A stretch of DNA of 64,000 nucleotides, taken from positions 1 to 64,000 of the forward strand of contig JAAEOA010000358.1 of assembly GCA_024223715.1 (NCBI GenBank), read 5' to 3'. Under the pieces are notes generated by a model, which saw nothing but the letters and a program-made list of their open reading frames with translations, was not told where the DNA came from and ran no database searches. Every line of letters starts with the position of its first letter. The first letter of the stretch is position 1. Below, one piece after another: positions 1-64,000 of this stretch. The position numbers and the translations under genes were made by a program. The DNA comes from a bacterium (GTDB taxonomy: Bacteria > Krumholzibacteriota > Krumholzibacteriia > LZORAL124-64-63).

Positions 1-603
1 GGAATTATCACCATTGACTATACTAGGTCCTTTGCCTTAACAGAATTTTCGAGTGAATTTTCATTAACTGACGCAATAGGGTCGTTCGGGCAAATCCTGA
101 CAAGCAACGAAGGCTTCAGTGCCCATTTCTCCATGTACGGAGTGCTGCATTATTCAGTCCCCATCACCTGGGGCACCAGCATTACGTCCCTTTTGGCCTC
201 AGGTGTTCCCCGCCTGTTTTGGGCCAGCCGTCCCGAATCGGTTTACTACCACTATGCATCATCTGTTGGCGCATCAATGGATCAAGGTTATACAATTCAC
301 CATGCTACGGCCTGGTATTTGAATTTCGGTTTTACGGGAATTATTTTCGGAGCTTCACTCCTTGGTTTTTTATGGGCCCGATTGTTCCAAAACACTGTCA
401 TCCGAATACAAGGCAATTCACTTTTGGTTTCTATTTTCCCTGCAGTCGGATTTGCCTTTTTTACTGGCGGATTGCCCGGTCTGATCCGTGGTGGAATCGA
501 ATCCTATAAAGCGGTTATTCTGTATTCCTTATTGGCGCCATTCTTGGTTCTCTTGCTTAGTCAAAATAAAAAATCTGATCCCGCCAAAGAAGAGAAAACC
601 TGA
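1..603 (+). CDS. O-antigen/exopolysaccharide polymerase (Wzy-like), 3' part
   Basis: The open frame enters from the left edge (frame 1, no start in the window) and ends at a TGA at 601-603, leaving about 200 residues. It is a hydrophobic membrane protein. The piece has a loop with the sequence YTIHHATAWYLNFG, then two hydrophobic segments and a short charged tail (QNKKSDPAKEEKT). That loop, with conserved HHATAWYL, resembles the last periplasmic loop of oligosaccharide repeat-unit polymerases, which join lipid-linked repeat units at the outer face of the inner membrane. Family assignment is from remembered similarity, and the N-terminal membrane half is missing. The genes downstream on the same strand (methyltransferase, phosphoglycosyl transferase, aldo/keto reductase) support a role in surface polysaccharide. 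Confidence 0.7.
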   Translation, partial: GIITIDYTRSFALTEFSSEFSLTDAIGSFGQILTSNEGFSAHFSMYGVLHYSVPITWGTSITSLLASGVPRLFWASRPESVYYHYASSVGASMDQGYTIHHATAWYLNFGFTGIIFGASLLGFLWARLFQNTVIRIQGNSLLVSIFPAVGFAFFTGGLPGLIRGGIESYKAVILYSLLAPFLVLLLSQNKKSDPAKEEKT

Positions 604-694
604 TCACCAGTTGCTATGCTCATTTCCTGTGTTAATATTCCTACAATCCAATAACCTTGAAAATTCTGATTAACTTGAAAAAGGAGGGCTTTTG

Positions 695-1510
695 GTGAAC
701 CCACAATCAGCCAGCAATATAGAATCTGAGGACCGCAAACAACTGGAAGCAGAATTCCACAGTAACCGGGAAACGGATCGGTTGTCCATGTCCCCTGAGG
801 AATTTGAAAGAAAATATTCAAACAAAACCTTTTATTCCATCTGCAGAAAAACCACTGATCACCTTGAAGAGTGGATGCGCATCAATTGTCCGGGCAAGAC
901 CGCCCTGGACTATTGCTGCGGCCTTGGTGCTTCAACTCGCCGTTTGGCTAAATTCGGAGCCATGGCCTACGGAATAGACATTGCTGAAGAGGAAGTAAAA
1001 ACTGCCACCCTGGATGCAGAAAAAGCTGGCTTGGCCGACCAAACCAATTTCCAGGTCATGGACGCCGAAAATATGGACTTTGAGGACAATACTTTTGACC
1101 TGATTTTCTGCTCGGGAGTGCTTCACCATCTTGATCTTGACGCAGCTTACCCGGAACTGGCTCGGGTTCTGAAGCCAGGGGGAAAAATTCTGTGTCTGGA
1201 AGCTCTGGCTCATAACCCCATCATCCAGCTCTACCGTCGCCTCACGCCAAAACTGCGCACTGCCTGGGAAACTGACCACATTCTGAGCACTGAGCAAGTC
1301 CAGCAAGGCTATCAGTTCTTCGATTCCATCAAGGTCAACTACTTCTACCTGTTTTCCATTGGAGTGATTCCCTTCCGGAATACATTTTTATTCAAACCGC
1401 TACTCAGTTTTACGGAAGTCCTGGACAGCATGGTATTAAAAATTCCTCTGGTTCGTAAAATGGCCTGGCAAATGATTTTCGAATTGTCGGAACCCAAACA
1501 GGACAACTGA
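695..1510 (+). CDS. class I SAM-dependent methyltransferase
   Basis: A protein of about 271 residues with a Rossmann methyltransferase core. Motif I is DYCCGLGAS near residue 72, an acidic residue follows in YGIDIAEEE, motif II lies in DAENMDFEDNTFDLIF, and a post-motif reads LARVLKPGGKIL. This matches the UbiE/Methyltransf_11 family. The C-terminal third is hydrophobic (YLFSIGVIPFRNTFLF), as in methyltransferases acting on lipid-linked or membrane-near substrates. Start: an AAGGAGG Shine-Dalgarno sequence lies 7 nt before the GTG at 695; the TTG at 692 in the same frame is too close. It sits between a Wzy-like gene and a phosphoglycosyl transferase, so methylation of a surface glycan or lipid-linked sugar is likely. 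The substrate cannot be told. Confidence 0.85.
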   Translation: MNPQSASNIESEDRKQLEAEFHSNRETDRLSMSPEEFERKYSNKTFYSICRKTTDHLEEWMRINCPGKTALDYCCGLGASTRRLAKFGAMAYGIDIAEEEVKTATLDAEKAGLADQTNFQVMDAENMDFEDNTFDLIFCSGVLHHLDLDAAYPELARVLKPGGKILCLEALAHNPIIQLYRRLTPKLRTAWETDHILSTEQVQQGYQFFDSIKVNYFYLFSIGVIPFRNTFLFKPLLSFTEVLDSMVLKIPLVRKMAWQMIFELSEPKQDN

Positions 1511-1515
1511 CCAAC

Positions 1516-2118
1516 ATGATGAAACGACTGTTTGATTTGGTCTTTGCGTTATTGGGGTTGATTTTTGCAGGCCCCGTCCTGTTATTAACCGGTTTGCTTG
1601 TCAAGCTGTCCTCTGACGGTCCTGTTTTTTATCGGGGTAAACGTGCAGGACTGCATGACAGCACTTTCCACATTTTCAAGTTCCGAACCATGATACCCAA
1701 CGCTGAAGCGTTGGGTGGCCACTCCACCGGCTTGAATGATGCAAGGTTAACTCCCACTGGGAAATTTCTGCGAAAATACAAGCTCGATGAACTGCCCCAG
1801 CTCTTCAATATTCTCGCCGGTGAAATGAGTTTCGTGGGGCCCCGGCCCCAGGTTCTGGCCTACACCACCCTTTATGAAGGTGACCTGAAACGAATCATGG
1901 ATGTAAAGCCCGGCCTAACGGACTTTGCATCCATAGAATTTATTAACCTTGATGAAATACTTGGCGATGATGACGTCGACGGCAAATACCAAAGGGAAAT
2001 CGAACCTCGGAAAAATCAATTGCGGTTGAAATATGTCAATGAACAAGGTTTTGTAACGGATATCAAAATCCTCATCCTTACCGCAGCGCGTATGGTGGGC
2101 CTCAAGGATAAGACATGA
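1516..2118 (+). CDS. initiating phosphoglycosyl transferase (bacterial sugar transferase, small monotopic type)
   Basis: 200 residues, the size of the minimal PglC/WcaJ C-terminal catalytic unit. Residues 8-30 form the N-terminal re-entrant hydrophobic helix, followed by SSDGPVFYRGKRAG. The catalytic Asp-Glu pair is at 91-92 (KYKLDELPQLFNIL) and the family motif VGPRP at 107-111, then PGLTDFAS. The family transfers a sugar-1-phosphate from a nucleotide sugar to undecaprenyl phosphate at the inner membrane, the first step in making lipid-linked repeat units. It lies 5 nt after the methyltransferase and its end overlaps the aldo/keto reductase start (ATGA), so the genes are co-translated. A second ATG at 1519 could also be the start. 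This is the intact enzyme against which the degenerate copy at 51976-54108 can be compared. Confidence 0.93.
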   Translation: MMKRLFDLVFALLGLIFAGPVLLLTGLLVKLSSDGPVFYRGKRAGLHDSTFHIFKFRTMIPNAEALGGHSTGLNDARLTPTGKFLRKYKLDELPQLFNILAGEMSFVGPRPQVLAYTTLYEGDLKRIMDVKPGLTDFASIEFINLDEILGDDDVDGKYQREIEPRKNQLRLKYVNEQGFVTDIKILILTAARMVGLKDKT

Positions 2119-3071
2119 ACCACTCTGGACCAAAACCTTGTGGTCCGGATACCCCTCTGGGCCTTGGTTGCTGGGCAATTGGAGGCCATGGCTGGGGCCA
2201 GGTTGATGATGAGTCCTCCATAGAGGCCATATCCTTCGCTTTGGACAATGGCGTTCAGTTGTTTGACACCGCTGATTGTTATGGCTTTGGCCACTCAGAA
2301 TTAATCCTCGGCAAGGCCCTGGGCACCAATCGCCACAAGGTTGTTGTTTCGACAAAAGGTGGCATTCGCTGGGATGAGAATGGAAAAATCCAAAAGGACA
2401 ACTCCCCCACCTATTTGCGAACAGCTCTCCAAGCATCTCTGCAGCGGTTGAAGCTCGATAGTGCCCCCTTATATTTTGTGCATTGGCCGGATGGCAAAAC
2501 TCCCATTGCCGAAGTCATGATCGAGTTGGAAAAGATGAGACAGGAAGGCCTCCTGCAAACCATTGGGGTGTCCAATTTCTCACCTGAACAACTGGCAGAA
2601 GCGGGATCTTATGGAAAAGTTGATGTCCTCCAGGTAAAAGTTAATCTTCTGGAGCGAGAAAAATACCTGGCCTTGGCTAACGTTTGCGCAAGGGATCAAA
2701 TCAAAGTCATGGCTTTTGGGTGTCTGGCAGAAGGAATGCTGACCGGAAAAGTTAAATCCGACACCCAATATCCACCAACGGATCATCGGTCCAGAAATGC
2801 CTTTTTTCAAGGCGATACCTTGCGAAAAAACCTTAAATTCGTGGCTGGACTCGAGGTTGTTGCCCAACAGGCCCAATCTTCCGTTGCCAACGTTGCCCTT
2901 AAATCTGTTCTGGACCATGATGGGATCAATTGCGCCTTATTTGGGGCTCGGACTGCACTCCAGGTCCAGCAGAATCTAGCCAGCCTCACAGTTAAGCTGC
3001 ACCCTGTTCAGGAAAAGATTAACAATCTTGTGCATTCCCATAACCTGCCTCCGTTAGTCTGGAAACCTTAA
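2115..3071 (+). CDS. aldo/keto reductase
   Basis: 318 residues, the usual size for the AKR superfamily TIM barrel. The catalytic tetrad is visible: Asp51 and Tyr56 in FDTADCYGFGHSE, Lys81 in STKGG, and His123 in YFVHWPD. The later GVSNFS and ALFGARTALQVQQN segments match the NADP-binding end of the barrel. Such enzymes reduce aldehydes or ketones with NADPH; members in polysaccharide loci often act on keto-sugars, but the substrate here is unknown. The start overlaps the stop of the phosphoglycosyl transferase gene by 4 nt (ATGA), so it belongs to the same operon. It ends 16 nt from the convergent GT4 gene. Confidence 0.93.
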   Translation: MNHSGPKPCGPDTPLGLGCWAIGGHGWGQVDDESSIEAISFALDNGVQLFDTADCYGFGHSELILGKALGTNRHKVVVSTKGGIRWDENGKIQKDNSPTYLRTALQASLQRLKLDSAPLYFVHWPDGKTPIAEVMIELEKMRQEGLLQTIGVSNFSPEQLAEAGSYGKVDVLQVKVNLLEREKYLALANVCARDQIKVMAFGCLAEGMLTGKVKSDTQYPPTDHRSRNAFFQGDTLRKNLKFVAGLEVVAQQAQSSVANVALKSVLDHDGINCALFGARTALQVQQNLASLTVKLHPVQEKINNLVHSHNLPPLVWKP

Positions 3072-3083
3072 CCAGGTCTTTTT
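3065..3083 (+). terminator. weak possible terminator at the convergent junction
   Basis: A 4-bp stem (ACCT 3065-3068, AGGT 3074-3077) spans the aldo/keto reductase stop codon and is followed by CTTTTTCTTTTT. The uridine-rich run is convincing but the stem is short, so this is only a possible Rho-independent terminator for the + strand operon. Confidence 0.3.
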
Positions 3084-3087
3084 CTTT

Positions 3088-4353
3088 TTAAACACCTTTA
3101 TGGGCAATGGCCTCCAGGTAATCGGATAGATGTCCATAAAGTTCGTAAGCAGAATAGCTATCTTTGTACAAACGATAGGCTCGGTCCCCCATCAACTCCC
3201 GTGTTTGATCATCATCAATTAGGTTCGTCATGGCAGTAGTCAATGAGGTTGGACTACCCTCTGAATAAAAACTGGCACAGTTGTGCTCCTGCATCAACTG
3301 CCTGGAAAAACCTTCCAAAGAAGAAATCAAAGGAAGCCCCTCAGACAAATACTCAACAAGCTTGTTGGGCATACTGTCTCTGAAATTGTCACTATTGCGA
3401 TAAGGAGCCAGTCCCATATCTGACAATTGCATAAGAGTTTTTACTGCCGGACCATCGACCCATCCGCTGTAAACAATATTTTCGATCCCCTTCGCCTGGC
3501 TTTGAAACTTTGGGAGATCGTCTCCGCTACCAGCAATGACCAATTGGGCTTTTGAACTTATGGGCTTAAAAGCAGAAATAACTGTCTCGAAATCCATAAC
3601 TGTATAACGAACAGACCCAATAAAACAGATGACCGGTAAATGATTATCCGAGCCAACACCCAAATCCTGCCAAAAGGTTTTGGCTTGGGTCATTAGGCTC
3701 TCATCATAGGAAATTTCTGGGTAGCCATGGGCAAAGTATTGATCGTTGTCATGGGTCTCTCTACCCGAATGTGAAACACCCCACCGGACTAAAGCGGGTG
3801 CATTTCCAGTAATTCCGACAGCACCTCGACAAGCCTCTTTCAGGTCCTTGTACATAAAACCCAATCCTAGTTTCGCAAGAGGACGCAGAGGCGCTGGGCA
3901 AAGCTCCACCATAAAATCTGGCCACTGGTCCCGTATGTCGACAACGACCGGAACAGAATGCCTTTTTCCGTAACGGACCGCCTCCCTGGCAAGTTCAAGA
4001 GTGGGCAGTGCGCAAAAAATCACGTCCGGCTTTTGCATTTGTTCGGCCAAACGGTGAAACTCATTGGCTATTTGTCGGTGATTGCAAATTCGTTGCAAGG
4101 AAAGATTTCTTTTATAGTGCCGGCCATGAAGGAGGATGAGTTTGGCATCAGAATGGTCATTCGGAAATAGAGGTAACTCACAACTTTCCTCAAACCGATT
4201 CTCTTTACTGTGATGGTTCATTGTAGAGGACCACCATGTAACCTGGTGGCCTCTTTCGGCCAAAATCCTTGTGGTGACACCAACACGCCAGGGGCGCCAG
4301 GTACCGGCATCCACCGGAAGTGGTTCACCTACGTTGATAGCCCAGATTATCAC
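3088..4353 (-). CDS. glycosyltransferase family 4 (GT-B fold)
   Basis: 421 residues. The N-terminal half starts IIWAINVGEPLPVDAG and contains VVVDIRDQWPDF. The C-terminal half has the donor-side GT4 features PVICFIGSVRYT, AQLVIAGSGDD and the E-x7-E-like region MPNKLVEYLSEGLPLISS. The layout resembles WbuB/WcaI-type GT4 enzymes that add a sugar to a lipid-linked acceptor; donor and acceptor are not readable. The start is a GTG at 4353 with GGAAGG 6 nt before it. It lies 103 nt after the fused E1 gene, and a good terminator for that gene sits in the gap, so it may have its own promoter or depend on read-through. Confidence 0.87.
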   Translation of the reverse strand: MIIWAINVGEPLPVDAGTWRPWRVGVTTRILAERGHQVTWWSSTMNHHSKENRFEESCELPLFPNDHSDAKLILLHGRHYKRNLSLQRICNHRQIANEFHRLAEQMQKPDVIFCALPTLELAREAVRYGKRHSVPVVVDIRDQWPDFMVELCPAPLRPLAKLGLGFMYKDLKEACRGAVGITGNAPALVRWGVSHSGRETHDNDQYFAHGYPEISYDESLMTQAKTFWQDLGVGSDNHLPVICFIGSVRYTVMDFETVISAFKPISSKAQLVIAGSGDDLPKFQSQAKGIENIVYSGWVDGPAVKTLMQLSDMGLAPYRNSDNFRDSMPNKLVEYLSEGLPLISSLEGFSRQLMQEHNCASFYSEGSPTSLTTAMTNLIDDDQTRELMGDRAYRLYKDSYSAYELYGHLSDYLEAIAHKGV

Positions 4354-4424
4354 TGTCTACCTTCCGATTGACTTATCTGAGTTAATAATTGGGGCTTTTA
4401 ACAATACTCACGAAACACACGGTC

Positions 4425-4455
4425 AAAAAAAACCAGCTGCAAGGCGGGCTTTGGT
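4425..4455 (-). terminator. Rho-independent terminator after the E1 fusion gene
   Basis: Read on -, the sequence right after the TAA stop has arms ACC-(AA)-AGC and GCT-GGT around a 10-nt loop, followed by eight T residues (A8 on + at 4425-4432). A stem ending directly in a T8 run is typical of an intrinsic terminator. The stem is only six pairs with a small bulge. Confidence 0.6.
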
Positions 4456-4456
4456 A

Positions 4457-6631
4457 TTATTCCGACCGAGCCTTCCTACTCTCCTGCCCCACCTCAAAAG
4501 GGGATGAATCAGCGCCAGCCCGATGCAACTCCACAATTTTTTCTTTTAAGCGAGTCACATCAATAAAATAGTTCTTCTCCAGAGGAGCACTCATGGGTGC
4601 AGGACACTCTGGCAACCCAACCCGAGACACTGGAGCCTTCAATTGGGTAACAACCTCGCTGGCCGCCACGACTGCGGCAACTTCAGCTGTAAAACCGTAA
4701 GCATCCCATCCTCCATCTGCCACCAGTAACTTGCCGGTTTTGGCCACGGATTTAAGAATCATTTCTGTGTCCAGAGGCTTGAGAGTTCTTGGATCAATAA
4801 TTTCCACGTCAATGCCTTCGGCTGCCAGTTCCTCAGCAGCTTCAATAGCCATGGGGTTCATATAGCTGGAAGCAACAATGGTCAGGTCGGTTCCCCAACG
4901 GCGCACAACGCCTTTGCCAAGCTCAACAGTATAAAGTTCACGGGGAACTTCGCTGGTATTTCCATAAGCCCAGCGATCATCGATATAAACCACAGGGTCA
5001 TCTGACAGCAAAGCAGCAGCCAACAAGCCTTTGGCATCGTAGGCATTTGAAGGCATGACAACTTTTAACCCGGGAACGTGTGCAAAAAGGGCTTGCAGGC
5101 TTTGGCTGTGCTGAGCAGCCTGCTCCCCACCTCGGTTGACAATCAGACGAGCCACAAGTGGAACCGTCACCTTGCCACCGGTCATGTAATGCCAATTGGC
5201 TGCCTGACCAAGAAACTGCTCGGTTCCCAAGAGTGCAAAATCAACCCGTGGATGAATAACCATGGGGCGCATGCCCACCATACTCATACCCACAGTGGCA
5301 CCCGAAACAGCATCTTCACTAATGGGAGTATCAATAACCCTTTTGGGTCCATATTTCCTGAACAAACCCTTGGCTGTATTACCCACGTACCAGGGACTAT
5401 TGACACCTTGACCGATGATCACATAGCTGTCATCTGAATCCATCAACTGTTCGGTTGCTTCACGAATGGAATCACCAATGTTCATGATGTCGTGTTCAAC
5501 AACATGGCCATCATTATCATAGCGAGGCAGCAAATCAGCCTTGGGAACCGGTTGGTTGATTTCACTGGTGGTGTAGGCCAGCATGTCTTCAACTTTGGGC
5601 CAGGGATCCTGGCGAGCCTGATTCACACAGCGCTCAACTTCAGCAATTTCCGCTTCATGAATGGCTTGAACACTTTCAGTATTCAAAATGCCTTCACTGA
5701 TCAGCAGACGTTCCATTTGGGGAATGGGGTCTCGGTCCATCCACATGTCAAATTCCATGCGGTTTCGCAGGCCTTTTTCCAAATCAAGGTTGGCCCCCAC
5801 ATGGCCATGAATACGATAAGTGCGAGCTTCTATCAGCGTGGGTCCTGCTCCACTGCGGGCTCTTTCAATAGCCACTCTTCCGGCTTCATAAACTTCAAAG
5901 AAATTATTTCCATCGACCCGCACTCCGGGCATGGCAAAAGGCTCAGCATGCTTATAAATTGAATCTGCTGGACGACGGTTATCGATTCTTACATGGCTCG
6001 AATAGAGATTGTTTTCACACACGAAAATGACGGGCAGCTTCATTGTGGCTGCCAGGTTCAAACTTTCATGAAAACGACCTTCTTCGGTTGCACCATCGCC
6101 AAAATAACTGACAGCAACCCTGGATTCACCCTTAATGACCGAGCGCATTGCCGCGCCAACAGCATGCGGAATCGAAGATGCCACAATAGGTGTAGCTCCC
6201 GGGAAACCAACTTCAGGGGCGACCAGATGCATAGATCCGCCCCGGCCATGGGCACAACCCGTAACCCGACCAAAAACTTCGGACATCATGCCCTGCAGGT
6301 CACCGCCCTTGGCCAGGTAGTGGCCATGAGACCGGTGGGCACCAAATATGTAATCTTTTTCTGTCAGGCTGGCACTAATACCTACAGCCACAGCCTCTTC
6401 ACCAGAATAGAGATGAGCCGGGCAAATGACCTCTTTTTGCAACCGTACCACTTTGCCGTTTTCGTCGTAGACAAGATCCCCATTCTCGTCAATTTTCTCA
6501 TCCCGAACCAAATCTGCGATTTTCTCTTCAGCAGCCCTAATACGAACCATCATGCGGAAATGGTTCTTAAGCTCCTCGGCACTCAGACCGCGAAAACCAT
6601 CAGAATTATTCGATTGGGAAGTGCTGCTCAT
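4457..6631 (-). CDS. thiamine-diphosphate 2-oxoacid dehydrogenase, fused E1 alpha-beta
   Basis: 724 residues joining an E1 alpha-like half (1 to about 375) to an E1 beta-like half (about 390 to 700). The alpha half holds the thiamine-diphosphate motif: GDG at 178-180 and NN at 207-208. The beta half has DTPISEDAVSG, including the Glu expected to contact the thiamine ring, and the HSQSLQALFAHVPGLKVV region typical of pyruvate, acetoin and branched-chain enzymes. Residues 43-66 form an acidic, Gly/Asn-rich insert (KIDENGDLVYDENGK) not usual in E1 alpha. No lipoyl E2 or E3 gene is nearby, and the flanking genes concern polysaccharide export. It may feed a central complex encoded elsewhere or do a separate decarboxylation or ligation for glycan modification. 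TAGGAG lies 5 nt before the ATG. Confidence 0.9.
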   Translation of the reverse strand: MSSTSQSNNSDGFRGLSAEELKNHFRMMVRIRAAEEKIADLVRDEKIDENGDLVYDENGKVVRLQKEVICPAHLYSGEEAVAVGISASLTEKDYIFGAHRSHGHYLAKGGDLQGMMSEVFGRVTGCAHGRGGSMHLVAPEVGFPGATPIVASSIPHAVGAAMRSVIKGESRVAVSYFGDGATEEGRFHESLNLAATMKLPVIFVCENNLYSSHVRIDNRRPADSIYKHAEPFAMPGVRVDGNNFFEVYEAGRVAIERARSGAGPTLIEARTYRIHGHVGANLDLEKGLRNRMEFDMWMDRDPIPQMERLLISEGILNTESVQAIHEAEIAEVERCVNQARQDPWPKVEDMLAYTTSEINQPVPKADLLPRYDNDGHVVEHDIMNIGDSIREATEQLMDSDDSYVIIGQGVNSPWYVGNTAKGLFRKYGPKRVIDTPISEDAVSGATVGMSMVGMRPMVIHPRVDFALLGTEQFLGQAANWHYMTGGKVTVPLVARLIVNRGGEQAAQHSQSLQALFAHVPGLKVVMPSNAYDAKGLLAAALLSDDPVVYIDDRWAYGNTSEVPRELYTVELGKGVVRRWGTDLTIVASSYMNPMAIEAAEELAAEGIDVEIIDPRTLKPLDTEMILKSVAKTGKLLVADGGWDAYGFTAEVAAVVAASEVVTQLKAPVSRVGLPECPAPMSAPLEKNYFIDVTRLKEKIVELHRAGADSSPFEVGQESRKARSE

Positions 6632-6650
6632 GTTTTCTCCTATGATGCAC

Positions 6651-6667
6651 TGATACCCGTGGTATCA
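6651..6667. promoter_or_regulatory. 17-bp perfect dyad upstream of the E1 fusion gene, possible operator
   Basis: TGATACC (6651-6657), CGT, GGTATCA (6661-6667) forms 7-bp perfect arms with a 3-nt centre, 20 nt before the E1 start. On - it lies inside the spacer of a weak promoter candidate, TTGAAT, 17 nt, TATCAG. A repressor bound here would block that promoter. The protein that would bind is not known. Confidence 0.4.
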
Positions 6668-6865
6668 ACTTGATTCAATTTTCTGGGCTTCAATAAACAG
6701 TCAGAAAGTTTTTGATAAATCTGGCAACACTTCGCGTACTGTCAGAAAAACCAACAATCGATTCAAATCAGATTTTCTCACAGAACCTCAAGTCCTTCAA
6801 AATCTGAGTACTCAAAATACAAACCACACTCATCCAGAATAAAACATTTCACAAACAGATCACAG

Positions 6866-6892
6866 TAAAAACCGTGTGGTGTCTGCGGTTTT
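6866..6892 (-). terminator. Rho-independent terminator after the SLBB export gene
   Basis: On -, directly after the TAG stop (6893-6895), the arms AAAACCG and CGGTTTT (6886-6892 and 6868-6874 on +) enclose an 11-nt loop and continue into TTTTTA. Position and shape fit an intrinsic terminator, which would separate this gene from the E1 gene 235 nt further on. Confidence 0.55.
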
Positions 6893-9370
6893 CTAATTGG
6901 ATGTATTATCAATGACCAGCCAAACGGTGGCCAAACCTGCTAAAATAGCCGTTATTTCAGTCATAGTTTCCATTTTTGATTTTCCGGTTTCGGGAGCCTT
7001 GAGAGGGACAATAATTGTCGAGCCTGCAACCACGCGAGAATCGCCCTTGTTCGGAAGGCTCATTCCATTTGGCCAGACAACCCTTGACTTGTCTTCGTCG
7101 GCGGCTTCAAGGTACCCGCCAGCCCTATTTACATAGTAGTCAATGTCCCGGTCATTTTCGAAAACCAGACTGGTGGGAAATCCAACTTCCCCAATGACCT
7201 TCACTGTTTGCATTTTTGCTGGAATTAACAATTTATCATCATTTTGCAGCACCAGGTCATAAGGGCTTCCAGGATTTGAGAGGGCCTTCATCAAATCGAT
7301 GGCAATATTCCCAACTCCATCCTGTTTTCGAATGATCCTCGCACCAATCAAATACGCATCAGGCTTGAGTCCTCCAGCTCGGGCAACAACCGAAGAAATA
7401 CGTTCATCTTGCCGCTCAAGACTGAAAACCCCAGGATAGAAGACTTCTCCACCGAGGGTGACTGTCCTTTGTAATTCCCACCAGGGCAATTTTCGGATGG
7501 AAATACGGTCGTGAGGATTCAACAAAATTGTCTGTTCCAAGTTCAGAAAATCGGGATCCAGAATAACATCTATGACATCTACTGTGTGATTGGGACGTTG
7601 CTCCACATCCGTGCTGGCAACCGAAGTCATTTTTAATCTGTTGATCTGTATCATTGACAAATCAGCACTTTGTTTCAAGCCGCCGGCTTTGAGGATCAAA
7701 TCACGCAACGTCATGCCCACTCGATATTCCACTGATGTTTCTTCGAACACTTCGCCGGAAATCTGAACATGCGGACGATCTTTAAGATTCCAGGAGGAAA
7801 AAACCTGTAATTTATCCATGGCCTGTATTAAAACAGGTGCCTTACTGCCATCCAGCTGTCCTGCCAAAGAAAAGGAACGGGAAGTAAAAGACTGATCATC
7901 TTCAATTCGGTCAATAACCGCTCTTTCGGTCAGAGCATCAGGCCACAGTCCACCAGCAATTGTTACAAGATCACCAACGGACATACCTTCACGATGCTGA
8001 TAAACACCCGGTTGCTTTACCTGGCCAACCACTTCAACCCAGTTTTCAAAACGGTTGTCAATAGCATCGACCTTGATTCGGCTGCCATCAGAAAGAAAAA
8101 GTTTCACTCCGTCAACCGGTTGCATTTTATCAGCATCAAAAGGAACATCAATTAGGAGCAAATCAGGTTGGCCGGATCGACGTTTTGAAACTGGGACAAC
8201 TTTTTGAATATGAATTGTTCCTGGAGCAGCAAAAGCTGTGAACCCACCAGAAAAACCAAACAGATCGGCCAGCCCCTCGTTTCCTTTCATTTCAAAACGA
8301 ATGGGTCGGTTGACTTCGCCTTCCACAAAGACCGTAGCACCCCTTTGGGGAACCAAAATGGTATCTCCGTCGTGCAACTGTCTGTCGCCATCACGCACCC
8401 CATGGAGCAGATAGTCATATAAATCAAGGGACGCCACTTCTTTACCCTGCCTGATGAGCTGGACATTGCGCAGAGTACCCGTTTCAGAAGGTCCCCCAGC
8501 TGCGTAAAGAGCACCCAGAATTGAAGAAAGAGAACTCAATTCGTAACTGCCGGGGCGAGTGATTTCTCCAATCACATACACACGAATGCCCCTGAGCGAT
8601 CCCAGAGATACATCTACAAAAGTATCGCCTTGGTCCTCATTGTTATCGGGCCCATCTGTATCGATACTGGAATGGGCCTGGCCCAGTTTCTGAAGAATTA
8701 TGGTGGTAACCTGTTGCAGAGTTTGGCCGGCACAATGAATTTTCCCGCCCTGGGGTAAAATTACTGAACCATCCCGATCCACCAGCCTGGACAAACGAAA
8801 TTCTACGGCACCCCAGACATCGACAACAAGCTCATCACCCACACCCAATTGATAATCCTCAGATACCGGTCCAAAGGTCGGCGGGGTGAATAAGCCTTCA
8901 TCAAGGGAGAAAAAATCTTGGCCAAATAGAGGAACATAATCAGAAACACCCAAAGGGGAATCAGCCATTTCGTTAGCCATGTTGTCAGCTGAGATAAGTT
9001 CATCCTGAAACGGTAAAACGAGGCCGGGAATGTTTCGCTGTTCAAAAATATCTTCACTGTTCAAACCGTTGAGTGATGGATTGGAATTGCCAGGCTTGCT
9101 ATCGTCAATTCCATTCAGATTTTGACGGCCTGGTTCCTGCCGGTTTCCCTCTATTTCCTGGGGATTATTTGAGGCCGAACCATTTTGTCGCTGTTCATAC
9201 AACCGCAAAACTTCCTGCCGGCTCAAGCCAGTTTTGCGCATTGCTTCATTGATCATTTCAGGGGATGGTTCCGCCAAAGCATTTCCAACAAAAACCACAC
9301 CCAACAAGCACAGCAAACCCCAGACAATAGAGAACTGGGTCAGGTTTTTTTGAATGACATCAAATTTCAT
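6893..9370 (-). CDS. SLBB-domain polysaccharide export protein (Wza-like, six SLBB repeats)
   Basis: 825 residues from the ATG at 9370, chosen because the longer frame starts with implausible sequence and this start gives a normal signal peptide (FSIVWGLLCLLGVVFVGNALA). A Poly_export domain follows near 150-215 (DYQLGVGDELVVDVWGAVEF). About six SLBB repeats come next, each starting with a V-x-GEV/GEI-x-x-PG-type strand and ending in AGGL or AGGP. The far C-terminus has one hydrophobic helix (ILAGLATVWLVI). Wza-type proteins form the outer-membrane or periplasm-spanning channel for capsule or exopolysaccharide. Wza has far fewer SLBB repeats, so this is one of the long forms and may span more of the periplasm. 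An inverted repeat and possible promoter lie just upstream. Confidence 0.9.
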   Translation of the reverse strand: MKFDVIQKNLTQFSIVWGLLCLLGVVFVGNALAEPSPEMINEAMRKTGLSRQEVLRLYEQRQNGSASNNPQEIEGNRQEPGRQNLNGIDDSKPGNSNPSLNGLNSEDIFEQRNIPGLVLPFQDELISADNMANEMADSPLGVSDYVPLFGQDFFSLDEGLFTPPTFGPVSEDYQLGVGDELVVDVWGAVEFRLSRLVDRDGSVILPQGGKIHCAGQTLQQVTTIILQKLGQAHSSIDTDGPDNNEDQGDTFVDVSLGSLRGIRVYVIGEITRPGSYELSSLSSILGALYAAGGPSETGTLRNVQLIRQGKEVASLDLYDYLLHGVRDGDRQLHDGDTILVPQRGATVFVEGEVNRPIRFEMKGNEGLADLFGFSGGFTAFAAPGTIHIQKVVPVSKRRSGQPDLLLIDVPFDADKMQPVDGVKLFLSDGSRIKVDAIDNRFENWVEVVGQVKQPGVYQHREGMSVGDLVTIAGGLWPDALTERAVIDRIEDDQSFTSRSFSLAGQLDGSKAPVLIQAMDKLQVFSSWNLKDRPHVQISGEVFEETSVEYRVGMTLRDLILKAGGLKQSADLSMIQINRLKMTSVASTDVEQRPNHTVDVIDVILDPDFLNLEQTILLNPHDRISIRKLPWWELQRTVTLGGEVFYPGVFSLERQDERISSVVARAGGLKPDAYLIGARIIRKQDGVGNIAIDLMKALSNPGSPYDLVLQNDDKLLIPAKMQTVKVIGEVGFPTSLVFENDRDIDYYVNRAGGYLEAADEDKSRVVWPNGMSLPNKGDSRVVAGSTIIVPLKAPETGKSKMETMTEITAILAGLATVWLVIDNTSN

Positions 9371-9437
9371 TTTTTTTCCATTTGGCCGTCCATGGCCTGG
9401 ATAAACCATCCTCCGAAAAGGACAGTAATACACTTTC

Positions 9438-9484
9438 TGACCGTTTGCGCCCAATCATGATGCCCCAACTGCCTAAAACGGTCA
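9438..9484. repeat. 9-bp perfect inverted repeat between two polysaccharide genes
   Basis: TGACCGTTT (9438-9446) and AAACGGTCA (9476-9484) are exact reverse complements separated by 29 nt, in the 146-nt gap between the nucleotide-sugar dehydrogenase and the SLBB gene. No T-run follows the arms on -, so it does not look like a terminator. On - the right arm overlaps the candidate -35 box of the SLBB promoter. Confidence 0.7.
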
Positions 9485-9485
9485 A
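9457..9485 (-). promoter_or_regulatory. candidate promoter for the SLBB export gene
   Basis: On - a -35 TTGACC (five of six consensus bases, 9485-9480) is followed after 17 nt by CATCAT (four of six). The -35 box lies within one arm of the 9-bp inverted repeat. The weak -10 keeps confidence low. Confidence 0.35.
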
Positions 9486-9516
9486 GCAAACAGGCACATT
9501 TTCAAGAGCTGCCAAA

Positions 9517-10797
9517 TTAACGCCCAATTCCCAAATAAATCAGTCCTGCATTCCTTACCTTTTCCGGATCCCACAAATTCCGGCCATCAGCAACCGCTTT
9601 TAAACCCTTTGCGGCCATCGAGGAAAAGTCCATTTCCCTATACCGACGATGACCCGTAACCAGAATGATGGCATCCCATCCGTCAGCACTATCCAATTGC
9701 CCGGCCCGGAAGCCAAAATCAGCAATTTCCTGATCAGAAAAATGATGATCATGCAGATAAACTTCGGCTTCTTTTTTTACCAGGGCATCGCGCACAAGAA
9801 ACGCAGGTGAAAACGCCGGCTCTTTCACCTGAGGTCGAAACGCCAGGCCCAGGATCAGGACCCTTTTCCCCTGCAGTCCATTCATTTCTCCAGCCAGTCG
9901 AGTCACCACATGCTCAGATTGCCCATCATTTAATTGGCGGGAATTCCTGGCCAGAGTCAAATCGACACCATGCCGCTGGGCATCCTGAATAATGAACCAC
10001 GGATAAACCGGAGCGCAATGGCCGCCCACCCCGATTCCGGGATACAACAAATGGGCTTCCCCATTTGTATTTGCCGCGGGAATAATGCGTCCCAAATCCA
10101 TGCCTATAGTTTCTGCATAACGGGAAATCTGGTTGACCAAAGCTATATTGACATCTCGATAAAGCATACCCACAAGTTTGGTGAATTCGGCAGCTTCCAA
10201 AGTCCCAACGCCCAAAACTTCGGCTCCCAAAGCTTTGCTGTAAAACTCCTCACCCAGTTGGCAACTCTCAGCATTAAAACCACCCACAACTTTGGGGGTT
10301 TCACTCAAACGTTGCAAAACCATGCGACTTTTGACTCGCTCGGGCGAGAAGCAGACATGGAAATCCTGTCCGCATTTAAGCCCACTTTGTTCCAACAGTG
10401 GAATAAATACATTTCGCACCGTACCGACCGAAACAGTAGTCTCGTAACAGATCAGTAAACCGGGATGCAAGGCTTCTGCCACCTGCTCGGTTACCGATTC
10501 AAGGACAGAAAGGTCTATTTCGTACTGGTCGTCAATAAGAGCGGGCACAATAATGACAACAGCGTCAGCCTGGCAAATTGCTTCTACGGTATCGGTGGTG
10601 GCAACCAGATCACCATTGGCTACACCTTTGGTAATTATTTCGGGTAGACCCGGTTCATCAATAGGACACCGACCTGCGTTGATTTCATTGACCAGATTTT
10701 CATCAATATCACATACGGCTACAGTCAAATCCCGTGAGGCCATAAAAGCAGCCAGAGGCAAGCCCATTTTTCCGGCCCCCACAACAGCAATTCTCAT
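9517..10797 (-). CDS. nucleotide-sugar dehydrogenase (UDP-GlcA / UDP-ManNAcA dehydrogenase family)
   Basis: 426 residues from the ATG at 10797, which has GGGGAG 5 nt upstream. The N-terminal NAD-binding Rossmann motif is AVVGAGKMGLP. The substrate domain has Lys207 (EFTKLVGMLYRD), and the catalytic Cys261 sits in GVGGHCAPVYP. The C-terminal UDP-binding domain starts near 310 (KRVLILGLAFRPQVKE). The family oxidises the C6 hydroxyl of a UDP-sugar to a uronic acid in two steps. The residue after the catalytic loop is Tyr (PVYP) where PVDP or PIDP is usual. It follows ribF by 35 nt on the same strand, so the translation operon may read into it. The exact substrate cannot be set from sequence. Confidence 0.92.
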   Translation of the reverse strand: MRIAVVGAGKMGLPLAAFMASRDLTVAVCDIDENLVNEINAGRCPIDEPGLPEIITKGVANGDLVATTDTVEAICQADAVVIIVPALIDDQYEIDLSVLESVTEQVAEALHPGLLICYETTVSVGTVRNVFIPLLEQSGLKCGQDFHVCFSPERVKSRMVLQRLSETPKVVGGFNAESCQLGEEFYSKALGAEVLGVGTLEAAEFTKLVGMLYRDVNIALVNQISRYAETIGMDLGRIIPAANTNGEAHLLYPGIGVGGHCAPVYPWFIIQDAQRHGVDLTLARNSRQLNDGQSEHVVTRLAGEMNGLQGKRVLILGLAFRPQVKEPAFSPAFLVRDALVKKEAEVYLHDHHFSDQEIADFGFRAGQLDSADGWDAIILVTGHRRYREMDFSSMAAKGLKAVADGRNLWDPEKVRNAGLIYLGIGR

Positions 10798-10832
10798 TAA
10801 ATCTCCCCGGACCATCTGTGGTCTCATGTAGG

Positions 10833-11918
10833 TTAAATTGGCAGGCCCAACACTTTGCGGGCCTGAATGGAATCTTTTTTCAACTGGCTGACCAATAGTT
10901 CAGCACTTTCAAAACGTTTTTCAGCTCGCAACTTGCAAATCCAGTCGACTTTAATGTTGCGGCCCCGCAAATCGCCCTCAAAACCAAAAATATTTGCTTC
11001 AATTCGTGGCTCGGGCAATCCGTCACCATGAAAAGTAGGCACCTTGCCAAAATTCAACATGCCTGCAAAGACAACCCACTGACCCGCCCCGCTGCCCACA
11101 AGTTCCCCTTGGGCATCCACTTCAGGAAGGCTTTCAAGCACTCTGGCCAAAGCTCCGTTGCAACGGTCATTGACCACGTCACCCGGAACCTGAACTCTCA
11201 CGGCATAAACTCCGGGGTCTGGTAAAATTTTCCACTGGTCCAAAGGTTGCACATTGGCAGTGGGAAAACCAATTTCCCGTCCCCTCTGGTCCCCAGGACA
11301 AACCTCGCCCCACAAAGAAAAAGGACGCCCCAACAAAGTCGTGACTCGTTCCATTTTTCCTTCTAATACAGCTTGCCTGATAAGTGAGCTGCTGACAATA
11401 TGTTTTCCTTCACGAACCGGACTCAGGGCCTGAAAACCAAACCCCAGTTTCTCTCCCAAAGGAGCCAGGGTTTCAGCCGTTCCCTGACGGCCAGCACCAA
11501 GGTGAGCATCGTACCCCACAACCAATTGTTTCATCCCCAGATATTTGACCAGGAATTTATCAACAAAGGTTTCATAATCCAGGCGGGCAATGGCAGGACA
11601 AAAATCGGCTGCCACAATTACATCGCATCCCATATCTTCCAGGAGGCTGAGTTTTTCACGCCAGGAGGTCAGTAAAAAAGGCCCACTGGCTGGATCCAGT
11701 AACTCTCTGGGGTGCTGCCGAAAAGTAAAAACCACACTGTCGGCCAGGTCATGTTCCGATTTTTTGGCCCGAACGGTGTTCAGAAGTTTTCGGTGCCCCC
11801 GGTGCAGCCCGTCGAAAGAGCCCAGGGTAAGGGAACAGGAATCCAAAACCGATCGTCGTCCAAGACGGCCTTCAATAATTTCTTCGATGTACTTTTCTGA
11901 AAGTCTGATCAGACGCAT
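10833..11918 (-). CDS. ribF: bifunctional riboflavin kinase / FAD synthetase
   Basis: 361 residues. The N-terminal FAD synthetase (nucleotidyltransferase) domain shows GSFDGLHRGH at 33-42 and the SSSLIR motif near 180. The C-terminal riboflavin kinase domain shows GFPTANVQ (the PTAN substrate motif) and an ANIFGFEGDLRGR segment. It makes FMN and then FAD from riboflavin in the cytoplasm. Its ATG overlaps the truB stop by one base (TGATG), as often seen in truB-ribF pairs. The length is slightly above the usual 310-330 because of a longer loop around PGDVVNDRCNGALARVLESL. Confidence 0.96.
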   Translation of the reverse strand: MRLIRLSEKYIEEIIEGRLGRRSVLDSCSLTLGSFDGLHRGHRKLLNTVRAKKSEHDLADSVVFTFRQHPRELLDPASGPFLLTSWREKLSLLEDMGCDVIVAADFCPAIARLDYETFVDKFLVKYLGMKQLVVGYDAHLGAGRQGTAETLAPLGEKLGFGFQALSPVREGKHIVSSSLIRQAVLEGKMERVTTLLGRPFSLWGEVCPGDQRGREIGFPTANVQPLDQWKILPDPGVYAVRVQVPGDVVNDRCNGALARVLESLPEVDAQGELVGSGAGQWVVFAGMLNFGKVPTFHGDGLPEPRIEANIFGFEGDLRGRNIKVDWICKLRAEKRFESAELLVSQLKKDSIQARKVLGLPI

Positions 11919-12934
11919 CAGTCAGTTGCCTCCTGTTCCGCAGGAATAACCGCCGCAATTCTGGGTATCGATGTACTGGGGTCAAAATTGCCCACAGCCA
12001 CCAGTTCGTAATCATGGGTAACCATTCGGAAAATCTCTCCGGCTGACCCCACAGCAGTGCTCTGCCCCTGCAAGCGGTTCAACCACTCACGCTTTGGTTG
12101 GCCACCCTGTCGAAGTGACGCGGCTTCATCTTCAGTTACTTCAATGAACGGTGCGTGGGATAATGCCTCATTAAGGGAAATCATTGAAGAGGCAATTTCC
12201 CTGCCTCTCATTTCCATAATTCCTTCAAGAGATTTTTCCAGACTGAATGGACCAATAGTCAGCCTTCTGAGCCCCACCAGATGCCCTTCAGTCCCGGAAG
12301 CCTGAGCTAGGTCACGAGCCAGAGACCGTACATAAGTTCCGCTGGAACACTCCACCAGCAAATCCATTTCCGCTTGTTCCCAACGGGTCTGCAGAACTTC
12401 CAATCGGGAAATATTCACCGGCCGGGCTTTCAACTCAGGAAGAGGTTTTCCTTCCCGGACCAATTTATATAGAGGTTGGCCCTGAAATTTCAGGGCACTG
12501 ACCGCAGGGGGAACCTGCAGAATATTACCCCGGAAAAGCGGAAGTTGATTGTGAATAGTCAGGGGAGATTCAGGTATGGCAGCCCGGACAGTTTCCGTAC
12601 CATCTGAATCAAGAGAATCGGTCGCTACCCCAAAACGAATTGTGGCACGATAAGATTTGTTTAATCCCATTAAAAATGGAGAAAGACGAGACCCTTTTCC
12701 CACCAGGATCAATAACAACCCCGTAGCCAAAGGATCCAAAGTTCCAGCGTGTCCCACTTTATATCGGGGAGGACGAGGGCCGCCCTTCTTCTTTTTTCCG
12801 GACCGTCGGGGATCCCACTGGGGAAATTCCTGAAGGAGTTTTTTCCGGGCCCGAGCCACAACTGTGTGCGAAGTCACACCCGTGGGCTTATCCACCAGAA
12901 GCAACCCGGAAGAGAAAAAGCAGTCCTCAGTCAT
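11918..12934 (-). CDS. truB: tRNA pseudouridine-55 synthase
   Basis: 338 residues. The catalytic Asp is in KVGHAGTLDPLATG, followed by SYRATIRFG, SALKFQGQPLYKL and the CSSGTYVRSLARDL motif, all typical of TruB, which makes pseudouridine 55 in the T-loop of tRNAs. A Lys/Arg/Gly-rich insert (RRSGKKKKGGPRPPR) sits just before the catalytic motif. The C-terminal part (about 250-338) takes the place of the PUA domain. The ATG overlaps the stop of the rbfA-nrnA fusion by 4 nt (ATGA), and the stop overlaps the ribF start, so the three genes are translationally coupled. Confidence 0.96.
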   Translation of the reverse strand: MTEDCFFSSGLLLVDKPTGVTSHTVVARARKKLLQEFPQWDPRRSGKKKKGGPRPPRYKVGHAGTLDPLATGLLLILVGKGSRLSPFLMGLNKSYRATIRFGVATDSLDSDGTETVRAAIPESPLTIHNQLPLFRGNILQVPPAVSALKFQGQPLYKLVREGKPLPELKARPVNISRLEVLQTRWEQAEMDLLVECSSGTYVRSLARDLAQASGTEGHLVGLRRLTIGPFSLEKSLEGIMEMRGREIASSMISLNEALSHAPFIEVTEDEAASLRQGGQPKREWLNRLQGQSTAVGSAGEIFRMVTHDYELVAVGNFDPSTSIPRIAAVIPAEQEATD

Positions 12935-14349
12935 CGACGGGGTTTCCGTCCGATCAGTGCTCCCAATTCATCGGCAAGGTTAGCCGCTACGTCATCACCC
13001 TGGCCACTAATAGTACAGCCGGAGGCCTGCTTGTGGCCACCTCCACCATACCGGGCAGCCAGACTTTGAACGTCGCCTTCTCCACGAACCCGCAACGAAA
13101 CCCGCCAGGTGCCAGCTTCCTTTTCTTTCATGAAAGCAATGTACTTCACACCATCAACAGCTGTGGCAATGTTCACAAAGCCTTCGGTATCGACCATGTT
13201 ACCACCCGTTTCTTCGAGCATTGCCAAAGTGGCCCGCAATATCAGAATTCTGCCATTGTTGTGATACTCAAACGTGGCCAGAACCTTCTGCATTAAAGCG
13301 ACACCTTCGGGCCTATGCCGGTGCATGGTTTTTCGTGAGACCCAAGCGGTGTCAACACCCATGACGGAAAGCCGGCGGGCAAGCTCAAAAGTCAACGGCA
13401 TGGTATTGGAAAAGCGGAAGCTGCCGGTATCACTAATCAGACCTGCATAAATGTTGGTAGCCATATCAAGGGTCATTTCAAAATCATGATCGCCAAATTC
13501 ATCATCGCCTTCTGATAAAGTCTCGATGACTCGATGAATCAAAGTGCAGGTTGAGCAGGACCGGGCTTCTATCCAGCCCGCTTCCGGGGCTTTGCGCCCG
13601 CTTACCAGATGATGGTCAATGCACCACCGCGTTTCGAACCGATCCAGAGTTTTTTCCAATGGACCGCAACGGCTGATGTCGTGACAGTCGACCAGAATTA
13701 AAGTTTCGGGTTGTTCTTCGAGGAACAGTTCTTCAGCTTCATCGTCAGTTACCACGGCGTCAAATCCCGGCATATCGCTGAAGCCAACCGGCGGATCCAC
13801 ATAGCTGACCACACGCACATCACGGCCCATGTTTTCCAGACATTCACAAAGAGCCAAAGCACTGCCCATGGCATCAGGGTCCGGGTTATGATGAGGTACG
13901 ATCCAAATACTTTTTGCCTCGCGAATTCCTTTGATCAACTCAAAGGGAGGAACAACATCTTCAAGTTCCAGTTCGCGTTTCTTTTCTTCTTCAGATTTGA
14001 ATTCACCCTGGTTAGCCAATTCATCCAGAACATTGTCCAAATCCAAACCCTTGGCAACGGTATCATCGTAAACAAAACGAAGATCAGGAGCACATCTCAG
14101 GCCCAGAGTCCGAGTCAGTTTGCTCATCATATAACCACGAGCTTTTTTCAGGCCGGCAAAACTCTCTTTGCGATCGGCATCGTCACCCAGGACCGACCAG
14201 TAAACCTGAGCCACACTGTGGTCCCGATTCACCTGAACCGCATTGATGGTTACAAAACCCACGCGAGGATCTTTCACCGACACCTGTAAAAGTCGACTGA
14301 GAACTTCCAGGATGGATTGATTTAATTTATTGGAGCGATACGGATCCAT
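12931..14349 (-). CDS. RbfA - NrnA (DHH/DHHA1 phosphoesterase) fusion protein
   Basis: About 472 residues. Residues 1-115 match ribosome-binding factor A (RSNKLNQSILEVLSRLL, VKDPRVGFVTI, PDLRFVYDDT), the KH-fold protein that matures the 30S subunit. Residues about 120-145 are a charged linker (KSEEEKKRELELED). The rest is a complete DHH phosphoesterase: HHNPDPDAMGSALAL, LVDCHDIS, CIDHHLV and GLISDTGSF, plus a DHHA1 end with GGGGHKQASGC. It is like NrnA, which degrades nanoRNA and pAp. The two are normally separate neighbouring genes. No stop or frameshift lies between them. I chose the ATG at 14349 because GAGGA lies 5 nt upstream; an ATG at 14379 lies inside a strong hairpin. Confidence 0.9.
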   Translation of the reverse strand: MDPYRSNKLNQSILEVLSRLLQVSVKDPRVGFVTINAVQVNRDHSVAQVYWSVLGDDADRKESFAGLKKARGYMMSKLTRTLGLRCAPDLRFVYDDTVAKGLDLDNVLDELANQGEFKSEEEKKRELELEDVVPPFELIKGIREAKSIWIVPHHNPDPDAMGSALALCECLENMGRDVRVVSYVDPPVGFSDMPGFDAVVTDDEAEELFLEEQPETLILVDCHDISRCGPLEKTLDRFETRWCIDHHLVSGRKAPEAGWIEARSCSTCTLIHRVIETLSEGDDEFGDHDFEMTLDMATNIYAGLISDTGSFRFSNTMPLTFELARRLSVMGVDTAWVSRKTMHRHRPEGVALMQKVLATFEYHNNGRILILRATLAMLEETGGNMVDTEGFVNIATAVDGVKYIAFMKEKEAGTWRVSLRVRGEGDVQSLAARYGGGGHKQASGCTISGQGDDVAANLADELGALIGRKPRR

Positions 14350-14368
14350 TTGATTCCTCATGAGAACT

Positions 14369-14409
14369 CGGCCGGGCATTCCGGGGAAGTTCCCGAAACA
14401 TCCCGGCCG
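14369..14409 (-). other. strong RNA hairpin between infB and the rbfA-nrnA fusion
   Basis: CGGCCGGG (14369-14376) and CCCGGCCG (14402-14409) are exact 8-bp complementary arms. Inside them CGGG and CCCG or GGGAA and TTCCC can pair again, giving a nested structure. No T-run follows on -, so it is not a normal terminator. It lies 20 nt before the chosen start of the fusion gene and could be a processing or translation-control element. Confidence 0.6.
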
Positions 14410-14444
14410 AATGGGTTGACCTGAATTTTACCCACCAAAAGCTA

Positions 14445-17400
14445 TTACAGCTCGGTGCGTTCAATGCTTTCAATTTCGAAGGTTTCCAGATGGTCGCCTT
14501 CCTGAATGTCGTAGAAGTTCTGCAGTCCAATACCGCATTCGTAGCCGGTGGCTACTTCTTTCACGTCATCTTTAAAGCGTTTCAGACTGTTAACCTTACC
14601 TTCATAAACCACAACTTCGTCGCGAATGAGACGAGCCAGGGTTTTGCGCTTGATAATTCCTTCAACCACCATGGAACCGGCCACTTGTCCGGTTTTAGGA
14701 ATGGTGAATACCTGACGGACCTGAGCCCGACCGGTGGAAATTTCACGCTGAATACTACCAAGCAGACCGGCCATTGCCTTACGCATGGTATCAACGGCTT
14801 CATAAATAATATCGAAGACTTCAATGGTCACGTGGTGCTTCTTGGCCAACTCACGAATGGCCGAACCAGGCCTCATGTGGAAACCAATAATCATGGCACC
14901 GGTATTTCCAGCCAGCAAAACATCAGATTCGCTAACCGCACCCACCGCTTTGTGAACCACTTTGACCTGAACTTCGGCAGTATTCAATTCCATGAGCTGA
15001 TCGGCCAGAGCTTCAACAGAACCAGCCACATCACCTTTAATAATGATGGGTAATTCTTTCAAATCGCCGGTCTCCATAAGACTGGCCAGATTGTCCAGAT
15101 CGATGGTTTGTTTGGGCCCCATGAGCTGTTGCTGACGTTGCAGGTTGCGACGCTTGCCAGCCATTTCACGAGCTTCGCGTTCGCTGCCCATGACGTAGAA
15201 CCGGTCTCCACTTTCGGGGACATCGTTTCCACCGAGAATCTCGCAGGGTTCCCCTGGTCTGACCTCATTGATTTTATTTCCACGCTCATCCATAAGGGCA
15301 CGAACTTTACCGTCCTGCATACCAACCAGGAAAGTATCTCCCATTTTCAAAGTACCACGGTCGACCAGGATGGTGAAAATGACTCCACGTCCCGGATCTT
15401 TTCTGGCTTCAACCACGACACCACGGGCGGGCCCCTCAGCAGAAGCTGTCAATTCCAGCACTTCACTCTGCAGATGAATCAGTTCCATCAGATGATCAAT
15501 GCCAGTGCCTTGTTTTGCAGAAATTTCCGCACACTGAACATCGCCACCATATTCTTCAATCATGATGTTATGCTGCAGCAGTTCCTGCTTCACTTTGTCC
15601 ACATTGGCTGCGGGCAGATCAACCTTGTTAATTGCAACAAGAATGGGAACCTCAGCCGCTTTGGCGTGGTTGATGGCCTCAATGGTCTGGGGCATAACCT
15701 GATCGTCGGCGGCAATAATCAGAATAACAATATCGGTAACCTGAGCACCACGGGCACGCATGGCAGTAAAGGCCGCGTGACCAGGGGTATCGAGGAAAGT
15801 AACCGGTCCACCTTCTGTTTCCACTTTATAAGCACCAATGTGCTGGGTAATACCACCGGCTTCACCGGCAATCACGTTGGTCTCACGAATGGCATCGAGC
15901 AACGATGTTTTACCGTGATCAACGTGACCCATAACCGTAACAACAGGAGGACGGGATGACATTTCTCCCTCGGGCGGTTCTTCAACTTCAAGAACCTCAT
16001 CGCCAAAGTCAGCCAGGAATTCGACTTCACGACCAAATTCTTCAATCAGGAGAATGATATTGTCTTTTTCCAGACGCTGATTAATGGTGGTCATAATGCC
16101 GAGCATGAACAGTTTGGCAATAAGTTCCTGGGCTTTTACTTCCAGTTTTTCAGCCAATTCCTGAACGGTAATGAACTCGGTCAGCTTCAAAACGGGCAAA
16201 TCTACAGTTTCGGCGACTTCTTCTTCTGAAGTTCCGCCACTGCCTTTTTTCCGTTTTTTCTTCGAGCTGCCACCGCTCAATTCGGCCATTGTGGCTTTCA
16301 ATTGACGCTCCACCTCTTGCTGGTCTACTTTTTTCTTTTTCTTACGAGTGCGTTTGCGACGCGTGGGCGCTTCCGGTTGAGAAGCTTCGTCTTTGCGTTT
16401 ACGAAGAGCTGCTTCAATGGAGCTGCGTACGTCTTTGCTACTCACTTCTGTTTTTGGCTTGGTCTTGACTTTGTTTTTGGGCGCGGGACGAATAATATCG
16501 CCAACCTTAAAGCCATCGTTCTTTTTGTTGCCCAAAGCATCAAGATGATCTTGTTTATCTTCAACCTCAGCAGGCTCTTCAGCTTCTGCCTTATCTTTGG
16601 CTTCAGTTGTTTCGGTATCAACAGGAGTCTCGGACTCATCAGCTAATACTGGAGAATCTGTTGTTCCATCGGCTGGAATTTCAGAGTCAGCAACAGGCTC
16701 TTCTTCAGAGTCTTCAACAACTTCAGCAGGCTGCTCTTCAGTGGCTTTAGAGTTAACCGCACCGCTTGTCTCGGTGGCTTTATCACCTTCAGAAACAACT
16801 TCATCAGCAACAACCGGAGCTTCAGAATCGACAAGAGCAGTTTCCGCGGCGGTGGCTGGTTCTTCTACTGGAGCCTCAGGAGTCTCGGTGGCTGCATGTG
16901 TCTCCTCAGAAGAAAGCTCTTCATCAGGAATATCAGCTTTCTTAACCAATTTAGCTGCAGGTTTGACCACTCGAGCCTGGGCATGGTCTTCCCGTTTGCG
17001 AGCCAACTCGGCATCGCGTTCTTCTTTCTCAGCAAGCTTGCGGGCTGATTCGGCCTCTTTGGCTGCATCTTTGGCGTCTTTTTTAGCCTGAGTTGCTTTA
17101 GCCACTTTAGTCATGGTGCCCGCTTTGGTGATAACAACCACCTTAGGCTTAGCCGGAGCTTTCTTTTTGGCAGCCTTTTTCTTGGCAGCTTTCTTTTTCT
17201 TCTTCTTGGGCTTTTCAGGCTCTTCTTCAGGCTGAGGGCGCTCAAGAGGTTTCAAGGCAGCAACATTCTTCAGCTGGTCCGGATTCAGACCATGAGCCTT
17301 GGCGTAATTCTCCCGCGCCAACTCACGCTTGCGCTGAAAAACAGAATGGACTTTGTCCACGTCCTCGCATTCGACAACACTCATATGGCTTTTGGCGTCG

Positions 17401-17489
17401 ACCTTCATTTTTTCAAGAAGAGCCATAACCTGTTTGCTGTCCACACCGTAGTGGCGTCCCAATTCGTAAACCCTGAGGTTTTTCGACAA
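14445..17489 (-). CDS. infB: translation initiation factor IF-2
   Basis: 1014 residues. The start is a TTG at 17489 with GGAGG 8 nt upstream; no ATG is suitable. The N-terminal IF2_N domain (LRVYELGRHYGVDSKQV) is followed by a long low-complexity linker rich in Lys/Ala and then Glu/Pro/Thr (to about residue 400). A second IF2_N region follows, then the GTPase domain near residue 520: G1 GHVDHGKTS, G3 DTPGHAAF, G4 NKVDLP. Domains II, III and IV close the protein (KTGQVAGSMVVEGIIKR). IF-2 brings fMet-tRNA to the 30S subunit and promotes subunit joining. It is the fourth gene of the rimP-nusA operon. Confidence 0.97.
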   Translation of the reverse strand: MSKNLRVYELGRHYGVDSKQVMALLEKMKVDAKSHMSVVECEDVDKVHSVFQRKRELARENYAKAHGLNPDQLKNVAALKPLERPQPEEEPEKPKKKKKKAAKKKAAKKKAPAKPKVVVITKAGTMTKVAKATQAKKDAKDAAKEAESARKLAEKEERDAELARKREDHAQARVVKPAAKLVKKADIPDEELSSEETHAATETPEAPVEEPATAAETALVDSEAPVVADEVVSEGDKATETSGAVNSKATEEQPAEVVEDSEEEPVADSEIPADGTTDSPVLADESETPVDTETTEAKDKAEAEEPAEVEDKQDHLDALGNKKNDGFKVGDIIRPAPKNKVKTKPKTEVSSKDVRSSIEAALRKRKDEASQPEAPTRRKRTRKKKKKVDQQEVERQLKATMAELSGGSSKKKRKKGSGGTSEEEVAETVDLPVLKLTEFITVQELAEKLEVKAQELIAKLFMLGIMTTINQRLEKDNIILLIEEFGREVEFLADFGDEVLEVEEPPEGEMSSRPPVVTVMGHVDHGKTSLLDAIRETNVIAGEAGGITQHIGAYKVETEGGPVTFLDTPGHAAFTAMRARGAQVTDIVILIIAADDQVMPQTIEAINHAKAAEVPILVAINKVDLPAANVDKVKQELLQHNIMIEEYGGDVQCAEISAKQGTGIDHLMELIHLQSEVLELTASAEGPARGVVVEARKDPGRGVIFTILVDRGTLKMGDTFLVGMQDGKVRALMDERGNKINEVRPGEPCEILGGNDVPESGDRFYVMGSEREAREMAGKRRNLQRQQQLMGPKQTIDLDNLASLMETGDLKELPIIIKGDVAGSVEALADQLMELNTAEVQVKVVHKAVGAVSESDVLLAGNTGAMIIGFHMRPGSAIRELAKKHHVTIEVFDIIYEAVDTMRKAMAGLLGSIQREISTGRAQVRQVFTIPKTGQVAGSMVVEGIIKRKTLARLIRDEVVVYEGKVNSLKRFKDDVKEVATGYECGIGLQNFYDIQEGDHLETFEIESIERTEL

Positions 17490-17558
17490 ACCCTTTACCT
17501 CCAGCCCAATGGCTTCGTCTGCCGCCTGATATATCCGTGAATATTTTCACGGTTTATT

Positions 17559-17867
17559 TCAGTCGATCAGTTTTTTGATCCCTTTAATAAATCCGGGATC
17601 ACTCAATCCTATGATGGCCAATTTGTTTCGCCCGAAGGCCTCGGCCAACTGTTTGCTGTCCAGGGCGTCATCAAGGACCCCTGCCAAATTCTCAAATCGA
17701 AGTGCTTTGCTCTTTTGAGCACCGCCCATATCCGAGGCGGTAATCAAAAGCACCTTTGCCGGCTTGCGGGACAATTGTTCCACAGCATTAAAGCCCATGG
17801 ATAATTTTCCCGCCCGGCGGGCCAGCCCCAGAAGGGCCAGTAATTTTGTCACATTCGTTTCGTTCAT
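17559..17867 (-). CDS. L7Ae-family ribosomal protein-like, YlxQ type
   Basis: 102 residues with the compact L7Ae/L30e fold pattern: LLGLARRAGKLSMGF, then AKVLLITASDMGGAQKSKAL, then LAIIGLSDPGF. The LARRAGKL motif at the N-terminus is typical of YlxQ, a small RNA-binding protein encoded between nusA and infB in many bacteria. It lies 19 nt after nusA and about 70 nt before infB. The usual ylxR partner is not present in the gap. Its role in RNA binding or ribosome assembly is known only in outline for the family. Confidence 0.87.
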   Translation of the reverse strand: MNETNVTKLLALLGLARRAGKLSMGFNAVEQLSRKPAKVLLITASDMGGAQKSKALRFENLAGVLDDALDSKQLAEAFGRNKLAIIGLSDPGFIKGIKKLID

Positions 17868-17886
17868 TATCCTGTCACCTGCTTAA

Positions 17887-19386
17887 TTAAAGCTCACTAT
17901 TGGCAAAAGGATCAATTTTTTTGTCGTCTTCATCATCGTCATCAGAGCTGCTATCTTCAGATTCACCATCGGGGAAATCCTTGAAGATTTCTTCTTTGTC
18001 GATAGTTGGCTCCTCTGGATTTTCAGCCTCGGCATCTGAATCATCGCTGTCCACAAAGACATCGTCGGCAAACAAAGCTTCGTTGTCGGCAATTTCAGCA
18101 TCCAGTTCGCTTTTAACGTTTTTATCGATCATGCGACGCAGTTCGTCGCGGGTGGCCTGAGCGGTTGCCAACAGGCTGTCAGCACTTGCTTCATCGAGGC
18201 CTTCAAGGCCCACCAAACGCTCCAGTGGAATATTGGCCAGATCATCGATGGTCGTAACGGCAAAAGCTTCCAGAAGAACCAGCAACTCTTCGCTCACGCC
18301 GGGAAGATCGGCCAAAGGCATGGCCATTTCCTCGGAGACACGCTGACGAGTGCTGTATTCACGTGAGCTAACCAGGTCTATTTTCCATTCGGTGAGCTTG
18401 GCAGCCAGACGCACATTTTTGCCCTCTTTACCAATGGCCTTGCTCAGCTGGTCGTCATTAACAATGACCGTTGCTTCGTTGCGTTCCCGGTGCAAAATGA
18501 TGTTGCTGACTTCAGCTGGACTCAAAGCCCGACTGATCAACAAGCTTGGGTCTGCGCTCCAAGGCACAATATCAACCCGCTCACCGGCCAATTCCCTGGT
18601 CACGGCCTGAACACGGCTACCCTTCATACCTACACAGGAGCCAACGGGATCCACCCGGTCATCGTTACTGGATACGGCAATTTTTGATCGGGTTCCCGGC
18701 TCACGAGCCACACCCTTAATCGAAACAATGCCCTCTTGAATTTCCGGGACTTCCTGATGAAACAGTTCTTTGAGAAAACCAGGATGACTGCGGGAAAGAA
18801 TAACCTGGGGTCCTTTTACGGAATCCAGAACTTCAATAATATAAGCCCGAACGGTGCGGCCCTGCCCCAGACGCTCACCTTTGATTTGCTCTCGATAAGG
18901 CATCAACGCTTCGGTCCGCCCCAGATTAACCAGGACATTGCCCCGGTCGACCTGCTGTACGGTACCGACAATAATTTGATCGACCCGGTCGCGGAATTCT
19001 TCAAAAATCTGGGCCCGTTCCGCTTCACGGACTTTCTGTACCAGAATTTGTTTGGCCACCAGAATGGCGTTACGACCAAAGTCGGAAAGAGTCAGGGGGT
19101 AACGCACCTCGTCACCAATTTCAACTTCGTCGCCAAATTCAATTTCGGCTTCTTCAAGGGAAATGTCCGTATCCGGATCATCCACTTCATCGACCACGGT
19201 CATGACCCGCTCCACACTCATGGCTCCGTTTTCGGGATCCACAGTGGCATCAATGTTAGCCTCGGCCCCCAGCTTCTTGCGGGCAGCAGACTGAAGCCCA
19301 GCCTCGAGAGATTCAAGGATGATGGCTTTGTCGATATTCTTCTCCCTGGTGATCTCACTCAGGGCGTTCAGAATGTTATGATCCAT
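17887..19386 (-). CDS. nusA: transcription termination/antitermination factor NusA
   Basis: 499 residues. In order: the RNA-polymerase-binding N-terminal domain (1 to about 125), an S1 domain (GTVQQVDRGNVLVNLGRTEA), and KH1/KH2 domains with DPVGSCVGMKGSRVQAV and KAIGKEGKNVRLAAKL. A helix-hairpin-helix segment follows near 370-420 (LPGVSEELLVLLEAF). The last 80 residues are a strongly acidic, Ser/Asp-rich tail ending FANSEL. NusA controls pausing, termination and antitermination. The ATG has AGGAG 9 nt upstream. In several bacteria NusA controls its own operon through the leader, which fits the hairpin seen before rimP. Confidence 0.97.
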   Translation of the reverse strand: MDHNILNALSEITREKNIDKAIILESLEAGLQSAARKKLGAEANIDATVDPENGAMSVERVMTVVDEVDDPDTDISLEEAEIEFGDEVEIGDEVRYPLTLSDFGRNAILVAKQILVQKVREAERAQIFEEFRDRVDQIIVGTVQQVDRGNVLVNLGRTEALMPYREQIKGERLGQGRTVRAYIIEVLDSVKGPQVILSRSHPGFLKELFHQEVPEIQEGIVSIKGVAREPGTRSKIAVSSNDDRVDPVGSCVGMKGSRVQAVTRELAGERVDIVPWSADPSLLISRALSPAEVSNIILHRERNEATVIVNDDQLSKAIGKEGKNVRLAAKLTEWKIDLVSSREYSTRQRVSEEMAMPLADLPGVSEELLVLLEAFAVTTIDDLANIPLERLVGLEGLDEASADSLLATAQATRDELRRMIDKNVKSELDAEIADNEALFADDVFVDSDDSDAEAENPEEPTIDKEEIFKDFPDGESEDSSSDDDDEDDKKIDPFANSEL

Positions 19387-19452
19387 GCTTGGTTTCTCCT
19401 ACGCTTCCGTTTTCTATTTTCCTGAATCGGATCGATGGGTCATTCCCGTATT

Positions 19453-20118
19453 CTATTCTTCTGAATCTGAAGAAGACTTCCTGTTGCCAGGTCGCTTCCG
19501 CGGACGATTCTTTTTCTTTTTCGCATCCCGCTTGGCGGAGCGTTCCTCCCGGCGATCATCTTTTTTCTGCCGACGGTCTTCATTGATGATGGCCTTGGCA
19601 TTAAATTCTGGATCCAGGTTTGCTTCCATCACTTCACGACGCAAAATTTTCACTTCGGCCGGTAATTCAGGCGATGAATCGGTTGAAGGCGGTTGCACTC
19701 GCAGGACATTGTTCTCAAAAGAAAGCAACTGCCCGCGAACCCGACGGCTCTTGTTCCCTTGCCTGACTCTCAAATCCACCGACTGTCCAACAGCTGCGTC
19801 AAAATGACGATCCAATCGCAGCGGGCGCCGGATACCCGGGGATGAGACTTCAATAACATACTGCCCCGAGAAGAGATCTGCCTCTTCCATCAGCATATTA
19901 ATGCTGCGACCAGCTCGGGCACATTGATCAAGGTTAATGCCCACTGGGTTAAGCGCATCTTCGATAAGATCGAGATAAATGCGTACCTGCAGTCGGCCAC
20001 CACCCTGAAACACACGAACATCCAGAATATCCAGACCGTCGGTTTCCATTTCAGGTTCCAACAAGCTCAGCACTCTGTCTGCCATCTGCTTTAAGTTGGG
20101 ACGGGCACGTTCGGCCAC
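19453..20118 (-). CDS. rimP: ribosome maturation factor RimP
   Basis: 221 residues from a GTG at 20118 with GGAGG 6 nt upstream. The N-terminal domain has VRVFQGGGRLQVRIYLD. The classic RimP motif is YVIEVSSPGIRRPLRLDRHF near 85-105, followed by the SH3-like C-terminal domain. The last 45 residues are a very basic tail (RREERSAKRDAKKKKNRPRK) ending in a Ser/Glu cap, longer than in typical 150-residue RimP, and probably add RNA binding. RimP helps build the 30S subunit. It is the first gene of the nusA-infB operon. Confidence 0.96.
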   Translation of the reverse strand: MAERARPNLKQMADRVLSLLEPEMETDGLDILDVRVFQGGGRLQVRIYLDLIEDALNPVGINLDQCARAGRSINMLMEEADLFSGQYVIEVSSPGIRRPLRLDRHFDAAVGQSVDLRVRQGNKSRRVRGQLLSFENNVLRVQPPSTDSSPELPAEVKILRREVMEANLDPEFNAKAIINEDRRQKKDDRREERSAKRDAKKKKNRPRKRPGNRKSSSDSEE

Positions 20119-20139
20119 GGCCTACCTCCGGTCCATGTA

Positions 20140-20178
20140 CAAAAAGAAGTGGACTTATGCCCACCTCAGCCGGTCCAC
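20140..20178 (-). promoter_or_regulatory. leader hairpin with T-rich end in the rimP-nusA operon 5' UTR (possible attenuator)
   Basis: On -, GTGGAC and GTCCAC (20173-20178 and 20149-20154 on +) form a 6-bp stem, extendable by two G-U pairs. They are followed by TTCTTTTTG. It lies between the -10 box and the rimP start. Shape and place fit a transcription attenuator, but the 18-nt loop is large. Confidence 0.45.
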
Positions 20179-20208
20179 CCTTAAGGGGGGACGAATTGAG
20201 ATGCAGGC

Positions 20209-20237
20209 AATATACCCGGGCAAAATGTGGATTGCAA
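20209..20237 (-). promoter_or_regulatory. sigma70-type promoter of the rimP-nusA-infB operon
   Basis: On -, TTGCAA (20237-20232, four of six) is followed after exactly 17 nt by TATATT (20214-20209, five of six). The expected start of transcription is near 20202, giving a leader of about 85 nt before rimP. It is the best promoter-like pair in the 169-nt gap between recG and rimP. Confidence 0.6.
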
Positions 20238-20287
20238 GACAAATATGGCGTCAAAGCAACACTACATTATGGTCCAGGACCTTTTAC

Positions 20288-22393
20288 TCATCCGGACAGT
20301 TCGCTTTGGTTGGCAAATCGAAAGTTATCCAGACACTTTTTCAGTCGAGTTCCAGCTGAACTTTTTAGTCCAGGATCAGCCTGTAAAATGTCCCGGCTGT
20401 CCTGATGACACTGATGAATAAGGCCCGCATCAGCCAAGGGGCATAAAAGTCGAAAACCCGGAGCCCCATGCTGCCGGGTCCCATACGATTCCCCAGGCCC
20501 ACGAATTCTAAGATCTTCTTCAGCCAGGGTAAACCCATCATGATTGTCTGCAAAAAACCTAATTCTGCGGTACGTATCATCAGAGAGAAAGCCGTCACAA
20601 AGAAGGTAACAAGACGCTGAAGCCTTCCCACGACCAATGCGTCCCCGCAACTGGTGAAGCTGAGCCAAACCAAATCGTTCAGGATTCTGGACAACCATGA
20701 CTGTGGCGTTGGGCACATCGATACCCACTTCAATCACCGTTGTGGCCACCAGTACCTGATATTCATTTGCAGCAAACCGGGCCATGATCTCCTGTTTTTC
20801 GGCACTCTTGAGCCGCCCGTGCAACAAAGCACATTTCCATTCAGGGAAGGCCTCCCTGCTCAACCGCTCGAATTCCACAGTGGCTGCTTTCAAATCCTGG
20901 CCTTCGGTTTCTTCAATAACCGGATGCACCACAAAGACCTGATGGCCCTGTTCCACTTGCCGGCGACATGCCTGCCAGACTTTGTTTTCGTCGGTGCCTT
21001 TGATGATTTCGGTTTTGGTGCTACCGCGTCCGGAAGGTATTTCGTCAATCAGGCTTAAGTCCAGATCACCATATAAGGTCAGTGCCAGACTGCGCGGAAT
21101 GGGTGTCGCGCTCATTACAAGCACATGGCTTTGGTCGGCTATTTCTCCCGAAGAGGTGCTTTTTCCCCTTTGGCGCACTCCAAAACGGTGCTGTTCATCA
21201 ATAACGGAAAGAGCCAGACGAGGTACACGCACATCATCCTGAATAACCGCATGAGTTCCCACCAGAAGATCAATTTCACCGGCGGCCACGGAGCTGAGAA
21301 TTCTACGTCTTTCGGCTGCCGGGGTGCTCCCGGTGAGAGTCTCCACCGATACATTCAATGGTTCAGCCCATTGCCTCAAAGTCAACCCGTGCTGCCGGGC
21401 AAGGACTTCAGTCGGAGCCATCATTACAGCCTGGTATCCTTGTTCCACTACAAACAAACAGGCAATGAAAGCCACCAGAGTTTTGCCACAGCCAACATCG
21501 CCCTGGACCAAACGATGCATGACCTGACCGGATTTAAAATCAGCTAAAACTTCCGATAGAACCCTTCTTTGAGCCCCCGTGAGGTCAAAAGGCAGGTCAT
21601 CAACCAGCCTCCGGGTTAAGTCTCCAGGTTTTTCCAAACGAATACCATGATCCTGATCATTCTGTAATCGACGCCAGGCCGTAAACAGTTGCAGGAAAAA
21701 GCCCTCTTCATATTTTAATCGGCTTCGAGCCGCCACCAGAGCCTCCCTGGTGGCTGGGAAGTGAATATTTCGACGGGCCTGGGCCGCTGAACAGAGATTT
21801 CTTTTCCGGCAAAGGGCCACGGGAATGGTTTCAGGATAAAAATCACTACATTCATCAAGTCGAGTTAAAGCCTGGAAAACAAGAGCTCGTAGCCAGTGTT
21901 GCCCAATTCCAGCTGTCAGCCCATAAACCGGGACAATACGGCCGGTGTGCAGGCCCTCCTGTTTTTCTTTTGCGGAAGAGACCACTTTTTCAAAATCAGG
22001 GTGAGTCAGTTGCAAACGACCGTTGTGCCGTTGGACCAAACCACTGACCATCACCTTCTGGCCTGCACGAAATTGCTTCAACAAAAAGCGCATGTTAAAC
22101 CAAATGCAATATAAAACACCGGTATCGTCGCCTATGGTAACCGTTTGCACGCTTCCACCCCGGCGGGTACGCCGTTCACTGGTGGTCAGAACCTCAGCCA
22201 GAATGGTTTCTTCCTTTCCCACGACCAATCGACCAATGGCAACGGTCTCGGAACGGTCAAAATACCGGTGAGGGAAATGATCAAGCAAGTCTCCCACAGT
22301 CTGCAAACCAAGGCGCGAAAGCCCCCGGAAACGAGCCGGGCCTACGGACTTAAGGAACTGAACCGATGTTTGTAAGCTGAATTCTGGTTTCAT
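20288..22393 (-). CDS. recG: ATP-dependent DNA helicase RecG
   Basis: 701 residues. The N-terminal wedge (OB fold) domain lies around 55-150 (AEVLTTSERRTRRGGSVQTV). The helicase core has Walker A GDVGCGKT near residue 300, the DEQH box VIDEQHRFG near 400, SATPIPRSLALTLYGDLD, and motif VI HQLRGRIGRGK. RecG remodels stalled replication forks and Holliday junctions. It is divergent from rpmB. Its end lies 50 nt from the -35 box of the rimP operon on the same strand. Confidence 0.96.
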   Translation of the reverse strand: MKPEFSLQTSVQFLKSVGPARFRGLSRLGLQTVGDLLDHFPHRYFDRSETVAIGRLVVGKEETILAEVLTTSERRTRRGGSVQTVTIGDDTGVLYCIWFNMRFLLKQFRAGQKVMVSGLVQRHNGRLQLTHPDFEKVVSSAKEKQEGLHTGRIVPVYGLTAGIGQHWLRALVFQALTRLDECSDFYPETIPVALCRKRNLCSAAQARRNIHFPATREALVAARSRLKYEEGFFLQLFTAWRRLQNDQDHGIRLEKPGDLTRRLVDDLPFDLTGAQRRVLSEVLADFKSGQVMHRLVQGDVGCGKTLVAFIACLFVVEQGYQAVMMAPTEVLARQHGLTLRQWAEPLNVSVETLTGSTPAAERRRILSSVAAGEIDLLVGTHAVIQDDVRVPRLALSVIDEQHRFGVRQRGKSTSSGEIADQSHVLVMSATPIPRSLALTLYGDLDLSLIDEIPSGRGSTKTEIIKGTDENKVWQACRRQVEQGHQVFVVHPVIEETEGQDLKAATVEFERLSREAFPEWKCALLHGRLKSAEKQEIMARFAANEYQVLVATTVIEVGIDVPNATVMVVQNPERFGLAQLHQLRGRIGRGKASASCYLLCDGFLSDDTYRRIRFFADNHDGFTLAEEDLRIRGPGESYGTRQHGAPGFRLLCPLADAGLIHQCHQDSRDILQADPGLKSSAGTRLKKCLDNFRFANQSELSG

Positions 22394-22419
22394 TTTCTCT
22401 GCTTTGGGATGACTTTTCT

Positions 22420-22465
22420 GAAAGAGACAGCGGTTTAAACAGTAAACCAGACTCCGAAAGAGACA
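22420..22465. repeat. direct repeats flanking a dyad in the recG-rpmB divergent gap
   Basis: GAAAGAGACA occurs at 22420-22429 and again at 22456-22465. Between them GGTTTA (22432-22437) and TAAACC (22443-22448) form a 6-bp inverted repeat with a 5-nt centre. The layout looks like a binding region for a regulator between the two divergent genes. No known box was recognised. Confidence 0.5.
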
Positions 22466-22561
22466 ACGTCAGTTAAAATAACTTGCTGACAGGGTCATCA
22501 GATGTTAAATTGCCGAGCCTTGGAATTCAACCCTTGCGATTATCTTTGTAGGAGGACTGTC

Positions 22562-22783
22562 ATGAGCAGGAAATGCTCTATCTGCGATAAAGGCCCACAG
22601 TACGGGAACCGGGTTAGCCATGCCCATAACCAAACCCGTCACCGCTGGTTGCCAAACCTGCAGAAAATTCGCTTTGAAAAAGACGGCAAAGTCCAGCGCG
22701 GCTATGTTTGCACTCGTTGCATTCGTACCGGCAAGGTCATGAAAGTTGTCAAAGGCAAAGCATCCGCTGTAGAAGTCAACTAA
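22562..22783 (+). CDS. rpmB: 50S ribosomal protein L28, zinc-binding (C+) form
   Basis: 73 residues from the ATG at 22562, with GGAGG 6 nt upstream; the longer frame to 22502 lacks a ribosome site. It starts [16 protein letters not shown], then [15 protein letters not shown]. It has two Cys pairs, CSIC at 4-7 and CTRC near the end of the conserved core ([11 protein letters not shown]), which form the zinc ribbon of the C+ type. L28 binds the large subunit. It stands alone, with a hairpin after the stop codon, and is divergent from recG. Confidence 0.97.
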
Positions 22784-22810
22784 CCGGAATCCTGTTCAGG
22801 CCCGGTTTAT
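22782..22810 (+). terminator. terminator hairpin after rpmB (possibly bidirectional)
   Basis: AACCGG (22782-22787, overlapping the stop codon) pairs with CCGGTT (22802-22807). Inside, CCTG-TT-CAGG adds a second stem. TTTATT follows. It lies in the 31-nt gap between convergent rpmB and the TPR-parvulin gene and could serve both. Confidence 0.55.
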
Positions 22811-22814
22811 TAGA

Positions 22815-24311
22815 TTAACGCAGCCTTTTGAAAATATGATATAGCCCTCTCGATTCAATCGGAGGGCTTATGTCGTTTACGCCTAGGACTTCCACAACCA
22901 ATCTAATATCATCCACAAGATCTTTGGGATTAATCCATCCAACATCTCCACCCCTGGCCGCTGCCGGACCCACGGAATATTGAGTCACTAAGCTTGCAAA
23001 ATCTGCACCGGTTTGCATATAGTTGGTTACCATATCGACCATGGTGCCATCTTCAAGAACCATGTGCAGCAAATGAATTTTACCCGCCTGGCGGGCTCCT
23101 TCTGATTGATCACGCATTTGAATCAACCGGGTTTGCCAGAGAACCAGGTGGTCAACATTTCCCGATTCAGCAGCTTTCAGGTATTCCAACTCAGCAATAG
23201 CCTCTTCGTATTCCGACAATTTCTCCAATAATTGAACCTTAACAATGTGAGCACTGAGCATGGAAGGATCCAGAACAATAACCCTGTTGATATGATAAAG
23301 GGCCTCCACTTCCCGTCCCTGTTTTTCCAGATGCACCCCATAGTTGAAATGACCCACCACATCGTCAGGCTGGGCCACTAAAAAATACTGAAAGTGTTTT
23401 TCAGCCTCAGAATACTGTTCCGTAATTTCCAAAGCATTGGCCAGATTGAATCGGTGCCGAGGGTGTGTTGTGTCGGTATCAACTGCTTTACGCAAATAGA
23501 CCAAAGCTGAATCCATCCGGTCGGCGGCAAAAAAAGCTTCACCCAGAGCACCGTAGCTGGGGCCACCGGGCTCCGTACTCACAGCCTGTTGGCAGAAAGA
23601 CACAGCTCCGGTTTTGTCTCCCATCATTAAACTCAGCTCTGAAGCTGCCAAAAGATCCGAAAGAGTTGGCGTTTCACTGCTCATCGCATCTTTCAAATGA
23701 ATCAAACTTTGAGCCCAAACCCCTCTTTGGGCGGCAATATCGGCCAAAAGCCGGTGCAACCAGGCTTCATCCAGGCCTTGATGCCGCATCTGATCCAACA
23801 ACTGATAAGCTTTGGCAGAGTCACCCTCGTTCATGGCCAGTCGGGCCAGACCTTCCAAAATACCCTTGTGCTGAAGAGAAAGCTGCAGGCCCGTTTCCCA
23901 TTGCATGCGGGCCTCTTCAATTCGATCGGAACGCAAAAGCGCCCGGCCATACCAGTATCTGGCATCCGGATCCTGACCATCCAATTCAATGGCCATTTTC
24001 CCGTATTTCCGAGATTCTTCGAGACGGCCTTCCCGAACCCCCATTACCGTCAAGGGCAACAGAACATCCAAATCTGGGTCAGAAGTGGCCACACAGCGAA
24101 TAAAAGCCTTTCTGGCCTCAGAAAACTGAGCCTCTTTATAAAGAACCTTCCCGTCGTCACAAGAATCGCCCGTGGATTGATAATTTCCCTGTGCCAAAAC
24201 CAGAACAGGAAAGAGAAAGGCCAGGAGAATAAAGCTGGGCCCAATAATTTTGTGAGGATTTTTGTGAGAGGATAAAAGCAAGATTCCAACTTTCAAGTAA
24301 CCCGGCAGCAC
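22815..24311 (-). CDS. exported TPR protein with C-terminal parvulin-like (rotamase) domain
   Basis: 498 residues from a GTG at 24311 (start uncertain, no clear ribosome site). A hydrophobic signal segment (FILLAFLFPVLVLAQG) ends near residue 42, so the protein is probably periplasmic. About nine TPR-like repeats follow up to residue 400, for example PDARYWYGRALLRSDRIEEA and HPRHRFNLANALEITEQYSEA. Residues 410-498 match a parvulin peptidyl-prolyl isomerase: IHLLHMVL, GADFASLVTQYS, ARGGDVGWI, ISPPIESRGLYHIFKRL. SurA and PrsA use this domain on unfolded exported proteins. Joining TPRs to a rotamase suggests an envelope chaperone, which is inference. It is divergent from the response regulator gene. 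Confidence 0.8.
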   Translation of the reverse strand: MLPGYLKVGILLLSSHKNPHKIIGPSFILLAFLFPVLVLAQGNYQSTGDSCDDGKVLYKEAQFSEARKAFIRCVATSDPDLDVLLPLTVMGVREGRLEESRKYGKMAIELDGQDPDARYWYGRALLRSDRIEEARMQWETGLQLSLQHKGILEGLARLAMNEGDSAKAYQLLDQMRHQGLDEAWLHRLLADIAAQRGVWAQSLIHLKDAMSSETPTLSDLLAASELSLMMGDKTGAVSFCQQAVSTEPGGPSYGALGEAFFAADRMDSALVYLRKAVDTDTTHPRHRFNLANALEITEQYSEAEKHFQYFLVAQPDDVVGHFNYGVHLEKQGREVEALYHINRVIVLDPSMLSAHIVKVQLLEKLSEYEEAIAELEYLKAAESGNVDHLVLWQTRLIQMRDQSEGARQAGKIHLLHMVLEDGTMVDMVTNYMQTGADFASLVTQYSVGPAAARGGDVGWINPKDLVDDIRLVVEVLGVNDISPPIESRGLYHIFKRLR

Positions 24312-24379
24312 CTGCTGGGAATTTATTTAAGTTCTGACACCACAAGCCGACATCTAGGAGAAGAAACCCAAAGCAGAAT

Positions 24380-24394
24380 TCCGGTTCCCGGAAA
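24380..24394. promoter_or_regulatory. 15-bp perfect dyad between divergent TPR-parvulin and response-regulator genes
   Basis: TTCCGG-TTC-CCGGAA at 24380-24394 has 6-bp perfect arms. On - it sits just after a TTGTCA hexamer that could be a -35 box of the TPR-parvulin gene, although no good -10 follows. A possible operator; binding protein unknown. Confidence 0.35.
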
Positions 24395-24433
24395 ATGCTG
24401 ACAAAATGACCGCCCAGATCAAATCAGGCACAA

Positions 24434-24838
24434 ATGAAAGATACAACCATGAGTGAAGCTGCGAAACCCCAAATACTGGTTGTGGAAGATGATCCGGACC
24501 TGCGCACCATTGTCAGGTTGCAATTATCCAGTCAGGGGTATGAAATTACCGAAGCAATCAACGGCAAAGAAGGTTTTAAGGCCATTCAGGAAAATACACC
24601 CGATTGTGTCATTCTCGACTTGATGATGCCTGTCATGGACGGTTTTGGATTCCTTAAAAGAGTTCGCAGTGTCATGCACCTGCAAGATGTGCCCATTCTT
24701 ATTCTCACAGCCAGCGAAGACGAGAGAAACAAAGTTCGGGGATTCCAGTATCAGGCCGACGCCTACATGAGCAAACCTTACGATTTGACGGAACTGACTG
24801 ATGAAGTCGAAAGATTGTGCTCCATTAACTCTACTTGA
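24434..24838 (+). CDS. single-domain response regulator (CheY/REC)
   Basis: 134 residues, almost only a receiver domain. The acidic pocket is in LVVEDDPD, the phosphoacceptor Asp is in CVILDLMMPVMDGF, the switch Thr is in ILILTASEDE, and the conserved Lys is in DAYMSKPYDLTEL. No output domain is present. Either the ATG at 24434 or the one at 24449 (MSEAAK) could be the start. No histidine kinase is nearby, so its partner lies elsewhere. It ends 2 nt from the convergent TPR gene. Confidence 0.93.
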   Translation: MKDTTMSEAAKPQILVVEDDPDLRTIVRLQLSSQGYEITEAINGKEGFKAIQENTPDCVILDLMMPVMDGFGFLKRVRSVMHLQDVPILILTASEDERNKVRGFQYQADAYMSKPYDLTELTDEVERLCSINST

Positions 24839-24840
24839 AA

Positions 24841-26508
24841 TCAGGCAATCCAGGCCCGAACCGGGCCCAGCCAAAATTCTGGTTGCAACCATCGGGCCGT
24901 CAAACATTCCGGATGAATTTTCAGAGTATTTTCAACCAACAAGTGCCCCTCAGCGGAATTGCCCCGTTTAACTTCCAAATAAACCCAATGAGCCAAACAG
25001 GAATCCGGAATCACATCTCTGGGTTTCAAGTCTTTAGAGACTGACACCTTGGCCCCTCTGCCAGCAGCAATTTGCAAACGAAACAATCGTTCGCTGTGGA
25101 AGCCTGCCTCCACAAGGGACTGACACATTTGCCAGGCTTCCTCATCGGCCCCGGATTGATAGGTTGCCCGGGCCACAAGGAACTGCCAGGCCTCGGGACT
25201 GATTCCCTCTTTCGAGCTTTCTGAAACAACATGCGCCCCCCCTTCGAGGTCATCCATGTTCAGAGCCAGCAGTTCACCCAAATAATTATACTGGGGCATG
25301 TCTTTATGGCTGGAAGGCCAACGGGATAAAACCCCGGAAACGTCGCGGTACCTGCCGTGAGCCAGATGATGGCAGCCAAGCAAATCAAAATATAGAGGTT
25401 CGGAAGTCCACTCATCAGCCAAATCAGCCAAACGTCGGCCACAGGTTGTGCTTCTCATCAGCAAGTCATCGCTGGCTGCGAGCAACAACTCCGCCCTGGC
25501 AAAGGTACGACCCAGATCGGGCCAACCTTGAAGAATTTTGCTGACCTGGTCAGCGTGTCCAGTCAATAGTGCCAGAACCCCACGCAAATAAGCCCCAAAT
25601 AATTCTTCATGGGCACCTGCTCTGGATTTATCAGAAAGATTTTTGTCGGCTTCCCTGAGGAAAAACCGGGCACCATTGAGGTCGCCTCCATCGGCCAGAA
25701 TCAGTCCCTTTAAATCCACGGCTGTTTTGTAGTTTTCATTGAGGGCCAGGGCCGCTTCCACTTCAGAAAGAGCTTCATCGGTACGCTCAAGCTGGAACAG
25801 AGCAGCAGCCAGACGAGTCCGATAATCAGGATAGCGGGGACGACGTTCTACAAGAGAAGCAAAAACTTCCAGGCCTTTTTCCCAGTATCCCTCGCGGCAT
25901 AGAGACACCGCTGCTGAGACTTCTTCTTTTTCCGATTCGCCACTAAGGCTTTTTCCCAGAATGTCCAACAAATCCTGTGGCAAAGACTCGGCGTGGTAAG
26001 GTTTGTTCTTTTTGAGAGAGTCGACCAGCCAGTGATTGACACGCCTGCCCGATTCCACCAGGTCATTCAAACAGTCGGAAGCTTCTTTATTCCGTTCCAA
26101 TTTCTGGTAAGACACAGCCTTCAACAACCTGGCTTCAACGTAATCAGGGTTCAACCGTAAGGCATCGAGACCTTCCTGAAGTGCTGCTTCAGTTTGACCG
26201 GACTGCAGCAGAGCTGTTCCATACAGACAATGTAAATCAGGATAATTTTCCCATAGACGAACCGCCTCGGACAAATTGGCCAGCGCTTTTCTGGAATTTC
26301 CTTCGCGCATAAGACGGCGGCCTTCGGCAACCAGAGCCTGCCGGAAATGAAAAGAAGCCAGTGAACCCTTGGCCGATTCACTGCGACCGAGGGCAGCAAC
26401 ACGAAGACGGTCCGCCGCTTCGGCGAACCGTCCTTCTTCCAACAGAGACATACCTTCGGCGTATGCATTACCGCGATCTCCACCAAGAAATCTTCCGAGC
26501 AATGACAT
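24841..26508 (-). CDS. TPR-repeat protein coupled to ftsZ
   Basis: 555 residues starting at the ATG at 26508, one base after the ftsZ stop codon, so translation is coupled. It begins MSLLGRFLGGDRGNAYAEG with no signal peptide and is probably cytoplasmic. TPR-like pairs run through the chain: EGRFAEAADRLRVAALGR, GNSRKALANLSEAVRLWE, GQTEAALQEGLDALRLNP, TDEALSEVEAALALNE and others. No catalytic motif was seen. Its place as the last gene of the division cluster suggests a scaffold linked to division, but that rests only on position. Confidence 0.8.
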   Translation of the reverse strand: MSLLGRFLGGDRGNAYAEGMSLLEEGRFAEAADRLRVAALGRSESAKGSLASFHFRQALVAEGRRLMREGNSRKALANLSEAVRLWENYPDLHCLYGTALLQSGQTEAALQEGLDALRLNPDYVEARLLKAVSYQKLERNKEASDCLNDLVESGRRVNHWLVDSLKKNKPYHAESLPQDLLDILGKSLSGESEKEEVSAAVSLCREGYWEKGLEVFASLVERRPRYPDYRTRLAAALFQLERTDEALSEVEAALALNENYKTAVDLKGLILADGGDLNGARFFLREADKNLSDKSRAGAHEELFGAYLRGVLALLTGHADQVSKILQGWPDLGRTFARAELLLAASDDLLMRSTTCGRRLADLADEWTSEPLYFDLLGCHHLAHGRYRDVSGVLSRWPSSHKDMPQYNYLGELLALNMDDLEGGAHVVSESSKEGISPEAWQFLVARATYQSGADEEAWQMCQSLVEAGFHSERLFRLQIAAGRGAKVSVSKDLKPRDVIPDSCLAHWVYLEVKRGNSAEGHLLVENTLKIHPECLTARWLQPEFWLGPVRAWIA

Positions 26509-26509
26509 T

Positions 26510-28240
26510 TTAATCCATGTACTTTCGGATATAGGCCGGAGTGGCCCGGTCTTCTCCAGGTTTGTCAGGGCCCAAACCCGAAGCGGTGGAACGACTAATG
26601 GGCACAGGCCCATTTTCAGTTTCGGGTACCTCCACCTCTCCAATGTTTTTGGTGCCCGCCGGCCTCAAAAAACGTGAATTATCGGAAGGAGAATTGTCAG
26701 TCGGCATATCGGAGGATCCACCGGCAGCAGCTGCTCTTTGCAGGAACGGCGGCGGAGTTGCCTCTTCAACCATTTCTTCAAGAATTGCTTCAGCTTCTGC
26801 AACTTCCGGGGTCTCCAGAGTTTCCTGCTCTACGTCCGGTTCACCGCTGTGGGGAGGATCTACAAACAGAGAAACCACTGTGGGCTCTTTGCTCACCGCC
26901 GGGGCCACTGAACCAGGTTCCACGGAAAAAACATCCTTCTGTTCTGAAACAGGAAGAGGTTCATTTTCGAAAGTCTCGAAGGAAATGGAAGCTTTGTCAC
27001 CACTTTGGGGTTCTGGTTCTGATGCTTCAGCCAACTCCCATTCTTCTCCTACCGGATCATCGATCAGGACTTCATTCACCGGAGCACTGCTATCGGCATC
27101 GGTCGAGGGGTACATCGTTTCCTGAGGAGTTTCGGCAACCTGGGGAATTTCTGCTTCAGGTTCTGAAACTGGCTCTGGAGTTTGTTCGCAAGTAGATTCA
27201 TGACTTGGTTCAGAAACAGACTCAACTGCAGATTCAATCACCGCAGAGCCCATAGCCATGGAAACGGTCCCGCCTGATTCTTCAGACATTTCAAATCCGG
27301 TGGCAATAACCGTTACCTGTAGAGTATCACCAAGATCAGGATCAATGCCGTAACCGAAGATGACGTGTGCTTCGGGACCGGCAGCTTCCTGAATGAATTG
27401 CATGGCCGCAGCTGTATCGTGCAAGCCAACTTCCGCACCAAGAACATTGACCAGAACAGCTTTGCTACCTCTGATGTTCAGGTTTTCCAGGAGGGGACTG
27501 TTGATCGCCGCTTCAGCAGCTTCAAGAGCACGGTTTTCACCTGTGGCCCGGCCTGTACCCATCAGTGCCACACCCATACCCTGCATGACCGAACGAACGT
27601 CGGCAAAATCAAGGTTAAGAGTATCATGACGGGAAATAATATCAAAAATACCCCGGGTAGCTTCATACAAAACCTGATCGGCAATGAGGAAAGCTTCATC
27701 CATTGAGGTATTGGGAGGAACAATTTCCAGCAGTCGCTGGTTGGGAACCACAATGAGGGTGTCCACCACATCGCGCATACGGGCAATGCCGGCTTCGGCC
27801 TGCTGCATGCGAACCCGTCCTTCAAAAAGGAAAGGCTTGGTGACAATTCCCACAGTCAGGGCACCTTGTTTGCGCGCAATTTCTGCAACAACAGGGGCAG
27901 CACCGGTACCGGTTCCTCCACCCATTCCTGCAGTTACAAAGACCAGATTGGCCTGCCCCACAGCCTGCCGGATGGCATCACGATCTTCTTCGGCAGCACC
28001 TTCACCCACAGACGGTTTTCCGCCACTACCCAATCCTTGGGTAAGTTCGGTACCGATTTGCATGATATTGTGGGCTTTGTTGTCGGCAAGTGCCTGTGAA
28101 TCGGTATTGAGCGCCAAAAATTCGACACCATTTAAGCCTGAGCCAATCATACGATTGACTGCATTGCCGCCGGCGCCGCCTACTCCTGCAACTCTAATAT
28201 CCGTCAGACGCTGGGTTTCTTCAGCAAATTCGAACATCAT
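26510..28240 (-). CDS. ftsZ: cell division protein FtsZ with long acidic C-terminal linker
   Basis: About 576 residues from the ATG at 28240; the next codon is also ATG, and GGAGGAGGAGGG lies just upstream. The GTPase core has GVGGAGGNAVNRM, the tubulin signature GGGTGTGAAPVVAEIA and the T7 loop NLDFADVRSVM. After about residue 325 comes a linker of more than 200 residues rich in Glu, Pro, Ser and Val. It ends in TPAYIRKYMD, close to the conserved C-terminal peptide that binds FtsA (D-I/V-P-x-F/Y-I/L-R). The usual linker is about 50 residues, so this one is long. FtsZ forms the Z-ring. Confidence 0.96.
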   Translation of the reverse strand: MMFEFAEETQRLTDIRVAGVGGAGGNAVNRMIGSGLNGVEFLALNTDSQALADNKAHNIMQIGTELTQGLGSGGKPSVGEGAAEEDRDAIRQAVGQANLVFVTAGMGGGTGTGAAPVVAEIARKQGALTVGIVTKPFLFEGRVRMQQAEAGIARMRDVVDTLIVVPNQRLLEIVPPNTSMDEAFLIADQVLYEATRGIFDIISRHDTLNLDFADVRSVMQGMGVALMGTGRATGENRALEAAEAAINSPLLENLNIRGSKAVLVNVLGAEVGLHDTAAAMQFIQEAAGPEAHVIFGYGIDPDLGDTLQVTVIATGFEMSEESGGTVSMAMGSAVIESAVESVSEPSHESTCEQTPEPVSEPEAEIPQVAETPQETMYPSTDADSSAPVNEVLIDDPVGEEWELAEASEPEPQSGDKASISFETFENEPLPVSEQKDVFSVEPGSVAPAVSKEPTVVSLFVDPPHSGEPDVEQETLETPEVAEAEAILEEMVEEATPPPFLQRAAAAGGSSDMPTDNSPSDNSRFLRPAGTKNIGEVEVPETENGPVPISRSTASGLGPDKPGEDRATPAYIRKYMD

Positions 28241-28481
28241 TGTACCCTCCTCCTCCTTGAGTTGGGCCATGAGTGAAACTTGAAAGTCCCGTTTTATCTG
28301 CTGTTTTGTGTCCAGTTTCCCCAAAGCCGTTCCTTGGCTATTTTGGAGGTTACGTGGACAAACCTCAGGATAAATTCTTAGGCATTCAAGCACGTTTGAT
28401 TCTTTTTCTAGCACAAAGATTCGATGAATCCAAGGAAAAAAAGAAACTTTCCATTTATTTTTACCGACAGCCGGTTAGATC

Positions 28482-29774
28482 TCAGCCTTCTGCGACCATT
28501 TCACCATCATCTTCTTCTGGATCGGGCTCCGGATAGTGGGTTCCCGAACGTTGGGGTTCCTGCTTTTTGAACATGCCCCGCAATTTCCCGAGCAGTCCAC
28601 CACCCGGTCTTGAGTCTTCTTGAGGATCTGACATTTCAGAATCTTTGGCAGAACACCGGCACAAACCAATCACCGTGGCCCACTGACCTTCAGGCAAATG
28701 ATCTGATCCTGCTAATTTGCGTGGTAAATAACGTTTCCTGACCTGCAAATCAAAGATTTCCTCACAAAGACCTTTGGTACCCCGGCAGTGGCTGCCTCCA
28801 CCGGTGAGAATAATGCCGGCACCAAGGGATGACAATTCCCTCAGGTCGCCAAAATCCTTTTTCACCATGGTGAGAATTTCTTCCATTCGAGGCTCTAAAA
28901 TAGCTGCAATAAGGCCTTTGGTTTCTTCAGGTTTCTCCTCATTAAAAAGAGTACTCAAAGAGACTTCCGGAGCCAAATTCCGCATCACCACACCACGTTG
29001 TCGCTTAATGCTTTCAGCCTGATCCCAATCCACCCGAAGTCCATGGGCCAGGTCGGCTGTCATGTGATTTCCACCCCAGGGAATAGAACCGTTGGCCAGA
29101 ATGGTACCTTTGCGATACACAGCCCAATTTGTCAGGTCCCCACCAATGTCAATCAGCATTGCGCCTTGGGTTTTCTCTTGAGGTTCGAGCAAAGCCATGC
29201 CGGCAGCCATCACATCGACCTCTTCACCAAGCGGCTTGTATTTGGCCGTTTCCACGGCATTTTCAATGTTGTTCAAAACACTGCGACTACCCATTACCAG
29301 ATGAGCCTGGATTTCGAGCAAGCTGCCCACACGACCCAGAGGATCGACAATGCCCCGAACACGATCCACAGAAAATTCCACAGGTGTAACAGTCAGTATT
29401 TTCTGGTCAAAAGGAATAGCCATGCCCCGGGCTTTTTTGATTACCGCATCGACATCGCCCTGGCGAATGGGACGGGGACCAGGGCCAATGGAGATCTGGG
29501 CCGTGGCTCTAATGCTGTGTAGGTGAGATCCGCCAATGTTGTAGGTAAAACCAGAAACATAAATATCAGAATCGGCTTCGAGATCGCGGATGCAACGGGC
29601 AATGCAACGGGCCCCTGCCCCCAGGTCGATAAAGTCTCCATCCTGGAAACCCTCAACTTTTTCGTGGGCACAGCCCACCACTTCCATCTCGCCGTTATCT
29701 GTGGTTTCGCAAACCAGAGCCCGAAAGCTGGTGGATCCGAAATCACATGCGACAAACAGTCTTCCCTGACTCAT
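28482..29774 (-). CDS. ftsA: cell division protein FtsA
   Basis: 430 residues, actin-like ATPase. Phosphate-1 loop ACDFGSTSFRALV; connect and phosphate-2 region MLIDIGGDLTNWAVYRKG; adenosine region IILTGGGSHCRG. Subdomain 1C lies near 85-165 (TVTPVEFSVDRV). A membrane-binding amphipathic helix (GGLLGKLRGMFKK) sits near 391-403, but unlike most FtsA it is followed by about 27 acidic residues (EPDPEEDDGEMVAEG). FtsA ties FtsZ to the membrane. The gap to ftsZ is 241 nt and holds no other gene. Confidence 0.94.
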   Translation of the reverse strand: MSQGRLFVACDFGSTSFRALVCETTDNGEMEVVGCAHEKVEGFQDGDFIDLGAGARCIARCIRDLEADSDIYVSGFTYNIGGSHLHSIRATAQISIGPGPRPIRQGDVDAVIKKARGMAIPFDQKILTVTPVEFSVDRVRGIVDPLGRVGSLLEIQAHLVMGSRSVLNNIENAVETAKYKPLGEEVDVMAAGMALLEPQEKTQGAMLIDIGGDLTNWAVYRKGTILANGSIPWGGNHMTADLAHGLRVDWDQAESIKRQRGVVMRNLAPEVSLSTLFNEEKPEETKGLIAAILEPRMEEILTMVKKDFGDLRELSSLGAGIILTGGGSHCRGTKGLCEEIFDLQVRKRYLPRKLAGSDHLPEGQWATVIGLCRCSAKDSEMSDPQEDSRPGGGLLGKLRGMFKKQEPQRSGTHYPEPDPEEDDGEMVAEG

Positions 29775-29799
29775 GCCGTGCCTTTCAATGTCTGTTGTG

Positions 29800-29820
29800 C
29801 ATCCGAAATTATTACGGATG
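29800..29820 (-). other. small hairpin between ftsQ and ftsA
   Basis: CATCCG (29800-29805) and CGGATG (29815-29820) form a 6-bp perfect stem with a 9-nt A/T loop in the 57-nt gap. No T-run follows, so it is more likely an mRNA structure or processing point than a terminator. Confidence 0.4.
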
Positions 29821-29831
29821 GCTAATAGTGA

Positions 29832-30626
29832 TCAAAGCCTGCTGCAAGTAATTTTGTCTTCGAACCGCAAATCCATTTGCAGCCCTGGTTCCAGATGATC
29901 GCGAGCGGCCATGTAACGGGCCAGACGTTGGGAGAAATCAGTTTTCCCAACCAACAACTGCCCTCGCCCCTCTTGCAGTACGATAGCGAATCCTTCAGAT
30001 CGGGCAACAAGAAAATCTACGGGACAAACGGTTTCCAAACCTGTTTCAGCCATGGCCGACAAAAGATCCAATACCGAATGAGACCATTTATTTTCCAGCT
30101 TCAAAGCCGCATCCAGAGTGTCTGTTTCGCAAACAACCCCCACCAAAACCGGCAACGAGGCCACAGGTAAATGAGAGGGAAACTCCAGCACCCTGCCGTC
30201 CTCAACCACGACCAGGGGTAAACCGCTATCGCTTTGTTTATCAAGGGACAGCAAAGGCCGCCACTCTCTGAAATCGATCTCAATAGTACCGGGAAGGGTC
30301 TTGGAGATAGTCAGGTCTTTAACCCAATGCAAGGATTCAAAACCTTTAGTAACCTGGTCTTCAGATACTGTCCAAATATTATGTCCCAGATAACCGCCCA
30401 GCAGTGTATCCAACTGCTCTTTATCGGTGAACCGATAGGCACCCGACTCGACCCTCACAATTGAAAAATAATCTGAGCGAAGAGCATAAACTGCTCCCCC
30501 GGAAATCAGGCAAATACCAAAAACCACGACCAGGAACTTGAGCCACACTCCCCGACGGGAAACCGGAGCTTCATTTCGCACCGCGTGTCCGCCTGGAATT
30601 CGACCCTTTCTTTCCCGGGACGGCAT
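29832..30626 (-). CDS. ftsQ: cell division protein FtsQ/DivIB
   Basis: 264 residues. A basic N-terminal tail is followed by one membrane helix (LKFLVVVFGICLISGGAVYAL, about 29-49). A POTRA domain follows (FSIVRVESGAYRFTDKEQL), with the sequence HNIWTVSEDQV where LF/LW is usual, and then the FtsQ beta domain (LPGTIEIDFREWRPLLSL). FtsQ is the inner-membrane bridge of the FtsQBL complex. Its ATG overlaps the murC stop by one base (TGATG). Order murC-ftsQ-ftsA-ftsZ fits the dcw cluster; ddl, often between murC and ftsQ, is absent. Confidence 0.9.
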   Translation of the reverse strand: MPSRERKGRIPGGHAVRNEAPVSRRGVWLKFLVVVFGICLISGGAVYALRSDYFSIVRVESGAYRFTDKEQLDTLLGGYLGHNIWTVSEDQVTKGFESLHWVKDLTISKTLPGTIEIDFREWRPLLSLDKQSDSGLPLVVVEDGRVLEFPSHLPVASLPVLVGVVCETDTLDAALKLENKWSHSVLDLLSAMAETGLETVCPVDFLVARSEGFAIVLQEGRGQLLVGKTDFSQRLARYMAARDHLEPGLQMDLRFEDKITCSRL

Positions 30627-32083
30627 CAGCTTCGCCTTTCATCCAGAGTGTCGCAAATATCCTGAACCCAGCGGCCGATATCGCCAGCACCACTGACCAG
30701 CAACAAATTGCCAGCGGGTACTTTTGTTTTTAACCAATGGCGCAGTTCTTCCTGACTGTCAGGCAAGGTTACATCATGCAAATCCAATTCATTCAGCGAA
30801 ATTGCGATAAGAGAACTGTCAACACCATCAATTGGCTTTTCACTGGCTGCGTAAACAGGCAATAAAGCAACCTGCGAAGCCGCAGCCATGGCTTCGGCAA
30901 ATTGATGGGAAAAACTCTCCGTGCGAGAATATCGGTGGGGCTGAAAAACAACCGAAACGGGCCGGCCATAACTGAGGGCAACTTCCATGGTCGCCTGGAT
31001 TTCCGTTGGATGATGGCCATAATCATCGATCACCAAAACTCCGTCGTGCTCACCCTTGATATCGCAGCGACGACCCACGCCCTGACTTTGAGCGATGCCT
31101 TCAGCGGCACTATCAAAATCGACTCCCACATCCAGAGCCACTGCCAGAGCGGCCAGAGCGTTGCATAAGTTGTGGCGTCCCCGCATAGCCAGACTCAACA
31201 TTCCGGCGGGTTGGCCCTGGATCAGAACCTGAGCCTCCTGGCCATTTTCGGTGTTCACAATGGATGCCGGGTCCACACTCACATCGGAAAATTCAGTCAA
31301 GCCGTAGGTTACTACGCGCCGGTCCAGCATGGGGATCAGAGCACGCACTTCAGGGTCATCAAGACATAGAACGCAAGTGCCATAAAAAGGGACCCTTCCC
31401 AGGAACTCTCGGAAAGCGGAGCGCAGCTCATCCATATCCTGGTAGTGATCCACATGCTCATAATCGATGTTCGTCACCACCGCCACGGTGGGCGTCAGGT
31501 GCAAAAAAGTCCCATCGCTTTCATCAGCTTCGGCCACAAGATACTGTCCCGGTCCGGTAACAGCGTTGCTGCCAATATTATTGATCACTCCGCCGACAAT
31601 AACCGTAGGTTGCAGTCCTCCGTTAAGCAGAGCACTGGCAACCAGGCTGGTGGTGGATGTTTTCCCGTGAGAGCCAGCAATGGCAATGCCTTGTTTGAGC
31701 AACATCAATTCGGCCAGCATTTCTGCCCGGCGGATGACAGGAATTCTTTGCTGACGGGCCGCTCTGATTTCCGCATTGGCTTCCGTCACAGCCGAACTGC
31801 GCACCACAACATCGGCACCAGTTATATTATCGGCTTGGTGGCCAATGGTAATTCTGGCTCCGGATTTCCGCAGTCGGTCACAAATGCCTGAGTCTCGCAA
31901 ATCGCTTCCGCTGATCACAAAACCACCCATGGACAAAAGCACTTCGGCGATTCCGCTCATGCCAATGCCGCCAATGGCTACAAAATGTATGTGTCGGGTG
32001 TTTCGGAAAATGCCGATTGATCCGGAAAATGAAGTTCCGGTAGATTGCTTCTCAGAATTGTTTTTTGATGACTGCTCAAACAT
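30626..32083 (-). CDS. murC: UDP-N-acetylmuramate--L-alanine ligase
   Basis: 485 residues. The N-terminal Rossmann-like domain has IHFVAIGGIGMSG at 32-44, which binds the UDP part. The ATP loop GSHGKTS is at 137-143. ADESDGTFL and TNIDYEHVDHY follow, then DDYGHHPTEI and QPHRYSRT in the C-terminal domain. It adds L-Ala to UDP-MurNAc, the first amino acid of the peptidoglycan stem. Residues 1-25 are an extra Ser/Asn-rich tail. The gene lies 34 nt after ftsW, where murG would normally stand between the two. Confidence 0.97.
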   Translation of the reverse strand: MFEQSSKNNSEKQSTGTSFSGSIGIFRNTRHIHFVAIGGIGMSGIAEVLLSMGGFVISGSDLRDSGICDRLRKSGARITIGHQADNITGADVVVRSSAVTEANAEIRAARQQRIPVIRRAEMLAELMLLKQGIAIAGSHGKTSTTSLVASALLNGGLQPTVIVGGVINNIGSNAVTGPGQYLVAEADESDGTFLHLTPTVAVVTNIDYEHVDHYQDMDELRSAFREFLGRVPFYGTCVLCLDDPEVRALIPMLDRRVVTYGLTEFSDVSVDPASIVNTENGQEAQVLIQGQPAGMLSLAMRGRHNLCNALAALAVALDVGVDFDSAAEGIAQSQGVGRRCDIKGEHDGVLVIDDYGHHPTEIQATMEVALSYGRPVSVVFQPHRYSRTESFSHQFAEAMAAASQVALLPVYAASEKPIDGVDSSLIAISLNELDLHDVTLPDSQEELRHWLKTKVPAGNLLLVSGAGDIGRWVQDICDTLDERRS

Positions 32084-32117
32084 GGACCATCTTCCCGGTT
32101 ATAACTCCAGTTTTCTA

Positions 32118-33284
32118 TCAATAATAGCGCCGATCCTGGGCGCGTCTTTGCGTAAGGTTAATATGTTTGCTCGAGTGGTCAATGTTCAACAAAATTCCCA
32201 CGGAGGCAAAAGCAGCCACCATTGCCGTGCCACCAAAACTGACAAAAGGCAAGGGCACACCGACTACCGGAAAGGCACCAGTGACCATACCTATATTAAC
32301 CAAACCATATACAGCCAGGCTGGTGGTCAACCCTGCAGCCACAATTTGTCCGAAAGGATCGGTGCTTTTGGCAGCAATACCATAACCCCGCCAAATGAAA
32401 AGAACCAGACAACCGACTACCAACAGAGTTCCCCAAAGGCCGAGTTCTTCTCCCATAACCGAGAGAATAAAGTCTGTATGGGCTTCCGGTAAGAACGCAA
32501 ATTTATTGTGACTGTTACCCGCTCCCAGCCCCACAGGACCGCCGGCACCCATTCCCATCAGGCTTTGATCGACCTGATATCCAAAACTTCCGGTCTGCAG
32601 ACCTTTCAGCCAATCTGCCAGACGATTTTCAAGTTTGGTGGAAGTATTGATCGCCACCAGACCCAACACAACGGGGAAGGCAACCGCAGCAGCCAATTGT
32701 TTCCAGGCTAACCCGGCCACCAGCATGGCAACCAGAACAACCACACTCATAGTCAGAATGTTACCAAAGTTTGGCTGCTTGTAGAGCAGATAAAATAACG
32801 GCAAAGGTCCAAGCAACAACCCGGGAAACATATTCTTCCAAGTCATTTGCCCCATTTTGGAATGATGAGCCCAACGCTCGGCAAGAAATAGAATAACCGC
32901 CAGCTTGGCCATTTCCACGGGCTGAAAACGAAAACCACCCACACTTACCCAGCGATTGATGACTCCGTCTGTTCCCTGAGTCAGGGTAAAACCCACCAAA
33001 GCCACACTCAATGCCAAAGCCGGCCAATTCAACCAACGCAAAGTGAAAATCCGGTAATTCAAATTGCTCAGGGCCATCATGACCACAAAGCCCACAATAA
33101 TCATAAAAATGTGTTTGGAGATGAGAAAATGCTGGCCCAGAATACTGCCGCCGCCGGGATTGTTATAACTGCCGGCCCCATAAACTACAATACAACCAAG
33201 AAACAGCAGCAGCCCCATGGCTCCCAACAGCAATTTATCACCTGTTTCAACAGCAGCAACCAAGCTTCGCAAACGCCTATTCAT
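32118..33284 (-). CDS. ftsW: SEDS glycosyltransferase FtsW
   Basis: 388 residues with about ten membrane helices. The SEDS signatures are present: GGFRFQPVEMAKLAVI, PEAHTDFILSVMGEELG and GVPLPFVSFGGTAM. FtsW polymerises lipid II into septal glycan together with the FtsI transpeptidase. The gene overlaps the end of murD by 8 nt. The order murD-ftsW is standard. RodA is the alternative, but the position decides for FtsW. Confidence 0.95.
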   Translation of the reverse strand: MNRRLRSLVAAVETGDKLLLGAMGLLLFLGCIVVYGAGSYNNPGGGSILGQHFLISKHIFMIIVGFVVMMALSNLNYRIFTLRWLNWPALALSVALVGFTLTQGTDGVINRWVSVGGFRFQPVEMAKLAVILFLAERWAHHSKMGQMTWKNMFPGLLLGPLPLFYLLYKQPNFGNILTMSVVVLVAMLVAGLAWKQLAAAVAFPVVLGLVAINTSTKLENRLADWLKGLQTGSFGYQVDQSLMGMGAGGPVGLGAGNSHNKFAFLPEAHTDFILSVMGEELGLWGTLLVVGCLVLFIWRGYGIAAKSTDPFGQIVAAGLTTSLAVYGLVNIGMVTGAFPVVGVPLPFVSFGGTAMVAAFASVGILLNIDHSSKHINLTQRRAQDRRYY

Positions 33285-34659
33285 GACTTTGCCTCGCCAC
33301 AGCTCCTGCGTTTATGGCTGCTTCGAAAAAGGATTTTCCCCGGTGGGCGTAATTATCAAACATATCAAAACTGGCGCAGGCCGGGCTGAGCATGACATCG
33401 GCCTGGCTCTGTTGAAGAGCCACTTCCGTGGCCACTTTCACCGCTTCATCCATACTGGAGGCATTGGTTACCGGGACCAGACTTTGCAGAACCTGACCTA
33501 TGGCCGGGCCCTCCTGCCCAACAGTCACCACTTGAATCACTGCATCCATGACTTCGAGCAAAGGCACATATGACTCACCCTTGCCACTGCCCCCGACAAT
33601 GAGAATCACCGGTCGGTCATAACCATTTAACGCCGCACAAACGGCATGCACGTTGGTGGCTTTGGTATCGTTGATATAACGAACTGAGTTCAGATCTGCC
33701 ACTCTTTGCTGGCGGTGATTCAAGCCAGAGAAATCACGCAACCCTTTGACCAGGACCTGGTGGTCAATATTCAGAGCGACCGAAGTTGCCGCCACTGCCA
33801 AAGCGTTCAGGAAGTTGGGAGGCGACTGCAGAGCCAGATCTTTCTGTTCCAACAAGGGCAAGACCTGGCCCTGGCTACGAATGCATAGTTTATCATCCCG
33901 GAAAAATGCTACGGAATTTTCATCGTCAGCGCCAAACAAAAGCACAGACGCCTCAGTGGACCAAGCTCTGGCTTCGGGGCACTCAGTCCAGGTAATGAAT
34001 GTGCCATCGGAAGACAAACTGTGGGCCAGGTTTTCCTTGGCGGCATAATAGTCATGCAAACTGTTGTAACGGTCCAAATGATCAGGAGCCAGATTCAGAA
34101 CCAGGCCCACTTTTGGGGAAAAATCAGAAACAGACTCCAACTGGAAGCTGCTCACTTCCAAACTGACAGCCGCATCATCTGGCAATTGGTCTGCAATCTG
34201 ACTCAAAGGGGTGCCCAAATTTCCCAGTGCTTCGCACCGGCGACCACTGGATTTAATGATATGCGCAATCCATTCCGTAGTTGTGGACTTGCCGTTGGTA
34301 CCGGTAATGGCCACCAAATCAGCATCGCAGAAAGATGCCCCCAGCTCCATTTCACCGAGAATGGGAGTGTCTTTTTCCAAGGCCTGCAAACGCGGATGAG
34401 TCAGCGGAACGCCCGGACTGATCACCACAGCTTCAGGAGCGGTTTCAGGCCATGAGCCGCCGGTGTTGAGCGTATCAAAAGCCCGGAGTGCCAGATTAGA
34501 CAGGCCCTCGCGCTCCCACCGGCGGCGAACTGTTTTTTCATCATTATCATCGATGCCCACAACGGTGGCACCGTGACGTTGCAACAAGGCCGCAGCAGCA
34601 CAACCACTGCGGGCCAATCCCACCACCCACCAAGTTGTTCCTTTCACCTGGTGCCTCAT
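33277..34659 (-). CDS. murD: UDP-N-acetylmuramoyl-L-alanine--D-glutamate ligase
   Basis: 460 residues. The N-terminal domain begins WWVVGLARSGCAAA. The ATP loop GTNGKST is at 120-126, with SLEVSSFQLE, APDHLDRY and FSGLNHRQQRVA later, and NDTKATN and LSPACASFDMF in the C-terminal domain; all are MurD marks. It adds D-Glu to UDP-MurNAc-L-Ala. Its ATG overlaps the murF stop by 4 nt (ATGA), leaving no room for mraY, which usually lies between these two genes. Confidence 0.97.
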   Translation of the reverse strand: MRHQVKGTTWWVVGLARSGCAAAALLQRHGATVVGIDDNDEKTVRRRWEREGLSNLALRAFDTLNTGGSWPETAPEAVVISPGVPLTHPRLQALEKDTPILGEMELGASFCDADLVAITGTNGKSTTTEWIAHIIKSSGRRCEALGNLGTPLSQIADQLPDDAAVSLEVSSFQLESVSDFSPKVGLVLNLAPDHLDRYNSLHDYYAAKENLAHSLSSDGTFITWTECPEARAWSTEASVLLFGADDENSVAFFRDDKLCIRSQGQVLPLLEQKDLALQSPPNFLNALAVAATSVALNIDHQVLVKGLRDFSGLNHRQQRVADLNSVRYINDTKATNVHAVCAALNGYDRPVILIVGGSGKGESYVPLLEVMDAVIQVVTVGQEGPAIGQVLQSLVPVTNASSMDEAVKVATEVALQQSQADVMLSPACASFDMFDNYAHRGKSFFEAAINAGAVARQSHE

Positions 34660-36158
34660 GATTCTCTCCCGCCGGAAGACGAGTTCGTGCCACCGGGCAA
34701 ATGATCCAATATTTTTTCCATGGCTGCGCTGCGCGATCCTTTGAGGAGAATGAGGTCACCCGGCTGGGTATTATTTTTAATCCACTGAGCGGCTGCTTCC
34801 TGATCTTCCAAGTACACAACCTGGGCTTCCCCGGCTTGCTCATATCCTTGGCCCAACCCCTTAGCCAGCTCTCCTACGACCAGCAAAGAGTCCAGCTTTT
34901 CAGAACTCAATTTTTTTCCGGTTTCCTGGTGAATTGCCTTGCTGTCGGCCCCCAGTTCAGCCATGACACCGAGAACCGCCACCCGTTTTCCCTGTCCCTC
35001 AATTCCATTAAGAGTTCGAACGGCCACCAGCATGCTGGCTGGGTTTGCATTGTAGGAATCGTCCAGCAAATTTCGTTTCTGCCAGGAAATGAGCTTCCCC
35101 CGATGAGCCGATGCTTCAAACTCAGCCAAACCCTGGCGCAGAGTAGTATCGGTCACGCCAAGGGCCCGGCAGGCCAGAATGGCTGCACATAAATTGGCCG
35201 CGTTGTGTTGACCGGGTAAAGGCAAAGGCCAGCTTTCTGAATCAAGGACCAGAACTCCATTAAAATGATCATCGGAATGAGCCCAGGACCAGCGATGGTC
35301 GCCTTCTGTCTGTCCCCATGAGAAAACCCTGCTGGAGGATCTTTGATTCCACTGTTTAAAACCAGGGCTGTCGGCATTTAAGATGGCTGAACCTTCGGCC
35401 GGCAAGAGAGGCAACAGTTCACCTTTGCCTTCAATAATGTTCTCCAAAGAACCAAAGCAGGAAAGATGAGCCAAAGAAGCGTTGGTGATAACGCCTATCT
35501 CGGGCCGGGCAATTTCGGCAAGATAGGCTATATCGCCCACAGCAGAGGCGCCCATTTCAATGACCGCAAATTTACTGTCCGAATCCAAATTCAAAAGAGT
35601 TAGGGGCAATCCCAGTTCGTTGTTGAAGTTGCCAGGCGTGGCCTGGGTTTTCCCTTCAGCGCTGAGCATGCAGTGCAAAAAATCTTTGGTGGTTGTTTTA
35701 CCATTGGTACCGGTAACAGCCACGACCTTTCCAGTGAACCGTTTCCGCCGGCAGCGAGCTAAATGGGCCAAAGCTTTTCGTGGTTCCGAACAAACCAAAA
35801 CCCCACTCGATGGGTTGGCTGGGGTCTCCAACAAAGGATCCGAAGTTGACTCCTTCAGCTTTCGCGTCAAAACCCAATTCCCTTTTTGTAAAACCTGTCC
35901 GGCATATTTCCGGCCATCGGTATGTTCGCCATCAAGAGCAATGAAAAGATCAGTACCGGATAAAGTTCTCGAATCCAGGGCAGCACCATGGAAAAAGAAG
36001 TCAGTTGGGGCGTTTGCGGTTAATTCCAGAAAAGATGCAGGCGAAAGTTTTTGTAAGTTATACGATTCGGGAGGCGCCCATAAAACGGAATCCAGAAGAT
36101 CGGCTTTCACCAGATCTTTTACAGCATCGGAAATGAAATAACAGTTACTTAAAGTCAC
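34656..36158 (-). CDS. murF: UDP-N-acetylmuramoyl-tripeptide--D-alanyl-D-alanine ligase
   Basis: About 500 residues. The start is probably the GTG at 36158 with AAGG upstream; a TTG at 36173 is also open, and both overlap the end of murE. The N-terminal domain has DSRTLSGTDLFIAL. The ATP loop GTNGKTTTKDF lies near residue 150, followed by FNNELGLPLTLL, EMGAS and LLDDSYNANPASM in the C-terminal domain. It adds D-Ala-D-Ala to the UDP-MurNAc-tripeptide. The C-terminus ends with a Gly/Ser-rich tail. Confidence 0.96.
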   Translation of the reverse strand: MTLSNCYFISDAVKDLVKADLLDSVLWAPPESYNLQKLSPASFLELTANAPTDFFFHGAALDSRTLSGTDLFIALDGEHTDGRKYAGQVLQKGNWVLTRKLKESTSDPLLETPANPSSGVLVCSEPRKALAHLARCRRKRFTGKVVAVTGTNGKTTTKDFLHCMLSAEGKTQATPGNFNNELGLPLTLLNLDSDSKFAVIEMGASAVGDIAYLAEIARPEIGVITNASLAHLSCFGSLENIIEGKGELLPLLPAEGSAILNADSPGFKQWNQRSSSRVFSWGQTEGDHRWSWAHSDDHFNGVLVLDSESWPLPLPGQHNAANLCAAILACRALGVTDTTLRQGLAEFEASAHRGKLISWQKRNLLDDSYNANPASMLVAVRTLNGIEGQGKRVAVLGVMAELGADSKAIHQETGKKLSSEKLDSLLVVGELAKGLGQGYEQAGEAQVVYLEDQEAAAQWIKNNTQPGDLILLKGSRSAAMEKILDHLPGGTNSSSGGRES

Positions 36159-37668
36159 TGCCTTGTGCCCCAATCCAGTCTCTAATGATTTGACGGTCGT
36201 CCAGTTTCAGCACCTCATCTTTTACCAATTGATAGTCTTCATGGCCCTTACCGGCAACCACAACCACATCAAATTCCCGGGCCGATTCAAGAGCGGACAC
36301 AATGGCTTGCCTGCGATCGACAATTACTTCCAACTCTTTTGACCGGGGATCGTGAACATCCTGATATCCCACCACAATTTCCTGGCAAATAACTGCCGGG
36401 TCTTCGCTGCGTGGGTTGTCCGAAGTAATCCAGGTGGCATCAGCTTCCTGAGCTGCCACAGCTCCCATAAGAGGTCGCTTACCCCTGTCTCGATCGCCAC
36501 CACAGCCGGCAACAACCAGGAGTCGGCCATCCGATACTTCATCACAAGCCCGCAAAACTGCCGCTAAAGCATCGTGAGTGTGAGCGTAATCCACCACGGC
36601 CAAAGCACCATTGGGCAAAGCAAATTGTTCCAGACGTCCCGGAACTTGCTGAACACCGGCCAGTGCTGCAATAATTTTTGAGGGTTCAAAACCCAAAGCC
36701 ACACCCGCGCAGAAGGCGGCCATCAGGTTTTCAACATTAAAGCGGCCCACAAGCGGACTTTTTAAAAAGTGGATGCCCCCCTGATAGTCGAGGGTCAGGC
36801 GAGTGCCTGAAAGCTGAAGGCTGGCTTCGAGAAGAACCAAGTCGGGAAAGCTGTCAGATCTTTTATTCGGGCGGGGATCAAAATAAATAACCGATTTGCG
36901 AGGGATCGGAATAGCAAACAAAGCATCATCGGCAGAGTTGATGACTGCTTTGGCCCCCGGCTTGAGCATACTGATGATTTTTGATTTGGAATGGACATAA
37001 GAATCCATGTCCTGATGATAGTCCAGGTGATCCCGACCAATGTTAGTCATGACCGCAACCGACAAATCCAGCCCGGCAGTGCGTTGCTGGTCCAGAGCAT
37101 GAGACGAAAGCTCCATGGCCACACTCTGGCATCCGGACTGAACCATGCGTTGCAACCAATGATAAAACACCGGACCACCCGGCGTTGTCAGGGGCGCCGG
37201 GTGGTGGCCATTTCCATCGTCATAGCAAATAGTTCCGATAAGTCCACAGGGACCATGCAGACGATCCAGCATTTCTTTCAGCAAATACGAAACCGTTGTT
37301 TTTCCATTGGTTCCTGTTACAGCGGCAGTCAACAAACGATCATCGGGACAATCGTTCAACTGTCTTGCCAATAGAGCCGGAGCCGGCCGGGTATCGTTCA
37401 TACAAACAGAAGCTGAAAGCTTTGCCCTGTTTTCCGGGGAAAGAAAATCGTCCAAATCAGACTGATGAACCAAAACTTCTGAACCAGCTTCCACCGCCTG
37501 ATTCAAATACTGATGACCGTTTGCGGCAGTCCCGATAACCGCGACAAAAACAACACCAGGGCCGGCTTGCCGTGAATCAGAAGTAACCGACTTTAATTCC
37601 CCCGCAAAAGAGCCCCTCAATACTGCCTGAGGGAGAATTTTGATCAAATTTTCGAGTTGGTTTACCAC
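36145..37668 (-). CDS. murE: UDP-MurNAc-tripeptide synthetase, meso-diaminopimelate adding type
   Basis: 507 residues from a GTG at 37668 that overlaps the end of the ftsI-like gene. The N-terminal domain has VTSDSRQAGPGVVFVA, and the ATP loop GTNGKTT is at 119-125. GRDHLDYH and YAHTHDAL follow. The amino-acid pocket motif DNPRSEDP at 417-424 marks enzymes that add meso-diaminopimelate, so the peptidoglycan is of the DAP type. One oddity: the usual TTPD/TTPE stretch reads TTPGG (161-165). It adds the third stem residue. Confidence 0.96.
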   Translation of the reverse strand: MVNQLENLIKILPQAVLRGSFAGELKSVTSDSRQAGPGVVFVAVIGTAANGHQYLNQAVEAGSEVLVHQSDLDDFLSPENRAKLSASVCMNDTRPAPALLARQLNDCPDDRLLTAAVTGTNGKTTVSYLLKEMLDRLHGPCGLIGTICYDDGNGHHPAPLTTPGGPVFYHWLQRMVQSGCQSVAMELSSHALDQQRTAGLDLSVAVMTNIGRDHLDYHQDMDSYVHSKSKIISMLKPGAKAVINSADDALFAIPIPRKSVIYFDPRPNKRSDSFPDLVLLEASLQLSGTRLTLDYQGGIHFLKSPLVGRFNVENLMAAFCAGVALGFEPSKIIAALAGVQQVPGRLEQFALPNGALAVVDYAHTHDALAAVLRACDEVSDGRLLVVAGCGGDRDRGKRPLMGAVAAQEADATWITSDNPRSEDPAVICQEIVVGYQDVHDPRSKELEVIVDRRQAIVSALESAREFDVVVVAGKGHEDYQLVKDEVLKLDDRQIIRDWIGAQGSDFK

Positions 37669-39794
37669 TGAGTCATCATTCTGACTTTCACTGTTTTATT
37701 TCCGATAGCCAATCCGGGTTCCGGGCTCTGGCCAACAGCGTACCCCACACCGGAAACCTGAACATCTAAACCCAAGCGGGCAGCAAGGCTGTTGATTTGA
37801 CGGTTGCTCAATCCTGAAAAATCAGGACACATTAAGGCCCGACTCGAAGCATTTCTGGTTTTGGGCCCCGTTGTAAGATGGACGGTGGAACCAGGCTTCA
37901 TCCGCGATCCAGGTAAAGGAACCTGCTGCACCACCAGACCGCCTTTTTGCGTGCCCGAGACTTGCAGACCTTCTTCACTCAGGCGCAAACTGGCATTTTC
38001 AAGACTCAAATGCATAACATCTGGAACCATAACCTGTTTTTCCGGAGAGGCCGGAGCCATCGGAGCTGTGCTGGCCCCCGGAGCATCGGTCAAATACGAT
38101 GTTCCGGAACGAATACCCCGAACCACATCGCGAAACAACGGTACCGCACTTAGAGATGCATAGTGCTTAATTCCTCGGGGTTGATCCAAAATGGTAACAA
38201 CCACCAGTCGGGGATCATCAACCGGCACAATACCAGTAAAAGTAGCCATATATGCACCGGGAGTGTAACCATGGCCGTCTACACTTTTCTGTGCTGTTCC
38301 GGTTTTTCCACCGCTGGTGATCCACTTTTCCTTGGCGCCGATACCTGTTCCATGATCCACCACTCTGGCCATGGCATCTCTCAACAAATCGGACATGGGT
38401 TTGGCCATGACTTTGCGTAAAGCCCGAGGTGGAATTCTTTCCAGAACCAGGCCCCGTTCATTGCGCACTTCCTGAATCAGTCTTGGGGCGTAAAGGGTTC
38501 CGCCATTAGCCACGGCACAAACCGCCAGTCCCAGCTGCAATGGAGTCACGGCCACTTCCTGACCTATGGCGATGGTTGGTTTGGACCGACCAGACCACAT
38601 TGAAGGATTGCTCAAAATTCCTCGCAAGGAAGCCGGATAAGGGAAACCTGGATCTTGTCCAAAACCAAAATCCATCAAGTCGCGATACAACTCTTCAGAC
38701 CGTAAATTACCGACAGCTCTTGCGAAATAGATATTGCTGCTTTTCGCGAAAGCCATCATTAACGAAAGATCGCCATAAGCATGCCCTTCGTCGTTTTGAA
38801 TTCTGAACTTTCCAAAATCGCTGTTCGAACAGTCGAACACCATTGCTGTATCGATGGCGCCATGCCGTAACAAACTCGAAGTGGTAAAGATTTTAAAGAC
38901 CGAACCAGGCTCATACTGATGAGTGAAGTTTCGATTATTCCAAACCGCCGGATCCGAGTGACGTCCTTCCCTTGATTTCATCAGAGGCCAACTGGCCGCT
39001 GCCAGGACATCGCCGGTATCTGGAGACAAGACCAAAACCGAACCCCCAATGGATCCGGTTTCCTTCACTGCTTCAGAAAGTTGTTTTTCGCAAATATCCT
39101 GTAAGTCCGCATCCAGAGACAATACCAAATTCTGACCATGTCGGGCTTCTTCCACCACAACCTGTCCCAGATTCTCTCCCAACCGACCGGTTGTGATTAC
39201 CTGAGCCTTACCCGGATTTCCATCAAGGTAACCACTGAGACTGCGTTCCAGGCCCGTGGAAAAAACTTCTTTTTCATCGTGACGGTGAAAGCCAATGAGC
39301 GAAGCCGCCAAACCATCGTATGGATAAATCCTGGCCCTTAAATCTTCTACGGTGGTTGCTTTAAACCCACGCAGTTTCATCATTTCCGGCCGAGTCATTA
39401 ACTGAGAAGGAGCCACAACAATGTGCTTGCCTTTGGCCGATCTAATTTTCCGTTTCAATGAATCACTGTTTTGATCCAAAACGACCGACAGATCAGCAAC
39501 CAGGGCATTGACCTTGGATGAATCCAGCCGTCCCTCTTCATCATTCAGCAAAGAAGTCGCCACACCAACGCGCCAGGCGGCCACCGACAAAGCCAAAGGC
39601 CGCATTTGACGATCGTACAAATTCCCTCGTTCGGCCTTCAACGGGATGTTATCGCTCCAGGTCTTTTTTGCCCGGTCCAAATGGCGGGAATGATCGACGA
39701 CCTGGATCTGAACCAGACGACCAGCCAGAGCCAGGCCGGCCAAAACAACAATCACCTGAAGATAACGGAAGCGGCGGAAATCGGTTTTATCCAT
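37662..39794 (-). CDS. ftsI: septal penicillin-binding protein (FtsI/PBP3-like) with two PASTA domains
   Basis: 710 residues from the ATG at 39794, which overlaps the ftsL-like stop by one base. One membrane helix lies at about 12-28. The dimerisation domain includes KAERGNLYDRQ and IYPYDGLAASLIGFH. The transpeptidase domain has the three active-site motifs: SVFK (Ser298), SSN (from 352) and KTGT (497-500). Two PASTA domains lie at about 587-640 (MVPDVMHLSLENA) and 650-705 (MCPDFSGLSNRQI). PASTA-bearing FtsI is known from Gram-positives and some diderm phyla; in E. coli FtsI they are absent. It crosslinks septal peptidoglycan with FtsW. Confidence 0.94.
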   Translation of the reverse strand: MDKTDFRRFRYLQVIVVLAGLALAGRLVQIQVVDHSRHLDRAKKTWSDNIPLKAERGNLYDRQMRPLALSVAAWRVGVATSLLNDEEGRLDSSKVNALVADLSVVLDQNSDSLKRKIRSAKGKHIVVAPSQLMTRPEMMKLRGFKATTVEDLRARIYPYDGLAASLIGFHRHDEKEVFSTGLERSLSGYLDGNPGKAQVITTGRLGENLGQVVVEEARHGQNLVLSLDADLQDICEKQLSEAVKETGSIGGSVLVLSPDTGDVLAAASWPLMKSREGRHSDPAVWNNRNFTHQYEPGSVFKIFTTSSLLRHGAIDTAMVFDCSNSDFGKFRIQNDEGHAYGDLSLMMAFAKSSNIYFARAVGNLRSEELYRDLMDFGFGQDPGFPYPASLRGILSNPSMWSGRSKPTIAIGQEVAVTPLQLGLAVCAVANGGTLYAPRLIQEVRNERGLVLERIPPRALRKVMAKPMSDLLRDAMARVVDHGTGIGAKEKWITSGGKTGTAQKSVDGHGYTPGAYMATFTGIVPVDDPRLVVVTILDQPRGIKHYASLSAVPLFRDVVRGIRSGTSYLTDAPGASTAPMAPASPEKQVMVPDVMHLSLENASLRLSEEGLQVSGTQKGGLVVQQVPLPGSRMKPGSTVHLTTGPKTRNASSRALMCPDFSGLSNRQINSLAARLGLDVQVSGVGYAVGQSPEPGLAIGNKTVKVRMMTQW

Positions 39795-40315
39795 CAATCC
39801 ACCCCTCGATCAAAACTTGCTGCGTGTGCCGACCGGGGTTCCAGAGAAATCATCACATCGGTAACAACCTGTCCCGCTTCGTTGGATACAGCGGCCAGAT
39901 CGCCTTGCATTAAGCCCTGACCCATTTTTTTCCAGGTTGTTTTGTCATCAGGATCTTTGCCCATGCAAACCAGAACCGGTCCGGGAGTCTGAGGCAAAAC
40001 CAACCCCAGCTCATCTTCCGCCCTTTGGACCACAGCCTTGCTATTGGAGGCACAATTCCACTGCCAATGAAGTTTGGCCGAGCCGGCTTCCAAAAACTCC
40101 CGCTGGCTTTCAAGATCGGCAACCCGAGCCCGCAGCCCGGTAATTTGATTGGTAAGGAAAATCCGACCTGCCATAATGAGCCCTACAACCATAACCAGGA
40201 GGAACCCTTTAAGGAATCGTTTGGAGACCACCCCGCGGCGACGGGCCATGGAGCTGTCATTTGTCGCCACCGAGTTACCGGAGAAAAAAACAGTTGATTG
40301 TGAGCGCCCGTACAT
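39794..40315 (-). CDS. FtsL-like division protein with C-terminal extension
   Basis: 173 residues from the ATG at 40315, with AGGAAG 5 nt upstream. It has a cytoplasmic N-terminus with basic residues (MARRRGVVSKRFLKG), one membrane helix at about 37-54 (FLLVMVVGLIMAGRIFL), then a short coiled coil (ITGLRARVADLESQREFLEAG) and the RAEDELGLVLPQ region common in FtsL. The last 65 residues extend beyond normal FtsL length and have no clear fold. It stands between rsmH and ftsI, the standard ftsL place. Sequence conservation in this family is low, so the call rests on topology and position. Confidence 0.75.
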   Translation of the reverse strand: MYGRSQSTVFFSGNSVATNDSSMARRRGVVSKRFLKGFLLVMVVGLIMAGRIFLTNQITGLRARVADLESQREFLEAGSAKLHWQWNCASNSKAVVQRAEDELGLVLPQTPGPVLVCMGKDPDDKTTWKKMGQGLMQGDLAAVSNEAGQVVTDVMISLEPRSAHAASFDRGVD

Positions 40316-40337
40316 TTCGACTTCCTTTTCGGCGTAT

Positions 40338-41258
40338 CTACAAAATTCTGGCAGCCCGCAATCGGGCACTTCTTGATCTGGGATTAGTCTTTTCTTCACT
40401 GGCCGAAGCTTTGACCGCTTTGCGTGTAAGTGGCTTCAAAAGTGCCAAATGCCCACATCGGCAAACAGGCAATTCGGGAGGACAGAGGCAATCCCGTTTT
40501 TCTCGGTCGATAAACTTCTTCACAATTCGGTCTTCCAGCGAATGATATGAAATGACCACAAAAACTCCGCCCGGTTTAATTGCTGACAGCAACTTCTCCA
40601 AGGCTTCGGGCAAGGCTTCCAGTTCTTCATTTACGGCAATACGCAAAGCCTGAAAAACACGGCTCAAAACAGGGGCACTTTTTACGCCCCGGGGCAACAT
40701 GCCCTCAATCAGATCCCGCAGACGAGCCGTTGTTTCAATAGGCTCTTCTTCACGGGCACGAACCAAGGTTCTGGCAATGCGACGACTGCCGCGCTCTTCG
40801 CCCCAGCGATAAATAAGATCGGCCAGTTCAGTTTCCGACAATTCGGCGACCAGATCGGCCGCTGTCTGTCCTTGGTCCTGATTGAAGCGTAAATCCAGTG
40901 GTCCGTCTGACCGATAGCTGAAACCTTTATCCGGATCGTCCAACTGCCAGGAACTGACTCCCAGATCCAGCAAAACCCCGTCAACCTGGTCCCAATTGTT
41001 CAGCTTCATTGCTTCATCCAGGTCACGAAATGAAATGCGGCAGCAACGCAGGTTTTCCTGATCTTCCGCCAATTTTTCGCAAGCCGAAAATGCCACTCCG
41101 TCAAGATCCAATCCCAGGACCTCGGCGCCGGCCTCAAGCATGCTTCCGGTATGACCACCAAAGCCAAAGGTCCCGTCGATGAATCGTTTTCCGGGACCAG
41201 GCTCAAGCAAATCTAAAGTTTCTGTTTTCAGAACGGGAATGTGAGGAGCATCGGTCAT
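40338..41258 (-). CDS. rsmH: 16S rRNA (cytosine-1402-N4)-methyltransferase RsmH
   Basis: 306 residues from the ATG at 41258, overlapping the STAS gene stop by 4 nt. It begins MTDAPHIPVLKTETLDLL, the usual H-x-P-V-L start. Then DGTFGFGGHTGSML (SAM site), LLDLGVSSWQLDDP, GFSYRSDGPLDLRF, VFQALRIAVNEELEAL and VISYHSLEDRIVKKF. It makes N4-methyl-C1402 in the decoding centre. A four-Cys stretch (CLCPPELPVCRCG) near the end matches the family. The gene normally follows mraZ directly; here a STAS gene stands between. Confidence 0.97.
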   Translation of the reverse strand: MTDAPHIPVLKTETLDLLEPGPGKRFIDGTFGFGGHTGSMLEAGAEVLGLDLDGVAFSACEKLAEDQENLRCCRISFRDLDEAMKLNNWDQVDGVLLDLGVSSWQLDDPDKGFSYRSDGPLDLRFNQDQGQTAADLVAELSETELADLIYRWGEERGSRRIARTLVRAREEEPIETTARLRDLIEGMLPRGVKSAPVLSRVFQALRIAVNEELEALPEALEKLLSAIKPGGVFVVISYHSLEDRIVKKFIDREKRDCLCPPELPVCRCGHLALLKPLTRKAVKASASEEKTNPRSRSARLRAARIL

Positions 41259-41656
41259 GGATGAACCCCCCGCAGTACAGATGGCGGAGCGTAAAAACCT
41301 ACGGGCAGACCCAGCTCCCGCTCCCAGTCTTCCATGCACAAAATGGCTTTGAGATAATCGTTCCAGTTCTGCAAATACAACTGGTGCCTGAATTGGCTCA
41401 AAATACGATTCCATCGAATGAGAGCCCGGGTGGCCCGGTAGTCCATGTGGGTCAAACCCGATCCATCGAGAATAACCCTGAAACCCCGTCCAGCCAATCG
41501 AGGCGCAGTCTTATTGATAACCCGCGCCAGTCCGTCCTCATCCAAAACACCCGAGAGAGCGACCCGTACAGTCAATTCCCTGCTGCTGACCTCAATGTCC
41601 AAATGGCTGCCGTCGGCCTCCTGCCTTACGGACTGTCGGGTCAACTCTCTCGACAT
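41255..41656 (-). CDS. STAS-domain-like protein inserted between mraZ and rsmH
   Basis: 133 residues from the ATG at 41656, with AAGGAG 5-6 nt upstream. The pattern fits a STAS fold: beta strands LDIEVSSRELTVRVAL, a helix with DGLARVINKTAPRLA, a strand with FRVILDGSGLTHMDYRA (where the anti-sigma antagonist phospho-Ser/Thr loop would lie), and a helix with TRALIRWNRIL. There is no membrane segment. The tail (ELGLPVGFYAPPSVLRG) is of unknown role. It stands 40 nt after mraZ and overlaps rsmH (ATGA). A regulatory link to division is inference. Confidence 0.7.
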   Translation of the reverse strand: MSRELTRQSVRQEADGSHLDIEVSSRELTVRVALSGVLDEDGLARVINKTAPRLAGRGFRVILDGSGLTHMDYRATRALIRWNRILSQFRHQLYLQNWNDYLKAILCMEDWERELGLPVGFYAPPSVLRGVHP

Positions 41657-41695
41657 GAGGGCTCCTTCCCTGGTAAAACGCCCATCCGTGGGCAT

Positions 41696-42199
41696 CTATC
41701 CGAAGAAATCGTAGAGGTACTCCTCGCTCGGGGCCTTGTTGCCAGCCGGTCCGGCGACAACCTTGTCGGGTGACCACAATTCCATGTTTTCACCCAAACC
41801 GATTATTACGACTTCTTTTTCTATTCCGATGGCCTGTCTGACCTTCGGAGGTATGGCCACCCGCCCCTGTTTATCAGGAACGAGCATATGGCTGTTTAAA
41901 CTCATGCTGCGTCGGTTGAGAATAAAATTCTCTTTGCTCTGACCTTCGGCCCGACGATTAAAACGGGCCAGCCAGGAATCGTACGGCGAAAGAGCCGTTG
42001 ATCCATGAGGGCCCGGGCTGATCATGTATTTTTCCCTGGATTCGCCTGATTCAGCATCGGTCGCCTCGTCGGCCTCGTTTTCGGCCCGGAACTGAAATGG
42101 CAGATGAAATCGTCCCTTGGCATCCACCTTACGGGTGTATGACCCGTGAAACGTGGCCTTAGGCACTTCATTGGGGGCTGCCGTGGATTCCGAACTCAT
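41696..42199 (-). CDS. mraZ: transcriptional regulator MraZ
   Basis: 167 residues from the ATG at 42199; an open TTG at 42235 lacks a ribosome site. Two SpoVT/AbrB-like domains carry the paired motifs SYTRKVDAKGRFHLPFQFR (near 20) and MLVPDKQGRVAIPPKVRQA (near 105). Between them is an acidic insert (ENEADEATDAESGESREK) longer than usual. MraZ forms rings and binds GTG-rich repeats in front of its own operon to repress it. It heads the dcw operon. Confidence 0.95.
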   Translation of the reverse strand: MSSESTAAPNEVPKATFHGSYTRKVDAKGRFHLPFQFRAENEADEATDAESGESREKYMISPGPHGSTALSPYDSWLARFNRRAEGQSKENFILNRRSMSLNSHMLVPDKQGRVAIPPKVRQAIGIEKEVVIIGLGENMELWSPDKVVAGPAGNKAPSEEYLYDFFG

Positions 42200-42363
42200 T
42201 TTAGTGGGCAGGGCCTTTCTAGCGGCGATGGTCAAAAACTTTGTGTCGGGCGGAAGTGTTAGGCGTCTAACTCATTATTTGGCACTGGTTATAGAGTTTT
42301 TCAGAATTTTCGAAATGACCCGAATCGCGTCCTTGCGTTTCCGATGCCCCTCCTTGGGCAGTC

Positions 42364-42410
42364 ACTCCACCACTCCGAAATCCTCCACTTTTCACCTAAA
42401 ACCTCCACCC
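42364..42410 (-). promoter_or_regulatory. GTGGAGG repeats, candidate MraZ operator
   Basis: On -, GTGGAGG occurs twice and GTGGAGT once, about 20 nt apart, with AGGTG between. They lie just downstream of the -10 box of the mraZ promoter. Known MraZ operators are short TGGG/GTGG-type direct repeats near the start of mraZ transcription, so placement and base content fit; the spacing is wider than in E. coli. Confidence 0.5.
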
Positions 42411-42419
42411 GACTACCGG

Positions 42420-42448
42420 AGAATACCCAAAGTGACCAACAGTGTCAA
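42420..42448 (-). promoter_or_regulatory. sigma70-type promoter for the mraZ/dcw operon
   Basis: On -, a perfect TTGACA (42448-42443) is followed after exactly 17 nt by TATTCT (42425-42420, four of six). The start of transcription would be near 42413, giving a leader of about 210 nt that contains the candidate MraZ repeats. Confidence 0.65.
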
Positions 42449-42487
42449 CCGTGTTTTATAAAATATTTCACTTTTTTTGAGAAAGGT

Positions 42488-42496
42488 TGTGGATAA
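42488..42496. promoter_or_regulatory. perfect DnaA-box 9-mer
   Basis: TGTGGATAA, the complement of the consensus TTATCCACA, lies 40 nt upstream of the mraZ -35 box beside an A/T-rich stretch. Only one box was seen, so it is not an origin by itself. It could link DnaA to division gene expression or be chance. Confidence 0.45.
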
Positions 42497-42600
42497 GTGC
42501 CAAAACCTCCTGTTTGGGTGGTGTGGAGGAAAGTGGCGTTGGTTTTTTGGGGTGAATCTTTTGGGAAGTTAATTGACGACCCATTTTTTTGACATTATTT

Positions 42601-42609
42601 TGATATAAT
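42601..42609 (+). promoter_or_regulatory. extended -10 promoter for the DUF2007/zinc-ribbon gene
   Basis: TG-A-TATAAT is a perfect extended -10 element with the TG at 42601-42602 and the hexamer at 42604-42609. No good -35 lies 17 nt upstream, which extended -10 promoters tolerate. Transcription would start near 42616, giving a leader of about 40 nt. Confidence 0.65.
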
Positions 42610-42654
42610 AAAGCGTTATGGAATTGGACCATATTTGACCCACCGGAGGGCCCC

Positions 42655-42975
42655 ATGCGGGACGGAATGAGCATCATTAAAAGTTATACCAACGAAACCG
42701 AAGCCCAGATTGCCTTGGAATATCTTAAAGCCCTGGACATCACCGCTGTGATTGAAGCCGATAATTGTGGCGGCATGCGTCCGCATATGGATCTGACTTG
42801 CGGGGTTCACTTGCTGGTCGCAGGGCTGGATTGTGAAAAGGCGGCAGCTGTTCTAAAGGAATCGCCAGAACAATCTGACGCCCAACCATGGACGTGTGCA
42901 GGATGTGGAGAGAATATTGAGGCAGGATTTGATGCTTGCTGGAAGTGTGGAAACAAACATTTGGGTAAGCAATAG
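42655..42975 (+). CDS. DUF2007-type protein with C-terminal zinc ribbon
   Basis: 106 residues. Residues 6-68 match the DUF2007 (putative signal transducing) fold: IIKSYTNETEAQIALEYLKALDI, AVIEADNCGG, VHLLVAGLDCEKAAAVL. Residues 79-101 form a Cys4 zinc ribbon, C-x2-C then C-x2-C with ten residues between (WTCAGCGEN, CWKCGN). GGAGG lies 5 nt before the ATG at 42655; an ATG at 42667 is the alternative. It is divergent from mraZ and shares its control region. Function is unknown. Confidence 0.8.
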   Translation: MRDGMSIIKSYTNETEAQIALEYLKALDITAVIEADNCGGMRPHMDLTCGVHLLVAGLDCEKAAAVLKESPEQSDAQPWTCAGCGENIEAGFDACWKCGNKHLGKQ

Positions 42976-42996
42976 CTGTTGCCTGCCCCCAAAGGC

Positions 42997-44085
42997 CTAA
43001 TCCTCCACTTCAAATACCGCCCACTCTTGCAAACGCCCCGAGTTCGCCTCAAAGATTGCATACCCCTGGTCATAAGTATTCAAAGCCCCCTGCCTGGCCA
43101 AAACTCCAAAATACCCGTGCTCAAAATCAATAAACGGATAGGCTCCATAGGCACCTGGGCTGGAAATCCTCGTGGTTTCCGAACAATTGAATTGACTGCT
43201 ATGGCATTCGATCCAATTGCCAAAGCCATAATGCCAATCTTCGTTCAAAGCGAACACTGAAGGAGAGTAGCCAATTTCTGCGGCCCCTATCTGGTCCTGG
43301 GTCATCTGGTCCACCATTTCGGGTGAAAGAATCTGGCCTTTGTATAAAGCTTCCAAAAATTCAACATATTCATCTGCAGACCAATGCATGCCCCCGGCAA
43401 GTCTTGGATTTTGCAACGAGGGTAAATCATAGGCAGCTCCGCTGAACAATTCGGTAGAACCTTGAAAAGCAGTGAAAAATTCCTGCCAATCATTGTACGC
43501 ACCAGCGACAACGGCCATCAGTCCAGCCACCTGCAAATGAGCCCCGGCATAATAAAATTCTTCACCAGGAACGCCGGCTTCAATATTCAGGGCAGCAATT
43601 TCGTCTATGCAATCTTCAAAATCGTGGAACCCCAAATTAGTGCAGAAAGGATCTTCATTAAGGCCAGAGGTGAAATTTAGAAGGTGACGCAGCTCAATGG
43701 CGGCCAGGTTTCCTTCCTGGGGCCAGTTTTCAATAAAATCCTGAGGGTGGCTATTGAGGTTAAGGCTTCCTTCTTCCACCAGTGTTAAAATCATGACCGC
43801 TGTCACCAGCTTGGAAGTTGATGCCGATTTATAAAGGGTAGATTCGGTTGATTCACCGGTGCTATGGGAAAATGACCGACCGGAAAACGTTTTTACGAGC
43901 AGGGTGAAATCGGCATCTGTTGTCAGAGCATCGAGTTCTGTGCGGAGGTTTTCTTCGATAGCCGCGAGGGTAGGCGGTGATTCGCCTGGGGGGTCTGCTG
44001 GAGTTTCGTTTGAGCAGCTGGCTAGCAGCAGTAAAAAGAGAAGCCCAAGCAGAGCCTCAGTTGTTTGGATTTTCCCAATGACCAT
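42997..44085 (-). CDS. serine-hydrolase (beta-lactamase fold) lipoprotein
   Basis: 362 residues from the ATG at 44085. The signal peptide ends in a lipobox, LASC with Cys24 (LLFLLLLASCSNE), so the mature protein is membrane-anchored. The active-site motif S-T-S-K is at 89-92 (YKSASTSKL), and a Tyr motif (EFYYAGAHLQ) takes the place of YxN. This is the class C beta-lactamase/PBP4* family, which includes esterases, D-aminopeptidases and peptidoglycan-acting enzymes; the substrate is not readable. The gene stands alone, convergent with the DUF2007 gene. Confidence 0.83.
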   Translation of the reverse strand: MVIGKIQTTEALLGLLFLLLLASCSNETPADPPGESPPTLAAIEENLRTELDALTTDADFTLLVKTFSGRSFSHSTGESTESTLYKSASTSKLVTAVMILTLVEEGSLNLNSHPQDFIENWPQEGNLAAIELRHLLNFTSGLNEDPFCTNLGFHDFEDCIDEIAALNIEAGVPGEEFYYAGAHLQVAGLMAVVAGAYNDWQEFFTAFQGSTELFSGAAYDLPSLQNPRLAGGMHWSADEYVEFLEALYKGQILSPEMVDQMTQDQIGAAEIGYSPSVFALNEDWHYGFGNWIECHSSQFNCSETTRISSPGAYGAYPFIDFEHGYFGVLARQGALNTYDQGYAIFEANSGRLQEWAVFEVED

Positions 44086-44247
44086 TCGTGGATCCTGTCT
44101 TTCCGCTGGAAACCTTAAACACCTGAACATGACATATTATTTTATTCCTCGAAAATATAGGATTGGATTCCCACTGGACCCCAGTTCTATCTGGCGTACT
44201 GATTCACATTCCTGAAACTCAGGTCTCTGAATAGCCGCCGATTGTAG

Positions 44248-44323
44248 ATTTCACCAAACAACAACCCCCACCCCCAACTCACCACACACCTCTCACTTCC
44301 TCCCCATCAACCTCTTCCCCCAA
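44248..44323 (-). other. 76-nt tract with no C on the transcript (no G on +)
   Basis: From 44248 to 44323 the + strand has no G at all, so the - transcript is C-free and rich in G, with runs of five, four, five and five G. It covers the last codons of the Wzx-like gene and the following untranslated stretch. It might form G-quadruplexes or, in antisense, act as a C-rich Rho-loading site. Nothing else was recognised in the 207-nt gap 44086-44292. Confidence 0.6.
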
Positions 44324-45660
44324 GCCCTGCGCCGCCCAAGAAAAATCCGACCCCACGAAAATCCAGTAACTAAATGAAACCGGATCAGCATCATGGACGA
44401 TCCCACCGCATATGCAATGGAACTGGACCAAGCCGCACCCACGGCTCCATGCCGGGGAATTAAATAAAAGGCCGCCACCAAATTCACAGCCACCGTCAAA
44501 GCGCTGGCCTGGGTATTCCAGTGAGGCTTGCCCCGGCCAATAAAGTCTCCAGCCAAAACCGCCCCGGGAGCAAAGGCAATAATACCTGGCAACAAAGCCC
44601 GCATCGAATCACCTGAAGCAGAATACGCGCCACCAGCCAGAAAGCCCAACAACGGGTCAGCCAGAAAATACAAAGGCAAACCGGCGGCAATTGTCAACAA
44701 CAACCCAACTCGCAAAGCGCGGGCAGCTGTTCTGTCCCGATCAGGATCACCTTGATTTCGAGCCGAGCTATGAACAAGCAAGGGTGTCAACGCACCAGGC
44801 AGCAACCAAAGAATTTCTCCCACATAAACGGCTACTGAATAAATGCCCACTTCAGCAGCGCCTTTGAAATGTTCCAGAAGTCCCTGGTCAAGGCGAAGCA
44901 AAAGGAAATAGGCCACTGCAGAAATCTGTCCCAGCCAGCCATTTTTCAGGTTAAAAAGGATGAGTTTCAAACGACTGCGTTGGTGCAAATCTTCCGGTAA
45001 ATCTTCAGGATTGACCGATCCGGCAATGCCTTCTTTCACCGGTTCAGGATGAGAGCGCCGCTTCAAATCTCGAAGGAGAATAATCAGAGCAGCCACAGCC
45101 CCCATGAACTGAGCGGTGGCAAAAGCACCTACTGCTTTGCCTAAAGTTAATTCACCTAAATACCAGAGAATAATAATAACCAGGAAGTGTCCAAGGGCCC
45201 TAAAACCGTTGACAGCAGCGGAAATAACTAAACGTCCGCGAGCCAACAAGTCGTAGGAGAAAATTTCAAATCCGAGAATTGAGGCCGCCGCAACAGCCGT
45301 GGCAAAACCCAGCCCTGGGAACCAGCCCAGGTGATCAGCAAAAAACAGAGCCATCTGCCCCGATAAGGTCATGAAGGCCAGGAACCCCATAATGATTACC
45401 ATGGATCCGGCCCAGATTAATTGCGCGCTGACCATGCGCATGGCCGGAACCTTGTCCTGCCGTAAAGGCGGGACTGCTGCCAACCCCATACCGCCACCGA
45501 GCAAAGAGCCCAGCAACATTGCCACGGCAACGGTCAGGCTGTAATGGCCCTGGCCGGTGGGCCCGAGAGTATGGGCCACCACCATAACCACTGCGGCGTT
45601 GGCCAGAACCTGCCCCACCCGGCTGAAGAGAATGCGGGCTGCTGCCCGGAACAATCTCAT
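44293..45660 (-). CDS. polysaccharide flippase (Wzx/MATE-like)
   Basis: 455 residues with about twelve to fourteen membrane helices. It begins MRLFRAAARILFSRVGQVLANA, and later has ARNQGDPDRDRTAARALR and FIGRGKPHWNTQASALTVAVNL, the pattern of Polysacc_synt/MVF-type flippases. These move lipid-linked repeat units across the inner membrane. A hydrophilic loop of about 40 residues (KRRSHPEPVKEGIAGS) divides the two halves. The ATG overlaps the stop of the FemAB-like gene by 4 nt. It is the last gene of the long operon. Confidence 0.88.
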   Translation of the reverse strand: MRLFRAAARILFSRVGQVLANAAVVMVVAHTLGPTGQGHYSLTVAVAMLLGSLLGGGMGLAAVPPLRQDKVPAMRMVSAQLIWAGSMVIIMGFLAFMTLSGQMALFFADHLGWFPGLGFATAVAAASILGFEIFSYDLLARGRLVISAAVNGFRALGHFLVIIILWYLGELTLGKAVGAFATAQFMGAVAALIILLRDLKRRSHPEPVKEGIAGSVNPEDLPEDLHQRSRLKLILFNLKNGWLGQISAVAYFLLLRLDQGLLEHFKGAAEVGIYSVAVYVGEILWLLPGALTPLLVHSSARNQGDPDRDRTAARALRVGLLLTIAAGLPLYFLADPLLGFLAGGAYSASGDSMRALLPGIIAFAPGAVLAGDFIGRGKPHWNTQASALTVAVNLVAAFYLIPRHGAVGAAWSSSIAYAVGSSMMLIRFHLVTGFSWGRIFLGRRRAWGKRLMGRK

Positions 45661-46799
45661 GGTTTATTTTTTTCGTTGGGGTTATTTGAATCTGAACCAT
45701 CATGCCAGCGCTCGGCAGAGTCATGGTTTTGGCCAGGACGCAATCCTTGTAACAAATTACGACCTTTACGCAGAATTTTCATTCCCATGGAATCATGCGA
45801 ATAATGCCCACGCATTTCACCTTGGGCACCAAAGTGTTTTTTAAATCCCTGCAAAGACACCACGCCGCCGCTACCTCCCAAATCAAGGACTCGAGCCTGC
45901 CGTCGGCATGACTCTTCAATGTCACCCCAAACCGCCAAAGTTGCTGGAAAATGAGTTCGGGCATATTCCGGATCAGTGACGCCATTCCAGGCAATGACCC
46001 GATCCTGCCAATGCAGATTCAAATGCCCGCCAATCACTTTATCCTCAACCATGACGCAGGTAAAGAAGGTTCGGCGATTTCCATGGCTGTCGGTTGCCGG
46101 GTCGGCCAACAGGGCTTGCAAAAAGGCAAGCGGTGAGGGTTCAATGCCCCACACCCGACTGGCATTTTCATAAATGGGATAATAAGCTGACAGCAAATCG
46201 GGATCGTTGGTAATTTTAACGTGGGCATTGCGACGCAGAGCACGGTTGCGTTCGTTTCGCTTGTTCTTTTTCATGAGCTGCATTTCCACAAAATCCAGCC
46301 CCTGTTCCAGGGGAATTACTGCAGCAGGTGTTTCTTCATATTGCCATTGAATGGAAGTGCCGACCAACCAGTCAGAGCATTGCAATTGCTGGGCATGATT
46401 CAACGAGAGGCAAACCGTACCCAGATCTCGCCCGCGCAAAGTCACGTATTCTTCCATCAGTTGGTTAAAAACTTCCCGCCGATGAGCGGAGTTAAAATCT
46501 GCAGATAATAGCGGGCCGCCGCTGGTCCCTTCAATGCTGCTTTCCCATCGTGCGACTGGTTTGGTCCGCAGGATACAAGCCAAGCCACCGGCCAAACGGC
46601 CCTCAGCCCTGGCGGTCAGCCAAAAAAGCTGTCGATCCGGATGATATTTGGCTGCGCTTTCGAGCCAATGACGTGTGTGGAAATAATCGCTGCAGGGATC
46701 TGAAGCGAGCAACTCATCCCAGTCCTCAGGCGCAGGCCCGGACTGATCAATAACCAGATTCAAAGCCGAGTCACTATTGTTGCCATCTGCTGTACCCAT
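45657..46799 (-). CDS. FemAB/GNAT-like acyl- or aminoacyltransferase
   Basis: 380 residues. The N-terminal half resembles the FemAB fold (DYFHTRHWLESAAKYHPDRQLFWLTARAEGRLAGGLACI). A central basic helix follows (MKKNKRNERNRALRRNAHVKI), then the second GNAT-like part (FFTCVMVEDKVIGGHLNLHW, LDLGGSGG, LQGFKKHFGAQ). This is the GNAT/BioF2-like set seen in capsule clusters, where it acylates an amino-sugar or adds an amino acid. The aminotransferase just upstream would supply such an amino-sugar. Substrate not shown. Confidence 0.75.
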   Translation of the reverse strand: MGTADGNNSDSALNLVIDQSGPAPEDWDELLASDPCSDYFHTRHWLESAAKYHPDRQLFWLTARAEGRLAGGLACILRTKPVARWESSIEGTSGGPLLSADFNSAHRREVFNQLMEEYVTLRGRDLGTVCLSLNHAQQLQCSDWLVGTSIQWQYEETPAAVIPLEQGLDFVEMQLMKKNKRNERNRALRRNAHVKITNDPDLLSAYYPIYENASRVWGIEPSPLAFLQALLADPATDSHGNRRTFFTCVMVEDKVIGGHLNLHWQDRVIAWNGVTDPEYARTHFPATLAVWGDIEESCRRQARVLDLGGSGGVVSLQGFKKHFGAQGEMRGHYSHDSMGMKILRKGRNLLQGLRPGQNHDSAERWHDGSDSNNPNEKNKP

Positions 46800-48007
46800 C
46801 AGATCATTCTGCTCTCAACACTTTTTTTAACCACTTCAATAACATCGGCAACATCGTCATCGGTCATGCCGGGAAACAACGGCAAACTGACAGCTTGCTG
46901 ATAATATTTTTCCGTCTCAGGCAGCTGGGTGGAAAAATCATGTCCCTCAAAAACCGTACCCTCAGAATTAAATGCCGGGTGATGATGCAAGGGAATAAAG
47001 TGCACCGAGGAGCCAATGCGATTGGCTGAAAGATCAGCAATCAAACCGTCTCGACCACCTTCAATAACCGCATCATCAAGACGCAGAACATAAAGATGCC
47101 AAGCATGTGTGGCCCAATCCGCTTCACTGGGCAAAACCATTCCAGGCAACTTTGCAAATGCCTTATTAAACATGCCGGCAATTTCCGCTCGCCGCCCCAT
47201 GAACTCATCGGCCCGACCCAGCTGTACCATGCCCAGAGCCGCTGCAGGATCTCCCAAATGGAACTTATAACCCACAGCCACCACTTCATAATACCAGCGG
47301 CCTTTGTCGCCGTATCGTTGCCAGGCGTTGCCATCCATTCCATGGAAACTCAGCAGATGAAGTTTTTCAGCCATTTCTTCATGACGGGTCGTCACCAGGC
47401 CACCATCGCCGGTGGTGATGCACTTTGTGGCATAAAAACTAAAGACTGTAGCATCGCCAAAACCACCCACTCGTTCGCCATCAACGGCAGCACCAAAACT
47501 GTGGGCCGCATCTTCCATTACCATGATGTCGTGTTTTTTGGCGATGGCCAAAATTTCCTTGATACGACAAGGGTGTCCCGCCATGTGAACCGGGACCACA
47601 GCTTTGGTTCGTTCAGTAATGTGTTTTTCAAAAGATGCAGGATCCAGCCCCAGATTTTGGGGATCCAAATCGGCAAGAACGGGCGTGGCTCCACAGTGAA
47701 TCACCGCCGTCAAGGTTGCGATAAAAGTCATCGCTGGCAGGATGACTTCATCGCCTTCGCCCACTCCCATGGCTTTTAAAGTCAGGAACAATCCTGCTGA
47801 ACAACTGGCTACCGGAACAGCGCAGGGAACATTCAAATATTCGGCACAGGCGTCTCCAAATTCACGGACTTTCGGACCGTAGGTCAGCCATCCGGAGCGC
47901 AGCACGTCGGTCACTGCATCAATTTCTTCCTGGCCTACATCAGGTTTGAAAAAAGGCAACGCCTCTTCCCGCTTGATGAATACCTGTCCATTTTTTCCAT
48001 CGCTCAT
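46799..48007 (-). CDS. DegT/DnrJ/EryC1/StrS sugar aminotransferase
   Basis: 402 residues from the ATG at 48007 (a GTG at 48034 is the alternative). Typical marks: PAMTFIATLTAVIHCGATPV, VMEDAAHSFGA with the PLP-nitrogen-binding Asp166, and SFYATKCITTGDGG with the Schiff-base Lys195. The family transfers an amino group to a keto-sugar nucleotide in the cytoplasm. It follows a WbpM/CapD-like dehydratase by 37 nt, which would supply the 4-keto sugar, and its stop overlaps the FemAB-like start (TGATG). Confidence 0.95.
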   Translation of the reverse strand: MSDGKNGQVFIKREEALPFFKPDVGQEEIDAVTDVLRSGWLTYGPKVREFGDACAEYLNVPCAVPVASCSAGLFLTLKAMGVGEGDEVILPAMTFIATLTAVIHCGATPVLADLDPQNLGLDPASFEKHITERTKAVVPVHMAGHPCRIKEILAIAKKHDIMVMEDAAHSFGAAVDGERVGGFGDATVFSFYATKCITTGDGGLVTTRHEEMAEKLHLLSFHGMDGNAWQRYGDKGRWYYEVVAVGYKFHLGDPAAALGMVQLGRADEFMGRRAEIAGMFNKAFAKLPGMVLPSEADWATHAWHLYVLRLDDAVIEGGRDGLIADLSANRIGSSVHFIPLHHHPAFNSEGTVFEGHDFSTQLPETEKYYQQAVSLPLFPGMTDDDVADVIEVVKKSVESRMI

Positions 48008-48044
48008 ATTGATCAGCTTTCCCCAAAACGGCACACAGCCATCT

Positions 48045-49544
48045 TTAAAACAAATCGGGCCCTTGGGCCAGTGTTGATTGATTGAGTGTCTTGGCCAGCC
48101 ATAGACGTAAATTTTCCACGTCTCCGGCCAAAGCCAAATCGCAACCGGTTTTCAGATCTTTCGCGTCCATCAGGTCACGACCGTTTGCAGGTTTGGTTTT
48201 CCTGATAAGTGCGTGGTCGCTTCTCAACAGGTCTTCGTAATCTTCATTCAAAGATTCGTGCAGTTTTTCACCCGGACGCAAACCGGTAATATTAATACCC
48301 GGGCCGGTATCAATTCCGGCGGGATCGTATCCGCTAAGAACCAGAAGGTTTTCCGCCAGCTCAAGAATGGAAACAGGGTTACCCATTTCCAGAATATAAG
48401 TTGTTCCCTGTTCACCCATGACCATGGCTTCAATAACCAGCAAAGCCGCCTCGCGAATGGTCATGAAATACCGGGTCATTCGTTTATCGGTCACGGGCAA
48501 AGGCAGCCCCGCGGCAATGCGTTTGACAAAGAAAGGCACTACCGAGCCACGGCTTCCAAGAACATTGCCAAAACGAACGATCATAAAACGAGTGCTGTCA
48601 GATTCGGCGGCCGCCGTTCGCACAACCATTTCAGCCATTTTTTTGGTAGCCCCCATTACGCTTGAGGGGCACACCGCTTTATCCGTACTGATCAGGACAA
48701 ATCGCTCGGCTCCCACACGGGTGGCAAATCGAGTCAGATTTTTGGTTCCGCCAACATTAACCAATACCGCTTCTTCGGGATTGTCTTCCATTAACGGAAC
48801 ATGCTTATGAGCGGCGGCATGCAGAATAATGTCACAAGCCAGACGAGGTTCTTTTTTCCCAGACAAACAACCGGACAGATTTTCCAGTCGAACAGCATCG
48901 CGCACATCGGCAATGACGGGAATCAGTTTGGTCTTGCCTCGCAAGGGTTCCAGCTCAGCAACCATTTCAAAAATGCTATTCTCACCACGGCCCAAAAGGA
49001 TTAAGTGGCTCGGTTGCAAAGAAATAATTTGCCGACACAATTCGCCGCCAATGGATCCACCAGCGCCGGTAACCAATACCCTTTTTCCCATTACCACCGA
49101 GGCTGCAGCCTGGTCATGAAAAACTACAGTTTCACGACCCAGTAAATGTTCGGGCTGCACATCGGCCACCTGTTCAAAATGAACATCGCCTTCAATTATT
49201 GCCCGCAGGCCGGGAACTAACCGAAAGGGCAGGCCTGCTCTTTTACACAAAATAACCAGACGGCGAACCAAACGCCCCCCGGATGAAGGAATGGCCAGCA
49301 AAACTTCCTGGGCCCCGGTATCGTCTGCCACTTGCAGCAAATCATCGCAGCCTCCGCGCACAGGCAAACCGCAAATTTCTTTCCCTATGAGTTGAGGATC
49401 GTCGTCCAGAAAAGCAACCGGCTGCACGGATAATTTATCCCTTTGGATCTCTTGTACCAAAGACTGACCGGCAACACCTGCACCCACCACGAGAAGACGT
49501 GTTGGTGCACCGTTTTTCCCGGAATCCTTTCCGGTTCCTGCCAT
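48045..49544 (-). CDS. WbpM/CapD-like nucleotide-sugar dehydratase, short form without membrane helices
   Basis: 499 residues from the ATG at 49544, with GGAGG 5 nt upstream. Residues 15-130 are a Rossmann-like CoA-binding domain (LLVVGAGVAGQSLVQEIQ). The SDR domain starts near 150 with LVTGAGGSIGGEL. The active site reads STDKAVCPSSVMGATKKMAE, where Met replaces Tyr in the M-x3-K motif, as in WbpM. ILHAAAHKHVPLMEDNP and GLRPGEKLHESL also match. Typical family members have four N-terminal membrane helices and 600 or more residues; here they are missing. It should make a 4-keto-6-deoxy sugar from UDP-GlcNAc. Confidence 0.93.
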   Translation of the reverse strand: MAGTGKDSGKNGAPTRLLVVGAGVAGQSLVQEIQRDKLSVQPVAFLDDDPQLIGKEICGLPVRGGCDDLLQVADDTGAQEVLLAIPSSGGRLVRRLVILCKRAGLPFRLVPGLRAIIEGDVHFEQVADVQPEHLLGRETVVFHDQAAASVVMGKRVLVTGAGGSIGGELCRQIISLQPSHLILLGRGENSIFEMVAELEPLRGKTKLIPVIADVRDAVRLENLSGCLSGKKEPRLACDIILHAAAHKHVPLMEDNPEEAVLVNVGGTKNLTRFATRVGAERFVLISTDKAVCPSSVMGATKKMAEMVVRTAAAESDSTRFMIVRFGNVLGSRGSVVPFFVKRIAAGLPLPVTDKRMTRYFMTIREAALLVIEAMVMGEQGTTYILEMGNPVSILELAENLLVLSGYDPAGIDTGPGINITGLRPGEKLHESLNEDYEDLLRSDHALIRKTKPANGRDLMDAKDLKTGCDLALAGDVENLRLWLAKTLNQSTLAQGPDLF

Positions 49545-49561
49545 GGGGTCCTCCCGATAGA

Positions 49562-51970
49562 TTATCGAACGATTGCCAAACTTCGCACTGTGGCCAAGCC
49601 GTGCCATTGCACCTTCAGGACATACATACCAGTGGAAACAGGGCTACCCACTCGATTGTTGCCATTCCAAAAGCCTACTTCGCTACTGACAGAACTGTTT
49701 TTATAAACCAGTTGACCTTCGAGATTAAAAACCTCTACCAGAGCGGGGTCGTCTTCTGTTGCATCGGCTGCAAAGCCCCCCAGCTTAAGCAAAGGAGCAT
49801 CAATGCCAGCTACCCACGGATTGGGATAAATATAAACCTGATCAAGGTTTGAGACTTCTTCAGTCACGACTTCCGGGACATCCCATGACACAGCACCCAG
49901 AGTGCTGGAAACAGCCAGTCGATTGCCATCGGCGCTTACAGCTAACTGTTTGTACACCCCACCGGGCAAATTTGTAATGGAATTGAAACTGTAAAGCTGG
50001 CCGTACATGGGATTGGAAAGATAATTTCCCAAATCAAAATAGGCTTCTATTTCTGGCTCTTTTGTATCCCAAAGAATTCGGTTCAGGCCTTCACGGGTGG
50101 CCACCCAAAGGTTACCCTGGGCATCGGTGGCAATGTCGGCCACGTTCCCGTTAATTAATCCATCGATATAGAATGCGGTTTTGGTTTCATAATCTTCCAT
50201 AAGAGTCATGCTGTTCGCTTCGTAATCGACCCGGGTCACACCGTTCCCGCCATACCAGATGGTACCGTCCGGAGCCAGGGCCAGATGTGTTTTTTCCACG
50301 GTTGGATCATTGGAGGTCCCGCTGATGTCTGAGAATGGGCCAGCCCAATGGTCATCGCTGGTATCAGACCACGTTATTTCCTCATCAGGTCCGGCAAAAG
50401 GGCCATTCACGTCCCATCGCACCAGACCGGTTCCTTCGACGGCAAACCAGATGATGTCATTGCGAGCAACTAAAATATCCCAGACACTGACTCCGGTGCC
50501 GATGCCCCCATCCGGGCCCTGAAGAACATCGTGCCAGTTTTCAGATCCTCGCCAGTTCACAGGATCGGTCAGAATGCGGACTTTCTGGTCATGGGCCCAA
50601 TCGTAAGCAACAAGAAGAGTTCCATCCGGGTGAACCGTCAGGTTAACAATAGAAGAGTTGACCGGGAACGAGTCTTCCAAGCCACAGGTATTGCCGTTCA
50701 TCAGGTCCTGTTCACCGGTTTCAAGGTCAACCCTGACTATTCCCACACTGTATTGTGCAACGTAAATCAGTGAATTTGTAAAATCGGAACCGAGGGCCAG
50801 CATGGGCGCCCAGTGGTTGAATAAACCAGTGGAGTCATTGCCAGCGCTGGCAATTTCATAAATATTTGAATAGTCCTGACCCAACTGTCCGGAAACAGCC
50901 CAGCCATTACGAGATCCCACCCAGGTTTTCCCATCACTGCCAATGGCAATTCCATCAGGGTTGGGAACCAGTTGTCCGTCAACAACCTGATCAACAAAAG
51001 TGGAAGTGCCTTCTTCGTAAACGGCATACCAGGCGAAACCAGTTGTGCCGGCCATACCTGAAGGAATATTTCGTCCACCGGTCCAGATATTCTGACCGGC
51101 ACAAAGAGCATAAGGTTGTGACTGGGGTAAAGAAACGGTAGTCCAGGAGCTGCCGGAATAATAAGCCGTTGCTGAAGAACCAAGAACCCAGAGGTTGTCG
51201 GTATTGGCACTCAGGTCCCGCACCGTGCCCGTGTAACCGGTTGTGGACCAGACCTGGGTATCATTATTCCAGACAAAAACCCCGCCGTCGGTTCCTGCGT
51301 ACAGATTACCATCGGGCCCGATAGCGAAACGCGATGTGTTCAATTCCACAAGACCATCGTTCAGAACTGGAAACACATTGTTTTCAAATCGGCAAATTCC
51401 CGAAGGGGTCGCAATATACAAAAGGTCTTCGAAAAAAATCAGGTCGTTGATGTTGTCGTCAATCAGGCCGTCGGCATATGCGGTATACTGAGCCCCGGGG
51501 ATCCCATCAGTCAGTAACCCCAGCCCACCAGCATCCATACCGTAATAAACACGTTCCGTGCCACCCACAACGGCGCCGGTTACAGCAGTAACATCCATGC
51601 CGCCCAAGTTGCTGGTGAATAAACGGTATTCGGGTTCGGTATCGAAATTGGAAATCCGTGTCATGCCGCCGTCTTCTGTGGCTACCCAAATATTGCGGCC
51701 AGTCCAGGCCAGGTCGGATATGAAATTACCGGACAAATCAATGCCTGCACTGAGGCGAGAAACCTGCGTCGGATCCAAACGATCCCAGTACAGCAAGCCA
51801 CCCCCATCGAGGCCACCAATCACCCGGTCTTCAAATTCAAGAATACAGGTTATCTGTCTTTTAGTGAGTACCGATTCGAATTCAACATTCTGTGCCGCCC
51901 ATGAAGCAGTCACTGTGCTGACCAGAATCACAAAAGTTAAAGATACCAGAATCCCCAATGACTTTTTCAT
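49562..51970 (-). CDS. exported two-component-regulator-type beta-propeller with YPNP C-terminal domain
   Basis: 802 residues. A signal peptide lies at 1-26 (LGILVSLTFVILVSTVTASWAA). Residues about 35-690 hold many propeller blades with the motif W-x-A/G-T-x-x-G-G/L, such as NIWVATEDGGMTRI, LYAGTDGGVFVWN and LWVATREGLNRIL. Residues about 715-802 are an Ig-like sorting or FlgD-type module: VYIYPNPWVAG, VEVFNLEGQLVY, STGMYVLKVQW. In Bacteroidota this C-terminal type directs type IX secretion; in other FCB lineages its role is less sure. There is no membrane anchor. It sits inside the glycan operon, 6 nt after the GT2 fusion. Confidence 0.82.
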   Translation of the reverse strand: MKKSLGILVSLTFVILVSTVTASWAAQNVEFESVLTKRQITCILEFEDRVIGGLDGGGLLYWDRLDPTQVSRLSAGIDLSGNFISDLAWTGRNIWVATEDGGMTRISNFDTEPEYRLFTSNLGGMDVTAVTGAVVGGTERVYYGMDAGGLGLLTDGIPGAQYTAYADGLIDDNINDLIFFEDLLYIATPSGICRFENNVFPVLNDGLVELNTSRFAIGPDGNLYAGTDGGVFVWNNDTQVWSTTGYTGTVRDLSANTDNLWVLGSSATAYYSGSSWTTVSLPQSQPYALCAGQNIWTGGRNIPSGMAGTTGFAWYAVYEEGTSTFVDQVVDGQLVPNPDGIAIGSDGKTWVGSRNGWAVSGQLGQDYSNIYEIASAGNDSTGLFNHWAPMLALGSDFTNSLIYVAQYSVGIVRVDLETGEQDLMNGNTCGLEDSFPVNSSIVNLTVHPDGTLLVAYDWAHDQKVRILTDPVNWRGSENWHDVLQGPDGGIGTGVSVWDILVARNDIIWFAVEGTGLVRWDVNGPFAGPDEEITWSDTSDDHWAGPFSDISGTSNDPTVEKTHLALAPDGTIWYGGNGVTRVDYEANSMTLMEDYETKTAFYIDGLINGNVADIATDAQGNLWVATREGLNRILWDTKEPEIEAYFDLGNYLSNPMYGQLYSFNSITNLPGGVYKQLAVSADGNRLAVSSTLGAVSWDVPEVVTEEVSNLDQVYIYPNPWVAGIDAPLLKLGGFAADATEDDPALVEVFNLEGQLVYKNSSVSSEVGFWNGNNRVGSPVSTGMYVLKVQWHGLATVRSLAIVR

Positions 51971-51975
51971 ATTAA

Positions 51976-54108
51976 CTACCTTTTGACCCCAGAGGTCAGA
52001 TCTTGCTCCCGGTTGGCAGGGTCATCATTTTCAATGACTCCAAAACCACCAGGACCGCACCACAACTGCTTAATGTTAGAAAACAATGAAACTCGTTTTT
52101 TGGCCACTTCTGGGGGGTGACCGCCAGCCCAGGGACCGGTCAAACCGGGAGTCTCCGGTTCGTTTTTCCAGAAATCCACAATCTCGGCCGGGCTTTCAGG
52201 CAGAAAACGGGCCTGGCCCAAAAATGCCCTGGGCCCAACCACTCGAATTTTCCCAACCACTAAGGCTTTCATGAGCCCCCACTGCCAGAAATACGATTTC
52301 ATCCGCCCCTGGCTGTTGGTTGCCACCTCCAAGTGAGGATCGTTGCCCCAAATATCTTTGACATGAATGCATGTCATTCGGGCGGAACCTCGGGGAACCA
52401 GAACAAATTTGACCAGTAAATAAGGCAACCACCCCCAGACAATGGAAACCAATCCGAAAACAAAAGAGAACACACGCATCAATCCTGATCGCAAAGCTGA
52501 ACTGCTGCCGGAGCTTTGCACGGCGCTGAGCCCTCCACCAAAAGCCTCGGCTCGAGCCCCGCTGGCCAGCAACCAAACATCGTCCAGATTCCAGCGCAAC
52601 CGTATGCGCATGCGCCGCAGCCCTGCCAGTTGCAACCAGATATCAGGATTGTCTGTCGGACGTTCCCAGAAGACCACCTGACTGATTCGGTAGCGGCGAA
52701 CCACTTCCAAAAGCGAAGTGCTGGCCCCCAGCCAGGGTATTTCGTTATCCCTTAGAGGCGCAAAGCCATCTTCGTTGGTACTGGGCTGCCAAACAAAGCC
52801 AGCCACATCAACGCCCTCATCCTGAAGATTTTTGCAACCATTGAGCCAATTCTGAAGACGCATGGGCGGGCCTACCAGCAGGGTTCTTTCCAGAGATAAA
52901 TTCCCCTTTTCAAGTTTTCGCAAAATACGATGAACACCCAGGGAGCCTAAAGCGGTGGAAAAACCCAGCAGGGGAATAAACATCAGCAGAACTGCGCGGC
53001 TAATAACATCAAGATGTCCCAAATAGGTGGCAGCTAGAAGCAATACTGCCACCACGCCAACCTGTTGCAAATGTTCGGTTATGGAACGGGAACGCCTTTG
53101 GGAAAGAAGCCGGTAGCGGCCAGTCATCAAAAAGGTCAATGTGGTCAGCAGCAAGGAAAAGAGCAGCAGCGGAAAATACTCACCAAAGGGATACAATTCG
53201 GCGGAGAAGAAACGACCCATGATTCCGCGCAGAGCGTAAGCACCGCCAAAGGCAGCAGCAACCCCAAGCATGTCCAGGCTCCAGAGCAGAAAAACCAGCA
53301 TTGGCTCGCGCCATTTTTTTATAAGCCAAACCAGGACTCCCCATTTTTCATAAAAGGAGATGAGGCTTCCAAGGTGCAACCAGAAAGTGCGGGTGAATTT
53401 GCCCTGAGCGCTGTCCCGGCGATGACGATGAATGAAGCGGGCATCAGGCGAATATACCACCTCAAAGCCTGCCTGCCACATGCGATAGCACCAGTCGACA
53501 TCTTCAAAATAAAGAAAGAAACGTTCATCCATGGGCCCGGTTCGCAACATGGCTGAGCGGCGAACCAGCAAACAGCCACCCAGAACCCAATCCACAGGGC
53601 GAACACTTTGGTGGTCAAAGTCTTCCATTAAATGCAGACGAACGGTTTCGCTGTTGGGAAAAATTTTCCCCAAAAAAGTGCGACGCAAAAGCAGGGTTTT
53701 CAGATTGTAGAAACGGCGGCAGCTGTCCTGAACCGTGAGGTCCTCATTCAGCAATTGAGGCCCGACCATACCCGCTCGTGGAGTGCGATCGGCAAATTCC
53801 AACAAGTGGTCCAGAGCACCCGGTTGAACCACAATATCAGGATTCAGAACCAGATAATACTCCGCCTGCACCTGAGCCATGCCCAGATTACATCCTTTGC
53901 TGTAACCCAGATTTTCTTTGCTGAAAATCCATTGGAATTGGGGGTATTGGTTGTGGACTCCAACCAGGCCGTCATCTTCAGATGCGTTGTCCACGATGAT
54001 GATTTTGTGATCCTGAACCGGAGCATACGCCACCAGACTTTCGAGGCACCGACCCAAATCGGAACTCGAATTGTAGTGGACTATGACAACAGCCAGTTTC
54101 AAAGGCAA
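51976..54108 (-). CDS. fusion: GT2 glycosyltransferase - membrane/CoA-binding region - degenerate phosphoglycosyl transferase
   Basis: 710 residues; the start is a TTG at 54108 or 54102 behind GGAGGG. Residues 1-235 are a rhamnosyltransferase-like GT2 (VVIVHYNSSSDL, IIVDNASEDD, LVLNPDI at 86-92, LYFEDVDWCYR). Residues 270-380 carry several membrane helices and 405-510 a CoA-binding-like region, as in the N-terminal half of WbaP/WcaJ. Residues 543-670 follow the PGT pattern, with a hydrophobic helix, VVGPRAFLG at 623-630 and PGLTGPWAG near 654. The catalytic Asp-Glu dyad is missing: the stretch before VGPR reads FWQWGLMKALVVGK. GT2 is probably active; the PGT half is probably not. Confidence 0.8.
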   Translation of the reverse strand: MPLKLAVVIVHYNSSSDLGRCLESLVAYAPVQDHKIIIVDNASEDDGLVGVHNQYPQFQWIFSKENLGYSKGCNLGMAQVQAEYYLVLNPDIVVQPGALDHLLEFADRTPRAGMVGPQLLNEDLTVQDSCRRFYNLKTLLLRRTFLGKIFPNSETVRLHLMEDFDHQSVRPVDWVLGGCLLVRRSAMLRTGPMDERFFLYFEDVDWCYRMWQAGFEVVYSPDARFIHRHRRDSAQGKFTRTFWLHLGSLISFYEKWGVLVWLIKKWREPMLVFLLWSLDMLGVAAAFGGAYALRGIMGRFFSAELYPFGEYFPLLLFSLLLTTLTFLMTGRYRLLSQRRSRSITEHLQQVGVVAVLLLAATYLGHLDVISRAVLLMFIPLLGFSTALGSLGVHRILRKLEKGNLSLERTLLVGPPMRLQNWLNGCKNLQDEGVDVAGFVWQPSTNEDGFAPLRDNEIPWLGASTSLLEVVRRYRISQVVFWERPTDNPDIWLQLAGLRRMRIRLRWNLDDVWLLASGARAEAFGGGLSAVQSSGSSSALRSGLMRVFSFVFGLVSIVWGWLPYLLVKFVLVPRGSARMTCIHVKDIWGNDPHLEVATNSQGRMKSYFWQWGLMKALVVGKIRVVGPRAFLGQARFLPESPAEIVDFWKNEPETPGLTGPWAGGHPPEVAKKRVSLFSNIKQLWCGPGGFGVIENDDPANREQDLTSGVKR

Positions 54109-54121
54109 TACCCTCCGGTGT

Positions 54122-54895
54122 TTAAGGAATGCGCTTCAGCCGCAGAGCCCAGACCATCCACATGGCCTCAACAATGATGCGTTTGCTCATTTTTGAGACC
54201 CCGACCTGCCGATCAACGAACATGATGGGAATTTCCTTGATGCGCAAACGGCGCTTCCAGCAATGGTAATTCATTTCAATTTGGAAGGAATAACCATCGC
54301 TTTTGATTTTATCCAAAGGCAGCATTTCCATGGTGGAACGGCGGAAACATTTAAATCCGCCTGTGCTGTCTTTTATGGGCATTCCGGTTACGAAGCGTGC
54401 GTAAATGTTGGCTCCGACACTAAGGAACAACCGACGCAGTGGCCAGTTCACCACAGTAATGCCTTCAAGATAGCGGCTGCCCAGAACCAGATCGTGCTTG
54501 TCTATTTCTTCCAGAAATTGAGGCAAGGCATCTGGTGAATGGCTAAAATCGGCATCCATTTCAAAGATGGCTTCAAAATCAGTGTTTTCCAATATCCATT
54601 TAAAGCCGGCAATGTAAGCAGCACCAAGGCCCTCTTTGACCGCTCGCTCCAAAATAAAAATGCGATCGCCGAAGCCGGGCAAACTCTTGACAATATTGGC
54701 GGTGCCATCGGGGGAGCTGTCGTCCACCACCAGGACTGAAAGCCGGTCGTCTTTGGCCAGGATTTCCGGAATTAAACCACCCACATTTTCAGCTTCATTA
54801 TACGTCGGCACAACCACCACTGCTTTGGTGACTGGAGGTAAAGCCGGCAGATTGTTTTTCCCGCTGATGTCCTGGGGACCTCTCTTTTCACTCAC
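54122..54895 (-). CDS. polyprenol-phosphate mannose/glucose synthase (Dpm1-like GT2)
   Basis: 257 residues from a GTG at 54895 that overlaps the YfhO stop (GTGA). Motifs: VVVPTYNEAENV, VDDSSPDGTA, MDADFSHSPDAL (the DxD site), GSRYLEG, IKDSTGGFKCFRR and a late KRRLRIKEIPIMFVDRQVGVSKM. It lacks C-terminal membrane helices, like soluble Dpm1. The family makes polyprenyl-phosphate sugars used as donors by membrane GT-C enzymes, and such enzymes (YfhO, DUF2723) lie in the same operon. Confidence 0.92.
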   Translation of the reverse strand: MSEKRGPQDISGKNNLPALPPVTKAVVVVPTYNEAENVGGLIPEILAKDDRLSVLVVDDSSPDGTANIVKSLPGFGDRIFILERAVKEGLGAAYIAGFKWILENTDFEAIFEMDADFSHSPDALPQFLEEIDKHDLVLGSRYLEGITVVNWPLRRLFLSVGANIYARFVTGMPIKDSTGGFKCFRRSTMEMLPLDKIKSDGYSFQIEMNYHCWKRRLRIKEIPIMFVDRQVGVSKMSKRIIVEAMWMVWALRLKRIP

Positions 54896-57498
54896 GACTG
54901 GTTGTTTCCTTCAGATGGGTTGGCCCGCCGCCCCAAAAATAAGGGCGACAATAACATAATTAGCGTAAGAATCCACCCAACAACCGAAAGAGTCAATCCC
55001 TGCCTTACGGAAGGATCGCTGTAGTGGAAACGGACCTTGTGAGATCCAGATTCCAGAGCCACAGCCCGCAAGACCAGATCGGCAGTTAATATTGGTTGAG
55101 TTTGACCGTCAACTTCCACCTGCCAACCGGGAGCCATCATGTCTGACAGCAAAAGCAGGGCCGGAACGGGAGAATTCACACTCAAAATGATTTCTCCAAG
55201 GCCGTCTTTCTCAAAAATAGGCACCGGAAGAGGTTGAAGGCTGTTTGCAGGCATTGGAGATGGTTCTTCAGCAAGGAAAACCTGGTTAAAAACATCAATT
55301 TCCCCGGTTTGAATACCGTCCAGAAAGGGCTGCAGAGCGTCCTTTTCCGGCAACGTGGATACATTTGCCCACTGGGTCAGTAAACGTGCCCTGGGCACTG
55401 CATTGGAGTTGCGGTAAAAAACTGGCCTGGCAATACCGCCGGATGCTTTTTCCAGATCACCACCAAGGGAAGCCAGAACCTGCAATTGTCCCGGTGTGAA
55501 TTCACCATCGAAAGAAACAACTCCAGCAGACAACCAGGACGCCAGCCTGACGGCGGGTTTTTCACTATACAGCCTTTTGCGAATCTGTTCATAGGCGGCC
55601 AGTTTGACCGCATGATAACCACCGAGGCTGCGAATGCCATCGCCCATCCAAAGGTTTTGGTTTGAGCCCATTCCCAAAGGAAAAACCCGGTCATGACCGA
55701 CCAGTTTTTTCAAGGTGACAGCTCCGGGCCCAGACTTGGATTTTGATGGGCGGTAAGGACGCAACAACTTGCCCGATGGAACCAGTTGGGCTTGCCCCTG
55801 AGGATTTTGCACTACCACATGCAAGCCATTATCAGGCCCGACAATCAACTTATCAACCGCACTCAAATCCACAACAACCAAGAGCAGCAAAACCCAGAGC
55901 AGCCCCACACCACTAAGCATTCGGGCACGTGTGCTGCCCCAAATGGCGGCGCCGGCTGTTATCAGGATGAGACCAATGAGCATCAGACTGGATTTGTGCA
56001 GAAGCCAGGATTCTTTCAGCAATATCTGTGGGGCCGGTTTTCCGGCGGATTTAGCCAAGCTTTCAAGGCTTGATTGGTATATTCCTTCAGCCATTCCAGT
56101 TAAAGAGCCCATCAGCAGAAGAAACCCCAGACCGGCAAGAACCATGGGGAAAATTTTATTGAATGTTTGCTGGTTTCCTTGGCCAGCAGTATGACTCAAG
56201 GAACCGGTTTTCATAATACCAGCCAAACGAGCTGCCCCCAATGGTGCCAGAACAGCAGCAGCAAAAGCAGGCAAAATGAGAATCATTGATGGAATTCGGA
56301 ATTTGTCGAAAAATGGCAGCCATCCGTATAGCCATTCGTAAAAACCAAACCCAAAATTCCCAAATGAAACAAAAACTGCCAGCATGCTCATGGTCAACAG
56401 AGCCAGCAGCAAACTACGGTGGGTGGTCAAAAATACCGACGCCACAAGAGAGAGCAGCAGGAAACCAAAATAATTGGGATAATCATTAAAAGGCATCCGT
56501 CCCAAATAAGTGGCTTTGCCAAAACCTGCGGCCATGGGCAGAACCGCAGTGCCATATTCGTTGGGAGCCTGGCTCCAGCCGGTGGCATATTCTAACCCCG
56601 AATCGCCATCGTCAACGCTATTCTGCCCGCGAATGCTAATATCAGAATATTTGTGAACAGGAACCAGAAGAACTGCTGCAATAAGAAATCCCACTGCGAG
56701 GCCAAGGAAAACCTGCCCCACTCTCAGCCAACGCAATTTAGCCACCATTTGCCGAGCTTTTTCATCGAGAGGCCAGACAGCATTCCAAAGGGAAAACCAA
56801 GCCACAAGGGCCAGGGTGTAGTAGGAAATCTGAGGATGCCCCCGCAACAATAATAACCCCAGGAACAGAGCAGTTAAGCCCACCGAGCGCCAGCCTTTGC
56901 CATCAAGAACCCGCCACACCGATGCCACAATCCAGGGCATATACATTGCTGCCCCTAACTTGGAACCATGGCCATGAACCCCCCAGGCGACCACCTTGGG
57001 GAAAAGCAGGAAAACCAAAGCCCCCAACAAGAGAGCAGGAAACGGTAATTTCCAGCGAGACAAAAGCCAGACCATACCCAACCCGCCAAAAAGCAAGTGA
57101 CCAAACATCCAGGTCAGCGGCGGAAAACCCCAGTTCTGCAGAGTATTGAAAATTTCAGTTGGTGGGTAAACATATTTAAGGTAGGAGACCGACCCGAATG
57201 AAGGCATCCCGGCAAACAGATATGGATTCCAGAGGGGGTATCCATCTTCGCTCAGAGCCTTATCTCCCACGCTTGAAAATGACAAGGCATTCTCTGAATC
57301 GCTGCTCAAAAAAACCAGGTTTCCAGTTAAAGCCCCCTGGTACACAACACCCAGGACCAGTAGGATTGCCAAAACCAGAAACAAAGACTCTGCCCAAGAG
57401 GGCAAATTGATAGCAGGAAAACTGGGCACAACAGATGTACCTTTCTGCGCCTTTTTCTTTTTAGATCCCTTTTTACCGGCCAAGAGTTTTCTCCCCAT
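54892..57498 (-). CDS. YfhO-family membrane protein (GT-C-like)
   Basis: 868 residues. A basic N-terminal tail (KKGSKKKKAQKG) is followed by about twelve membrane helices up to residue 560. The first loop (YQGALTGNLVFLSSDSENALSF, then DGYPLWNPYLFAGMPSFG) matches the YfhO family. A large extracytoplasmic region (560-835) and one last helix follow (LTLSVVGWILTLIMLLSPLF). YfhO proteins are GT-C-like and act in glycosylation of wall polymers in Firmicutes. It feeds from polyprenyl-phosphate sugars, fitting the Dpm1-like gene overlapping its end. Confidence 0.85.
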   Translation of the reverse strand: MGRKLLAGKKGSKKKKAQKGTSVVPSFPAINLPSWAESLFLVLAILLVLGVVYQGALTGNLVFLSSDSENALSFSSVGDKALSEDGYPLWNPYLFAGMPSFGSVSYLKYVYPPTEIFNTLQNWGFPPLTWMFGHLLFGGLGMVWLLSRWKLPFPALLLGALVFLLFPKVVAWGVHGHGSKLGAAMYMPWIVASVWRVLDGKGWRSVGLTALFLGLLLLRGHPQISYYTLALVAWFSLWNAVWPLDEKARQMVAKLRWLRVGQVFLGLAVGFLIAAVLLVPVHKYSDISIRGQNSVDDGDSGLEYATGWSQAPNEYGTAVLPMAAGFGKATYLGRMPFNDYPNYFGFLLLSLVASVFLTTHRSLLLALLTMSMLAVFVSFGNFGFGFYEWLYGWLPFFDKFRIPSMILILPAFAAAVLAPLGAARLAGIMKTGSLSHTAGQGNQQTFNKIFPMVLAGLGFLLLMGSLTGMAEGIYQSSLESLAKSAGKPAPQILLKESWLLHKSSLMLIGLILITAGAAIWGSTRARMLSGVGLLWVLLLLVVVDLSAVDKLIVGPDNGLHVVVQNPQGQAQLVPSGKLLRPYRPSKSKSGPGAVTLKKLVGHDRVFPLGMGSNQNLWMGDGIRSLGGYHAVKLAAYEQIRKRLYSEKPAVRLASWLSAGVVSFDGEFTPGQLQVLASLGGDLEKASGGIARPVFYRNSNAVPRARLLTQWANVSTLPEKDALQPFLDGIQTGEIDVFNQVFLAEEPSPMPANSLQPLPVPIFEKDGLGEIILSVNSPVPALLLLSDMMAPGWQVEVDGQTQPILTADLVLRAVALESGSHKVRFHYSDPSVRQGLTLSVVGWILTLIMLLSPLFLGRRANPSEGNNQS

Positions 57499-57540
57499 GC
57501 CACCATAGATGGATTTGAGTTGGAATCAGAACAGAATCAA

Positions 57541-58467
57541 TCAGTATCCCCGGCCACACATTTCATCGACAGCCCCTTGCCAAATGGCGATGGCTGTTTC
57601 GAGCCGACCATTCCAAAGATGCCAGGATGAATGCCCGCCAAGGAATCCCAGTTGAGTAAAAAAAAGAACCGGCCAGAAAGCTCGAGGCCAATGCTTGCCA
57701 AGCAAACGCATGTGACTTCGACTTCGCAACCAGGCTTTACGCGGACTGTCACTTCCCAGAGTGGCACTCACCTTGTGCAGAATCACTGCCCTGGGCACAT
57801 GCATAATGCGTCCTCCGGCTGAAGTGATTCGCAAACTGTAGTCGGCATCTTCTCCATAAAAATAGTAGCCATCGTCGAGCAGTCCCACCCGGTCCAGAAC
57901 TTCACTTCTGATCATCAGGGCACAGCCGGTTCCATAATCAATGAAACGGCGGTTGTAATCCAGTTTGCCTGCCATTTTTCGCAATCCGGCATGACGCACC
58001 CAACCGCTGAATTTGCCAACCAGACCACCATCATACCAGATGAGAGCTGGGTTGTGTGCATAACAGATTCTTGGAGTTACCGCCCAGGCTTCGGGGGAAT
58101 CTTCCAAGGCATCGGCCAACCGGCGAAGACTGCCTTCGGGAACCACAGTATCGTTGTTCAACAAGAGAATATGTCCCGTGTACTTCTCTTCCTTGAGCAT
58201 TTTCAGGGCAACGTTATTGCCACCAGCCCAGCGCAGGTTTTCACCCGTCTCAATAATTTCCACTTCCGGATAATGCTCCCTGGTCCAGGCCACGGAATCA
58301 TCTTCGGACCCGTTGTCCACCATGATGACTCGCAGTTGTAAAAACCGGTCGTCACCAAGGGAGCGAAAACAATCGGGCAGATCCTGCCGACCATTCCAGT
58401 TGACTACAACAACGGCCAAAGGATGAGGGCTGCCAGAAGCAGATTTTAAATCCTTTGCCTCAGACAC
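57541..58467 (-). CDS. glycosyltransferase family 2 (rhamnosyltransferase-like)
   Basis: 308 residues from a GTG at 58467 that overlaps the end of the upstream GT2 by 8 nt. Motifs: VVVNWNGRQDLPDCFRSL, VDNGSEDDS, the DxD-like LLNNDTVV, a DYGTGCALMIRSEVL acceptor segment and YYFYGEDADYSLRI. It lacks membrane helices apart from a short hydrophobic stretch near 270. It probably adds a sugar to a lipid-linked intermediate. Donor and acceptor are unknown. Confidence 0.91.
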   Translation of the reverse strand: MSEAKDLKSASGSPHPLAVVVVNWNGRQDLPDCFRSLGDDRFLQLRVIMVDNGSEDDSVAWTREHYPEVEIIETGENLRWAGGNNVALKMLKEEKYTGHILLLNNDTVVPEGSLRRLADALEDSPEAWAVTPRICYAHNPALIWYDGGLVGKFSGWVRHAGLRKMAGKLDYNRRFIDYGTGCALMIRSEVLDRVGLLDDGYYFYGEDADYSLRITSAGGRIMHVPRAVILHKVSATLGSDSPRKAWLRSRSHMRLLGKHWPRAFWPVLFFTQLGFLGGHSSWHLWNGRLETAIAIWQGAVDEMCGRGY

Positions 58468-59410
58468 GGTCGGCTACTCGGTAGGCATTTTCAGGACTGC
58501 GACCAGAGACAACCAACTCGGCAATAAGGCCCAGGCTGATGAACTGAAATGAAACGATAATGAAGACCAGCCCCAGCAACATGCTTGGCCTCAGGTGCAT
58601 GGGATTACCCATGGCCCACAAAACAAAATGGTACAAACTGATGAGCCCACCGGCTGCCAGGAAGGTGGTGCCAATTCGCCCGAAGAAATGCAGAGGCGAG
58701 GTTTGTTTTGCGTGCAAAAAGTAAACGGTGAGCAAGTCGAAAAACCCATTCAGGAAACGGGCAATACCATACTTGGTGACACCGTGTTTTCGGGCAAAGT
58801 GTTTGACGGGCATTTCGGTAACTTTAAAACCATCCAAAAAAGCCAGAGCCGGCACATAACGATGCATGTCACCGTATAGCTTAACCTTCTGTGTGACTTC
58901 CCGGCGGTAAGCTTTCAAACCGCAGTTAAAATCATGAAGTTTCAGGCCACACATTCGACTTGTAAACCAATTGAACACCTTGCTGGTATTATTTTTGATG
59001 AAGCTGTCCTTGCGATCCTGCTTCCAACCGGAAACCAAATCCCAGCCGTTTTCAATGAGGGCAATCAGGTCCGGAATTTCTGCCGGATCATCTTGCAGAT
59101 CGGCATCCATAGTGATGACGATGTCAGCGCTGGCTGCCTTAAAGCCGGCAGCCAAAGCCGCCGCTTTACCAAAATTGCGGCCAAATTTTATGCCATGAAC
59201 CTGAGGCCGAACTTTGGACAGTTCCTGAACCACATCGAAGGTGCCATCGTCGCTGCCGTCATCAATGATCCAGACTTCCCAGGTGCGGCCCATACCACTG
59301 ATGGCCTCATCAATGCGTTCCACCAGTTCAGGAAGACTTTCGTGCTCGTTGTAAGCGGGAACAACCACAGCCACCTCGGTGCGCACCATTTCTGCACTCA
59401 CGTCACTCAC
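58460..59410 (-). CDS. membrane GT2, polyprenol-phosphate sugar synthase (GtrB/ArnC-like)
   Basis: 316 residues from a GTG at 59410. Motifs: VVVPAYNEHESL, IIDDGSDDGT, TMDADLQDDP (DxD), SGWKQDRKDSFIKNNTSKVFN and FNCGLKAYRRE. Two membrane helices close the protein (about 243-262 and 277-302), as in GtrB/ArnC/YkcC enzymes that attach a sugar to undecaprenyl phosphate at the inner face. It ends 8 nt inside the next GT2 and starts 2 nt after the epimerase gene. Confidence 0.93.
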   Translation of the reverse strand: MSDVSAEMVRTEVAVVVPAYNEHESLPELVERIDEAISGMGRTWEVWIIDDGSDDGTFDVVQELSKVRPQVHGIKFGRNFGKAAALAAGFKAASADIVITMDADLQDDPAEIPDLIALIENGWDLVSGWKQDRKDSFIKNNTSKVFNWFTSRMCGLKLHDFNCGLKAYRREVTQKVKLYGDMHRYVPALAFLDGFKVTEMPVKHFARKHGVTKYGIARFLNGFFDLLTVYFLHAKQTSPLHFFGRIGTTFLAAGGLISLYHFVLWAMGNPMHLRPSMLLGLVFIIVSFQFISLGLIAELVVSGRSPENAYRVADRV

Positions 59411-59412
59411 CC

Positions 59413-60465
59413 TTATTCTCCCCTGTTTTTCCGGCGTTCGATGGCCCAGTCCACTTCTCGGGCCAACCCTTCACCAAAGGTCAGACTCGGTTTATAGCCA
59501 ATGGTTTTTTCCACATGGGTGCGCTCGGCGAAAGTATCTTTCACATCACCCAGAGCCACGGGGTGATACTCAACCTGAGGATCTAATTCGGGCAGGCGGT
59601 CTTTGAGAATTTCAGTCAACTGATTGAGGCAATCGCTGAAGGCCATACGACTGCCACCACCGGTATTAAAAACTTCCCAGGTTTCATCGCAGGAAACAGC
59701 CAGCAGGTTGGATTTTACGGCATCGCCGACATAGGTGAAGTCACGGGTCTGAGAGCCGTCGCCATAAACGCTGAAAGCTTCTCCATCGAGAGCTTTTTCG
59801 ATAAAAATACGGAAGGCCATGTCAGGCCGCTGGCGAGGGCCAAAGACCGTGAAATAGCGCAAGCTGCTGGTGGGCACGCCAAAGTTCATTGAATACAAAA
59901 CGCACAAATGTTCGGCTGCCATTTTTGTCACTCCATAAGGAGAACGAGGCTGAGGCAAAGCCTTTTCCGTCACTGGCAGCTCAGGCTGGTCGCCATAAAC
60001 AGAACTGCTGCTCGAATACACAAAACGCACCAGCGAGTCTTTCACATTGTCGTGCTTGCAGGCTTCCAGCAGTTGTTGAGAGGCCATGACATTGCGACTG
60101 AGGTATTCGCTGAAATATTCGCCCCAGCTGGCTCGAACGCCGGCCTGGGCAGCCAGGTGAAAACAGGCAACCTTGCCAGTCAATAACTCAACCAGATCCA
60201 AATCCAGAAGTTCATTTTCGAGAAAGGTGAAGTTCTCGTTATTGACAAATCCGGACAGATTTTCCCTCTTCAAACTCACGTCGTAATAATCGGTCAGGCA
60301 ATCCACTCCGGTGACTTTACAGCCCAGCTCCAGAAGAGCTTCACTGATGGTGCTGCCAATAAAACCAGCGCACCCGGTCACGACAACTTCTGCCCCGGGG
60401 CACAAAACTTTGGTCACCCGTTCAGGCAATTCCGAGATAATTTCCTGCAGTTCGATGCTATTCAT
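59413..60465 (-). CDS. NAD-dependent epimerase, UDP-glucuronate 4-epimerase-like
   Basis: 350 residues from the ATG at 60465, with GGAGG 6 nt upstream. The NAD loop G-x2-G-x2-G is at 31-37 (TGCAGFIGS). SSSSSVYG and Tyr177-x3-Lys181 (YGVTK) form the catalytic set. DYYDVSLKREN and LAAQAGVRASWG resemble UDP-glucuronate 4-epimerases more than GalE. A UDP-uronic acid would be made by the dehydrogenase at 9517-10797. Residues 1-24 are an extra N-terminal stretch. It overlaps the end of the DUF2723 gene by 8 nt. Confidence 0.9.
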   Translation of the reverse strand: MNSIELQEIISELPERVTKVLCPGAEVVVTGCAGFIGSTISEALLELGCKVTGVDCLTDYYDVSLKRENLSGFVNNENFTFLENELLDLDLVELLTGKVACFHLAAQAGVRASWGEYFSEYLSRNVMASQQLLEACKHDNVKDSLVRFVYSSSSSVYGDQPELPVTEKALPQPRSPYGVTKMAAEHLCVLYSMNFGVPTSSLRYFTVFGPRQRPDMAFRIFIEKALDGEAFSVYGDGSQTRDFTYVGDAVKSNLLAVSCDETWEVFNTGGGSRMAFSDCLNQLTEILKDRLPELDPQVEYHPVALGDVKDTFAERTHVEKTIGYKPSLTFGEGLAREVDWAIERRKNRGE

Positions 60466-63211
60466 TACGCCCTCCTACGGCATCTCGAATTCTTTCCTGT
60501 TCCGATGGTTGGTTTTTGCGGCGGTCGCGCATTTCAATCAAACCCTGATCCATCGCCCGGTCACGTTGGCCGGACTGTGCCTGCCAGGCATCAGCAACAT
60601 TGGCAGCATCCATTATCTTTCCCATATTCTGATACAAAGCAAATTTGACCTGGTAATAGAACAACCGATCCGGATCGTTAAAAATACTTTCATCGAGCCA
60701 GCCCATGGCCAGGGAGGTCACTCCCCCACGAACCATGCTGCTGAGGGCTGCGAAGACAGCCTGCTCTTCGACAGCAATAGGCACATTACCATGAATGGAA
60801 GTCAGGAATGCTTTGGCTTCAGTGTCCCGATAAGCCTGCACCAGCAAGGTTGGATACAGGTCCAGAGTTTGTGCGTTCCATGGTGAAATTTCCAGGCAGG
60901 CTTCGCAGGCTACCAAGGCCCGGTTCAGGTTGTGGGCATAGGCCACGGAATCACTTTCGGCGATTCGACTGGCCTTCAGGTAAAATTCAATGGCGGCACG
61001 ATTTAAAGCGGCGGGATAATTTCCAAAAAGATGATCGGCATTCACCCCACGGTACACATCGGATCGTGATTGACCCAACATATCCTTCAGAGATGTCATA
61101 TCTTCCTGACTGAGAGTATTGCCGGTTTTCCCCAGAACAATTTCACCTTTGTCGGTGACGATCCCGCGTTTGGCGTTAAAATGGTCGTGCCTTTCGAGGC
61201 TGTCGCCATCCATCAGAGCGTCCATTTTGTAAACACCAAGCATGTTGCTCAATACTTTTTCCGGATCAGTGATGGGGTCGCCCGATGGTGATTGTTTATC
61301 CAGCAGGCGGTAAGCCATGCCCTCCATCTGCAGCTTTCCAAAATACCGAATCATGTTATCCGAAGGAATGGTCACCGCAAAAAATACCGGTCTTTTGGCA
61401 TCTTTGTAATTGGTGGTGATGATATCGTGCACCACAAAATCCTTGATCATGATGATCGTTTCCTGACCGGTATTCGGATCGGTATAACGCCGGTGTTTCA
61501 GATTGTCTATCTCATCATTGGATTTGCTTATGACTAAAGGCGGGTCAGAATTTTTTAACTGCTTCACATACCAGGGAAGATTGACCAGAGAAAGATTTAC
61601 AACCGTCACATCGGTACGGAATTTCTCCACCGCCTGCAGGTACCAGATGGGGAAAGTATCGTTATCGCCATTGGTGAAAATGATGGCATTTTCATCCAGG
61701 CCTGCCAGAATATTCCAGGCGTACTCGTAGGAAATTCTGTTTTCCGACCGGTCGTGCTGGAAATATTTTTGTTCAATGGGATTGGCCTGTAAAAGAGCAA
61801 TAAAGATGAGCACAATAGCTGTGACTTTACTCATGCTGGTGAAAGGTACCTGAGTAATACCTGTGCGCCATTTCTGGCCAAGTTTCTGCAATGCGATAGC
61901 GCTTTTTCCTTCAGCACCCACCGCAAACCGCACCAGACTCGAAGCACCCAAACCAATAAAAATGGCAAAGAACAGGAAGGCTGCGAAATAGAAATAATCT
62001 CTTTCACGAACTTCGTGGTCTGAGAAGTTAAGCAGGAAAGTGAGAATTTCACCGTTGATCAGGTAGTTGACCACCGGAAGAAGAATCAGGGGCATTAAGC
62101 GACGGAAACCCTGAACCAGCCCAATGACTGCCAGCAGGAAGGGCCCCAGAACGGTAGAGGCAATGGCCAGAGTGCTTCCTTTGCTACCAAGGAAATAGAA
62201 TTGGTTCAACAGGTAATCGTAATAGTATTGAAACTGAAAACCGTAAGATGCTTTACGCACACCATCCTGAAGCTTGGGATATTGTTCGCGGCGCAAAACC
62301 GACAAAAGAGTTTCGAAGTTTTCAGGATCTGTCTGGTTAATGAAAGGTTCAGGATTGGCCCCGGCACGAATCATCATCATCAGGTGAACGGTCAAGCCAA
62401 TGAAAAACAAAGAGCTTCCCATGAGCACAAATTTTCGGTTTTGAAAGGTGCGCAACAGCACCAGAGCAAAATAAACCAGCAAAGCCCCAACAATAGTGGC
62501 GTTGTTTCTGATCATGGTTGAGCCCATAAAAATCAATAGGCCGGAGCTCATTAGCAGCAAGTCAAAAAGAGGCAGTTCCCGTTTTGAGGAAAAAATAATG
62601 AGAATAAAAATACCAGGGTAAACCAACAGGGTTCCAAGGTGAAAACCCACTCCCAGGCCCAAAAGATAAATGATTAGCAAGAGAAGCCTGTTGCTGCCGC
62701 TTTCATCTCGGTAGTCGTACCATTTAAGAGCCAACCAGGTTAGCGTTGCCAGCATAAAAGCCGACAGCCCATACACCTCCGCTTCAATTGCGTTATTCCA
62801 GAACGTTTCACTGAAAGCCAGGAACAAGGCTCCGACAATACCACCAATATGGGCTGACCAACGGGCATCCGGATGCATGCGCCTGCCCAGCTCCCAAATA
62901 ACCAGATAGATCATCATAACGGCCAGGGCACTAAATAAGGCAGACATGAAGTTTATGGCCCAGGCTGTTCTCAGAGCGGGTTCACTAATGTCAGAATTTC
63001 CGAGCAGAATATCGAAAACACGCCCTACCAGGACATACAACGGTGTGCCCGGTTGATGAGGAACACCCACAATATGGCTGGTGGTAATAAATTCACCACA
63101 ATCCCAGAAATCTGTCGTCGGGCCCAGAGTCATGAGGTAAACCACAAGAGTCAGAACAAAAACACCCGCTGCCACCAGGTTCTGGGGCCTGAGATACCAT
63201 TTCTCGGTCAA
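60458..63211 (-). CDS. DUF2723 membrane protein (TMEM260/GT-C-like) with C-terminal repeat region
   Basis: 917 residues. The start is a TTG at 63211 with AGGTG 7 nt upstream. The N-terminal part has the DUF2723 pattern LGPTTDFWDCGEFITTS and HQPGTPLYVLVGR. About eleven membrane helices reach residue 480. The soluble rest includes IFTNGDNDTFPIWYLQAV and a helical, TPR-like tail. Human TMEM260, of the same family, is an O-mannosyltransferase, so a protein O-glycosylation or glycan transfer role is possible. The genes next to it make polyprenyl sugars. Confidence 0.88.
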   Translation of the reverse strand: MTEKWYLRPQNLVAAGVFVLTLVVYLMTLGPTTDFWDCGEFITTSHIVGVPHQPGTPLYVLVGRVFDILLGNSDISEPALRTAWAINFMSALFSALAVMMIYLVIWELGRRMHPDARWSAHIGGIVGALFLAFSETFWNNAIEAEVYGLSAFMLATLTWLALKWYDYRDESGSNRLLLLIIYLLGLGVGFHLGTLLVYPGIFILIIFSSKRELPLFDLLLMSSGLLIFMGSTMIRNNATIVGALLVYFALVLLRTFQNRKFVLMGSSLFFIGLTVHLMMMIRAGANPEPFINQTDPENFETLLSVLRREQYPKLQDGVRKASYGFQFQYYYDYLLNQFYFLGSKGSTLAIASTVLGPFLLAVIGLVQGFRRLMPLILLPVVNYLINGEILTFLLNFSDHEVRERDYFYFAAFLFFAIFIGLGASSLVRFAVGAEGKSAIALQKLGQKWRTGITQVPFTSMSKVTAIVLIFIALLQANPIEQKYFQHDRSENRISYEYAWNILAGLDENAIIFTNGDNDTFPIWYLQAVEKFRTDVTVVNLSLVNLPWYVKQLKNSDPPLVISKSNDEIDNLKHRRYTDPNTGQETIIMIKDFVVHDIITTNYKDAKRPVFFAVTIPSDNMIRYFGKLQMEGMAYRLLDKQSPSGDPITDPEKVLSNMLGVYKMDALMDGDSLERHDHFNAKRGIVTDKGEIVLGKTGNTLSQEDMTSLKDMLGQSRSDVYRGVNADHLFGNYPAALNRAAIEFYLKASRIAESDSVAYAHNLNRALVACEACLEISPWNAQTLDLYPTLLVQAYRDTEAKAFLTSIHGNVPIAVEEQAVFAALSSMVRGGVTSLAMGWLDESIFNDPDRLFYYQVKFALYQNMGKIMDAANVADAWQAQSGQRDRAMDQGLIEMRDRRKNQPSEQERIRDAVGGRNE

Positions 63212-63322
63212 AACAACACCTTTTCCGGTTAAAAAGATTTGCTGCAGAAAAAAACGTATTTTACCTGCAACAATTTAACACACCAAAAAGCAGGCAACAA
63301 CAGCCCACTGTTCAAGTTCCCA

Positions 63323-64000
63323 TCATTTTCCTGAATCGTCAGATCCGGCCCTGGAGCGATTGCGTTGTCCTGCCAAAAGCAAAACACCACCCAAAAGGCT
63401 GAAAATCACCTGAATGAGGTAAGCCACATCCTCCATGGCCACTACTTCAGAAGTGGCCAATCCACTGAAAACCAATAACTGAGCTGAGACCGACTCCCGT
63501 AACCCAATGCCATTAATGGTTATGGGCAGAATCAAACTCAGGGCAATCATCGGCACCAAGACCATCAACTGAACCATCTGTTCCCAACCAAGAGCCAAGC
63601 CCAAACCCAAGGCCACAATAATATGGGTGGCAATGCGCAGAAATTGGATCCCAACGCTGAAAAGGAAAATCATATTCAACCATTTCACCCTGGGGCGAAA
63701 TTGAACCAGTTCAGAGCTGACATCATGAAGCCACCGGCCAGGTTTGACCCAGCCTCGCCCATTAAAAAACTCCGGAACCATTTGCCCCAGCCGGTTGGAC
63801 AGGAGAATGGCCAGCAAAGCGACCAGAGCCACTGTTGCCGGAATAAGTAACAAAGCTGCTTTTGGCAGGGCAATACCCTGCATTGATGCCAAAACCAGAA
63901 AAACGACAGCCAAGCTGGTTAAAGCCGTCAACCCTATCAGTCGATCCAGAAAAGTGCTGCAAAATACGCCCAGAGCCCGGTTTTCCTTGCGACCCAGGTC
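63323..64000 (-). CDS. lysylphosphatidylglycerol-synthase-type membrane protein (AglD/UPF0104), 5' end cut by window
   Basis: The frame is open to the right edge (about 225 residues visible); the sequence DRLIGLTAL near the edge is the usual family motif and shows that the gene starts beyond the window. Several membrane helices follow, with PITINGIGLRESVSAQLLVFSG, typical of the flippase-like domain. The C-terminus is short and basic (GQRNRSRAGSDDSGK). Such proteins occur beside glycosyltransferases and are thought to handle lipid-linked substrates. The gap to the DUF2723 gene is 111 nt and holds nothing recognised. Confidence 0.8.
   Translation of the reverse strand, partial: DLGRKENRALGVFCSTFLDRLIGLTALTSLAVVFLVLASMQGIALPKAALLLIPATVALVALLAILLSNRLGQMVPEFFNGRGWVKPGRWLHDVSSELVQFRPRVKWLNMIFLFSVGIQFLRIATHIIVALGLGLALGWEQMVQLMVLVPMIALSLILPITINGIGLRESVSAQLLVFSGLATSEVVAMEDVAYLIQVIFSLLGGVLLLAGQRNRSRAGSDDSGK

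Follow-up and report, generated by a model that had tools for sequence, protein, structure and literature searches.

The reading frame on the minus strand from 54108 to 51976 of the window, the 64,000-nucleotide stretch of DNA that we analyzed, encodes a 710-residue protein in which a GT2 glycosyltransferase with invariant catalytic motifs (residues 1-258) is joined to a segment that corresponds to an entire WbaP-type large monotopic phosphoglycosyl transferase, or Lg-PGT (residues 267-665). The Lg-PGT elements begin with a four-helix membrane bundle, continue with the DUF and a beta-hairpin, and end with the re-entrant helix and the catalytic domain. Judged by its sequence, the active site of that last domain is destroyed, the nucleophile Asp, the partner Glu and the KFRTM segment all having been lost. 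The C-terminal half is an ancient and retained pseudo-PGT, not a recent lesion, and the fusion occurs throughout Candidatus Krumholzibacteriota. A preliminary description, which did not give the strand, had recognized a GT2 fused to a membrane/CoA-binding region and a PGT domain without its dyad; the profile chain, the predicted structure and the orthologues described below bear this out. We can go further than that description, in that the fused part is a whole Lg-PGT and its pseudo state is phylum-wide.

Architecture of the fusion protein

Homologue alignments begin at about residue 3 of the fusion protein, and translation probably begins at the second TTG (54102), 8 bases behind GGAGGG. The frames are open and without internal stops, which rules out a frameshift hiding the dyad. 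The features of the protein, together with an intact small PGT used as a comparison case, are as follows.

51976..54108, minus strand: GT2 / pseudo-Lg-PGT fusion protein, 710 residues (probable start 54102; orthologues without internal stops)
53335..54102, minus strand: GT2 glycosyltransferase domain, residues 3-258 (PF00535; conserved columns)
52903..53310, minus strand: four-helix membrane bundle, residues 267-402 (AF2 helices 267-300, 312-328, 343-363 and 371-401; TIGR03025)
52516..52896, minus strand: Rossmann-like DUF / CoA_binding_3 domain, residues 405-531 (PF13727; AF2 strands)
52516-52554, minus strand: beta-hairpin ending the DUF, strands 519-523 and 526-531 (AF2 prediction)
52114..52506, minus strand: dead PGT domain, residues 535-665 (AF2, alignments, profile comparison, PF02397 in orthologues)
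52390-52506, minus strand: long re-entrant-type helix 535-573 that opens the dead PGT domain (AF2)
52282..52287, minus strand: W608-Q609 at the positions of the catalytic Asp-Glu dyad (alignments)
52228..52239, minus strand: VGPR, residues 624-627 (alignment)
52135..52149, minus strand: PGLTG, residues 654-658 (alignment)
1516..2118, plus strand: intact small PGT with D91-E92, comparison case (full PF02397 match, 2.2e-53)

The N-terminal domain is a GT2 glycosyltransferase, with a PF00535 match over residues 7-132 (E 9.6e-20; 71.6 bits against a cut-off of 23.3) and the acidic metal/nucleotide and base motifs of that family. D40, D91 (within NPD) and EDVDWC at 202-207 are invariant or nearly so; across 50 sequences D91 is nearly invariant, and E202, D203 and D205 are invariant.

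The assignment of the remainder of the protein draws on several lines of comparison. The TIGR03025 EPS_sugtrans profile matches residues 285-571 (E 2.6e-17) and covers the first two thirds of the large-PGT model, and the CoA_binding_3 profile PF13727 matches residues 330-478 (E 6.9e-5) at 23.4 bits, just below its 25-bit cut-off. There is no match to PF02397 (Bac_transf) in the query protein itself. Six orthologues from distant families exceed the cut-off for this profile, with up to 73 bits, and these matches always start at profile position 90-96, in the part behind the dyad. With hhalign, the domain of the query's family aligns to that of the distant families (98.7%, E 1.5e-16), and the distant-family domain aligns in turn to ordinary PGTs (99.4%, E 1.4e-21); compared directly with ordinary PGTs, the query's family reaches only 33.6% (E 4e-4). 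As traced through these intermediate sequences and through predicted structures, the PGT homology of the dead domain holds beyond chance. The VGPR and PGLTG marks that had first drawn attention to this region are indeed present, and the profile chain together with the PF02397 matches in orthologues rules out that they are a chance resemblance.

In the AF2 model of the query (pLDDT 88.1, pTM 0.84), four long helices lead into a Rossmann-like domain and a beta-hairpin, after which come a helix of 39 residues and a small alpha/beta domain, so that, as predicted, the four helices and the PF13727 DUF (slightly under cut-off) precede the PGT domain in the Lg-PGT order. Foldseek with this model returned GT2 entries as all of its best 50 matches, so this list gives no evidence of its own for the PGT fold; for the orthologue L031 (model with 84.2 and 0.65 by the same measures) the best PDB match is WbaP 8t53, with E 1.4e-15 over 445 columns. 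The element order of the query model is the one described for WbaP, in which the DUF and the beta-hairpin make the dimer (PMC10942596). A homodimer with domain-swapped beta-hairpins belongs to the Lg-PGT architecture, and for the query the two hairpin strands are predicted. The features of the re-entrant helix are unevenly kept, the equivalent of D11 being present in 30/31 distant-family members versus 4/31 of the query's family. The equivalent of P24, the conserved Pro of this helix, is retained by a minority in the alignment.

Loss of the PGT active site

We aligned 62 distinct fusions jointly with 13 ordinary PGTs, of which twelve are Lg-PGTs of the phylum and one is the small PGT encoded in the window. 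Both dyad residues, the nucleophile Asp and the Glu, are present in 13/13 ordinary PGTs and in none of the fusions, and the KFRTM motif, likewise found in all 13, falls in a gap in 62/62 fusions. The loss of the Asp-Glu pair, read previously from the query alone, where W608-Q609 occupies the dyad, is thereby confirmed and extended to every orthologue. The fold glycines G619, G625, G655 and G658 are retained. In PglC, substrate orientation depends on K59, R88 and R111 (PMC12802240). The K59 segment is deleted in every fusion, the R88 equivalent survives in 4/62 and is mostly replaced, and the R111 equivalent, which is the Arg of VGPR, is kept in 20/62, the query included. The query's family has also lost the equivalents of D11, D168 and the tail region. 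The query consequently lies outside the active monotopic PGT superfamily as marked by the dyad and by K59, R88 and R111 of PglC and, with the dyad absent from its sequence, outside the bifunctional monoPGTs, in which two catalytic domains including the PGT are active. The position of the dyad Glu is Gln in 31/31 of the query's family, in a domain that is otherwise very variable.

Two other accounts of the missing dyad were rejected. A recent mutation or assembly error is ruled out by the same state in 62 distinct orthologues. A site rebuilt from other acidic residues, which would have contradicted the claim of a dead PGT, is likewise disfavoured: in the alignment we found no acidic residue conserved through the query's family.

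In the dead PGT domain of one orthologue (L018, G031:C1:513-2642), about 15 residues are duplicated in tandem (LDGPRPQTGGRRETP twice) precisely where the VGPRP-type motif lies, which would fit a site that has no remaining catalytic use.

Ordinary PGTs are encoded separately. The homologue at 1516-2118, described earlier as intact with Asp91-Glu92, is so, with its full-length PF02397 match. Each tested genome has between two and seven PF02397 matches, a count that takes in fragments and fused domains, and the twelve separate Lg-PGTs that we read all carry the dyad. One of these, with an intact LDE dyad, is in the genome of the window (G000:C284:8911-10359; L108:3783-5363), and similar ones are found in the other sampled genomes of the phylum.

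Distribution, descent and selection

The suggested survey of other genomes found the fusion nearly phylum-wide. The family profile matches 79/80 genomes of the phylum at E <= 1e-20; most of these give a full-length fusion, and some, mainly incomplete genomes, give only the GT2 domain or fragments. Orthologues share 47-76% identity within the query's family and about 33-45% with other families of the class, in which the dead domain is better preserved than in the query's own family. In the protein tree the query's family and most other families are monophyletic, consistent with inheritance of the fusion by vertical descent. No fusion with an intact dyad occurs among the 62 orthologues. In one locus (L030, G018:C1) the in-frame match ends at about residue 486 of the fusion and a second ORF matches weakly, a pattern that resembles a frameshift, either in the genome itself or in its assembly.

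Comparison of close pairs gives dN/dS values of 0.09-0.49 in the dead domain and 0.03-0.29 in GT2, with several dS values near saturation. By these values the dead domain is kept by purifying selection, more loosely than the rest of the protein; it has the highest dN/dS and the lowest identity of the four domains (mean 0.43, against 0.76 for GT2).

Samples of two other phyla yielded only solo GT2 relatives. No fusion of any kind was found in 151 and 201 (overlapping) genomes of one, where the 201-genome set has no positive control for its empty result, or in 297 of another. The closest outside relative of the GT2 domain (L145, G354:C10:31000-49000) is a protein of 270 residues with 44% identity, from a genome of another phylum, that lies two genes before an ordinary, intact-type PGT; this pair is possibly an unfused counterpart or split-gene ancestor.

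A candidate surface-glycan locus in genomes with type IX secretion

The fusion gene lies within a conserved cluster, all of whose members listed here are on the minus strand.

44293-45660, minus strand: Wzx-like flippase (profile matches, synteny)
45657-46799, minus strand: FemAB-like acyltransferase (TIGR03019 3.9e-11, under cut-off; synteny)
46799-48034, minus strand: PseC-like DegT aminotransferase (profile matches, synteny)
48045-49607, minus strand: 4,6-dehydratase (profile matches, synteny)
49562..51970, minus strand: PorZ-like beta-propeller protein with T9SS C-terminal signal, conserved neighbour (NF052228 2.8e-13, under cut-off)
54122..54895, minus strand: DPM1-like GT2 of the polyprenyl-phosphate-sugar synthase type, conserved neighbour (profile matches, synteny)
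54892..57498, minus strand: YfhO-like GT-C membrane protein, conserved neighbour (PF09586 2e-6, just under cut-off; synteny)
57541-58467, minus strand: GT2 (profile matches, synteny)
58460-59410, minus strand: ArnC/PgfS-like GT2 (profile matches, synteny)
59413-60465, minus strand: NAD epimerase (profile matches, synteny)
60458-63211, minus strand: TMEM260-like GT-C (profile matches, synteny)

Where flanks exist, the same order is found across the phylum, from the TMEM260-like GT-C through the epimerase, the two GT2 genes, the YfhO-like and DPM1-like genes, the fusion, the PorZ-like gene, the dehydratase, DegT and FemAB-like genes to Wzx, although certain lineages lack some of these genes or have others in their place. 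On either side of the fusion, the DPM1-like and PorZ-like genes were detected in nearly all loci whose contig reaches them. In the window, positions 41255-63211 hold this phylum-wide surface-glycan locus (PorZ-like, PseB/PseC-like, FemAB-like, Wzx) where it joins the mraZ/rsmH cell-division cluster. The dehydratase carries a partial CoA_binding_3 domain (profile from position 82) without the membrane bundle, and the Lg-PGT-like bundle and DUF of the fusion are encoded two genes upstream of it.

The PorZ-like neighbour scores 49.2 bits with NF052228, under the curated 260-bit cut-off, and its relatives reach 78 bits at best and never the PorZ cut-off; in four genomes of distant lineages (G036, G043, G044 and G040) this protein is nevertheless the best PorZ match of the genome. 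Of the T9SS components, SprA is above cut-off in 27/28 genomes and PorU is found in 24/28. A-LPS of Porphyromonas is bound by PorZ, which delivers it to the PorU sortase (PMC8545088); its synthesis depends on WbaP, on the DegT enzyme PorR and on VimA, a protein similar to the FemAB family TIGR03019 (PMC7468200). The stretch 41255-63211 looks like a candidate T9SS anchor-glycan locus, and a T9SS-related glycolipid as its product is a reasonable but unproven reading.

Proposed role of the retired Lg-PGT

We suggest, from the sequences and predicted structures, that the fusion is probably a GT2 glycosyltransferase bound to the membrane through a retired Lg-PGT that serves as its scaffold. Working at the cytoplasmic face, the GT2 half would extend a polyprenyl-diphosphate-linked glycan by a sugar, and the dead half would hold it at the membrane beside this substrate and probably dimerise the protein, by analogy with the DUF and beta-hairpin of WbaP. 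Priming would be left to separate intact PGTs. From the neighbouring genes, the glycan may tentatively be assigned to a T9SS-linked surface glycolipid, an assignment to which we give somewhat less than even chances. That the same combination recurs in the same gene cluster in nearly the whole phylum points to a structural role retained by the dead half, and we favour that of an anchor or dimer scaffold; specific binding of lipid-linked sugars lacks direct support, because most of the PglC substrate residues are gone as well.

We considered whether the Lg-PGT part might instead be an inert membrane tether, a slowly eroding relic with no binding, dimer or regulatory role. A relic would be expected to show the elevated dN/dS and low identity seen in the dead domain, and the further losses of D11, D168 and the tail region in the query's family fit as well. 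We nonetheless regard this as unlikely: full length is retained across the phylum, dN/dS is well below 1, Gln609, Arg545, Gly619 and Gly625 are invariant in 31/31 of the query's family, and a DUF and a PGT-like domain are superfluous for a mere tether.

Another reading, which we hold to be quite unlikely, is that the fusion replaces WbaP in an A-LPS-like pathway. The dead Lg-PGT would capture the polyprenyl-PP-sugar made by a separate PGT and pass it on to the attached GT2, and the sugar would thereby be committed to the glycolipid with which the T9SS anchors cargo; if so, a pseudoenzyme would set pathway commitment across the phylum. Still more doubtful is a regulatory function, either by sensing of UMP or UDP-sugar through the DUF or by heterodimers with an intact Lg-PGT that control priming. 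In WbaP the DUF is a binding site for uridine nucleotides and keeps the dimer together (PMC10942596), dimerisation can serve to control large PGTs (PMC12802240), and an intact Lg-PGT is encoded in the genome of the window and in the other sampled genomes, but this Lg-PGT is not co-localised with the fusion and in the former lies on another contig (C284). A last possibility, that rearrangement of the active site has left the C-terminal half a working PGT, is scarcely credible: an acidic residue two positions before the dyad in 28/31 distant-family members, Asp585 invariant in 23/23 of a core subset of the query's family and the surviving VGPR Arg could be read this way, but the first two occur without the rest of the site, the query's family as a whole conserves no acidic residue, neither Asp nor Glu ever occupies the Glu position, and the K59 and R88 equivalents are deleted and mostly replaced, respectively.

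Monotopic PGTs have so far been treated as enzymes. In the open literature we found no description of a PGT pseudoenzyme or of a GT/dead-PGT fusion; the superfamily's main network survey lay outside this search, and an earlier mention there is possible. A phylum-wide and selectively retained pseudoenzyme would show that the WbaP-type membrane scaffold is useful apart from its chemistry, and would make it possible to tell its anchor, dimer and product-binding roles apart by experiment. Beyond Bacteroidota, the locus in addition provides a specific candidate for a glycan pathway related to the T9SS.

Comparison with known systems

The GT2 domain, of about 255 residues, is shared with stand-alone enzymes of the rhamnosyltransferase-like group (TIGR01556; the solo relatives in two other phyla), which unlike the fusion have no PGT module and lie in other gene neighbourhoods. 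In the multi-component transmembrane glycosylation systems CsbB/GtcA/YfhO (PMC8035078), a DPM1-like GT2 stands beside a YfhO-like GT-C, as here. The present locus is much larger, with further glycosyltransferases, an epimerase, a dehydratase and a PorZ-like protein, and those systems have no counterpart of the GT2/pseudo-PGT protein. The A-LPS and linking-sugar genes of the Porphyromonas T9SS (WbaP, PorR, PorS, VimA and PorZ; PMC7468200, PMC8545088) offer a further parallel, with PorZ-like, DegT, FemAB-like and Wzx-like genes likewise together in a T9SS-bearing genome; the locus differs in having no intact WbaP, a PseB/PseC-like rather than a WbpA-E route, and PorZ and FemAB matches below curated cut-offs.

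At the level of the protein, bifunctional monoPGTs (PMC10942596) resemble the fusion in joining a second functional domain to a PGT module, whereas the PGT of the fusion is inactive by sequence and would hence not form part of a two-reaction enzyme. Salmonella WbaP (PDB 8T53; TIGR03025) has the same order of four-helix bundle, PF13727 DUF, beta-hairpin, re-entrant helix and PGT domain, to which the fusion, without the catalytic dyad and KFRTM segment, adds an N-terminal GT2 domain.
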